Below, one piece after another: positions 1 through 64,000 of a stretch of DNA of 64,000 bases. Position 1 is the first letter of the stretch. Each line of letters opens with the position of its first letter. The notes below the pieces were generated by a model that was not told the origin of the DNA, did no database searches, and saw nothing but the letters and a program-made list of their open reading frames with translations. The translations under genes were made by a program, and so were the position numbers. The stretch comes from Meandrina meandrites (Eukaryota > Cnidaria > Anthozoa > Scleractinia > Meandrinidae), in assembly GCA_963693305.1 (NCBI GenBank), contig OY855911.1:31611939-31675938 (forward strand). The letters run 5' to 3'.

Positions 1-9
1 ACATTTTAG

Positions 10-2422
10 GATGGTCTTGTATATGCAGTTGAATTTTCACACAGATCTGGGCGTGATCTTATTAACGTAGCCAAAAAAAGAACAAATGTCATTCCAATCA
101 TTGAAGATGCCAGACATCCTCACAAATACAGAATGCTTGTTGGTGAGTCATGTTGCTTTCTAAAGTTGCCATTTGCTCAGGCTTCACTTAACATCCTACT
201 AACATGTTGCCCAGGTGCCTGTCTGCAATCTGGGACACGGGATTCCATAATTTCATAATGCCATCATTGTCATCTGTTCTCATTCTCTCCTTGTGGCAAA
301 TGTACATGTTGAGCCATTGATCCTACTCTTTTGAGTTGTTCTGTCTCGTGTTGTTCTGTCTGTCTCGCAGTCTCCTCTTCTCTCCAGGTTTTAAATTGTA
401 GCCATGCCCTGTATTTCTGTACCTTAGTATGGACATGTACTAATTTGTGACTTGCACATTCTCTTTTAGGAATGGTAGATACTATTTTTGCCGATGTTGC
501 TCAGCCTGATCAGGCTCGTATTGTTGCTATCAATGCTCACAACTTCCTCAGAAATGGAGGACATTTTGTCATTTCAATAAAGGTATGTACAAGCAGGCTG
601 TTTGTTCGCAGGTAGTGTATACGTGTGATCAAAACCAAGTTACAGATGTGTGTCCATTAGTATTCCTGTAACTTTATTTGGGTCAAATGCAGAGATTTTC
701 ACTGTGCGTGTCAGGACTTCTGAAGGGTGACCTGACTACTGTGCACTGTTTTTACAAAGATGTTCTGTCCAATTTTAAAGATATCTCAGAACTAATCTGG
801 AGGTTCTTCACGACTCTCTGAATATTGAATATTACAGTGGAATCGCTCCAAGAGAAATGAAGGTTGGTTTGAGTAAATGGAGGCAAAATTACAGTGTTGG
901 GCTTAAGGGAACAAATCAAAGGGAAATGAGTTTTGGGTTGAGTTATCTGCAGGCACTGTATGAAGAATTGAGGGTTCAAAATATCAGGATTCCATTGTAT
1001 TCCCCCATATAGATTTCAGTGTGTTTAGAATTGGCCAAAAGCAACCCCATACTGTCTTGTAAGCATAAATTACTTGGAGGAATCCTATCCTGAACATATT
1101 TGTCTAATAAACAGACCAGATTTATGTGAGATTTACAAGCTCAAATTAGACCATGAGGCTTATGACTTGCACAAGGGTTTATTTGAATACCTACAGTAAG
1201 AGCTGTAACATCAAGTGTCTCTTCCTGATAGTTTTGGCTAATTTTCTAAACCTTTTTTATCAGGCAAATTGTATCGATTCAACAGCAGAGCCAGCTGCGG
1301 TATTTGCTGGAGAAGTGAAAAAGATGCAGGCTGAGAAAATGAAACCTCAGGAACAGTTAACGCTGGAGCCATATGAGAGAGATCATGCTGTAGTTGTTGG
1401 AATTTACAGGCAAGATTGAGATCTGCCGCATGATTTTCAAGTTTGTTTTAGCACAAGCTGGGTGTAATTTTTTTGTTTTACAATGAACTTCCAGTGTATT
1501 TGCAATGCTTCATTGATGAGGATTGAGTAATCACACTGATGAAGACAGCATTTTCATAATTTTAGTCAGGAGTTTTAAGGATTCACTTATGTGGAAGTAT
1601 CTTTTTCTCAAGTGTGTTTTCTCTTGTGTCCTCCGAAACCAGTTTTTTGCTCAAAACTATTGCAAATACAATTCACTGGTGGACACTTTCCTGTCCATGC
1701 CTATTTTCACAAGATTAACAAAATTTGGTCAGACCATCAAAGGGATGTTTCAGGCTCTGTGCTAGGTTGACCTCTGCAATGGTAATCAATTTGACAACCC
1801 TCACGTAAAATAAAACAGCTCTTGTGGGAAGTAAAACGGCCACAGCTTACATGTAGACAGCCATGCAAAAGATTGTTGGGTCGCAAGTCACTTTATAACA
1901 AATAATTTATGAGGGTCGTACAGGGGGGGTCTCTGGCACGATTCATGGACGAAAAAAATAACGAATAACGGATATTGAAATTTCATTTTCCCGAATCACG
2001 AAAATAAGTACTCTTTTATCCTGTTCTTACGCTACAAATAGTGTTTGAAGAAATCAAAATTGATGAAGAAATTACGAAAATAAGAAAGAAACATACTCTT
2101 TTATCCTGTTCTTACTCTACAAAGAGTGTTTGACGTTACGATAATTATACGGAGATCACATTTGAGGACTCGCGTCTCAAAATCACGCAAAATTAAGTCA
2201 ATAAAGTGGTGAAATCACGAATATCGGTTATTAATTCAAGCTCTTCACGTGTCACGCAAAACCTTCTGGTCACGGGTCACGAAGAATAAATTTATTAAAT
2301 TCACGTTTCACGGAAAATAAAATCATCTAATCACGCGTCACGAGAATACCCCTGTACGACCCTCATTTATTTTTGTATTTTTTTGTTTTTACAGACCTCC
2401 ACCAAAGAAAGACAAGCAGTAA
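10..2422 (+). CDS. FBL: Fibrillarin, 3' part (rRNA 2'-O-methyltransferase)
   Basis: Fibrillarin is the methyltransferase of box C/D snoRNPs and 2'-O-methylates rRNA in the nucleolus. Four coding exons lie in the window: 10-142, 470-582, 1264-1409 and 2395-2422, giving 139 residues to the stop at 2420-2422. The joined reading frame contains family-typical stretches: [80 protein letters not shown] and the terminal [10 protein letters not shown]. Bases 1-9 end in ttttag and are the tail of the preceding intron, so the N-terminal GAR domain and part of the SAM-binding fold are outside the window. The last intron (1410-2394) begins with GC rather than GT. That intron also holds a 454-bp inverted-repeat element ending about 30 bases before the acceptor. 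Assignment is near certain; only the exon edges are hand-placed. Confidence 0.96.
1911..2364. mobile_element. MITE-like element in last fibrillarin intron
   Basis: A 16-bp perfect terminal inverted repeat (GAGGGTCGTACAGGGG) bounds the element, and the flanks carry a 6-bp direct repeat ATTTAT (1905-1910 and 2365-2370), consistent with a target-site duplication. The interior has two imperfect direct copies of a segment containing CTCTTTTATCCTGTTCTTAC (about 2010 and 2096) and many TCACG motifs. There is no transposase ORF, so it is non-autonomous. The superfamily is not clear from a 6-bp duplication. Confidence 0.85.
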
Positions 2423-2472
2423 TAGTGTTATCACCTATGTAGGATTTTATTGTAACTTATCTAACATTTTGA

Positions 2473-2478
2473 AATAAA
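2473..2478 (+). other. Polyadenylation signal of fibrillarin
   Basis: AATAAA lies about 50 bases after the fibrillarin stop codon, in an AT-rich, T-rich context. This is a normal position for the end of a short 3'UTR. Confidence 0.7.
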
Positions 2479-2588
2479 AAGTTATTGATTTGTGTATTTC
2501 TCAGATCAAACGAACCTTGCATCTGTGCAAAATGCATTCAAGGAAACAGTTTCTTGTGACATGTATAACATACATGTATCTAGAGGAA

Positions 2589-2656
2589 GCCTGCATGCAG
2601 CCATCTCCGATTTCCTCACACGGAACAGAGGAAATCGGAGACGGATGCACACAGGC
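2589..2656. repeat. Inverted repeat (hairpin) downstream of fibrillarin
   Basis: Two arms of about 29 bases, GCCTGCATGCAGCCATCTCC... and its diverged complement, pair around a roughly 10-base loop with four mismatches. The inner 16 bases (CCGATTTCCTC side) pair perfectly. It may be a small foldback transposon or a relic of one. The arms do not extend clearly beyond these limits. Confidence 0.7.
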
Positions 2657-3436
2657 TATTTTAGAAGTTCTTACCCGTGCAATGCACAGTGTTTTATATG
2701 AACATTTATTTGATTTTCACAAGAATGCCATTTCCCTCCATCTGTTCCAGTGACTATAGAGTTATCTTTGTTTACATTACAGTATTATTTTATTATTTCA
2801 TGTAACACAAATCAGTTTTCATCCTGTAATCCTGAAGCAACATTCTTCGCAGATTGAAGGATCCACAAACTGTTTCAAGGCTAGCAAGCATTTTCCAGAG
2901 AAATTTCCATTTCTATTGAATGGCAGTGTGACAAAGTCCTGTTTGTAGGGTTTTTGCAACAAATAAATAAAGATCATCCCTGCTGTAAAGCTTTTGTCCA
3001 TAACTATTTTTTAAGTCTGGTACACATGGTATTAATGGATTGAGGTTTATCTGAAATAATGTACACTAAAGAAATTAATAAATCCATCACATTTTTCAAT
3101 GGTCCACACTCTTATAGGGCATAGAAATGACTTCATTAAATAAGACTCAATTGGTGGGAGGGGGGACCCAATGGCCCTTGTGCATGTTTACCTCAGACTG
3201 ACAAGCAAGTTTCACCACCAAGCCTCGCTTTCGAAGTGCAAACGAATTCCCAAAGCAGCAAAGATGAAAAGAACTGACCCACATGAAAACTGCATGAAGG
3301 TGAATTTTGAGCCTGTGACGTTATCATGCATAAGGCCTTAGGTGAAAACCCTTCAAATTTTGTCACGCACATCCTCTTCCAACATTGCAAAATGTTTTGT
3401 GTCTGGGAACTAGAAGACAAAATAACTAATCAACAA
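2657..3436. other. Intergenic, no gene seen
   Basis: AT-rich sequence between fibrillarin and the convergent membrane-protein gene. Only short ORFs without recognisable motifs are present. The final part (about 3190-3436) probably includes 3'UTR of the minus-strand gene, but I cannot place a poly(A) site securely. Confidence 0.5.
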
Positions 3437-3459
3437 TGGGGAGGGGGGGGGGGGGGGGG
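3437..3459. repeat. Poly-G run next to stop codon of the minus-strand gene
   Basis: The stretch is GGGGAGG followed by an uninterrupted G run to 3459. On the mRNA of the minus-strand gene it is a C-run starting about five bases after the TGA stop. Similar runs occur at about 14058, 14318, 18771, 19256, 26541, 29188, 29601 and 31825, so this is a property of the genome and not of this gene. Confidence 0.85.
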
Positions 3460-3464
3460 AAGCT

Positions 3465-6206
3465 TCAAGGCGAAGAATCGGCTTCTTCATTTGCGCATTT
3501 CTCGTGGCGTGGCTGCGAACTGTGGCTCATAGATGCCTCGTATGATGGCGGAGGCACACTTGGTAAGGGTCCGGCTGTAAAAGGAGGGAATACACGCCCA
3601 GTATATGAACTGAGTTGTGGACATGGTGTACTGGTGTCTGGGGCTGGATTATTCATCCCTGCAACAGACGATAGCAGAGGAACGTTCGGATGGGATGTCG
3701 CTAGGTAATGGAGAAGTAAGGCTCCAGCATTTGGATTATAAGCTGAGTAAGGCATGCTAAGGCTTTGGGTTAGATCCATTTGTCCAAGGTATGGATTAAG
3801 AGGTGGGTTGCCTGTTCCTACATCAGTCATCGCCGACAACACTGGGTCGCCTGTGTGGGTGTTGTCTGGACCACTTGACTCCATAGCGGACGGTACGTTA
3901 CCAGCCAGGCCTATATCAGGATCCACTTCCCTTGGCGGTGTTGTGCGTTTGTACACCATTTTCTTCAAGACGTAGTGTCCTTTATCTGTTTTGGCCCTAA
4001 ATAGCCAGCGGTACGGCCAAGTCATCTGCAACAAGGTGGCGATCCAAAAGAACAGAGGCCGAATCCAAAACGGCTTCACGTTCAAGTTTGCGTACGCAGA
4101 GATCCTCTTCTTCAAACCAGGGACTTCTTTAGTAGACGAGTATTCATAGAGGACATCTCGGTGTCGATTTCTCCGAATCATTTCTGCCACTTGCCTTTCA
4201 TAAGCATCCGCCGTTTGCTGATCACCGAATTGGATACTAGAGTCGATCTGGACCCTAGTTAGAGCTGAGTTACTCTCTGCAAGCATCTCTCTCTTTGAAA
4301 CATCGACCCATGAATCGAACGAGAACACCTCCCGGTCCACAAATGTCAATATTTTCCTTCTGGTATTCACGTAAGTCCCCGTACGGGAATGTCTATTTCC
4401 ACTAGGGTCTCTGTAGTGTACAACTCGCGTGTCAGTTTCGAAATGATAGCATTCCACAACCATGTTAATTTTCGGTGGGACACCGCGTATTCTTTGTAGG
4501 TACTCCAAAGCCGTCTCGTCTTCTATGATGTTTCTCAGGTAATCCAGCTCGTCGCAGAAGAAGCTCTCTAGCAGGACGATCGCAGGAGAGAGACATAACA
4601 TCACAATAGCGAAGATTCTCAACATGTAAAAGACTTCACCGTACCTGGTGCAGTGAGACACTTCGCAACCAACAAGGTAAATAAGCCACAGGTAGAATGA
4701 GAAATTCATGTCCATGGAAAAAATCCGGCTTAAAGTGACTTTTCGAGATCTGTAGAAACCTTGTTCGTTCATTCCACTATCACTTTGGCTTTCTTGGCCG
4801 CCTTGCTCGAGCTCTCCTGGACCTCCTGTTGCAGTAACTCCCGGTGTGAGTCTCAACTCGTCGCCGACGTGACTGTGCTCCATTCTCTGCCTGTATTTGG
4901 CTTCTTTGTATTTTCTCCAGCAGGAAGCGCAGCACCACAGGAATATAGGCAGAAAGATTTGCAAGTGGAAAGCAACATTCAGGACAAGTGGGACTGAAAT
5001 AGGCTTGTCATCAAAGTTGATGATTTTTGCCTTTGGCGTGCTTTGAGTTCGGGGACCTGGAATCGCAGTCGGAGGCGGAGTCGTAGTCCCGTATTCGTCT
5101 TTGCAAGCCGATCCTAGCCCGCTCCAGTAAGAACTGTTATTGCCATCCACACAAAGATAAAACCTTGTAGATGGATTCCAACCACTACAGAATGACAAGC
5201 CAAGGTCCCCGGGCCGTTTTCCCAAGTATGTAAGATTGTTTGAGGCAGGACACTGTTTGTTGACGGAACATGTCAATCCCGTGAACCCGGGAGCACAAAC
5301 ACAGAGCGTTTCGTTTCCGAAGGTGAAAACGCAAGTGGCTATGTTGTCACATGGACTTGATTGACAAATGTTCGCCATTGAAGTCACGCCCCTACACATT
5401 ACTCTGAGACCGGGCATGAGACGCCACCCAAACATTCCCAACCATTGGGACCAAGTCTTGGTGATGTATTCAGGTCTTAGGGCCACGTCCTTAACTCTCA
5501 TTTTAAAATCACTAGTCCAGTACGATTCACTTACCACCCAGTAGCCGTTCACGTACTGCAGATACCATGACTTGGCGCTGTGCTTATAGACAGGACGAAG
5601 ATTGCGAAACAAACCAGCAACACGATAGAAATAATCTTTTGTGAGATGGTCCCAATTGTTCCCGTTATTGTTGTTCATGCGCTCGTTCCAGAAGTAAACT
5701 CTGTCCGAGTTACATTCTCTGAAATCTCTGCCCACACACACGGCTTTGATCATAGGAAAAGAAGCAGCTATGGACACATTGTAGTCATTCTTATGGTTTC
5801 TGTTGTGGTACTGCCAATGGTGAACAAGCCCACCGAAAACATCACTCCTGTCTAATGTCCCGGAGCTAAGCCAAGATGACGGATCACTGGAAAGTCTAGC
5901 AGTCACGCCATATTGGTATAAAAAGTCGTCTCCCAAATCCTTTCTAGCAAACACCAAAAATTTGTCACCCTTCTTGTTGATATGGTAATATAGTCCCAAG
6001 TAATGTTCGGAATTCTCTCGGTGGTACACAGGAAAATTGTTGTAGTAGTCATTCTTGTTATGAATGTAGACACCTTCGATCATTTTGTATGGCATGGTCC
6101 ATTCGTTGATGTTTTGGAAAAAAATCCTCGGACATAACGTCCTAGAACTTGTAAATATGGGCCATGTACTAATCAGCACAAAGCAAAAGAGTATATTTGA
6201 TGCCAT
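3465..6206 (-). CDS. EGF/sushi-like receptor fused to a TMEM151-type membrane domain, paralogue 1
   Basis: Intronless, 913 residues from the ATG at 6206. An in-frame extension starts with TTG, and the second paralogue begins at the equivalent MASN, so this start is preferred. Order of parts: signal peptide (1-22); two copies of an unnamed module, GVY...FPVY (about 44-95) and GLF...RPVYKHS..WYLQYVNGYWVV (about 198-225); EGF-like domain with six cysteines (281-313); sushi-like four-cysteine module with RPGD, C, C, W, C (about 319-368); Thr/Pro stalk; TM1 (about 403-426); basic linker; TM2 and TM3 (497-514, 524-548); a domain of about 165 residues; TM4 (713-736). From TM2 to HYVLKKMVYK the layout matches TMEM151A/B: LLESFFC after TM3, FSFDSWVDVSKRE, ALTRVQI, FFWIATLLQMTWPYRWLF. 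The Pro-rich tail ends in PPPSYEAS, a PPxY (WW-domain) motif as in TMEM151. The function is unknown; probably a cell-surface protein. Confidence 0.85.
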   Translation of the reverse strand: MASNILFCFVLISTWPIFTSSRTLCPRIFFQNINEWTMPYKMIEGVYIHNKNDYYNNFPVYHRENSEHYLGLYYHINKKGDKFLVFARKDLGDDFLYQYGVTARLSSDPSSWLSSGTLDRSDVFGGLVHHWQYHNRNHKNDYNVSIAASFPMIKAVCVGRDFRECNSDRVYFWNERMNNNNGNNWDHLTKDYFYRVAGLFRNLRPVYKHSAKSWYLQYVNGYWVVSESYWTSDFKMRVKDVALRPEYITKTWSQWLGMFGWRLMPGLRVMCRGVTSMANICQSSPCDNIATCVFTFGNETLCVCAPGFTGLTCSVNKQCPASNNLTYLGKRPGDLGLSFCSGWNPSTRFYLCVDGNNSSYWSGLGSACKDEYGTTTPPPTAIPGPRTQSTPKAKIINFDDKPISVPLVLNVAFHLQIFLPIFLWCCASCWRKYKEAKYRQRMEHSHVGDELRLTPGVTATGGPGELEQGGQESQSDSGMNEQGFYRSRKVTLSRIFSMDMNFSFYLWLIYLVGCEVSHCTRYGEVFYMLRIFAIVMLCLSPAIVLLESFFCDELDYLRNIIEDETALEYLQRIRGVPPKINMVVECYHFETDTRVVHYRDPSGNRHSRTGTYVNTRRKILTFVDREVFSFDSWVDVSKREMLAESNSALTRVQIDSSIQFGDQQTADAYERQVAEMIRRNRHRDVLYEYSSTKEVPGLKKRISAYANLNVKPFWIRPLFFWIATLLQMTWPYRWLFRAKTDKGHYVLKKMVYKRTTPPREVDPDIGLAGNVPSAMESSGPDNTHTGDPVLSAMTDVGTGNPPLNPYLGQMDLTQSLSMPYSAYNPNAGALLLHYLATSHPNVPLLSSVAGMNNPAPDTSTPCPQLSSYTGRVFPPFTAGPLPSVPPPSYEASMSHSSQPRHEKCANEEADSSP

Positions 6207-7181
6207 GTTGAAAGCTTTTGTACGGATATGCTTATTGAGAGAAGACAAAAATTAAACTGACGCGGAATTGCTGAAACAATTTTATTTTCCTTACATATAA
6301 TGACGCATATTGCAACGACTGATACATGCTTTGACAGTTTTGTGACCACGACGATTATGACGGGTTATGATAATGCACTCCGCATTCAATCACGCATATC
6401 GTGCAATCACGCACGTATCGTGCAGTTATCACACGAACAGTTCAAGATGGAAAAATGTAAGTCTTTAAAGACGTTACCCGGTTCCAATCAAAGAAACCTT
6501 AATTTTTTTATCGAAAACTTTCTGAATTTATTTTTAAAATGTGCCCCTTTCGAAAGCAAAATCCGTCAAAACAATTTTCTCGCAAAAAATTCATTTTGCC
6601 CGATTGTGTATTTTAGACTTCCGGTTCTTGTTCCTCGTCACGTCTTGTGTTTGGGTCAAATGTCGCTACTTTGGTTTGTAAACGTTTTTGGAATATTCTT
6701 CCTGTTTCTCCAGTCTTTCTAGTTATTTGCATCAGTGATTGCGAGAAAATATCAGGATAAGAGGGAAACATCGATGCTGCGGTGAGTGTGAACGTGACTG
6801 AGCCTGCGGTCTTCTGGTCAGTACCTGATATTCAAAATTTGATTCTTGTCAATAAATTGAATTCTTCGACTTCTTTGACTTGGTGTCTGCCCGTTGTTGA
6901 TGCAAAAAGAAAAAGACCAATGATCAATATTGCAATGCCAGATTGTCCTTTGTTTGGTCAAACAAATCACGTGACATACCAGCAAAGCCAGTGACGTCAC
7001 AATATCGAAAATACGGCCAGTATCGTAAAACCATATCGATCCATACTTGTTTGTGGGATAATATGGAGATTATTCAGCGGACCAAAATATATCGTAGCCC
7101 GCTGCCGTGCGACCTAGCCACCTACAAATGTAATTCAAATTGACCAATAAATTATCAAATTAAATTTACCGAATTATATTA
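6207..7181. other. Upstream region of paralogue 1
   Basis: First part of the 4-kb region between the divergent genes; it should contain the promoter of the minus-strand gene. I see no clear TATA box or coding sequence. At 6360-6425 the short phrase ATCACGCA / ATCGTGCA recurs. The longest ORF (6300-6722) has no recognisable feature. Confidence 0.4.
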
Positions 7182-7385
7182 GGGATCTTCAGATCGGAGT
7201 ACGAGATCGAGGACGAGTACGACTTTCGAATTTCAATCCAGTTATGTTCCCAGAGCCTTCACTCCTCCCTGTTGCTGACCAGTTGAAAAGGAGACTATCG
7301 GTATGAGACTTGAGTGAAATGTGATAATCGAGAGCATAAGCACTAGGTTTGAAAAGTTGTACTCGTACTCCGATCTGAAGGTCCC
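7182..7385. mobile_element. 204-bp MITE with 5-bp duplication
   Basis: Terminal inverted repeats GGGATCTTCAGATCGGAGTA and GGGACCTTCAGATCGGAGTA (one mismatch, then continuing) bound the element. TATTA flanks both ends directly (7177-7181 and 7386-7390). No coding capacity. Confidence 0.85.
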
Positions 7386-7521
7386 TATTATCACTTTTAC
7401 CTTTCCCTTCTCAAACTCATTAATAATTCACCTAGTTAAAACAAAGGAAATCAGAACCGTGTCAGAGTTTGGAAATTTTTGCGATTTTATTTCTCTGTTT
7501 TCTCCGTAGTTTTAGTTTCGA

Positions 7522-7684
7522 TTGAGAAGATATATCAAACACTCGAGAGAGTGTTTCATCACATGTCCAAGCACCTCGAAGTTCGTCAAAAATACTCCGC
7601 TGCGCGTCGTATTTTCAACTCTCTTCTCGGTGTTTGGAAATGTGATGAAAAACGCTCTCTCGTGTTTGATATATTACTTCTCAA
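7522..7684. mobile_element. Short inverted-repeat element
   Basis: The ends TTGAGAAGATATATCAAACA and, on the other strand, TTGAGAAGTAATATATCAAA with ACACGAGAGAG are inverted copies of about 30 bases with small indels. The symmetry may extend into the flanking AGTTT. No clear target duplication was found, so the exact borders are uncertain. Confidence 0.65.
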
Positions 7685-7734
7685 ACTGAAAAAGAATCTG
7701 CAATACAAAACAGACTAGAACGCGGCGCGCGTGG

Positions 7735-8615
7735 ACTTGTGGGCCAGTTGTACCGCACTCCTGTTGCCCGCTTTTCACTTGGAACCCGCGCAACAAATTT
7801 TGCCGCCTTTTTCGTGCAAGACGGCAAGGACCAAAGTAAAAAGCAATCCTGCCCCGGCGAACGTATGTTTGGTTAGTGATGGCAACCATCCAACGCACTA
7901 TATTCTGATTAAGCATAGCAAAGTATTAGCATGCAAATAACCCCAGATATCATTTCAGCCATGTGAGATGCGGGCAACCTTTAAGAATTGACGATGGGTG
8001 CTTAAAACAGCGGGTAGCAGAGTCCAAAATGAAGCCCAGTTGAGGTCAAACTTCAGTATCTCGAAAAAATTGATCAGTCAAAATTGCCATTCCTTGGAGA
8101 AATATTTTTAGCGTCAGGAATTTTTGATCAGAAGTTGTAGAGAAATTTTATCGGTCAAGAACAGGTTAGGAACTGGTCAAGAATCAAAAATAGTTTTAAT
8201 TTCCTTAATGAAATGCCTAAGGGTTAGAGTAAGTTCTGCTCTTGTGCGTGTACTTAAGTTAGTCGCGTCGTTTTCCAATTTGTCAAAAAACCAAATTAGT
8301 TTTTACGACTTTTTCAAAATGCACGAGAAACTCCTGCTCAAACTTAAAACCGCCTTTGCTCTTTAGACGAAATGACGAAGTTCCGACCGCGACATGCGGG
8401 CCCATTCCACAAGCTTTCTAATTCAGACGGGCAGTATGCATGCCTACCCTAACAGGTTTATATTTTATTAACAGATCTTGTTTCCCGCCTTTCACCCCAA
8501 TTTTGCCGCCTTTTTCGTACCAGTCGGTAGTCGATTCATTATTCGAGACGGCAAGAATCAAAATATAAAGCACGCAGTCCTGCCCCAAACGTACGTTGAT
8601 CAGTTTTAATCTTGA
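7735..8615 (+). repeat. Two diverged direct copies of one segment (7750-7870 and 8470-8605)
   Basis: Both copies contain, in the same order, CCCGC.TTTCAC, AATTTTGCCGCCTTTTTCGT, AGACGGCAAG, AAGCA followed by GTCCTGCCCC or ATCCTGCCCC, and an ACGTA motif. The second copy has an insertion with ATTCATTATTCGAG. They lie between the divergently transcribed paralogues, so this may be a local duplication of upstream sequence or an old repeat family. Confidence 0.6.
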
Positions 8616-10192
8616 ATCGTTTACAAAACGTTTGAAAACCGGTGACCACACTGACCATAACGTTCTGATCAAATTAAAGACGTGACAGGAAGTCCTTGAA
8701 ATACACAACAGGCTGAAATGAAATTTTTGCTGCGAAAATGTTTTAACAGATTTCGTTTTCTAAAGCGGTGCAAAAAACGTGCTAAAAACATTTAGACTTG
8801 AGATAAAACTAGCTTAAAAAGGTTCTCTGAAGGTTCCTTTCGTGGGAATCGAGTAAGGTCTTCGACGGTCGTCGCGTGATCAGTTTTGCTTTCTCTGGTA
8901 TAGAGGGAGGTTGTTGCACAATGCCAGTGTTCGTGATCGAATGCGTCACTAAGTCCCTTGTTTTAAGTGCCTCAAACAGTTTACTAGTCTGCCTTGTCTT
9001 TGATGAGATTTAGCGCCGCCATGCATGGCGTGTTCACTATTCCGATCCAAGGCCGTGACGTTTGTCTGAATACCATTTGAGGTATATAGGACAGTTTTCG
9101 AAACTACAGCCCCTGCATCGGTGTCCTGAACAAATAATATATCCAAATAGAATTAAAAGAATTGCTATTCACCGGGAGAAAGTATAAATTTATAATGTAA
9201 AAATGGCTATTAATTATTAGCTTTCACTTTATCATTTATTCTCATGATGGTTGCAAATTCGAAATAAACATTCGCTGAAAGTCAAACAAACCTCATACTG
9301 TGTGAAAACAGTTGAAAACATTTAGCAAAAAAAAATGTTTTGACTATAGCCCTTCGAGACAGCATCAAGCCCTTCTAAATTGTAATTAAAAGCACGCAGT
9401 TTAGCCTGCTATTGGTTTGATCACTGGATTATTGATGATCTCCTCCGGCGATTAATGTTTCCTTTTCTCATGATGTCAGTTTTTGCTAAAAGCTCTTTTT
9501 AGTTAGATTAGATAGTCATTGTATTATATTGACTCGCGTTTCTCGATCGACTGATTCCTTTCATAATTTCAAAAATGCGTTGTATCTGTTGAATCACTAA
9601 AGCTGTGCACCATCCGGAAAACACGCAAATGGAATTAAATAGTTTCAAAGTACCAAATTGTTTGGTTTGTTTAAGTTTTGCAAATTCAAATTGTTGCAGC
9701 ATTCATTAACTATCAAAAGTTCGCAGCTTAGTCGCGTGATCCAAGCTTGCTTTAAAGAAACGCTGAAGCGTAACATTTATTCATTCAACAGAGAAAAAAA
9801 ATTATACTTGTATTCCTGTTGATTAAGTTAGGACTCAAGGGGTAGGAAAACGTGAAGTGATTCATCCACCCGAGCGCCGTTACCCTGAATATCATCTTTG
9901 GTTGTGTCGCTCGAAGAAAGATCTTGGAAGAGATCTTAAACCGCGACCCTCTGCCAAAAAAAAAAAAACAAACAAAGAAGTCCGAGACTCCGGGCCTTGC
10001 GGCAAAACGTTCAAGATTCCGAGACGGAAACAAAAAAAGAAAAGCAAAAGTTCGTGATTCATCGCAAAGGCTTCCGAAATCTCGAGCTCATAACAAAAGT
10101 TTCGGGAGACCCTCAATTTTCCAGGAACCATCCTCGACGGTGTTGGCGACTTCACTCAACAGGCATAGCCATTTACACAGAAGCTTTCAAAC
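8616..10192. other. Upstream region of paralogue 2
   Basis: No gene seen. It holds an A-run near 9957-9968 and purine-rich sequence to about 10050, close to where 5'UTR and promoter of the plus-strand paralogue should lie. I found no convincing TATA box. Short ORFs here have no recognisable motif. Confidence 0.4.
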
Positions 10193-12868
10193 ATGGCGTC
10201 AAATTTGCTCTTATGGCTTGTGCTGTTTAGTATATGGCCCGTAGTTACAACTTCTAGGACGTTATGTCCGAGGATTTTTTTCCAAAACATCAACGAAGAG
10301 ACCATGCCATACAAAATGATCGAAGGTGTCTACATTAATAAGGAGAATGACTACTACAACAATTTTCCAGTGTACCGCCGAGAGAACGACTATGACTTGG
10401 GACTTTATTACCATAACGACAAGAAGGGCGACAAATTTCTGAAGTTTGGAAACGATATTGGGGATGGCTCTTTACTTCAATATGGCGTTACTGCTACACT
10501 GTCTAGTGATGCCTCGTCTTGGCTTAGCTCCGGGACTTTAGACAGGAGTGATGTTTTCGGTGGACTTGTTCACCATTGGCAGTACTACAACAGAAGCGAT
10601 AGGAATGACTACAATGTGCCCATAACTGCTTCTTTTCCGATGATCAAAGCCGTGTGTGTGGACGATGATTTCAGAGAATGTAACTCGGACAGAGTTTACT
10701 TGAACGAGAGCATCAACGACAAAAACGGGAACATTTTGAACCATCACACAACAGATTATTTCTATCGTGTGGAGGGATTGTTTCGCAATCTTCGTCCTGT
10801 CTATAAGCACAGCGCCGTGTCGTGGTATCTGCAGTACGTGGACGGCTACTGGGTGGTAAGTGAATCGTACAGACCGAGTAATTCTGAAGAAAACGCTATA
10901 ATGAGAGTTAAGGATTCGGCCTCAAGACCTGAATACATCACCAAGACTTGGTTGCAATGGTCGTTTGGATGGCGTGACATGCCCGGTCTCAGAGTAATGT
11001 GTAGGGGGGTGACTTCAATGTCGAACATTTGTGAATTAGATCCGTGTGACAGCAAAGCCACTTGCGTTAACACTACCGATAGAGAAACACTCTGCCTCTG
11101 TACTTCCGGGTTCACGGGTTTGAGATGCTCTGTCAACCAACAGTGTCCCCCCTCAAACAAGTTTACATACCTGCAAAGACGACCCGGGGACCTTGGCTTG
11201 TCATTCTGTAGTGGTACATATCCCTCTACAAGGTTTCTCCTTTGTGTGGATGGCAATAACAGTTCTTACTGGAGCGGAGAAGCATCGATCTGTGAAGAAG
11301 AAGAAATAGAAGATAACGGGACTATGACTCCTACTACCACTCAAGGCTCTTTGGCAGATCCTCAAGGTCAAGCCATGCTCAAGGGAAACTCAATAAACTT
11401 TGATGACAAGCCTTTTTTAGTCCCACTTGTCATCAGTGTTGCCATCCTCACGCAACTGATCCTTTTGCCGTTCGTCCTGTGGCGCTGCGCCTCCTGCAAG
11501 AGGAAATGCAAGGAAGCCAAAGACGACCACAGGGGCAAGGACCACAGTCGCGTAGGCAAGGAATTGAGGAGAGTCAAACGATTACTGAGAATTGCTTCAG
11601 CAGTAGGTCCACAAGAAGTCGAGCAAGGCGTCCGCGAAAATCAAAGTGATGGTGAAAGGAAAAACCTGGGTTTCTGCAGATCTCGAAATCTACGTTTTAT
11701 ATGCCGGCTTGTTTCCATGGAGATGTATTTCTTATTCTACCTGTGGCTTGTTTACCTTGTTGGTTGTGAAGTGTCTCACTGCACCAGGTATGGTGAAGTC
11801 TTTTACATGTTGAGAATCTTCGCTATTTTGATGTTATGTCTCTCTAGTGCGATCGTCCTGCTAGAGAGCTTCTTCTGCGACGAGCTGGATTACCTGAGAA
11901 ACATCATAGAAGACGAGACGGCTTTGGGGTACCTACAAAGAATGCGCGGTGTCCCACCGAAAATTAGCATTGTTGTGGAATGCTATCATTTCGAAACAAA
12001 TAGGCGAGGTCTGCCCTGCAAAGACGAGAGAGGAAATATGACTTTGAACATGAACGGCAGAAAGAAAATAGTGACATTTGTTGACCGTGAGGTGTTCTCG
12101 TTCGATTCATGGGTCGATGTTTCCAGGAGGGAGATGCTTGCAGAGAGTAACTCAGCTCTAACTAGGGTCCAGATCGAATCGAGCATCCAATTCGGTGATC
12201 AGCAAACGACGGATGCTTATGACTGGCAAGTGGCAGAAATGATTCGGAGAAATCGACATCGAGATGTCTTCACTGAGCACTCGTCTACCAAAGAAGTTCC
12301 CGGGTTGAAGAAACGGGTCTCCGCGTTTTCAAACCTGAACGTGAAGCCGTTTTGGATTCGGCCTCTGTTCTTCTGGATTGCCACCTTGTTGCAGATGACT
12401 TGGCCGTACCGCTGGCTATTCAGGGCCAAAACAGATAAAAACCACTACGTCTTGAAGAAAATGGTGTACAAGAATACAACACTGCCAAAGGAGGTGGATT
12501 CACCTGGTAATCCATCTTCTGTTGTGGAGTCCAGAGGTCCAGGCAATACCTATCCTGGTAACCCAGTGTCGGCGATGATTGATCCAGGAACAGGCAACCC
12601 ACCTCTTAATCCATACATCGGACAAGAGGATCAAAACAAAAGCATGTGCATGGCTTACTCAGCTTTCAATCCAAATGCCGGAAAACTATCGGCTCCTTGT
12701 CCAGAGGTATCCCATCCGAATGTTCCCATGCCATCGAATGTTGGAGAGTTGAACGAACCAGCCCCAGACATGCGCAGTGCACCATGTTCACCTTTCAGTG
12801 CCTTTGCTGAGTCTGAATTCTCTCCTCATGCAGCCGAACCCGTACCAAGTGTGCCACCGCCTTCATAA
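10193..12868 (+). CDS. EGF/sushi-like receptor fused to a TMEM151-type membrane domain, paralogue 2 (tail truncated)
   Basis: Intronless, 891 residues, starting MASNLLLWLV at 10193. Same architecture as the minus-strand copy at 3465-6206: signal peptide (1-21); first module around GVY...FPVY (45-90); second module around GLFRNLRPVYKHS..WYLQYVDGYW (195-220); EGF-like (C280-C312); sushi-like (C318-C367); acidic/Thr stalk; TM1 (408-430); basic linker; TM2 (511-527), TM3 (537-560), TMEM151-type domain, TM4 (720-742), then HYVLKKMVYK. Between TM2 and TM4 it is almost identical to paralogue 1, while the stalk, linker and tail diverge. The protein stops at PSVPPPS: a TAA sits where paralogue 1 has the TAT codon of PPxY, and the following 22 codons remain alignable. 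The gene is otherwise intact and is likely functional or only recently altered. Confidence 0.85.
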   Translation: MASNLLLWLVLFSIWPVVTTSRTLCPRIFFQNINEETMPYKMIEGVYINKENDYYNNFPVYRRENDYDLGLYYHNDKKGDKFLKFGNDIGDGSLLQYGVTATLSSDASSWLSSGTLDRSDVFGGLVHHWQYYNRSDRNDYNVPITASFPMIKAVCVDDDFRECNSDRVYLNESINDKNGNILNHHTTDYFYRVEGLFRNLRPVYKHSAVSWYLQYVDGYWVVSESYRPSNSEENAIMRVKDSASRPEYITKTWLQWSFGWRDMPGLRVMCRGVTSMSNICELDPCDSKATCVNTTDRETLCLCTSGFTGLRCSVNQQCPPSNKFTYLQRRPGDLGLSFCSGTYPSTRFLLCVDGNNSSYWSGEASICEEEEIEDNGTMTPTTTQGSLADPQGQAMLKGNSINFDDKPFLVPLVISVAILTQLILLPFVLWRCASCKRKCKEAKDDHRGKDHSRVGKELRRVKRLLRIASAVGPQEVEQGVRENQSDGERKNLGFCRSRNLRFICRLVSMEMYFLFYLWLVYLVGCEVSHCTRYGEVFYMLRIFAILMLCLSSAIVLLESFFCDELDYLRNIIEDETALGYLQRMRGVPPKISIVVECYHFETNRRGLPCKDERGNMTLNMNGRKKIVTFVDREVFSFDSWVDVSRREMLAESNSALTRVQIESSIQFGDQQTTDAYDWQVAEMIRRNRHRDVFTEHSSTKEVPGLKKRVSAFSNLNVKPFWIRPLFFWIATLLQMTWPYRWLFRAKTDKNHYVLKKMVYKNTTLPKEVDSPGNPSSVVESRGPGNTYPGNPVSAMIDPGTGNPPLNPYIGQEDQNKSMCMAYSAFNPNAGKLSAPCPEVSHPNVPMPSNVGELNEPAPDMRSAPCSPFSAFAESEFSPHAAEPVPSVPPPS

Positions 12869-12937
12869 GAGGCATCCGTGACCCACAGTTTCCAGCCAAG
12901 CAACGGGAAATGTGCAGAAGCCGTTTCCTCGCCTTGA
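12869..12937 (+). other. Conserved former C-terminal tail beyond a premature stop
   Basis: Read in frame after the TAA at 12866-12868, these bases give EASVTHSFQPSNGKCAEAVS then SP and TGA. Paralogue 1 has EASMSHSSQPRHEKCANEEA then DSSP and stop in the same place. The stretch is therefore old coding sequence that is now 3'UTR, or is reached only by stop-codon readthrough. Confidence 0.8.
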
Positions 12938-14038
12938 CCCCGGCGACCTTGTGAGTTAAATTTATTTTAAAAACATGCAAGATTTTGCAACATTGTGAAA
13001 AGTTAGGAGGGCGTATGCGTTACGCAAAGCGTCTTTAGCGTGACTTCCTAAATAACATTTTCTCAGTTAAGTTGACAGTGCAAGTAATTTGCGTATTTAG
13101 CCTTTCATGTAATGTGAAAATACGGCGAAAAGTCAATTATCTGAAGGTTTTTATTTACATTTGTAGCCTTTTATTGATTTCAGCGAATTAGACTTAGAAG
13201 CACGATGTGTGTTGATGATATTTGTCAGTCAGCCTGATGAAAAGGGGAAAATCAATTCTAACTAAAGCTTTAATGAAAACAAACGAAACGGAGAAATTGC
13301 ATTTCATTGAAAATGTCTCAAATAGCTCAGTTGCAATGCAACTTAAATCAATTAGGTCGTATAAGTAACTTGGCCGTAGAAACCATTTAGGCAATGAAAA
13401 CCAATCGCATGGTGTAGAGAAGAGAGTGTGTTTTAAACTTAATCCCAAGTTAGAGTTTTGTATTGCTAAGACAACAAAGTGAAGTTTGTTGTTTCCATTC
13501 CGTAAGATTGCTTGATTTTTGTTGTCGGAGAGGCCTGTGAATTAAAAGTTTATAGTTTTATTGTAAAAAGATAGCGTCATTGATTAACGCATCCATTTGG
13601 TTTTGTTCATTTATTTTTTGCTTGGATGCGCATGCGTATCAAGCACAAAAGAAGAAACGAAGTCACTCTCGTCCCAGGGCCCTACTCATTCTCGTTACCA
13701 GAGCCATCAATTCTTTTGGTCACGTGATCAGCATGAATTTTGTTGCAAATAGCTATGGGGCGGGAAAGAATTACTCTTTTATCAATGTCGTTTCGAAAAC
13801 CACTCGACCAAAAGAACAAGGGGCGAGTTTAAGATAGAAGCGCCCGCGAACAAAATACGCGTGTAGCCCTCCGCGTGTAGTCCTCCCACGCGTGGCCGAA
13901 AATCTTGCGCCATATTAGTATTTTCACCCCCTGGCTGTACCTGCTATAAGGCGTTTGAAAGTATCATACAACAAAGGGATTTTAAAATGATTGATTTGAG
14001 TGGCTCCTAGACTTTAAATTCCCTTTGTTAAAATCTAA
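12938..14038. other. Intergenic, no gene seen
   Basis: Sequence downstream of paralogue 2, AT-rich to about 13600. From about 13660 there is more GC-rich sequence with GGTCACGTGATC (13719-13730) and CGCGTGTAG repeated near 13857 and 13877. No ORF with recognisable content. Confidence 0.4.
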
Positions 14039-14364
14039 CAAGGGCGTAAGTAGGCGGGGGGTGGGGGGGGGGGGGGGGGGGAGGGGCGTGATCCCCCTTT
14101 CCCCTTTGTGAAATAATCTTTTAAGAAAATAGCATATAAACTTTAAAATCCAGATGGCAAAAACGTGCGAATCCGAAGAATAAAGTAACTTAAAGCAACT
14201 TTATTTTATGAGGGAAAATGCCATTAAGTTTTTCCAGTGCTAGATAGCTACATACTCTATTTTCAGGACCAATCACGTGCAGTGCAAGTAGCCTGGGTGG
14301 TCTGACACAGTGTGACCCCCCCCCCCCCCCCCCCTCCGTTTGGAAAATCCTAGCTACGCCCCTG
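14039..14364. mobile_element. Inverted-repeat element with G-run and C-run arms
   Basis: The left end AAGGGCGTAAGTAGGCGGGG and the right end, complement AGGGGCGTAGCTAGGATTTT, are inverted copies. A run of about 21 G at 14061-14081 faces a run of about 20 C at 14318-14335. The end sequence GGGCGTAGCTAGG resembles the termini of common hAT-type MITEs. No ORF of its own; target duplication not clear. Confidence 0.6.
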
Positions 14365-14982
14365 TCGAGCCAATCAAATAATGTGTCTCCAGAGCCACCT
14401 GTTCCTCGTGCCAAGGCCCCGCCGACAAAGTGGGAAGGGAGGCTATGGGGACCAGAGTGAGAGTGGGAGATGATCCCGTTCTATTCCGTGCTATGCGTTC
14501 GTTCCAAACAAATTGTTCGTCTATTTCTTTTAATTCCCTCGTTTTTTTTTATTCATTTTTTTCTTTTCTTCATTTCCTTCATTTTTTCTTTCTTCTTTCC
14601 TTAATTTTATCAAAAAGTTAAACGCTTAAATATTTTAAAAATCGTTGTAAAAAAAACTCTAAAAACAGGAAGACGGCACTTCTCTACTCTAGTACTCTAT
14701 TCTCTTCTTTCCTTAATAATCGTCAACACTAGCAGTTGTTATTTCTTAACTGAACCTTTATGTCTTTTAAATATATTCTTCCAAGCATAAAGTAATGAAA
14801 CTTAAAAACTTTGCGTTGTGAAGTCAACTTGCTCTGTGATTCTCCTATTTTTGTGAAAAATTAAAAAAGTTGAAAAAGTTAGGGCAAATTGGCCAGCGAT
14901 TCTACATTACTCTACTGTAGCAACTCGTCATTTATATTGCTATCCTGGTTGTCAATTTACTTTAGCGCAACAGCGAGTTCAC
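14365..14982. other. Intergenic, 3' flank of paralogue 3
   Basis: AT- and pyrimidine-rich (TTTCTTTTCTTCATTTCC-type sequence at 14525-14610). No gene seen. It includes the 3'UTR of the minus-strand gene that ends at 14983. Confidence 0.4.
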
Positions 14983-17322
14983 TTAAACGGCCATGTAATT
15001 TCTGCTCCCCTGTTCACCGCTGATCAATGGTTTGTTTGCATCGTCAGTGCCCTGAGCGCCTGGCGTATCGGGAACTTGTGGGAGTCCAATTTGACCAGGA
15101 CCACTTTCTATATCTGGACTAACCACTTGAAATCCGGTCTGCGTGGTGGAATCAGCAGGATTGCAGAATACCTTCTTCTTTAAGGTGTATTCGGCGGAGC
15201 TTGTACAAGAGACGAAGAGCAATCTGTAGAGCCAGGACAATTGAAGGAGGGTGGCATACCAAAAGAACCATTCGTTTATCCAAAAAGGCACCGTATTCTT
15301 ATCAGGGCACAAGACGACGTACGGTCGACGGTTTGGCACACTGTCTTTCCGAGAAAAAGCATAATAGTTATTCAAGTGACTCGTTTTCTCAATCAAGGCC
15401 AACTTTTGAGCTTCAAATGACGGTACAGCCTCTCCTTCAAGCGTGACATCAATGTGAATGCAAAGTCGGACAAGCTTTCCGTCACCACTGAGCTCAAGAT
15501 TGGACTCATCTTTCCATGATGAGTAAATGAATGGTTGGCGTAAGGTCTTCTTGTTTACCTTTTTCCACTCGTCTGTTGTTCCTTCATATTCTCTCTGCCC
15601 TGTGCTCGGATTCGTACGGTACACGGCTTGGCGGTAATGCTTCAAGTCGTACCGTTCTATCACCATTTCAATAGCAGGCGGAGACCTCTGGAGGGATCTG
15701 ATGTATTCCCAAGAGACCAGATAATGTAGCGCTTCTCTTTCGCAGGAAAAGAACGCTTCGATGATAACAAATATTGCGCAGACTCCACACATTGCAACAG
15801 CCCAATAAAAGAGAGAGGAACGGGAATTTCCTTCCTGTGTGGATATATAGACGCAGACAGCACACAGCCACACCCAGAACGCAAAGTTTAAGAACGCGGA
15901 GAAGACACGCACCATTAGCATAAAACGTCCTTCTGTTGCATTGCCAACAGCCTTCAAACGCTCAGGAGTTCCTGCTTGGGTGCGGCTACAACTGCGGACT
16001 AGTTTAGTTATTACTATACCTAGCCAAATGAAAATTGGGCAGATAATGTGACAGGCAAAGAAAGCGATGACAAATATCATGAACGTTTCTGAGTAATCCG
16101 CGGGCTCGTCATCGACGGGAACTTGGTTTCCCGGAGTGTGAGGTTGTGGAACAGGAGTGACAGGTGGCAGAACAGTTGTTGTTGATTCTGGAACACGACA
16201 CGTCGCCTCTGATTCAAGCATCCAAGACTTGCTTCCACCATCTTGCTCGCAAACATAAAACTCCACAGGCGAAGAACTGTATCCTGCCGTGCAAAATGAG
16301 GTCGCAATGTCACCGGGACGCTTTCCAGACTGGACCACACTGACTGAAGAAGCCGGGATCTCCGGATCAGAACACCCAGCTCTGTTTTCACAGCGAGGCC
16401 CGTACGCGGAGTCTTGACAAAGACAAACCGTCTCATTCTCTGAAGTATAAACGCATCTACCATAGTCATTACAAGTGGAACTACCACCGCACTCGTTTTC
16501 GCCATTAGCGAATCCTCGACATTTGATTCTCAATCCACTTTCCGTAGTCCATTCCGTTCCAGTCCACTTCTCCCAGAAACTTGTAACATACTCCGGCCTC
16601 AGTGCGAAGTCCTGCACACGAAGTATGTCTACAGATGAACCAGAATAACTCGTGCCTATCCTCCAGTAACCATCATGATAGTATAAATACCAGTTTTGTC
16701 GGTTGTGCTTGAATACGGGTCGTATCGATTGATAAACGCCGGGAACCGTTGCGAAATAATCTGATCGAGGATCATTCAGAACTTCACTTTTACTTCCGGT
16801 GATTGTGTCATTCAAGTAAACTTTATCCGAATCGCATCGAAAATACTCATCGTCGACACAAATGGCTTTGATATATGGTGGGCCTCTGACGGCTTTGAAT
16901 TTGTTTTCTAGAGGAGAGTAGTACAACCACTCACTGATCACATCACCAAACAAATCTTTCTTGTTTACCGTCCCTGATGACAGCCACGTTTTTGGATCAA
17001 AGTCGTTCGGCAGACGACCAACAACGCCAAAGATCTCCGTCACTTTGTGTCCAAAAATTAAAAACTTCGTTCCTTGGGTGGTGTCATCCTTGTAGTAGAA
17101 GAACAGGCTTGAAGGATCGTTCAGGTACACGGGAAAGCCATCTTTATCCGAGAACAGCTTGTACACTCCTTCAACTTGAACCCATGGATTGACGGTTTCA
17201 TCGATATTCTTGAAGAATATTTTGGAACACATTTTCTTTTGGGATAAGCTCGGCCCGATTGCTGTCAAAATGAACGCTAGACGACATAGTAAAATGAAAT
17301 AACGAGAGTTCATCTTGCTCAT
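14983..17322 (-). CDS. EGF/sushi-like receptor fused to a TMEM151-type membrane domain, paralogue 3 (divergent)
   Basis: Intronless, 779 residues, ATG at 17322. Architecture is that of the other two copies but sequence is far more diverged. Signal peptide (1-27); first module GVYKLFSDKDGFPVY...TKFLIF (52-90); second module VPGVYQSIRPVFKHNRQNWY through GYWRIG (193-223); EGF-like (about C278-C311); sushi-like (C317-C375, with RPGD, FC, VC, W, C); Thr/Pro stalk; TM1 (about 413-435); linker; TM2 (477-494), TM3 (503-523), TMEM151-type domain with IEAFFSCEREALHYL, IEMVIERYDL and FIYSSWKDES; TM4 (685-703, FFWYATLLQLSWLYRLLF), then YTLKKKVF. The tail is short, lacks PPxY and ends RNYMAV. The shared plan across this divergence shows that the fusion is an established gene family and not an assembly error. 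Confidence 0.85.
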   Translation of the reverse strand: MSKMNSRYFILLCRLAFILTAIGPSLSQKKMCSKIFFKNIDETVNPWVQVEGVYKLFSDKDGFPVYLNDPSSLFFYYKDDTTQGTKFLIFGHKVTEIFGVVGRLPNDFDPKTWLSSGTVNKKDLFGDVISEWLYYSPLENKFKAVRGPPYIKAICVDDEYFRCDSDKVYLNDTITGSKSEVLNDPRSDYFATVPGVYQSIRPVFKHNRQNWYLYYHDGYWRIGTSYSGSSVDILRVQDFALRPEYVTSFWEKWTGTEWTTESGLRIKCRGFANGENECGGSSTCNDYGRCVYTSENETVCLCQDSAYGPRCENRAGCSDPEIPASSVSVVQSGKRPGDIATSFCTAGYSSSPVEFYVCEQDGGSKSWMLESEATCRVPESTTTVLPPVTPVPQPHTPGNQVPVDDEPADYSETFMIFVIAFFACHIICPIFIWLGIVITKLVRSCSRTQAGTPERLKAVGNATEGRFMLMVRVFSAFLNFAFWVWLCAVCVYISTQEGNSRSSLFYWAVAMCGVCAIFVIIEAFFSCEREALHYLVSWEYIRSLQRSPPAIEMVIERYDLKHYRQAVYRTNPSTGQREYEGTTDEWKKVNKKTLRQPFIYSSWKDESNLELSGDGKLVRLCIHIDVTLEGEAVPSFEAQKLALIEKTSHLNNYYAFSRKDSVPNRRPYVVLCPDKNTVPFWINEWFFWYATLLQLSWLYRLLFVSCTSSAEYTLKKKVFCNPADSTTQTGFQVVSPDIESGPGQIGLPQVPDTPGAQGTDDANKPLISGEQGSRNYMAV

Positions 17323-17433
17323 CCTGCTCAGCTCTCTGTCTATGATAAAAAGAGCTCTTCAAATCGTGTAGTAAAAGCGATTGCTGACAATTTTGGACAG
17401 ATTTTGCAATTCAGCACTTCGACGCCGGATATA

Positions 17434-17688
17434 GCGAGTTTCGCCCATAACGAGTTTCGCCCACATTGTTTCGCCCAGAACGAGAATGGTTTAGAATGGA
17501 TAAGAACGAGGTATATTCATGTTTAGCACGCTTGTTTCGGCTCATGGATTTAAGAACGAGGTATACTCATGTGTTTAGCACGCTTGTTTCGGCTTATGGA
17601 TTTAAGAACGAGGTATACTCATGTGTTTAGCGCGCTTGCTTCTGGGCGAAGCGCTTCATGGGCGAAACTCGTTATGGGCGAAACCCGC
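17434..17688. mobile_element. Inverted-repeat element with three internal tandem units
   Basis: The left end is GCGAGTTTCGCCCATAACGA followed by GTTTCGCCCA; the right end is its inverted copy (GGGCGAAACTCGTTATGGGC then GAAACCCGC). Between them lie three tandem copies of a 48-52-bp unit starting at 17498, 17546 and 17598 (GGATTTAAGAACGAGGTATA, then CTCATGTGTTTAGCACGCTT). It lies directly upstream of paralogue 3, about 110 bases from its start codon. No coding capacity. Confidence 0.8.
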
Positions 17689-18459
17689 GGCTACCTCGAC
17701 GCCTAGCCTCCTACGCAAACGTCACGCTTCAACAGGTTTTAACGGAAGTCTTTTTTAATGTCACGCAAGGCGTTTTATTTTTCGGTTTCGTATCAAATGA
17801 ACAGCGAAGTGGACTTAGAAACGTTTGAATTCATGTCATGAGTGAATTAGAAGTCTAACATTCGGTGAAAACAAAATGGAGTAAAATAAATACAATTCTG
17901 AACAACTATTGAAGTTAAAGGGAAACGTGACGGTGTTCAAATACAGTGCATGACTAGTCAGCGTGGGCGACTTTGCGATTGCGTCATGAACACAAGTTTG
18001 CGGAAATGACACTTTCCACCCTTTTCTTTATTCTAGAAAATCGCAGTCCATGACTCACTGGCTCGTAATTTTCGAATGCAAGCTATCAAGCGCGCAATCT
18101 GTTATTTTTTCTTGGCCTATTTTTTTACGCACAACTTCTTTATAGTAGAGTGACCGCAAAATTTCCGCAGATTTATCTAACTCTTCCATTTGCATCTTTT
18201 TTCACCTCTTTTTTGTTTTTTGCGGTTTGTGCGGGCCATATCAAAGGTGTAAATCTTGATGCAGCTTGTTGCGGTTTTGTTGTCATTTTGTGGACAGGAT
18301 AAATCATTGTGTCTTACATGCAAAAAATTCAGATTGCCTGGTTACAAATGTTCGACGCAAAATCAACGTGTTGATAAGTGGGGCAAAATAGTCGGCAAAA
18401 TACAGGCTGTAAAAACCTGAATTTTCTGTCGTGAAGTTTTATTTTTGAAACGCTTAAAG
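17689..18459. other. Intergenic and likely RBM42 promoter/5'UTR
   Basis: No protein-coding sequence seen. The last 100 bases before the ATG at 18460 are presumably 5'UTR of RBM42. Poly-T stretches near 18098 and 18119 and several short repeats of GCGGTTT (18222-18270) are present; no canonical TATA box. Confidence 0.4.
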
Positions 18460-21400
18460 ATGACAGACGTAGCAGACATCGAGGACCAAAGCCGTCGAAA
18501 TGAATTGGAAGCGGAGATGTCACGGTAATGTATAACAGTTCGTTGTTCACTTTCAAAATTCAAAGCGATCCTTCTGTCAGACAGCTGAAAGAAAACTCTT
18601 GAGGAACTTGCCTTGTCTAGATTTAAGTCCAAAATTAGAAGCAAAATACGTTTGGTTGAGAGAATAACCCCCTGTTGAACGAGATTGTTTTTTCTGAAGA
18701 AATACCTCGTGCAAAATGCTGAAAAAAAAAAAAAAACGTTTCAAAGCTTCTAGATTTCATAATTTTCAGGGGGGGGGGGGGGCATGCTCCTCCAGACCCC
18801 CCTAGAGGCTCGCACCTTCGGTTATTGCAGATCTTGCCTCGCCTTTGTCAAAAGTTTGGCTATGGCCCTTTTGGAGTCGAGACGTGATAACTGATAATTA
18901 ACAATTGAAGGGCCGCGAAAGAAAACGTCCCCCTCGAATTTTGGCAAAATTGAACATTGTCAAAAACATTCCAAATTTCACATGCAGGTTTGTTTATGTG
19001 TGCTTTACACTGACCTGTATCTCATTTCGTGTGTCTTTGCTTTCGTGTCGATAATTATCGTATGCAGAAATGAAAATAAAGTGCTTGCAGCTTTCATTCT
19101 TCACAGTCAGCCAGTAGTATGAGTTTTTCAACACAATGCGTGGTCATCTTTCTTCGTAGGGTTTTGTAAGTGTAACGGGAAGGCGAGAAGAACTTCAAAC
19201 GCGCCATTACAAGAAATTGCGATGCCGCAGCCATGTTTTCATTTTGATTTGCCTTGGGGGGGGGGGGGGGGGTTTAGAAAGGGACTGGATACCACATTGT
19301 GAGGTTGAGCTGATGTGTGAGAAAAGGAAAAAAGATGGCGATTTGCTTGTGAGAATAAAATGCTTTGAGTGCAACCATCTGGTGGTTGAAGGACATCATT
19401 AAGTCTGGATACTCGCAAGTCAATAGCATCTCTCGAAGAACTGAGGGTTGTTCTGCGCTTTGTTTGCACAATAGCGCTATTTTAGGCGCTGGAGGTGAAA
19501 GTTGTCCGACAAAGGCAGGTTGATCCAGGCGGGAAGTCTAAGGCAGGTTTCTTGTCGGGAACTTTGTCAGCACGAGTTTTGCAGTGTTGGCGGGGATGCT
19601 GCGGCATCAAAGTTGCCGATAAGCGAGCTGGTTTTAGACTTATCCAAATTGTTGGAGTGTTGCGGGCAGGACCTCTCCTGTCGACAAAATTCCCGGTACC
19701 TCATTAAATATTCATCGATCGATCGATCAATCGATGCAGCCGAAAACCAAAAAGTGCGTGAAGTCCTGTCTTGATTTCGCGGGATTTTTTGTAGTGTGTG
19801 TGATGCGATGATGCAAGGATTGGAGAAGTGAGAGCAAACAGTGCTTTACTGAAAGCAAAACTAAGATGTAGTATGAAAACCAGCGTTAAATTTAATGTCG
19901 ACGGCGACCGCCATGCATGTTTACTTCGCGTTCGTTAAATCGGATCGACAGAGCGCGTGTCGTGTCACAAAAGTAGTCGAGTGTTGTGGAGCCAAACAAG
20001 GGAAAAAAAAAAAACAGCTAACTGCAAGCACACCGGATGGAAAGCTAACCGCAAGCAAACCGAAGTGAAAGCTAACCGCAAGCAAACCGGAGTGAAAGCT
20101 AACCGCAAGCAAACTGCACTCAAGGCTAACCGCGGGCCTAGGGTTAAGCGTTTGGTTTATGGCTCAAATGCTAACCCTAATCCCAAATTTTAACCCTAAA
20201 CTGAAACGCTAACCCTAAACCTTGGAGTTAGGGTTAGAGTTAAAGTTTAGGCTAGGGCTTAGAGTTTGGTTTAAAACAGCCGTAACTGGTTAACCGGTTA
20301 ACCTTCGCTGATTTCATTGTTTCAACAAATGAAAGGCTTCTTTTGTTTATGCCTTATCCAATTAAGACGTTGCAAGCGAAAGCCGTGTTTTTTTGCATGC
20401 GTAATTTATGGAGAAAGAGACCAAACAACAGCGAAAGAAATACCGGGCAATGTTAAACACACATAAACAAAGCTACATGCAATATTTGGAGTTGTTTTGA
20501 CAATGTTCAATTTTGACAAAATTCCAGGAGGACGTTTTCTTTTGCGGCCTTTCAATTATTCACCGAAGTGAAGCTGAATACTGTGCATATTTACGGAGCC
20601 GAGAAGGCATGTACTAAAACCCGAAACAACGAAATGAAACGAGCAGAACCACCAAAACGACCGAAACGAAACCGCCGAAACGGCCAAAATGAGCGAAACG
20701 AAACAAAATCGCCAAAACAAGGAAAACCATTACTTTTATTGAGAGCTAACCATAAACAGGCTAACCTGGGCGTTTTTCAGGCTAACCTGAGCGATATTCA
20801 GGCTAACCAGAGTGCTATTTAGGCTAACCTGAGTGCAAGGTACACTCCGGTTAGCTTGAATGGCACTCCGGTTAGCTTGAATATCACTCAGGTTAGCCTG
20901 TTTACGATTAGCTCTCAATAATGGTAATGGGTTTTGCTTGTTTCGTTTTGGTCATTTCGGTGGTTTCACTTGTTTCGTTTCGGTGGTTTCATTTTGTTGT
21001 TTCGGGTTTTAGTACTTGCCAGCCGAGAAGTGGCAAGGTAAATATACACCACTTTCACCAACACTTAGATGAATAATTGGTTCAGTATATACCACACAAG
21101 CTGAATAACTAGCGGACCAAAACATTACTTTCAGTACCCAAAGCAACACAGGAAGCCATTTTGTTTCTGTTCAGCTGCTCAGAGGTTAAAAGTACTTTGC
21201 TAATCACCTCTGAGTTAACCAATCAGCATGCATGGAAAGCACTATTCACTTGTGTGGTATATACTAATTTGGATTAATTTTAGTACGCCATCTGAATTGG
21301 CCATGACTTCAAGATCAAATTTGTACTAAACTTGGCAGGTGGGTGAAGCAACAAAAAACCTTTGCTTACATAACAATATTGCCTTTCAGATTTGAGCAAG

Positions 21401-24400
21401 AAATAGCTGAACATCCTATCTCGAGACCAGTCATAGCTACCAACACATTTCATATGGCTTCAAAAGCAATCCAAAATGCTGTTGTTACACCCGAGACTAA
21501 ACCTGTACAAGATGTTCGATCTAACAATCGTCATTTTGCACCAAGACCTCAAGCGGTTCGCCCACCTCCATTATTACAGCCCGCAAATTTGCGACCTCCA
21601 ATTGTTCAAGGTACTTTTAATCAAGTTCCTCCTCATATACAAGGTCCAATCCAGCATCCTGGGCAAGCTCCGCCAAATCAGTTACCTCGATCTCCAATAC
21701 CACCTACAATGCCCTTACCACATGGGATCACTCCCATGGTTCCCCAGATGGTCCCCAATCCAAGAGCTCTCCCTGTTATGACCCCTGTTGGTGTACCCAT
21801 GGTTCCTGTGCCCATGCCTGTGGCATTACCTGGTATACCTGGGGCGGGGACTGTAGCTGCCACAGGACTACCAATGATGACTCCTGAAGAGCAGAGAGAG
21901 TGGGAATCAACATATTCACAGCCTGGGACTGCGGATACAAAAGATAAAAAGAAAACTAAAGAAAAGAAGTTCTTGAGAGTTGCAGGAAACACAGTTTGGG
22001 AGGATAATTCATTATCAGAATGGGAACAAGGTAAGGTTTCACCCTTTGACACCACTAGAAATACGGATAGTTTTCTTCTCAAAGCAGTTCATATGCCAAT
22101 ACAAGAGCAATGGTATTTGAACAAGAACTCAGCCTGGCTGGACAAATGTTTCACTCATGTTTTAATTTTGAAATAGAAAAGATGTTCTGTGATCCTAATG
22201 AGTTATAGAAATAGAAGTGGAAGTTTGGGAGAACAAGAAATGAGCTATTTTGTTTTCTTTCAAACTTTCATGAGTGTTTCTTCAACTCGATAGAAACACA
22301 GAAAACATATTTTTTATTTCTTGAATAAAACACTGCAAGGAAAAAAGTTATTGCAGTTTTCAATAACACGCGAACTCTGAAGTTCAAAGCCCAACTGACA
22401 ATTGGGTTTTTTCACTGCTGTCAATCAAAATTATGGCGACAGCCAACGAACCATGAAACACAGAAATAAACAGAATGGATCGAAATCTACCAATCACAAC
22501 TGACAGACGTGACCTTTTGACCTGGCTGAGCTGAGCTTCGGTTTCCCGAGAGGTCCGCTTAGATGATTGACGGCAACGAAAAACGTAAACTGTTGGTTGA
22601 GGTTTGAATTGCAGAGTTCGCACGTTATTGAAAGCCGCAATAAATCACTCATTTAGATTGATAAATCAGAATGTAAATTTTCTTTGCTTCTTTTCTTTGC
22701 ATTACGTCAACAGCTCATGCTAGCTCTGTGTTTCAATTGTTTTTTTTTAATTAGGGGTATGCCTTTAAGTGCATGGTTTCTTACCGGATGTTTTCTTATA
22801 GGTTACATTGGTTGGGGCAAAATTTAAGACTTGCCAACTCAAATTAAATGTAACTGATTGAGATATTATCTCTGGCCAATTTGTCAGCTTTTGCCAGTCC
22901 AAATGCTAGATATTCCAAAAAACTGTTTAACACATTATAAGAGGCCATTGTTTCTTGCTGTCACCATGACAACCTTCACAGCTGGACGAGTAACAAAGGA
23001 CTCTCTAGCCATAACTATCTTATTAGAACCTGGAAGAGCTGCAGTTTGTTTTTGTAGAAGTACTGTTACAAGTGTAGTGATTGCTTTAAATCCAGTTTAG
23101 ACTGCAGGGAGAGTAGGCGGCAGTGACAAGTGAGCTCGTTTGTCGTGAGGTGATTGCTATGACTAGAGTAACCGGCGACATGTAATCAGGTAGCCAGTGG
23201 AACTCTGGCAGACGCCGCCTTCTTTTGAAAACCCTGGACCATAGACCATCTAAACCATAACTATCTAAACTTTGTTTTACTAATAACTACAATAATTATA
23301 ATACTTAATATTTAGCCCAAAAGGGTTTTGTGGAAACAGCATATATTATATTACAAGAACACCTGTGTGTGAAGTAACTTTCCTGTCTTTTCTTTTCAGA
23401 TGACTTTCGAGTATTTTGTGGTGATCTGGGTAATGAAGTGACGGATGAGATTCTATCTAGAACATTCTCAAAGTATCCATCTTTACTAAAGGCTAAAGTT
23501 GTCCGCGACAAAAAGACAAACAAGAGCAAAGGATACGGATTTCTTAGTTTTAAAGATCCCAATGACTTTGTGAAAGCTATGCGAGAAATGAATGGTTAGT
23601 AATGTTTTTGTAAAGTATGATCAACGCATTGACACCTGGAGTTTTCTGATCATTCATGAGCTAAATTAATCCCAAACTACCGGTACTTGAAACAACATTT
23701 GCAACACAGAAACATTCATTGTGTTTCACCAGTATATAAATTGCAACATTTTTTTTACAACATTTTTGGTCGGGCATGCAGGGCTGCAAATAATTTTTGG
23801 ATAGTGACCGGTCTTGTTGACCGGCCAAACCAATTTTAGCTCGGTCACGTCTCGTTTTTGACCGGTCAAAATATTGAAAATATTTCTTTTGAAGAAATAG
23901 CCTATTAAGCCAAAAATATGCTCCTGAAAATTCGTCACATAAAAGTTTTAATCGATAAAAGTATCACTAAATATGTTCAATATTTGCATTTCGGTTTTTT
24001 CCACAAGCAATGGCCTCAGACTACGTTCTACTCGCCATAAATTTTTTTCACCTCTGCGCATCATCATTTTAAAAGCTTGCAAAAACAACGAGACTTTGTA
24101 GAAAATCTGAAATATCTTAAAACCTTTGGTAGAAGGTAGGTTTTCATTCTGTTCAACTGAAACTGTCAATAATTCAATAGCACTGTAGTATTTATCTTGG
24201 TGCAGAAAAACGGTAATTTGAGATCTATGATAACTTTATTTACAAATCGCAGTGGCGTGAAGAGACGAGCCTGACTGCAGAATTCCTTCCACAAAATGAA
24301 CACTGGCAACCTTTTACTTTCATTGTTAATGAAAATACTCCAGACCTTTGTATTTTCTAAAGCACCACTGGTGAAAGTAATTTTCTAAACCGATAAACAC

Positions 24401-25733
24401 AACTCAAAACAAAGCGGTAAAGTGAGACTGTGAGCAACGAAAAAGCAAAATCTTTTGCGGTCAATTGTTCACTAAATGGATTTACCGATCCTTCGAAAAA
24501 TTTCAGCTAAACTCGAAGCAAAAATGTATATAACCATTTTAAACAGATATTTAATAAACCACTTTCGAGTGCAAGCTATTTTTCCCGGCCCGCCCGACAA
24601 CTGAAACTGTAATTGTGTGTTAATACTAGACGATGATTGATGCGATATTCATTGTTGTCCGTTTAGTGTATGTTACCGCCAAAACTTCACAAAGCCGCAG
24701 AACGTGACCGTCTCATCCGCACTCTACGTTTTTGTGACTGCAAGCTGCTAAGATATTTTATGATTTAACTGTTTATAATTTCCAAAAATAATGCAAATAA
24801 ATTAATTTTTCTAGTTATTTTTGTACGTGACCGGTCAAAATGACCGCCAAACCGAAATTTTGTCCGGACAAATAGTCATCTTGGCCGGACATTGTCCGTT
24901 GACCGGCCGTTATTTGCAGCCCTGGGCATGGGCGCAAATCAAAATTTTGAGATAGTCTTTGAACGAGAAACTAACCCACCTCTTTCTACTTTCTGTTTTT
25001 TAATTTTTCCTCCTTTTTGCTTTCCTCTAGTGTAGCATTTGCTGTAGTTGTTGCCTTGCTTTACAACAGGCTTTCAGTTCAAAAATGTCTGCAAATTCTT
25101 ACAATGGAGTCACTAAGGGTGCTTACCATTTAGCCAAAAAATCCGGAAATTTCGGTTGAAAGTCAAATGGAACAGTAATTTTCCGGAAAATCCATTCGGA
25201 AATTGTGGACTACCTCCAGAGGTAGTCCTCTTTTTCTGTCCGGAACGGAACGTCGGAAATTTCCTTAGCATTTGCACGACTTCCCAGTTCCAGTCTCTCA
25301 TCAACGGAAAACAATAACAGGAAACCGAAGTTCAAATGGTAAGCGCCATCTCGTTCGGTTGGATTGCTGATTTTGGAAAATCCCTGACCATTAATCAGTG
25401 TTCATTCCAACCGGTTGCTTCTGTCAAATGGTAAGCACCCTAAGGGTAGAAGAGGATAATTTTCTCGGAGTTCAGAGCTCTCACCACTGCCCCATCCCCT
25501 CTGACATTAAATTTTCCAAGTGCCGTGAAACTTCCTCATTAGATATGTTATTGTTTTTATCCAAAATTATGTAGAGTATATTATTATTTTTATTAATATA
25601 AATTATTTTCTCTTTTTCAGGTAAATATATTGGTAATCGACCAATCAAACTAAGGAAAAGCACTTGGAAAGACCGTAATATAGAAGTTGTCAAGAAAAAG
25701 TCAAAAGAAAAGAAGCGCTTGGGATATAGATAA
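18460..25733 (+). CDS. RBM42: RNA-binding protein 42
   Basis: Coding exons: 18460-18524, 21390-22030, 23400-23594 and 25621-25733; 337 residues. Exon 1 encodes MTDVADIEDQSRRNELEAEM then SR and joins in frame to FEQEIAEHPISRPVIATNTF, matching the conserved RBM42 N-terminus (EMEAEM..FEQE, RPIIATNT). Exon 2 is the Pro/Met-rich low-complexity middle followed by a Lys-rich DKKKTKEKKFLRVAGNTVWE. The single C-terminal RRM runs from about residue 236 with FRVFCGDLGNEV (RNP2-like), SKGYGFLSF (RNP1) and the RBM42-specific ending YIGNRPIKLRKSTWKDRNIE then VVKKKSKEKKRLG. All junctions are GT-AG with matching phase. Vertebrate RBM42 is a nuclear RNA-binding protein linked to hnRNP K and to splicing. Shorter than the human protein because the middle region is shorter. 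Introns 1 and 3 carry several transposon insertions. Confidence 0.93.
20016..20133 (+). repeat. 27-bp tandem repeat in RBM42 intron 1
   Basis: Units start at 20016, 20043, 20070, 20097 and 20124, an exact 27-bp period. Consensus is AGCTAACCGCAAGCAAACCG followed by GAGTGAA. Copies 2-4 are nearly identical. The unit resembles the GCTAACC-containing units inside the foldback element at 20606-21020. Confidence 0.9.
20134..20272. repeat. Degenerate telomere-like CTAACCC / TTAGGG stretch
   Basis: CTAACCCTAA and related phrases recur at 20170-20220, then the orientation flips to GTTAGGGTTAGAGTT (20226-20240) and decays to TAGGGCTTAG. Copies are imperfect. It may be an interstitial telomeric remnant or low-complexity expansion of the neighbouring GCTAACC repeat. 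Confidence 0.6.
20606..21020. mobile_element. Foldback element with 9-bp target duplication
   Basis: The ends GGCATGTACTAAAACCCGAA and GGCAAGTACTAAAACCCGAA (other strand) start long inverted arms rich in CCGAAACG. Deeper in, a second inverted pair starts with TTGAGAGCTAAYCRTAAACA. Inside are tandem units of about 26 bases with AGGCTAACCTGAG. The flanks carry AGCCGAGAA directly (20597-20605 and 21021-21029). A 9-bp duplication and long arms fit Mutator-like (MULE) or foldback elements. No ORF of note. Confidence 0.85.
23779..24924. mobile_element. hAT-like non-autonomous element in RBM42 intron 3
   Basis: Inverted ends CAGGGCTGCAAATAA (15 bp perfect), with subterminal inverted matches around GACCGGTC and GACCGGCC. 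GGCATG flanks both sides (23773-23778 and 24925-24930); an 8-bp duplication with one mismatch is also possible if the border shifts by one. CAGGG ends are typical of hAT elements. The 1.1-kb interior has no transposase ORF. Confidence 0.8.
25117..25440. mobile_element. PIF/Harbinger-like MITE in RBM42 intron 3
   Basis: Inverted ends GGGTGCTTACCATTT (15 bp perfect), flanked by TAA on both sides (25114-25116 and 25441-25443). A 3-bp TWA-type duplication and GGG ends fit PIF/Harbinger. The interior has the inverted pair GGACTACCTC / GAGGTAGTCC near 25207. 324 bp, no coding capacity; ends 180 bases before exon 4. Confidence 0.85.
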
Positions 25734-25980
25734 CAGCCAACATTAATGAAGTATCCTAACATTCATCTTGCATTATCACCATACTGAGAAATTCTAAACA
25801 CAGAGGCAAGGAATGTGTTAGAACAACGAGAAGAAGGAGACTGTCCTTTATGTGTTGTTGGTGCCCTCCCACCAAGATACGACATCTCCAGGTGGCACTT
25901 ACATAAAGCCTAAGAACACATGGGGATGTCTTAATTTTCTCGTTATCGCCGTATTTTCTTGATTAAATACTCTTTGTGTT
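25734..25980 (+). other. 3' flank of RBM42
   Basis: Likely 3'UTR and downstream sequence. No AATAAA is evident directly after the stop; the first candidates lie in the repeat that follows. No gene seen. Confidence 0.4.
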
Positions 25981-26463
25981 TACCATATTTTCTCGATAAG
26001 ATGCCCCCTGTGTTTATTTCAAACTTGGCCTGGTGGACACGGGGTTTATTTCACTTCAGGCCCGCTTTCCATTAAGCAACGGTTTTTATTCACTATTTTT
26101 GACAAAAATGTATCTGTAATATACCTACAGCTGAATATCGCTTAAATAAATACACGAGGGGCCTATTTTCAACTCCACCTTGGAGACCTGGTGTTTATTC
26201 GGTATCCAGCATTTAATCTAGAAAATATGGTATTTCAAACTTGGCGTGGTGCACCCAGTGTTGATTCCTGCATTATTCGAGCCCAGTATTTATCAAACAA
26301 ACATTTTTATTCATTATTTTTGACAGATATGCCTCTGTTATTATACCTACAGCCTATTGTATTCCAAATAAATGATTGAGGGGGACAAACTTAACTTACC
26401 TAATGTGCCTTGGAGACCCAGCCTTAATTCAAGACCTGGCATTCAGTCGAGAAAATATGGTAC
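25981..26463 (+). repeat. Tandem dimer of a ~230-bp repeat with inverted outer ends
   Basis: Two diverged copies, about 26016-26231 and 26232-26463. Shared landmarks in the same order: TTTCAAACTTGGC, TTTTTATTCA.TATTTTTGAC, ATACCTACAGC, CCTTGGAGAC, AGAAAATATGGTA. The outer left end ACCATATTTTCTCGA (25982-25996) is inverted relative to the right end TCGAGAAAATATGGT, so the whole behaves like one inverted-repeat element. Confidence 0.7.
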
Positions 26464-27961
26464 CTCCCAAAATGTTTTTACAACAAGCACCTAGGTTTGT
26501 TGTAACTGTGCATGTAACTGTATTTGTCTGGAACTGAAGTGGGGGGGGGGGGGGGGGGGGGTGGATTACTAAAAAAATATTGTACTGGGAGGTTCCACCC
26601 CAACATCCTAACCCTTACCATTTCATATACATTTTTGACAGAAGAGGGACTTTACCCCTTTCATATACCTTTGATAGGTCTGTTCAATATATTTTGAAAG
26701 GCCGTTTTAAATATCTAAATGACAGTTTTCCTTACCCTTTTGTATACTCCAACTTGTGAAATTCCTCCCTTTTATATACCTATATGTAGAGCCTGAAAAA
26801 GGCATCCCTTTCAGGTGGAGCCTTCCCATATAGTCCACTATAGCGAGTACCCCCTCCTCCCAGGGATATTTGTAAGCTTTATCTGCATTATCATCTGTCT
26901 TTTCTTGGATTGAAATTTCACTTTCCATGCAAGCTTAATTATTAATAGGCCTTTTGCAATTGTTGGTCAGGTGACGTTCATTTCTCATTATATAAACTTG
27001 ACAAGAATTGGTGGAGAACTAACTACAGCACGATTGATCAGAAATCGAGGTCCCAAGTCTGGAGTCTCTAATACAGCCCATGGAATCATCCTTAGGCTGT
27101 GTCTAGGGGGACTGGAAGAAGGGCAAAGCAATCATTTATATGATTCTTTGCACAAGGGGCTTGGGAGTCTGGGGGCGCTTCCCATTTGCCAGAACTAGCT
27201 GGCCAGACCGGTATGATCAAGAACAGAATTCCGTTGTTAGCCAGATTTGTCCTGTCTAATCAGTCAATACATAAATATTATACATTGTTACGGTGCATTT
27301 GTGAGAAATTCTTGTGGAAAAGGTCTAGTTCACTATCAAAACCACTGGGCCAGCCGGCCAGTTCTGACAAAAGGAAAGTGCCCTGGAACTTCACCTGTTT
27401 TACATATAAAATTACAATAGATTATTTTCTGTCCCCTTCATGCTTATCACATTACTCCTTTATTCCCCAGCATACCCCTGTAGTTGGCCCAGTGCTTACC
27501 CCAGGGAAAACCTTGAGATATGAGCATTTGGATGATGAGCCCTGGGATTATGTTTTTCTCAACATGCTATCTTGGTAGGCTTATTTTCAAACTTTGACAG
27601 CACATTAGGTTGCAATAGGTGATCTCTTCTTTGTAAATACTTTATGGTTTATATCTTTTCCTAAATGTGGAGTTCTTTTTTGCCCAAGTATAACATCGTA
27701 ATAATTATTAGCACATAATAATTTATGTCAAGAAAAAAAAATATTAAAAGAATGATTTAATTTCCCAGAAGGTGTCGAGAGACTTTTTGTTCGTTCAAGA
27801 ACCCTTTTTAGTAACGTTTATTTTGATTGGCTTAAAATGTGGTGTGTCCCGAAAATTAACCAATCAAATTTGACCTTGTACCAAAGGTAGTGAGCTTGCA
27901 AAAGGCTCCGACACCTGTTTTGTTGTAAATTCTGAAGTACGATTCTGTGGAATTATTCAAT
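26464..27961. other. Intergenic between RBM42 and SC5D
   Basis: Includes a G-run at 26541-26561 and poorly conserved sequence. An ORF at 27186-27578 contains a stretch, 27472-27575, bounded by a good acceptor (TTCCCCAG) and donor (TTG|GTAGGC) and reading HTPVVGPVLTPGKTLRYEHL then DDEPWDYVFLNML. I do not recognise it and see no partner exon. Bases about 27780-27961 should hold the SC5D promoter and 5'UTR. Confidence 0.4.
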
Positions 27962-28798
27962 ATGGACCTTGTTCTCAATGTCCTCGATCATCACCTGCTT
28001 ACACCTTACGTTTATCCTGCAACATGGCCCGAGGATGACTGGCTGAGGCAATTTATTTCGCTGCTTCTCGTCGTGAACGTCGGAGGCGTGATCATGTACT
28101 TTTCCTTCGCATCCTTCAGCTTCCTTGTCGTGTTCGACAAGACACTTATGCAACACCCGCTCATTCTTGAGAACCAGATCCGAAAAGAAATAATGGTGAC
28201 CTTGAAATCTATTCCTTTCATGAGCTTTCCAACGGTTCTGCTTTTCCTTTTGGAGGTGCGTGGATACAGTCGACTATACCTTCCATCAAACTTTGCTTGG
28301 CCGCATTTTGTCGGGGACATCATCTTCAGCACGCTTTGCTTTCTTGTCTTCACCGACGCATTAATTTACTGGATCCATCGTGGAATGCACCATCGATCTG
28401 TCTACAAGTATTTGCACAAGGTTCATCATCGTTGGAAGGTGCCAACTCCGTTTGCAAGTCATGCTTTTCATCCGTTGGACGGTTTTCTGCAGAGCTTTCC
28501 GTATCATCTTTACCCGTTCATTTTCCCGTTGAATAAATACGTGTACTTGGCACTCTTTGTCTTCGTCAATATTTGGACGGTGTCGATTCATGATGGAAAT
28601 TACAGTGTTCCCGAGCTGTTACGACCCGTGATAAACGGATCAGCTCATCATACAGATCACCATTTGTTGTACAACTGTAACTATGGACAATACTTTACAC
28701 TGTGGGATCGTATCGGTGGCTCGTTTCGTTACCCTAACGCTTTTGATGGAAAGGCTCCAATTGACGACCTAAAGAAAAACGGAGGCAAAATGGAGTGA
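27962..28798 (+). CDS. SC5D: Lathosterol oxidase (sterol C5-desaturase)
   Basis: Di-iron, ER-membrane enzyme that introduces the C5 double bond in late sterol synthesis (lathosterol to 7-dehydrocholesterol). 278 residues from the ATG at 27962; the start MDLVLNV and the following TPYVYPATWPEDD match vertebrate SC5D closely. A 5-codon upstream extension begins with GTG and is not used. Histidine clusters of the fatty-acid hydroxylase family are intact: HRGMHH (139-144), HKVHH (152-156), HAFH (167-170) and HHTDHH (229-234). Several hydrophobic segments (about 30-58, 82-98, 115-137, 180-207) span the membrane. The coding region is a single exon, whereas vertebrate SC5D is interrupted by introns. 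The C-terminus is shorter than the human protein. Confidence 0.96.
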   Translation: MDLVLNVLDHHLLTPYVYPATWPEDDWLRQFISLLLVVNVGGVIMYFSFASFSFLVVFDKTLMQHPLILENQIRKEIMVTLKSIPFMSFPTVLLFLLEVRGYSRLYLPSNFAWPHFVGDIIFSTLCFLVFTDALIYWIHRGMHHRSVYKYLHKVHHRWKVPTPFASHAFHPLDGFLQSFPYHLYPFIFPLNKYVYLALFVFVNIWTVSIHDGNYSVPELLRPVINGSAHHTDHHLLYNCNYGQYFTLWDRIGGSFRYPNAFDGKAPIDDLKKNGGKME

Positions 28799-29152
28799 TA
28801 GTCGCAAACACTGCAAAACTTTGAGGCGTTACTTATTACTTTATTCGTCTACAACGTTTGAGACATAGCGTGCCTGTACAACGCATAATAATTCGTGCGC
28901 CGTTGGGGTATACAGATCACATTACAAGAATGTAAACATCGGGTCACGCTGCCCTGCAGACTGCCGACTGTGGAGTGTAGACCGTGCAAGTCATTCAGTT
29001 GTGAATTATAAATCTAAGTGTTGCTTTCAATAACCAGAAATAAGAGAAATACAAAAATAATTTAGTGCAGGTAGATTTGCAAGATATATATTTTTGTGTG
29101 TAATCATTGATGCATGCGAATGATCATTATTGGTGCTGAGCCATATTCTGCT
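28799..29152 (+). other. SC5D 3' flank
   Basis: 3'UTR and flank. No gene seen and no clear AATAAA close to the stop. Confidence 0.4.
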
Positions 29153-29734
29153 AGCCTGCGAACAGGCTAGAGGGTGAAGAAAGCCCGGGGGGGGGGGGGG
29201 GGGGGGGCACTTCCTATAAATGGGCTAATGGGGATGTGCCGTTGGATGGGGTCGCATTTTCACGACAGGACTGACTATAATGGGGCCGCTTTTTCAAGCA
29301 TTTTTTATAGGGTGACTAGAATGGGGTCACACTCCTGTGGGATTTTGAGAGTAAGAAAAACCTGGCAAGTTGTGAGTTATAAACGGAAAGATTCGCCGAA
29401 AAAAAAAAGTTACCGTATTCATTGCTGTTGTTTAATATTTGACAAACGGCTCCCATTAGGTGACTAAGTTAGGGTTGTGAAAATTACATTTACCCAAAAG
29501 TGACTAAGATGGGGTGTGTAATTGTCCATAGAATATGACTATAATGGGGTAGGGGTTCTGAGAGGCTAGCGGCACATACCCAACAAAGATTGGTCCAAGT
29601 ACCCCCCCCCCCCCCCCACCCCCGGGGAAGAAAGAAAGGAAGAGGATGACGAGTGAAGTGAGTCATGCTATACTCAACATCAGCTTGGATTTGTTTCACC
29701 CTGTGCCTCACTTGGGAGCCTGTTCGCAGGCTAA
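29153..29734. mobile_element. Inverted-repeat element with G/C-runs
   Basis: TAGCCTGCGAACAGGCT at the left (29153) and AGCCTGTTCGCAGGCTA at the right (29718-29734) are exact complements; each is also nearly palindromic. Inside, a G-run at about 29188-29207 faces a C-run at about 29601-29616, and the phrase GACTATAATGGGG or GACTAGAATGGGG recurs. No transposase. No target duplication identified. Confidence 0.65.
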
Positions 29735-30222
29735 AATAAAGTAAATTCAACTGGAATCTGACTCTGCAGGGTCTTGGTTTTGGCGTAGTCAGAAGCCCAT
29801 CAAATACTGGGGGTTTTGCAGGTAGTGTCATGTGATGGACAACTGTATATCCTGGTGTTTTTTTGTTAGATTTGCAGTATTAAAAACAGTTATATTTTTA
29901 TTATAGAACTCACAAAATGGCTCTAGCTTTACCTTGTTTTCTCTTATGGAGGGGGACATTGGGGTTTGTGGACTTGCAGTATTGGTCAATTTTTCATGCA
30001 GTATTTTGGTAATTTTAATCTTGAATTGCAGTATTACAGTATTCTCCAAACCTGCAGGATGCGTTTTCCTTACATTGATGATAGTCGGTATAAAAATGTG
30101 TCCTTCACTTTTTCCAACTATTTATAGCTGTTTCTGGTTGTTTTGTCACACATTTTAATCTACAATTTGACTGTTTTAACAATCAGTTTAAGGCTTCATT
30201 GTTTTCACAGTCCCACTGCTTG
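29735..30222. other. No gene seen
   Basis: AT-rich intergenic sequence with the repeated phrases TGCAGTATT and TTTTAATC. ORFs are short and featureless. Confidence 0.35.
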
Positions 30223-31462
30223 CGGTGGCGGATCCAGGGGAGGGCCAGGGCCCCCACCTCATCTTTTTGGAAACAGCGTATTTTCTTTGAAGAACCGGAA
30301 TTATCTTTGCAGAAATTCAGCATTGGGTTGTTCCAGAAAAAATCCACACCTCCCCGACGGATGGGATTCTGGAAATTCTCGCGGGAGGGGTGGTAAAAGG
30401 CTCTGGAAATCCAGGCGGGAGGGGGGGTTGAATTTCAAAAAGTCTTCTGCAGGGGTCATTTCAACCGATAATTCAAGCGCTTCGAACGTTTAGCTCGGCG
30501 ACACTTCAGCGCTTTCAGACCCTGAAAAAAGTAGAAATATTTTTGTTCATATATTTCTCACCTGACATAAACGATAATCTAAGTTCCTTCACAGGTCCTT
30601 GTATAGCAGAAAACGCGAAAACAAGATACAAAATTAAAGAGGAACCCGTCACAACATTGTGGAACGAAGATCGTGAAACGCCTGACACATTTCTACTCGC
30701 CTGACTGGAGAGACTGGGCCCGACTTTCAACATGGCCGCAACTTTTTTGCTCACGTGTTTACGGCTAAACGAGGAGCTGAACAACGCAAAACCATGAGCA
30801 TTTTGCCTCCTTTTATCGAAACGCTTCCATCTAAAAAGCATATAAGTTTCCACGAAGTTGAAAACGATTCTGGAATTAAATTATCTTGGATAAATCAACG
30901 AATTCATCGATCACGCGATCAGCTGATCGAACGGTGTGCAAGCTTTAAGTGTAAACTCATTTTAAACTTACCACAAACTGTTCACTCCTTGGAGAAAAAA
31001 CTTGTGATTTTCCCTTTCTTTCCATTTTTTAGATCTTCGACAACTTTTTGCCTTGACATCTCCTGACTTGCCGAAAGTTTTCTCGTGTTGATTGTCAAAA
31101 CTGGTTTGCACGCGCGTGGCGGGAAGTTCGTGAATTCGTCATTCGATCCTGAAAGACTCATTTGCTTTATTTATCGTTGGCGGAGGAAGGTCATGGAATT
31201 TTCAGTCGGATTGACAGCTTCCGGCCAATGTTTTAAATTTAATTTAAGCCTAATAATTTTTTTATGGAAATCCAGGCGGGAGGGGGGTCTTTTGTCCTGG
31301 AAATCCAAATAGGAGGGGGGGTCTTGTGCTTCAGGAAATCCAGGTGAGAGGGGGGGTTAAAAAACTACCCCATCCGTCGGGGGGTGTGTGGATTTTTTCT
31401 GGAATAACCCATTCATAGTCAAGCAGGCCCCCTCCTTAGCTGAAGGTCTGGATCCACCACTG
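30223..31462. mobile_element. 1.24-kb non-autonomous DNA element
   Basis: Ends CGGTGGCGGATCCAG and, on the other strand, CAGTGGTGGATCCAG, flanked by GCTTG on both sides (30218-30222 and 31463-31467). Subterminal arms are also inverted copies: GGGTTGTTCCAGAAAAAATC at 30325 faces GATTTTTTCTGGAATAACCC at 31391. Interior has G-rich minisatellite-like units of TGGAAATCCAGGCGGGAGGG (about 30402 and 31264-31350). No complete transposase ORF; short ORFs show no known motif. Confidence 0.8.
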
Positions 31463-31994
31463 GCTTGTGTTTGCCTCTATTTTTGCCCTTGCATCAACAA
31501 ATCTGCCAGCTATACAGGCTTACTATGAAATTGCAGTATTTTCCGATTGTTTTGGCAGTATTGTGGTATTTGCCAATTTTTTTGCGGTAATTCAGTGTTC
31601 AGCAACCCCCAATGTCCCCCTCAAAATGATTTCCGGAGGTAATATTATTATTACTGCTATTTTTTACACCAATATAGAGTGATTACTCAGTTAGTTATCC
31701 CATTGAGTCATAAAATAGTAACAAATGCACTGAACACAGGCTTCCAGTCCATACCCCATTCCTATCCATACCCCATACCATGGAAGGCAGGGCTGTAGGA
31801 GTAGGGGAGGGGAGGGGCTCATGCCCCCCCCCCCCCCCCACTCTCCCCCCCAACTTTAAAAAAAAAAAAAAAAGGATGAACAACCTTGTGGTGATAGGCA
31901 TATATGTCTTGGCTACTTACTGATCCAGATCAGCTATTTAAACACAACCTCCAAGAAAAGCAGCATCCATTGTTTTGAGTTTCATTCTGTTATA
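31463..31994. other. No gene seen
   Basis: Intergenic; contains a C-run at about 31825-31839 and an A-run at about 31858-31874, with CCATACCCCAT repeated near 31747-31771. Confidence 0.35.
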
Positions 31995-32099
31995 CAGTAC
32001 AATTCCGATTTCTCGAACCCTCGGTTTCTCAAAACTCCCAATTATTTCTCAAACCAGTTTTCGTTTCCCCTGGAGGTTCGAGAAACTGGGATTCCACTG
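31995..32099. mobile_element. 105-bp Tigger/pogo-like MITE
   Basis: Ends CAGTACAATTCCGATTTCTC and, on the other strand, CAGTGGAATCCCAGTTTCTC, both continuing GAACC, with TA on each side. CAGTGGAA-type ends plus TA duplication are typical of pogo/Tigger relatives of Tc1/mariner. Confidence 0.8.
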
Positions 32100-32115
32100 T
32101 ACTTGTAGTTAGTGT

Positions 32116-32516
32116 GGGGGGGACTCCCATATGAAAGGGACGGGGATGCTCGTTGTCTCGCTTAGGGGTGTAAATTTCGGATTTTGGTTTCGCTTAGGGT
32201 GTTCTGGGCAAAATGTTATTATTTTTAGCCATCAAGGTCTCGTTTAGGGTTGCACATGAAGAAATAACAAAAAAGAAAGAATTTTGATTTGTTATATTTG
32301 CGTGATTCATATAAATAAGGTTTTCCACAGCATTTATATCTTAAGTCCATATTTGTAACAAAATGTCGTCTATTGTTTTACAAGTCTGTATTTTAAACCT
32401 AGTCTCTTTTAAGGGTCTGCATAAGCTTCGGCCACGCCCAGATTGGTCTCCTTTAAGGGTTAAATTCAAAATTTCCGACAAGCATCCCCGTCCCTTCCAT
32501 ATGGGAGTCCCCCCCC
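32116..32516. mobile_element. 400-bp inverted-repeat element
   Basis: Arms of about 33 bases: GGGGGACTCCCATATGAAAG followed by GGACGGGGATGCT on the left, and the complement with one or two changes on the right (AGCATCCCCGTCCCTTCCAT then ATGGGAGTCCCCC). Interior repeats TCTCGCTTAGGG, TCTCGTTTAGGG and TCTTTTAAGGG. No coding capacity. Confidence 0.75.
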
Positions 32517-32650
32517 TGGGGGGTAGGGAGGTAGTTAGTTGATAATAATTTTAAAGTGGCTGATGGAAATACCGTGTCTAAATAAAGTTATTGCATCATA
32601 TGTTGGCAAATGTGTTGGCATGAAATTGCGTGATTGCAAGTACTTATTAC

Positions 32651-32918
32651 ATAAAGGACGAAGGATAATCCGAATAAGTTCATTGTGCCACAATAATTTT
32701 GACAACAAATGATGATCTTGGAAAATAAACTGTAATATTTCGGTGTAAGCTATACCATCATCAGACTAGATGATGATGATGGTATAGCTTATACCGAAAT
32801 ATTACAGTTTATTTTCCAAGATCATCATTTGTTGTCAAAATTATTGTGGCACAATGAACTTATTCGGATTATCCTTCGTCCTTTATGCACTGAAACTATC
32901 ATCAGGTACTGGGTTTTG
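32651..32918. repeat. Near-perfect hairpin flanked by a 13-bp direct repeat
   Basis: Bases 32651-32758 and about 32779-32886 are inverted copies of about 108 bases with a single mismatch (GTGTAAG versus GTATAAG), separated by about 20 bases around CATCATCAGACTAGATGATG. The whole, plus a 32-base tail, sits between two copies of AAGTACTTATTAC (32638-32650 and 32919-32931). No coding capacity on either strand beyond chance. Confidence 0.9.
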
Positions 32919-32931
32919 AAGTACTTATTAC

Positions 32932-33652
32932 CAGTTAGAGACTTGACTGACTGAGGTTTGAGGTCATTACAAAAAATTTCACCGTGGCACATTAAAAATA
33001 ATCGCGTTTTATTCAAAAAGGAGGCTTCAGAAAACCCAGTCGCGTTTGATCGCCACAAAATTCTTGCTTTTGAATTATTTTACGATTCTTCTGTCAGGCT
33101 CTAAAAATTCTAAGAAATCGCTCGATGTTTTGCTTTTCAAAAACGCTGTCAGACCATAAACACCCGCGGGCCGACCCGCGGGCCGACCCGCGGGCCTTCG
33201 CATCCTAACTACCAAATCAACCTCAGAATTGGTTAAATCTACTCTAATGAAACTAAATTGACTGCTGCCATTTAGAAGCGTTCAGTTAGTTTATTTCATT
33301 GAACGTATCCTAGCGCCGTTTGCAGCAGGCTGACTGTTTTACCGCCTCTCTGTCGCCGCTTCTCTTTACGTCGCATACATATATCGCTCACATATTCATT
33401 CCTTCTGTAAACTCGGTGTAAATGATTTAATTTGCTTAAAAAAAGTCCGTGTTAAAAATGTTAGTCAGTTTTACACCGTGTTTGTATCACATTAAACCTC
33501 TAGTATGTCCTCTGGCCCTACTAGCGCGTGAGTTAGTTTGACTTTCCCGCGATTCTTGTCGTCCAATCAGTACAAAGAATGTCACACTCACGTTAGCTTC
33601 TCGTCACATCGCCCGAAAAAAATACATTGCCGCTGATTGGCTGTTTTAATTA
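32932..33652. other. No gene seen
   Basis: Intergenic; at 33163-33196 there are three tandem copies of the 12-base palindromic unit CCCGCGGGCCGA (last one partial). No convincing ORF. Confidence 0.4.
33163..33196. repeat. 12-bp tandem palindromic repeat
   Basis: CCCGCGGGCCGA starts at 33163, 33175 and 33187. Each unit contains the SacII palindrome CCGCGG. Strikingly GC-rich against AT-rich surroundings. Confidence 0.85.
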
Positions 33653-35481
33653 CAGTGGAACCCCGTTAATACGGCCACCAACGGGACATGGAAATTTGGC
33701 CGTATTAACGGGGTAGGGTCAAATTTCATGACGGGTCTTCTTCAAGTGCAGTGACGCCTTTACAGATAAATATGCACTTCTAGACAGAGCCACATCAAAA
33801 TGCTAACCAGCGCTAACGAATCTATTGGACCTTGAGAACAATCTTTCTGTAAGAGATGTTCACAAAGAGGAGAAAAGCTCAAAGAGATCCACAGAGCAAG
33901 TAGGAAGCCGCAAGAAAAAAAGCATGTCGTGGTAAAAAGTTTGGTATTTATTCTCTTTTTACAACACGCTTTGTAAGTCGCTAAGCAATCGTTTTGAATA
34001 AAATAGTATCATTCAATATTGTTTCTCAAATACTGTATTTGTTTTGTTTGGCCAATTATTAATGGGTATCAGGGACCGCGGAGACCATTTAAAAGTGGTA
34101 GGGCTAAAACATCTGGCCGAGACAAACAATTTTTAACAATTTTTGGCCAAGACAAACAAACATGAGGGGCCACTGTTCCGCCATTTAGCTTGCATTTACA
34201 CGCCATCATATATACAACCCCAGTAAATGTAACATAGCCGTCCTTTCTTGGTATACCATCCAATACAGTAAATATGTTAAATAAAACTACCTTAGCTCTC
34301 TACTTTTTCTCTTACGATTCTCGATGCGAGAAAGAAACTCTTGTGCGTCTTCAGCTATACAAAGATTGCCTGTTGAGGCCCCACTGGTCTCTGTTCTCTG
34401 CTTGTGGCCATTCAACACGGCTTGGCTTCTATAGCTTGTTCCAGGCTCCCGGTCATTAGGGCGAAAAGGCGAGCGAAGGAAAATTGAGGGGGGTCTTGGG
34501 AAGGCGGGAAGGCGCCTTCCTAAGACCCCTCTCAATTTTCTTTTGTTCGCGCTAATCACCCTAATGACCGAGAGCCTTGAAAGGCAAAGGCTGCTAAACC
34601 TTTCGTCGTCCATCCTGGATCTAAGCCATCCTGAATCTAAGCCAGAAAGAACGCTCACCAGCAGCATAGGTAGCAGCATTTACAGCAAGCAGCCAGTAGA
34701 TAGTTTGAACTTCCTGAACGAGCTTCTTCTCTGGTTCTGGAACCTTCGTCACCGCCAACAGGATGTCGTCGAAACACGATATCTTCAACATAGCTTCCAA
34801 AACATTTGGCTGCCGGGTAGCGTCCCACTAGGCAGTACGATGCTTCAGAAACTTGAACTCTGACTCATAGTTGTCACCATGAGCAGCTTTAACCAAGAGA
34901 GTCTCTATCTGGGCTTAGGAGCTGAAGATTTCCTAGTTAAAGCGCTTGTCAAGAACACTGACGATAAGATCAAAGGCCCCATAATACACCCCTCTAAAGT
35001 GATCTTTGGCAGTACGGTAGGTAGGGTTGGAACGCCTGTGAAAATAACTGCCACCGCGCAGCTTTGCCGAGCCTTTGACTTCGTGCATATGCAAGAGTAG
35101 ACGCGTTTTGTTCCTTTCAAGTGGTAAGATTCATAAAATATCCATGTTATCCGGAGCCCTAAAAATCAACCAAGAAAAAAAAGTGGTAGGGCTATAGCCC
35201 TACCAGCCCCTCCCCCTCCGCGGTCCCTGGGTATTTGGTTCGAGTGGCCGTATTAGCGGGGTTGTCCCGTTAAGGTTTTTCATTTCTACGTAGTGCCAGC
35301 CTTGCAGTTTATTGTCTTTTTAAAGGATTGTATAGTTTGGGATTTCACAATGTGGCCGTTGACCGTATTAACGGGGTTTTATTATAAGGAAATATATGGG
35401 CGTTTCGCTGGGACAAAAAAGAGTGGCCGTAATAACGAAGTGGCCGTATTGACGAGGTGGCCGTAAGGCGGGGTTCCACTG
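33653..35481. mobile_element. Tigger/pogo-like element interrupted by a nested element
   Basis: Ends CAGTGGAACCCCGTTAATAC and, on the other strand, CAGTGGAACCCCGCCTTACG, with TA on both sides (33651-33652 and 35482-35483). The phrase TGGCCGTATTAACGGGG recurs inside near both ends. A second element fills 34070-35229; without it this element is about 670 bp. No pogo transposase ORF remains. Confidence 0.85.
34070..35229. mobile_element. Nested 1.16-kb CAGGG-ended element
   Basis: Ends CAGGGACCGCGGA on both strands, flanked by GGTAT (34065-34069 and 35230-35234). A subterminal GTGGTAGGGCTA motif also occurs at both ends in inverted order. A strong internal inverted repeat around 34450-34575 includes GGAAGGCGCCTTCC. 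CAGGG ends suggest hAT affinity; the visible duplication is 5 bp rather than 8. No transposase ORF. Confidence 0.8.
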
Positions 35482-35660
35482 TAATAACCAAGCAATAGCC
35501 AATCAGCGATTTTGCGAGGAAGAGACACAACTGTCCGACGCAATCCACCGTACGCACAAAGATGGCGACTGGCGCGAAAACCGCAAAAACGCTCATGAAA
35601 ACGCACAGAAAAGCTCTATCATTCTCAACAACCGAATTCCGTAAGGCGCTAGAACGTTGC

Positions 35661-36575
35661 ATAGGCGTACGGGCCGGGGGGGCTGGGGGGGCTGCAGCCC
35701 CCCAAATTTTGGGCAACTCAGATTTTTTGGGCAGCAAAAGAAATTTGGGCAAAGCCAGTTTTAAAAGAAGTTTCCATGTTTTTGGTTTTTGAAGAGATAG
35801 ATATTTTCTATTTTAACCTGAAGTCGGCGTGGTAAAGCCAGTTAAATTCACACGAGACAGTGGTTGCCCAGCACGTGATGAGTTTCTGGTTATTAATGTA
35901 GTACATATCCTGTCAGTGATACCTGCTACATCGTGTTCAGCAGAACGATCACTCAGTGCATTGCGCAGATTGAAAACTTACCTACGCAACACCATGGGGC
36001 AACTACGTGTCAGTAATGTTCATCGCACTACAGTATTGTGCAAAAGTAATGCAAACGAAATGCGCGAATTTCATTCTTTGTTTCCCCGACTTTTCGTCGA
36101 AAGTACGCGCGAAAATTCGAGCAGAAATTCGCGGTGCTTGGAGCGGCAATTCGCTAAAACAAAGGCCGATATTTCGACGAATTTCCGTGACCTCAACGAC
36201 AATTCGCGATCAATAGCGCTAATTAATTAATTCGCAAGTCCATTTACGAAATTTCGCTACGCACTAAATGGTTGTTTGTATTAACATTGAAAGGGCATAT
36301 GCCAACTCTGTAGTCAACAATGACATGGATCGTATCATTGATATCTTTGGCCGTCGAAATGGCCGAGACAGCTATTTCTTTTAACGTGTTTTATGAGCTA
36401 ATATGATAGATTCATTTGTAAGAATATTTTCACTTCATAAGTAGGCCTATGTTAGAGCATCGTATATGACCCTCGTTTCTTTTCGACTTTTTCGTAAAAA
36501 TTTGGGCAACTTGCGAGAATTTTTTGGGCAAATGCTTCACCGCCCCCCCTGGTAAAAAATTGCCCGTACGCCTAT
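35661..36575 (+). mobile_element. hAT element remnant
   Basis: Inverted ends ATAGGCGTACGGGC and GCCCGTACGCCTAT, flanked by GTTGC (35656-35660 and 36576-36580). Subterminal sequences AAATTTGGGCAA and TTTTTTGGGCA occur near both ends. It carries the C-terminal part of a hAT transposase reading frame on the plus strand, so it is an internally deleted copy of a transposase-bearing element. Confidence 0.8.
35829..36230 (+). pseudogene. hAT transposase C-terminal dimerisation fragment
   Basis: The open frame of about 133 codons begins with GTG and has no proper start, so it is a fragment. It contains VIPATSCSAERSLSALRRLK then TYLRNTMGQLRVSNV, the hallmark of the hAT family C-terminal dimerisation domain (consensus like SAERSFSALRRIKTYLRSTM). 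The catalytic RNase H-like core and zinc finger upstream are missing. After about residue 85 the frame degenerates. It lies between the inverted ends at 35661 and 36575. Confidence 0.85.
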
Positions 36576-37620
36576 GTTGCCCCTTATGATGACCAGGGAG
36601 ATTTTTCGAGAATGGAGCAATTTTTCAAACACGTTAGTTTCCATCCGACGAAGTAGAAGTACAAGAGGTCATTCAGGCACAAGAGTTACAACCATAAGCC
36701 AATGTCAATGCGGATGCAACAGACGAGAAAGAAATTGTCACGACAAAATTTGTCTTTGGATTTTGTGACGGATCGGATCGGCCCTTACCTGCTTATTGTT
36801 TGCTTTGGATTGACAAGTGTTTACTTTAGGAAAGTAAACATGAACAGCACGTGTTTCCCACTGATTTTGTATTTCGGGATGAAAAGCAAACTTCGGTTCG
36901 AAGTTTGTTTTTTATCCTGGAATATTGTCCTTTTTGTGTTCAAAACATGTTCTTTAATAGTATAAGCTTCTAAAAGTGAAAAATTTAGTTAGTCCAGACG
37001 TCGGGAAAACACCGAAACCAGACTGAACTTGTTAAACCGGGAAATGTTTTTGCGAAAAAACGCGGCTGTGGTCGGCAATTTAAAACAGAACAGTAATGTG
37101 CCACCTCTGAGGTTATAGTTTTTGACTTGCTGGGTCTTAAATTAAGTCACAGATCACTTGCACTTGCCTGCGGTTCCTGTAAGAAGATATGTATTACTAG
37201 TGAATAAGTCAATATGAAAGAGTGTTTTTTTTTTCCTGATATTGCCTAAAAATGGCAGTTCCTAGCTTCTAGATTTCAAAATTTGACTCCCTAGCGGCTC
37301 GCACCTTCCGTGCGTCGCCATTGCCTCAGTTATCCGAAAAGATTGGCTTCGGACCTGTGGACTTTTAGTTAACCTGCATGCGATCAGGCGTTTCCGCCGC
37401 GAAAAAATGATGGCCTGATCACAGTGGAGGTTAAATTTGCGTCTGGAAGTGGATGAGGTTCATCAGTCAAACGAAAAGACCGAAACTGAATTAAAAGTCA
37501 CCAAACAATGTCATTCGATATGATTTAGAGCGCGATTTCATGTTTCAGATTTCCAAGGAGATATCTACCGGTCCGGCACGGTCTGGTGGCGGTGTAAACG
37601 GGTATGAACGTGGTCTATTA
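36576..37620. other. No gene seen
   Basis: Intergenic sequence without recognisable ORFs. Around 37255-37340 it shares phrases (TTCTAGATTTC, GCGGCTCGCACCTTC) with 18750-18850 (TTCTAGATTTC, AGGCTCGCACCTTCGGT), suggesting copies of one dispersed repeat. Confidence 0.4.
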
Positions 37621-37756
37621 GGATGGGCTTAGGAGTTCAACACGGCACGTGTCCTGGAGTACCTCCCCCTCCCTCCCCCGGGACTAGTAGGATGGGCTAA
37701 GGGGTTCCGCAAGACCCATGTCCTGGAGTACCTCCCCCTCCCTCCCCCGGGACTAT
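37621..37756 (+). repeat. Tandem duplication of a 68-bp unit
   Basis: GGATGGGCT...GTCCTGGAGTACCTCCCCCT...CCCGGGACTA starts at 37621 and again at 37690. The second halves are identical over about 38 bases (TCCTGGAGTACCTCCCCCTC then CCTCCCCCGGGACTA); the first halves differ moderately. Confidence 0.85.
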
Positions 37757-40619
37757 ACAAGAAGCGACCAAAATATTTCTTGTGTCTCCATACAGCTGTA
37801 GAAAGAGGGTGGTAAAGGGTACTTTTCCTAGTGAATCTTAATTTCCATAGTCGCCGCGAACCGTGATTTTCCAAAACGTTCTCGTTTATTTTCCGTGAAG
37901 CGTGAAATGCCAACGTTATATTTTTCGTGAATTGTGAAATGGCTGTTTTATATTCCGTGAAACGTGATCCCTCCCTTTACTACCCTCTAGAAACACGAGT
38001 GGGAGTTTTGCGAGCAGAACTGTGCGTTCGGTTTGTGTTTTTACAGCTGTTTATGAGAGTTCTACCAATTTTTCACCTAGTATTTCAATGTGTATCACAT
38101 GGGAGAACTTATTCTTCGTGTCGGTTAGAAAATAACGATAACTCACCGAACAAAACACGGCCGTTGGCCAATCAGCGTGCATTTTAAAAGGTAATATTGT
38201 AAAAAGTACAGATTCATTTACTTCTGTTTGCATATCAGAAATGTTCTTTATAAACCAACAGGTAACTGAAGGACTTACTAGTATGTTACATTTCTTGTCT
38301 AGGTTTGATGAAAGTACCGTGAAAAGACTGTCCGTCTCGCCGGTACTTTCATATATTGGCAAAAACACGTGTTATTTCCTTTTATACTCCTGTATTACAT
38401 GTTCAACACGCGATCGACGGATTTTGCACGCTACGAATTGTAAAACCTCGTGGAGTGATATCTTTGATTCCAGGTGAGTTGAAGTCATATAAATATATAT
38501 ACATTACTAGCTGACTTCATTGCCTGGGTGACCCGCGCATTCACGAGATCCGCTTTGCTATTAAAAAATTGCGACGTTGTGGAAACGTAAACAGAACATA
38601 GCCGCGGCTAAATATTTTAATATTTAACCATTAAAAACATAATTAAAAGTATATCTTACCTCAAGAGAAATGCTCTAAACGACGTTTCGCTCCGGGGCGT
38701 TAAATGTTTGTGTCATGCAGTTACGGAGTCCAAACAAATTATGAGTCTGCTATTTTGTGTCTTTGTGTGAAAACTTTCAGACACACTAATTGAGTCATCC
38801 AGCCGGGACTCACCAAAACAAACCTGATGATTCATCTGGTCTCAAAATCCTTCTTTTACCAGCATTTATACTTGGATGCGTAAACCAGACAAACTAAATA
38901 AAATCTCGCTTAGTATTTCCAGACGAACTACCTTTCTCTAGTAACTTTAAGTAGGTCTAAAAACAGCCATTAGCCACTTTTCCGCTTAATGTCCTTTTGC
39001 TTGCTCTTTATACAGTTGGGGATCTCTAATAATCTGAATAATTAAAGGCAAATAGATACTTTTCGAATTTATATCCCGACAGATTTTCTACCTTTTGTGA
39101 GTCCAGTTTCTTTACACTGTATCAGTTCCGTTAGTTCCCGGCTTCCAGTTAAGTTCTCTCCAGCCGTCCCCCACCCACCCCACCCCCCACCTCTTTCTCA
39201 ACATATGGACTTCCGGCGGAACTTTCTAGGGTCAAAAGTTTGCGTTGTGGGTGTTGCACGTTGATTGGGGGCTGCATACTTATTTTTAATTAAAACAAAA
39301 ACTTTGATGATACGCCTACTTACACAAGGCTATAATTAAAAAAAGTTATATGTAATAAACTAATTGGGAGTGGACATTTTTATGAAAGTTTTTAGTTTAT
39401 ATATGCCCTTCTCTCCCACGGAGTTAAAAGTGGGCGTCTACGTTGGTGAAGCTTGGTAACAACTGGCAAAATTAATAAAATGATATGTTTACTGGTGTTT
39501 GTGAAAGAAATGCGAGGGACTTAATTCTGGATTATTTACAGTTCCCATGTCAACTTAGTGATCGATGCTTCCCACCATGAAACTTTTTCAGAGAGAGAAT
39601 TCATCAAAAATCTGCCCGAATCATTGACCCGGAATCTGTAGACAAAATATTTAAAACCATATCTCGCGAACCGAATATGCAGCCAACCAATGTACCAAAA
39701 TTTGAACTGTTCGCTTAAAATTTTAACTATGCTCTTTACTAAAACGTACAGTGAGCATGAAATTACACACTCTTGTGCTTATATAAAAAAAAAATCGAAG
39801 AGGTTTTTTTAAGCCTGAGCGCTGAGGTTTCGCTGAAAATTAATAAACTCTACTGAGTCCGGCATTCAGTTTGAGAACCGGCATATGTCATTGCACACGT
39901 TTTAGGTGAAAATACGATTTAGAGATCAAATATTGTTATTTTAAAAAGTATTGTAATAAAATGGCTACAATTCTAATACGGCAATCGATCTAAAGTTCTT
40001 GAGTTATTACATCACCATCGAGGAACACATTCATGACTCACGCATAAAAGCCAATGAAACTTCTGACTTTCTTGTCAAAACCATGTCAAACTTGTAAAAC
40101 CACGCAAATATTCCTAGCACGTAGAAAAAGTATTTATATTTATTATTAAGTTATGTCTTTCAAACTATATTTTGAATAAACTTGATCACTCCTGAAATAT
40201 ATAGAAGTATAAAATCAACCACTTTTATTAAAACTGTTGTATGTTTTAATCGCGCCATTTTCGCTTCCTGTCTCTGTAAAGCCGCTGAATATGTTGTAGA
40301 ATTTTGTCTGTTTAAAGCAAAACAGCAAAAAGTTACGTTTTCTGAAAGGGAAAGTCAAAAATTAAGTCAGTTTTTCGCGGCAAACGTCGTCGTTTTCCAA
40401 GTATTTCATGTCATTGATTAAACTTTAAATTCTTATAACACTCCGTTTTTATAATTGACATCGTCATAGCAACATTGCGTCGCGTCATCGGTTTTGTCAC
40501 GACCGTCATCCTTTCAACGGTTTTATCGAGCAATATTTCGTTCGAATTTCGAATTTTTTTAACGCCGAGCAATCGATCACCTTATGGAACTTCGGTTTCA
40601 GTGGAGAACTTGCTTGAAA
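37757..40619. other. Long gene-poor stretch
   Basis: No coding sequence recognised. At 37850-37970 there are GTGAA..CGTGAA phrases (TTTCCGTGAAGCGTGAAATG, ATTCCGTGAAACGTGATC) resembling the TCACG-rich interior of the MITE at 1911-2364. A run of CCCCACC units is at 39170-39191. Bases 40440-40560 have CpG-containing phrases (ATTGCGTCGCGTCATCGG) and may belong to the DYRK1 promoter. Confidence 0.4.
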
Positions 40620-40897
40620 ATCTTTGCTTGGACGACTCTGGAGCTTAATAATTGATGTGTGAAAAGGACAGGAAAAGTTCTAATTGTTGGGGAGCGGTTC
40701 GATTTATTCAACTACAACGTGATTGCTGATTCAGCGCGCGATTTTTGTTTTTTGGGAGAAGGAAATTTTGGTGGAAAGACAGTTTGCTGGAGATCACAGG
40801 ATTGTTTGCCGTTTGCTTGTGGTGTTTATCAACTGGAATGGATTTTTTTGAATTCCTCGATAGCGAAGGAACGAAGAGTGATCGTTGAAATCCATGG
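40620..40897 (+). other. Possible 5' noncoding first exon of DYRK1
   Basis: A strong donor (CATGG|GTAAGTGC) follows 40897 and the upstream 150 bases are CpG-richer than the surroundings. Joined to the acceptor before 48660, no long ORF continues, so it would be untranslated. DYRK1 genes usually have noncoding first exons. Only the donor and base composition support this; the start is a guess. Confidence 0.25.
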
Positions 40898-43800
40898 GTA
40901 AGTGCATAGATGGAAGATATGAAAATATTTTTCTCGAAGGCCTTTCGCTTCGAGAAGTTTTTGAATTTGGCGGTCGATCTCGTCTGCTCGGGCTCCAGAT
41001 CGCTCGGAAACTTAGTAAAGATAAACCAAAGGTTTGAAGTATTCGTAGACCGGTCATATGATGAGAAAGATCTCTCTGTGAACTCAAGGTGCTTCCGAAG
41101 TTCCGAATACTGTCAAAACACCCTTGTGGTTTATTTTTGCTGAAATGTTAATGAGCGAACCCTGTGACAGGAGCTCTGTAAATCGCATTGTGCGCACTGT
41201 TTGCAAAGTTTATAACGTTATATATGTTTCTAATATGAAAGGTTATGGTTTATTGGAAGGGGATACCCGTGGAGCTAGTAAGAATCTGTCCTTAATTTAC
41301 CAACACTGCAAGCGCGGGATTTTACATCTTCGATGGTGTCAGCTGCGAAAACTGCGTTCGAACGAAGCTTTGACGTTGAATGGAAACTGGGGTTCCGCAT
41401 TAACGCTGCAACTGCAGATATTGTTAAGAAGAAGTTAAAATTATTCGTTGAAAGCCTTCTGCAAAACCATTCCATGCTTTCTTGGCCCTTTTTATAGGAA
41501 GGTTTCCCGCTTACAGTAAGCTTACTAAAGATTTTGACATCAGACTGTTGCGTTGATTTTAGTCGCGATGGATGGCCTTGAAGAAATATATGGTGTTATT
41601 GTCTGTGTTGTCAGTTTCCGTGCTTTTAATTGTTAATAAATCCATATTCTTTAAAACAGTTTGAAGATTTTCAATTCAAATATGGCAGAAAAGAGCAAGA
41701 TCTCGCTTCGATCGACCCGGGGACGTATATTTGTTGCGCAACCAGCTCGCCAGCTAAAGGGTGCGAAAGTGTTGAATACCCGAATATGTTGGCGGCCTTC
41801 CGACACATAAAGTAATCAATTTGCATCGAAAGGGCGATTTAAATCTGGAAAGTTACGTCTGGTTTTATTTTTTTTCGGTTTCTATGAAATTTTAGCACAA
41901 AATACGACCTGAAATAGATACTGTGGACTGTTAAATTTCGTTCCGCAGTGACGATCGATCGATGTTGGCCCGCCATGTTTATGTTTTCATTCATTTGAAT
42001 TTTCTTTCTCGTTCGCTTGTCTGCCTTGATATTTCCTGTCTGAGACCGGTATTGGGTTAAGATTAGCTCATAAATCCATTTTAGTTGGTTAGGGGAAAAG
42101 TCCAACTTCGTTAGTGTGAAAGATTATTTGTGCCGGTGTATTGGTCTGTAGCTAGTTCCGTGGTCGTTTTTAGCAAGCGAAAGGTGACTGGTGGGAGGCC
42201 ATCGATCTAAAAAGCCGACGGTTCGCTGCTGGTTCGATATTTGTTATTGCAACATGCTTCTTTCGTCCGAATAAAGAGAAAAAATACTTTCTTCACAGTT
42301 TCAATAGTTTTTCTCAATGCTGTTAAACTGCAGCAGTTTAAAAGTCAAATAAAGCTCTTTGTGAAATAGATTTTTTGACCATATTGCTGAACGGAAGAGC
42401 CTTCCATGCCGGACACCTCTTGACATTTCGATGCGAAAAAATCAGGACTTGTTAGCTAGCGTGAGCATTTACCGAGAGTAGTACCGTACGAGAGCAGGTG
42501 CTTTTTTAAACTTGTTACATTGCCTACAATTTGTAGCATTTTTTAAAATACTAATATGTACACTTCACATGATATATTCTGATATTCATTCCAGAAGTTT
42601 TTAAGCAAAAGATTGAAAATTACACTGTCCGTTTAATAAGCTTATCTTGGTCTGTTATGTTGTTGATTGTGGATCCAAAATGGAGAATGTTTTGGTTTCT
42701 TCCAACTGTTTGGTTGATTCAAACTCAATGTGTAGTCTCAGAATAATATTCAATGCCTGAGGCAATGATAAAACAACATTATAAGGCAAAAGATTAAATG
42801 TCATTCCCCGATCAACATTACATCACATGAATTTATGCATGTATGAGTTTTAAAATGTAAATCCATGCACAAAAGATCTCAAGTGGACTTTTTATTTTGC
42901 AGTGTAACATAAATAGTGATATTTTTTATCCAAGCTTTGCCAGCCCATTTGGTTATTTTATAATGCTACAAGGCTAAGAAAAAGTGTCACAAAATGCCAT
43001 TTATTTGAAGGCATTACTTTATCAGGTGTTGCATACCAGATATGATGAGTCAAATAACTAGGAACAAAAATACATGCCTTGAACTTCAATTTTGATATTG
43101 CGAATACGTGTATATTTGGGCTTGATAACTATATTTTGACCAAAAAATATTTATATAGACATGTTTATTTAAGTGGGGTTATTGACGTAATGCATGTAAA
43201 ATGGTGGGAAATACTGTATTTATATTTGTGAAATAGTATTTAATAGGAAATATTTATTTGATGTTACGGTTTTGAAAATGACGGAAATCAGAATTTTGCA
43301 ATAGCTGCCTTGTTATGAATTTGAACAAAGCTGAAAAACTGTTCTGTGTCAATGAAAAAATAGCATTATGGAAGTGTACAATATTGTGCAGCAGTAAATT
43401 GATTTGCAAGCGCTTGGTTTACTTTTACATAATTGTTAATAAATATGGTATCATTTTGTTTTTGAAATAATTAAATTTGGCTAATAGTCAATTGAAGACT
43501 AATAAAATGAATGTCGCCAGAGTAAGGCCTTTTGCAATTATTTTGAAATGAATCTTTCTCTGGTTCTAATGTTGTCTAAATTTCTTGCTGACCTCCTGGG
43601 AAGATATGTTGTTCATGTAATTACTGTTTAAGTTATATTTATTTTTACTAAATATTTTAATCTATGACAGTGATAATAGCCAATTAATTCTGAAAAAGTA
43701 ATGATGCACACGGCTAAAGTTTAAAAAATTACATCTGCTTTGTATGGTCTCAATGCAAAGATATACTACCATTTGGATCCATCCTGAAGTGTGACAGATT

Positions 43801-46800
43801 TAGCACGTAGTTTTACTTTTAAAACGTTGTTGGTTTTGTCTGGTTATGCGTCACTTTTGACTAATGAATCAAACATTTAAAATCTTGCTCTAAAGCAAGT
43901 CCAGGACGAGAACTCTTTCCAAACTTGTTAACTTTTTTCATATCCATTGCAATAATATTTTCCGAGCAGACTTTAGGTGGGCAAATCTTGAAAATATTGA
44001 TGGCTCATGAACAAAACATGATCGTATAGCAGCAAAATGTTGTCAATTTCACGCAAACGTTTCATTGGTCAAAAGTGACACATAACCAAACAAAACGGTT
44101 GATGTTTTAAAAGTAAAACTGTGCACTAAATTTGTTACGCTTCAAGGATGGACGCAAATGGTAGTAATATTTTTGTTTTTTTGTGTAAAATACAAATTTA
44201 GGATAATATCTATCTCTTATTTGCATTTCTTTTTCCGCCTGGGCTGAGTGGTTATTTCTGATTTTAGTGACCAGTTGGCTAATGTTATGTCGGCTTAATT
44301 CAAGGGCTACTGTCACCATGCACCGACCATGAGGACTTGGTTGTTGACATGGTGTGCATTACGCTAACCACTGGACAAGTCTCTATCCAGTGTAGTGTTG
44401 TTGGATTCATTTTTATCCAAAGGATTGTGATACTAACAGTGCAATTTAGATTTGTTGAAATCATTTCTTTCCGACAGATGTAAATAATAAAGTATAAAAA
44501 AAACTGTGAGAACTTCCTGCAGTTCTGAACAATAAGGAGATAAATTTGTAGAAACATAATATTTTGGTTTAATTCAAAACCATTATCAAATGATGGATAA
44601 TTTTACAAATAAGCTTAGCTTACGGTAGATATATTGCAAGAAATACAAAGATCACATGCATACACCCTGTAATTTTGTAAAGAAATGAGCAAAGCAAAGA
44701 GTCCTATAACAAAGTCCTATGCAAACAATGCCAATTCCTTAGTGGCTTTGATCGCAGTGTCCCCGGCAGGGTTTGACAGTTTTGATATAAAGGGATTCCA
44801 AGAAGCAGAGCTGATAGAAATTACTGTTGGTTGCGATACTTGAAGCATTGCGTAGTATAGCATTGTGGATGTGATGGTTTGATTTCTTGAACTGCCTCAT
44901 AACTCAAACCAAAAAATCATTTTCTTTGGATTTCCCTTACTTAAGTTGAATGCTGCAATTTAACTCCCGGTTTTAAACCAATTTTCTTTCCCTTGGAGGC
45001 CTGGGAAATCAGGATTATAATTCCAATGTGCAGTCTGTATATCTGGCAGATACCAACCATTATCCACCCTTTCAGCAATCAGGACTCGATAAGTAACTAT
45101 CCAGTGGATAACAGAGTTTCTTTTCTGTTTACACGGACCCATACAATGGATTGTCTCCCAAGGATCTGAAGGCTTGCTCCTTGCCGCCGCTGCTGCTATT
45201 AATAACAAATTTAATTGCACATAATTATATATTTTTTAAGTTGAATTTTTTTGCATTCCTTGTTTGTACTGTTTTACATAATGCCTTTATAGTGACAAAT
45301 ATTAAATAGGGAAATACTAAAATCAAATTTAGTGTGATTGTATTACATGTACAGTAGCTCAAAGAAAATGTTTTTATTTTTTGGCTAAAATATTATTACC
45401 GATTGCTGGGAAACTCCTGTCTTACCTAAGTACCATGCATTGAGTAAGTAACATGAAGGTTTAGAGAAAAATGCTGCAGCTTTTCTCTGACTTTTGTACA
45501 ATCACGTACATCAAAAATTTTCAATTGCCGCTACAACATGCACATGTAGCCAAAGTGGCTAGTGAAATCAAAAACATTGTATGTTTACTAGTTTGTGGCT
45601 AGTTGATTACTGTTAAGTGTCAAGCATTGTTCTTAGTGAGTTTTTTTTTTGGGCCATAAGAGGGCCATAAGTGGAGTCAGTAATGTAGATCTCAGTTAGC
45701 CAAGGCAAAATATCTGGATGTGACTGCTTCTTATTCAGCTAAAAGGTCAGAAAGAGCCTTTTTTTAAATGTAACTTGCTTTCATAAATACATGTATAGCT
45801 AGCTTGTGTTTCCAAAATGCTCAGTCATTTAAGAAGTAGGATCATGCTTGGTTATTTATTTTTTAATTCTAATGGCAGGAAAAATGCAAGGCAGATTGAA
45901 TGGATTTTTTACAGACACACAGTAGTACATGTACTATATAACCAGAATGCCCAGATTTATATTAAATTTTATTTCATTGTCATCTTTTGTTATTGTTTCT
46001 GCTTCCTTTTGACAGTCTCGACAGCAGTTTAAAAAGATTTTTTGTATATTATAGTTGATTATTTATGAAGAGCAGCAGTTCTTTCATTCAGATCCAGAAG
46101 GAAATTTTTCATACATTTTGTGATTTATTATATCCAGAATTGATTACAACTTGTTGCCATTTTGAGTAAAAGTAATAACTTGTAAACTGCACAAAGTTCT
46201 TTTATAAAAAGAGGAAACTCACTATCTGTTCAGATTTTGCAAGCAATTCAATTAGTAGTTGTGTGTGTTAATTTTGTTTAAAGTCAATTAACAGCCATTG
46301 GTTAAAAATCCTGATTTATAATTAATATTTCTCAGTCACTTGTTGGTCACAGAGCAACAGTGGATTCATACTAATTTGAAAAAAGTTCCATTTTCTTGAA
46401 ACGTGCCTCAGAAAAGTACTGTAGGTCTCTCCACTTGATTTTCAATCAGACATTTGGCAATCTGTTGTTGCGTAAAAGGTAGCAAATTAAGAAAAATACT
46501 TTCATGACTGTGAGAAAATACCACAGGAAAGTTAAAATTTCATCACTATTAAACAGTAGTAAATCTTGTGGTTGAAACCCTGAAAGGTCGTGTGTGCATA
46601 AAGTCGTGTAGTTGCTCTCCAGAGGTGTGGCTGAAAAACTATACTGTGTAAAGGGAGCAGGCATTTACATGTATTGCCAAAACCGAAAGAATAAGACCCA
46701 AAGGGAATCTCATCACACGAGGAATCTTTTCTTCACCGTGTAAAGAGGTACATGTAGTCTTTCATGAATGTTTAACATTTCAGTCATGATTGTGACATTA

Positions 46801-48659
46801 AAATTTATGTCATAGTAATCCTTTCCACTCAAGGTGTGTCATGGAAGATGAAAATTTGTTTGCTTCGCAAACTTGTAAAAGTTAGTTTTTTTATTCCTTG
46901 ATTTTTGTCCTACATTTTTTGCATGTGATGTATTTAAAAGTAGCATTCATTAGCATAGTAAAAGATGTAGATCAGTTTTTCACAATGAACATTTATAATT
47001 TGTACAGAGTTCTACGTAATACTAATTTCGTAAAGGTTTCCATTATTAATTTGTGTAGCTGTTTGAATTCACCGTAATTTGTTGCATTTAATCCTAACAA
47101 ATCTGTAAAACAATTTTCTAAATTTAAGCAGGCAATAATAATGACTTGAACTCATCAGTAGTGTACAAGCTACGTGTAGTACAGTGTACGTGTAGTTATT
47201 GAAGTCAAATCTGCTCCTGAAGTATGTCTTTAGTACAACGTGTGGCTATTATGGTGTTCTGTTGATCACCAACACGCAGTACAATATAGTTACCACTATT
47301 AACCAGCATTTAGTGTTTCAATCGTCTTATCAAAAAGTACATTTGGTTGTGTATATGTCCAATAAGCTTAGGCCCTTTTGTGGTGAAGATGGCAAAATCC
47401 CTTTTTCCAGATGCTGTCCCTTTTTTAATTCAATTTTTATTATTAAATTATTGCGTCCGAAATCTTACGTGAAGAATCATGTTCAGTGATAAAAACTTTT
47501 CTGCCGTTGTTACGATCAATCTCAAAATCCTCCTCCTTGTTTGGTTCCTGTAGTTTTCCTTGGGATAAATAAACATGGATTTAGAACGGAACATGTACTT
47601 ACATGTAATTAACAGGAGCACAGTGGCTTGTACTTTTTATTCTCAATTATGCAAGGCAGGTTTTTAGGTTAACAACTCCCCCCACCCTTCCTGTCCCATC
47701 TTTCCAAGCAACCCACCCCTGCGATCTAAACAACGCTAACGCTTTGCAGCAACAGTTAATATATATGATAAACAGCATGAAGAAAAAAACACTCTTGTTT
47801 TCAATGACCAGTTCCCGCTTCAATGTACCGGCGGAAAATCAATGGAAACACCCTTTGTTACAATGGAAGCAAGTCGTCTATTCAAATTTGTGGCTTTTAA
47901 GATTATGCCCTCTTCACGCCATAGGCTTCCGTGTGTGGTTTGCGAAAAGGTCAGGGCTGGTGATCAGTATTTCCGTAGTTCTCGTGACTGAACACTCATT
48001 GAATGAAATATAAAATTTTTTTGTACATGTATACCATACACTGTGATTGGTTATACGTGAATTTAGAATAAGTTTGTGAACACAGTTATCTCTCATTGTT
48101 TCATTTTTCGGCTATATTTAGAAAAAAGGAAGTAGATAAAAGCCACTTCCTGTTTTACATAGCGTGATGCAAACATGAGACAAAACTTGGGAGAAATCAA
48201 AAGTAGCCTAACCAGTGACTAGGGTAAACAAAATTTCATGTTCAATTAACTCTCTCTCAACGAGCATGTTTGGATCAGACTATCTAACATGAACAAACTC
48301 AGTTTTTGCTTTCCTCAATGCAGATGCTCTGACTAGTCTTCTGTCAAATTGCCGAAAAATTATGCCCTCTTCATGCGCCGCTAATAGATGAAAAAAACAA
48401 GTGATCATGTGACAGTGATTTCAACATTCCTTGTGTTTACAATGCCTGTTAGATCCTCAGCTGATACCGATAGTTTATTTTTTTTTCCAAACTGCGGCCT
48501 GAAACTAATGAGGCATGAACAGGCAAAATTTTAGGCCATTCCAACAGACACCTGCTTAAATAGCAAAATGTAAATGCTAGTTGTGATGTTTGCTTATTGA
48601 TATAATTTCTCCATTTTGTGCAGGTAAATCACTAAAATTGCTTTTTCATTTTTTGGCAG
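40898..48659. other. Putative large 5' intron of DYRK1 or intergenic DNA
   Basis: About 7.8 kb of AT-rich sequence with no recognisable ORF or RNA gene. It contains one clear transposon (43766-44164). Minor low-complexity tracts occur at 45640-45650 and 48478-48487. Confidence 0.4.
43766..44164. mobile_element. 399-bp MITE with ~100-bp inverted arms
   Basis: The ends CTACCATTTG are exact inverted copies, and the arms continue for about 100 bases with roughly 80% match. Matching landmarks: TCCATCCT, TTTAGCACGTAGTTTTAC against TTTAGTGCACAGTTTTAC, TGGTTATGCGTCACTTTTGA against TGGTTATGTGTCACTTTTGA. TA flanks both ends, as in Tc1/mariner insertions. Confidence 0.8.
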
Positions 48660-48664
48660 CAAAG

Positions 48665-48681
48665 ATGTCAAGTAATAGGTG

Positions 48682-48682
<1 letters not shown>
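48665..48682 (+). promoter_or_regulatory. Five-codon upstream ORF overlapping the DYRK1 start
   Basis: ATG TCA AGT AAT AGG TGA encodes MSSNR and stops at 48680-48682. The final A is also the first base of the DYRK1 ATG (48682-48684), giving TGATG. The upstream ATG has A at -3, and the main ATG has G at -3 and +4, so both are in favourable contexts. This arrangement permits termination-reinitiation. Confidence 0.55.
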
Positions 48683-60954
<12,272 letters not shown>

Positions 60955-63450
60955 GGAGTAGAAAATGACCATCGTCGATAACCCTCGAGGGTAATCCCCG
61001 CCCGCTCGCCAGGCCCCGCCCTATTCCGCCCCACTCCCATCCGGCCAAAATTCCCACAAGGGGAATGGGCAACGCTGTGTCGTCCAAACATCGTGTAAGT
61101 CAAATGTCAAGTGGGAGGAGTCCCCTGCGGAACATTGGGAACGCGGTACCGGGCTTTTAACTACGGGTGTCCCGCCCTTTGAAGCCCCCCTTTTGAAACG
61201 ACCGTTAACAGTGGCGTAATTTTGTTTTATCGAGGCGCATGCGCTTGCAAAGCCCGCTGCTGAATTTTAAACTCTCCTGTAGACAGGGGCTCGCAGCTAC
61301 TGGGTGCTATTCGCGCATGCTCTTCTACAGCTAGACGCTGCGTTTTAGTTCTTGTTTCCGACTTCTTTCAGGAAAATACTTGTAAGTCAGGAAGAATTTT
61401 CATTGATGGATATTTACAATGTAGGAAGGTTATCATGGGTCAGTTGTCGAGGGTTTAAAGTCGTATTGAGCCCTCGCGCAACGATTCAGTCTTGTCAGCG
61501 TTCCGCGGCGACACAGGAGCGACTCAAAACTTTAGGTTGTAGGAAAATAGAAACAGTTTAAGGCAAAGCAATTAATATATGTGGGAATTTACAGTTGTCT
61601 CGAAAGCTTCAAATGCTCTCGTCCGCCGAGTTTTAAAGTTTCTGTGACGTTTTACTCATTTGCATTGTCGTGTTTTCACGAATTTTCAACATTCTGGTTG
61701 TTTTGAGTTTGGTTTATTTTGCAGCATAACAGAGTCTTCAAAAAACTACTTTTTTAGCGTTTTTTTAGACAGTGTCCCGTGAATTTGATGAGTCGTCCAT
61801 TCGTGAAATTGTTCGAGCAAACTTACAGGAAATGGAAAGCTATCTCTTAATGTTTGTTTTTATCCTTTCTGGGCGTAAGCTCGTCCATTTGCAGATCTTG
61901 AAAACAATTGTTTTTAGTTTATTACTTGTCAGAGGAATGTTTTATTGCTGTTACCGAATCTGTTAGACAACTGAAATGCTCGTGAGTTTCGACTGGTTCA
62001 TAGTTTCACCGTTCAAGCCATTTTGTTGAAATGTGTTCGCTTTTTTGCGAGTCTGTTCTTTTAAGGACTCCCAAAGTTAGTTCAAATGAGTATCAACCAA
62101 ACCATGGGTTTGTTGTGTAGTATTATCATGGAATCCAAACATTTTATGGTTAAATAATTGAATACATATCATTAGTTTTATGCTTCGCTTCATAATAGTC
62201 GAACCACGTTTCGTTACCATATTTTATTTTCGTGTAATTTATTTATTATAATAGACTTTGGGAGCGACAAATTTCTTGTAAGAACAGACTCTCCTTAAAA
62301 GCAATAACAGACAGCGAGGAGGCCGATTTGTAGATTGCGTAAAATAAGTGAACTTTATGAGAGAGAGAGAGAGAGAAAAGGGTTTAGGATAAGTTGTTTT
62401 ATTTATTGAATGGAGGTACCGGAGAAAATTAGGATACAGTCATGTTGTCTTTATGGTTAAACGCTTTTTACCAAGTCAGGGAACGAAAAGGGTCCGAAGC
62501 GCGCGAGAACTGCACGCGGTAGAAATCCTCCTGCGCGATCCACGTTGATCGCGCGTGAATTTTCCGCGTGAAAGATTTGCGCACACCGATGCTTGTGTGG
62601 CCAATTTTGTCACGAAAAGTTACTTTTAAGAGGGATGATGTCAAGGTTAATGTAATGTAAGGCTAAGTAAGTTATGAGCTGATAATAAGTGATGTTTCCC
62701 AGCTGTGAGGTTCTCCGTCTATAATGCATGTTGTTAAAAGTTAAGCCAAAAATTAACTCGGACAGAGAACCTCTTAGCTACGCGATCTTGTCATTTCTAA
62801 GGTTATCGTTAGTAAGAACGTGTCCTCGTAAGGTTAGCGAGATTTTCGGGATAAAACATTCTCACAGCTCTGCTTCTTTTCGTTGTTTGATACATAGAGA
62901 GTCTATCGCAAATATTTCGTCATTCCTAATTATAACTGTCAGGAAAACAAGAAGAAAACCGCGCTAAATAAATTGTCATTTTATTTATTTTTCTCAGTTT
63001 TTAGCGGAAAGGACCTTATGTAGTTTAAAGAGAGCGCTCAAATTCTCCAGCTCTCTTTGCAGGGTTTCTGTGTTTGTCACGCAACGCTTCAACCAACATG
63101 GATCATTGCGTGACGAATCTTAACGATAACTCTAACTTTATGCAGAAGCTTCAGAGCAGATTAAGCATGCCTTTTAACCGCGCTTAAGCCTGACCAAACA
63201 CCAACAAGCGATTTGATTTATCGTTTTAGACAAGAAATCAATTTTAAAAAAGATGTACATTTTAAGGAAAATATGCTGTAAAATATTGTAAAACTTTGAT
63301 TTTTAAATGGCGTCTTGCAAGACTTGGTAAAACGTCTTGTAAGTCTTTTTTAATAAAAAATTGTTCGGAGCACGCAGTTCTGCTGTTTCCTTTGTTGTTC
63401 TTTTCCAAATAACTCAAGAAACTGACGAAGAGTCCTTTCCATGTCATCCC
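60955..63450 (+). other. DYRK1 3'UTR and downstream flank
   Basis: No further coding sequence recognised. The first 300 bases are GC-rich (CCCGCCCGCTCGCC, GCCCCGCCCTATTCCGCCCC). A GA-run lies at 62359-62376. AATAAA-like signals occur (for example 62967-62972, AATAAA), but the real poly(A) site cannot be picked. Confidence 0.45.
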
Positions 63451-63756
63451 GTAAACTGCCGCTTATAAGTCCCCCACTCCCCAGTTATAGGCCCATCTAC
63501 CTGTAAATAAAAAATACATCTGGTTAGAAGCCTCCCTCTGCTGGATGACTACTGAACAGGGCTAAATATTGCTTTATTATGACGTTTTACATGTAAATTG
63601 AAAACGTATTCCGATCAACACTGTTGTGGCTTATTTCGAAACATTTTTTTTATTCCGGTTATAAGCCCCCTATCCCCGGGCATAAGCACTTCGCCTATCA
63701 GCCCACCCAAAATCCCTTACGACGTTGTATAAGCCAAGGGCTCGTACGCGGCAGTT
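63451..63756. mobile_element. Inverted-repeat element with TTATAAGCCCCC motifs
   Basis: The left end AAACTGCCGCTTATAAGTCC faces a right end whose complement reads GAACTGCCGCGTACGAGCCC. Inside, TATAAGYCCCC, TATAGGCCC, CATAAGCAC and TATAAGCCAAG recur. Borders and duplication are uncertain. Confidence 0.5.
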
Positions 63757-64000
63757 CACGTTATTTTTAAAATCAAATTCACGAAAGAGTGAAGCGTAGC
63801 ATAAGTGAACGGACGACTTTCTTCGCGCCTAAAGAGCTTGGGATCGAGGTTGAAGAAACGTCTGATATTTATCCTACGTGCGTGCGTCACAGACTTGCGT
63901 GCAGTGTGTGGTTGTTGCTTTGAATTTTCGCGCGCAATAAACAACCAATCAGTTACTAGGGCGTTTTCATATGACGTCACAGCCATATTGGTGTTCCAAA
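63757..64000. other. Window end, no gene seen
   Basis: Contains ATGACGTCACAG (63972-63983), a CRE-like palindrome, and CCAATCAG. These could belong to a promoter beyond the window, but no transcript is visible. Confidence 0.3.

Follow-up and report, generated by a model that had tools for sequence, protein, structure and literature searches.

A family of coral and sea anemone proteins that join an EGF/sushi-type ectodomain to a TMEM151 region

TMEM151 is a membrane protein of the brain whose function is unknown and mutations of which lead to a human movement disorder. Human TMEM151A is described in PMC11250761 as a protein of 468 residues; its two putative TM segments are placed at 45-65 and 98-118, so that a large ectodomain would not fit ahead of them. 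Tmem151a-EGFP was located in the ER and not at the surface of COS-7 cells, according to PMC8437987, and TMEM151A/B are classed among the uncharacterised three-TM proteins, or trispanins, in PMC6987440. A search of open-licence papers by title and abstract start found among its best matches no paper describing a fusion of an ectodomain with TMEM151. Such a fusion had been predicted from the coral sequence analysed here, and profile matches and named relatives support an EGF/sushi-type ectodomain joined to TMEM151 as one conserved family.

An ORF search of the window, the whole 64,000-nt stretch of DNA, identified three long uninterrupted frames (Table 1), and a fourth copy was not found in the window by tblastn (E <= 1e-3). 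As originally predicted, the three genes share one architecture, each being a single uninterrupted ORF that encodes an ectodomain, one TM helix and a TMEM151 region. When copy 1 was compared with copy 2, dN/dS was 0.63 for the whole pair and 0.80 for module B; values of 0.37 for module A and 0.39 for the cytosolic domain indicate that parts of both halves are under constraint.

Table 1. Position of the three genes and their features in the window
Feature	Coordinates	Strand	Basis or remark
Copy 1 ORF	3465-6206, opens with TTG at 6248	-	first ATG at 6206, giving 913 aa
Copy 1 modules A + B (res. 24-274)	5385-6137	-	conserved Cys, strand order
Copy 1 EGF-like domain (res. 277-316, six Cys)	5259-5378	-	Pfam match
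Copy 1 sushi-like module (res. 317-373, four Cys)	5088-5258	-	
Copy 1 TM1 (res. 404-430), basic stretch after	4917-4997	-	hydropathy, model, charges
Copy 1 TMEM151 region: TM2, TM3, alpha/beta domain (res. 491-752)	3951-4736	-	Pfam, models
Copy 1 PPxY (PPSY, res. 886-889)	3540-3551	-	motif search
Copy 2 full ORF	10193-12868	+	891 aa; Pfam TMEM151 51.1 bits
Copy 2 ectodomain (A, B, EGF, sushi-like)	10262-11305	+	domain profiles, Cys conservation
Copy 2 TM1 (res. 411-436)	11423-11500	+	hydropathy, charges
Copy 2 TMEM151 region (about res. 504-763)	11702-12481	+	Pfam, domain profiles
Copy 2 stop TAA at PPxY Tyr position (TAC in copy 1)	12866-12868	+	copy 1/2 comparison
Copy 3 full ORF	14983-17322	-	779 aa; belongs to second subfamily
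Copy 3 ectodomain (A, B, EGF-like, sushi-like)	16186-17232	-	domain profiles, Cys conservation
Copy 3 TM1 (res. 414-438)	16009-16083	-	hydropathy, charges
Copy 3 TMEM151 region (res. 469-725)	15148-15918	-	homology to copy 1
Copy 3 C-terminal NYMAV, predicted class II PDZ-type ligand	14986-15000	-	ortholog conservation

Each copy begins with a hydrophobic segment predicted from its sequence to be of signal-peptide type, followed by an ectodomain with 14 Cys conserved in the family alignment. In copy 1, the N-terminal beta modules A and B are bracketed by C25/C157 and C165/C271, which are the putative Cys pairs. No Pfam family match was listed for either module at E up to 10. The proposal that A and B are two copies of one unnamed module agrees with the Cys-pair brackets and a similar strand order, but their sequence similarity is not significant: hhalign gave a probability of 5.9% (P 0.0065; 0.2% in global mode), and the pairwise scores in nine proteins stood out from shuffles only for P0171 (2/300) and P0130 (12/300), with 158 of 300 shuffles scoring as high for copy 1. 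An internal duplication giving rise to the two modules is plausible, and the evidence for it suggestive. The predicted EGF-like domain scores above the PF00008 cut-off of 21.5 bits in copy 1 (25.5 bits), just below it in copy 2 (21.0 bits) and in copy 3 only as a weak EGF_2 row of 9.8 bits with no PF00008 row, but its six Cys are kept in all three copies; Notch EGFs were the best PDB matches to the copy 1 domain, and EGF domains of Notch and other proteins match the long profile. The sushi-like assignment stands less firmly. A four-Cys pattern is conserved and low-Z structural matches to SCR modules were obtained, with an rmsd of about 7-8 A over ~90 residues in most rows, but no copy reaches the PF00084 cut-off (20.7 bits; one row, for copy 3, at 16.8 bits), and the call is weak.

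The expected match of the C-terminal half to TMEM151 was significant for copies 1 and 2, which pass the 27-bit cut-off of PF14857 with 60.4 and 51.1 bits, respectively. Copy 3, at 21.5 bits, is under this cut-off and is linked through copy 1, to whose TMEM151 region its own is 29% identical over 267 positions (E 2e-36), with a profile-profile probability of 100%; on these comparisons it appears to be a divergent TMEM151 relative rather than a member by its own score. Two of the three copy-3 orthologs scanned pass (P0152, 32.0 bits; P0171, 32.9 bits) and one fails (P0110, 18.2 bits), and precomputed annotation lists PF14857 for only 5 of 22 copy-3-type rows. The model of the copy 1 TMEM151 domain (pLDDT 92.7, pTM 0.80) and hydropathy both see a TM hairpin and the domain that follows it; a linking stretch lies between TM1 and this region, and in the models a TM2-TM3 hairpin leads into an alpha/beta domain that closes with two short helices, after which the tail begins. 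These helices correspond to the last hydrophobic segment of the original prediction, which is borderline in hydropathy in copy 3 (1.23, only there) and in neither model spans the membrane. Basic residues are commoner after TM1 than before it in copies 1-3. We infer a topology of N-out, three TM helices and C-in, with the alpha/beta domain on the cytosolic side. A search for a solved fold of the TMEM151 domain gave no clear match: the top row, at E 0.0029, was a designed protein, and the row below it had an E of 0.067.

The same domains had been expected together in other cnidarian proteins, and complete fused relatives were found in the sea anemones and corals Nematostella, Actinia, Actinostola, Acropora and Oculina (one of the protein searches covering the best 120 of 174 matches). 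PF14857 scores above its cut-off in Nematostella P0130, Actinia P0019 and Acropora P0050, and the Nematostella and Acropora gene records carry both halves. Modules A and B occur together with TMEM151 in 103 of the 172 proteins examined, a set that holds the three window proteins twice each and many fragments and was scored with domain profiles from the family's own alignment. A further 17 of the 172 have TM1 and TMEM151 without the ectodomain, and 11 have the ectodomain without TMEM151, of which 5 possess the family's TM1 and 6 lack it; such one-half relatives could be true variants or else fragments or splice forms. NCBIfam gave no match. One scan for viral relatives and one for prokaryotic relatives, which used one and two short peptide patterns, confirmed none.

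Two subfamilies, one with copies 1 and 2 and the other with copy 3, are both fused, although their TMEM151 regions are on average only 28% identical to each other, and they separate with support of 100/100 in a tree of 30 chosen rows. Identity within the copy-1/2 subfamily is 61% for the ectodomain vs 66% for the TMEM151 region, and within the copy-3 subfamily 71% vs 66%. Distances in the two halves correlate within the subfamilies (r 0.80, n=68; r 0.98, n=22; Mantel 0.001 each), which would be expected of halves that have travelled as a unit. Mean entropy was 1.34 bits for module A, 1.08 for module B, 0.93 for EGF, 1.49 for the sushi-like module and 1.12 for the cytosolic domain. Because the entropy of the ectodomain is not elevated, we rejected a hypervariable immune receptor as the principal reading.

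The tails of the subfamilies carry different motifs. The PPxY expected in copy 1 is present as PPSY and is absent from copy 2, which has lost it through a stop at the Tyr codon; the DNA past this stop still resembles the copy 1 tail. Among 75 long copy-1/2-type tails, 52 have PPxY, which is beyond composition (shuffled mean 23, maximum 36), and 23 lack it; 43 have PPPxY[EDQ] (shuffled mean 0.57, maximum 4). PPxY was found in none of the 22 copy-3 subfamily members within the last 90 residues. All 22 have instead a class II PDZ-type C-terminus, with the consensus NY[ML]x[VI], vs 3 of 75 in the copy-1/2 subfamily. In a set of 77 long tails that counts window copies 1 and 2 twice, P[ST]AP occurs in 35 (shuffled mean 6.3, maximum 15), PPxY in 53 and an overlapping P[ST]APPPxY in 9.

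We favour, with a probability of about 60%, the reading that the three genes belong to a hexacoral receptor/adhesion family in which the TMEM151 module couples the ectodomain to WW- or PDZ-domain adaptors. The signal peptide would place the ectodomain outside, TM1 would carry the chain into the cytosol and the TMEM151 hairpin would bring it back there, so that the fusion would amount simply to an N-in/C-in TMEM151 attached behind the head of a type I receptor. An extracellular protein or glycan would be the ligand of the ectodomain. Tails of the copy-1/2 subfamily could recruit WW-domain proteins through PPxY, for example NEDD4-type ubiquitin ligases, and those of the copy-3 subfamily PDZ scaffolds through their C-termini; the adaptors would then set the location and residence time of the receptor, and copy 2, without PPxY, would escape this control. 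We infer for the family a role in signalling or adhesion, as had been suggested from the ectodomain.

Adhesion without signalling is the strongest competitor, though still an improbable one. The ectodomain would then bind neighbours or matrix, and the TMEM151 region would do no more than anchor the protein in the membrane and serve its trafficking. Many adhesion proteins contain EGF and sushi modules, and relative P0103, which joins the same ectodomain to a different hydrophobic segment and a short tail with no TMEM151 match, suggests that the head may work without TMEM151. However, conservation of the cytosolic domain is similar to that of the ectodomain (entropy 1.12 bits; dN/dS 0.39), and the domain is kept by both subfamilies across 28% identity, which exceeds the need of a mere anchor. 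A sorting receptor of the ER or endosomes, with a lumenal head that binds cargo and TMEM151 in the ER/secretory pathway as in vertebrates, seems less probable again. P[ST]AP and PPxY motifs serve endosomal sorting, and their occurrence in the long tails, together with the overlapping P[ST]APPPxY, favours this reading; the PDZ-type end conserved throughout the copy-3 subfamily speaks against it, such C-termini being more typical of surface proteins. Colocalisation of Tmem151a-EGFP with calnexin in COS-7 cells, as given in PMC8437987, also fits a sorting receptor, but a single overexpressed vertebrate protein says little about a coral family. It is very improbable that the ORFs arose from two genes joined by chance or in assembly: some gene models elsewhere contain one half only, which would fit such joins, but the window has three uninterrupted ORFs, and the same fusion recurs across several named genera and in both subfamilies.

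Nematostella, Actinostola and Desmophyllum are not known to have algal symbionts, and since the family occurs in all three (in Desmophyllum as a partial member, P0098), symbiosis is not required for it. PMC7642931 counts 10 TMEM151 genes for Hydra viridissima and 6 for Acropora digitifera, and for five other cnidarians 4, 2, 0, 3 and 3; a link between TMEM151 and symbiosis is treated as a lead only.

Since coral and anemone genes join an EGF-bearing head to TMEM151, these animals may help in learning what TMEM151 does. Fusion to an ectodomain of ligand-binding type, combined with tails of conserved WW and PDZ type, leads to the guess that TMEM151 is a receptor-coupled module, and the topology and adaptor motifs of the fusion provide testable guesses for vertebrate TMEM151. 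It is conceivable, but unlikely, that TMEM151 began as the membrane/cytosolic half of a surface receptor. In that case the fused form would be ancient, its two subfamilies having diverged long before the lines of Nematostella and the corals separated, and vertebrate TMEM151A/B would be descendants without the ectodomain; in movement disorder they would then act as a receptor effector or co-receptor. Experiments could address the question in Nematostella, which is genetically tractable and has a fused family member (P0130).

The coral proteins share with the TMEM151 family (PF14857; human TMEM151A/B) a TM hairpin followed by a conserved domain, and differ from it in ~375 extra ectodomain residues and one more TM helix. 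Selectins and complement receptors are EGF/sushi surface proteins; in the coral proteins, by contrast, the membrane/cytosolic part is TMEM151, and the two N-terminal Cys-bracketed modules have no Pfam match at E up to 10. Like trispanins, the coral proteins have three predicted TM helices; in the description of trispanins in PMC6987440, however, the three are counted inside TMEM151, whereas the extra helix of the coral proteins is that of the ectodomain, and the last hydrophobic part of their TMEM151 region is modelled as two short non-spanning helices.

The three window proteins, whose C-terminal halves had been assigned to TMEM151 by the original prediction, were compared with the Pfam TMEM151 profile (PF14857, cut-off 27 bits). 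Copies 1 and 2 scored above the cut-off (60.4 and 51.1 bits), and for these the assignment holds by Pfam score; copy 3 on its own fell below it (21.5 bits) and is tied to TMEM151 through copy 1, with which its TMEM151 region shares 29% identity (E 2e-36) and a profile-comparison probability of 100%. When three copy-3 orthologs were scanned, P0152 and P0171 were above the cut-off and P0110 below, and the precomputed column lists PF14857 for 5 of 22 copy-3-type rows. Anemone relatives scored higher than the window copies: 91.0 bits for P0130 from Nematostella and 132.3 bits for P0019 from Actinia, the latter over two stretches that match TMEM151 by Pfam. P0019 (Actinia tenebrosa LOC116289751, 1377 aa) is a fused member that may either contain TMEM151 twice or result from the merging of gene models.

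Each of the three genes, intronless in the original prediction, occupies a single uninterrupted ORF. Copies 1 and 2, which are oppositely oriented, share 81% DNA identity over a stretch barely exceeding the coding part, and copy 3 has about 30% protein identity to them. No fourth copy was found within the window by tblastn with the three proteins as queries (E ≤ 1e-3). Elsewhere in the window, the proline-rich ORF and the RRM-like ORF downstream of it are reminiscent of RBM42, and three palindromic stretches are perhaps small mobile elements.

Coordinates of features in the window
Feature	Position	Strand	Remarks
Copy 1 ORF	3465-6248	-	uninterrupted; opens at TTG
Copy 1 first ATG	6206	-	913 aa from there
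Copy 2 ORF	10193-12868	+	uninterrupted
Copy 2 stop codon TAA	12866-12868	+	exactly at Tyr codon (TAC) of copy 1's PPSY (PPxY)
Copy 3 ORF	14983-17322	-	uninterrupted
Copy 3 class II PDZ-type C-terminus	14986-15000	-	conserved in 21 relatives
Proline-rich ORF	21343-22176	+	no match in Pfam
RRM-like ORF	about 23378-23599	+	
Fatty acid hydroxylase domain ORF	27947-28798	+	PF04116, 94.3 bits
Self-complementary stretch	7522-7684		78% identity
Self-complementary stretch	32650-32887		96% identity
Self-complementary stretch	34439-34581		81% identity

Three protein searches retrieved 109, 174 (120 of them listed) and 24 relatives. Among the matches listed, the named sources were Oculina patagonica, Acropora millepora, Stylophora pistillata, Desmophyllum pertusum, Actinia tenebrosa, Actinostola and Nematostella vectensis, all of them hexacorals. 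Domain profiles made from the family's own alignment were applied to 172 proteins, a set in which the window's three were each entered twice and fragments were kept. The two N-terminal modules A and B occurred together with the TMEM151 region in 103; 17 had TM1 and TMEM151 only, 27 TMEM151 only, 11 the ectodomain without TMEM151, and 14 were partial in other ways. The head is modular, since P0103 (325 member sequences) has the family ectodomain but no TMEM151 part; in its place stand one unrelated-looking hydrophobic segment and a short tail rich in Gly and Ser. Among the matches listed, at least 12 Oculina patagonica proteins apparently lie on one chromosome (34,344,248 bases) with near-consecutive gene numbers, which suggests tandem expansion; some of these rows may be one locus annotated twice.

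After removal of duplicates (P0001, P0004, P0144) and partial proteins, 90 near-complete fused proteins fell into two subfamilies, one of 22 around copy 3 and one of 68 around copies 1 and 2. Between the groups, ectodomains averaged 38% identity and TMEM151 regions 28%, so the groups are much further apart in TMEM151 than Nematostella P0130 and Oculina P0007, which share 65% there. A tree was built from a selection of 30 TMEM151 regions, midpoint rooted and so conditional in its branching order; in it the copy-3 group was set apart on long branches (support 100/100). Within the copy-1/2 group, Actinia, Actinostola and Nematostella fell outside the remaining 18 rows, including the named corals, with support (85/100) under the tool's star. 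Ectodomain and TMEM151 distances were correlated inside each group (r 0.98 for copy 3, 0.80 for copies 1/2; Mantel 0.001 each). Because the architecture is identical in both groups, the fusion most likely predates both the subfamily split and the divergence of anemones and corals. Window copies 1 and 2 were placed among Oculina proteins, which makes a stony coral the probable source of the window. Copy 2 pairs with one of these proteins rather than with copy 1 (98/93); the two copies would thus have arisen before the two corals separated, or have swapped sequence.

Between copies 1 and 2 (dS 0.26), dN/dS for the whole pair was 0.63; the ectodomain gave 0.54 and the TMEM151 region 0.49. Module A (0.37) and the cytosolic domain (0.39) had the lowest values, and module B had 0.80; values for TM2-TM3 (1.81) and the signal segment (2.08) rest on at most two synonymous differences. 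Constraint is moderate, and neither half is hypervariable.

Conserved tail motifs extend the original prediction, which had noted PPxY in copy 1. PPxY is an established WW-ligand motif, and a C-terminal hydrophobic-x-hydrophobic sequence an established class II PDZ-ligand motif. Each of the 22 copy-3-subfamily proteins ends in the latter in place of PPxY, 20 of them as NY[ML]x[VI]. Among 75 long copy-1/2-group tails, 3 have a hydrophobic-x-hydrophobic end and none Y[ML]x[VI]; 52 contain PPxY, against a mean of 23 and a maximum of 36 in shuffled tails, and 43 contain PPPxY[EDQ], against a mean of 0.57 and a maximum of 4, although such shuffles exaggerate independence because kin sequences inherit motifs together. 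In copy 2, PPxY is lost at the stop codon. The 22 codons between it and the next stop still resemble the tail of copy 1, which suggests a recent loss. As a receptor, copy 2 would then lack the WW handle.

Considering the architecture and motifs observed, these are most likely surface receptors or adhesion proteins, in which the TMEM151 module and tail would couple a contact outside the cell to proteins with WW or PDZ domains. The ligand, the position at the surface and the output are inferred. The main published fact found against a surface role is the localization of vertebrate Tmem151a-EGFP to the ER in COS-7 cells (PMC8437987). Among the open-licence papers listed, judged by title and the beginning of the abstract, none describes the ectodomain-TMEM151 fusion. 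In the open-licence literature, TMEM151 and cnidaria were combined by the Hydra viridissima genome paper alone, whose single mention concerns gene counts per cnidarian (PMC7642931). The sequences themselves are already public, in gene records with names like 'uncharacterized protein' and 'Transmembrane protein 151B'.

Topology was considered from hydropathy and AlphaFold models (copy 1 residues 1-785, mean pLDDT 75.5, pTM 0.47; its TMEM151 region alone, pLDDT 92.7, pTM 0.80). Together these give the order N-terminal hydrophobic segment, ectodomain, TM1, TM2-TM3 hairpin and alpha/beta domain. The originally predicted last hydrophobic segment is present in the models as two short helices terminating the alpha/beta domain, but it does not span the membrane. 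Basic residues are commoner after TM1 than before it in all three copies, and the simplest predicted topology is N-out, with three TM helices and C-in. TMEM151A (468 residues) is described in PMC11250761 with two putative TM segments (45-65 and 98-118); the coral form can therefore be read as a TMEM151 of this two-TM kind to which a type I head has been joined at the N-terminus, which is predicted to be cytosolic. Unlike TMEM151A as so described, the coral proteins have an ectodomain head and a third TM helix.
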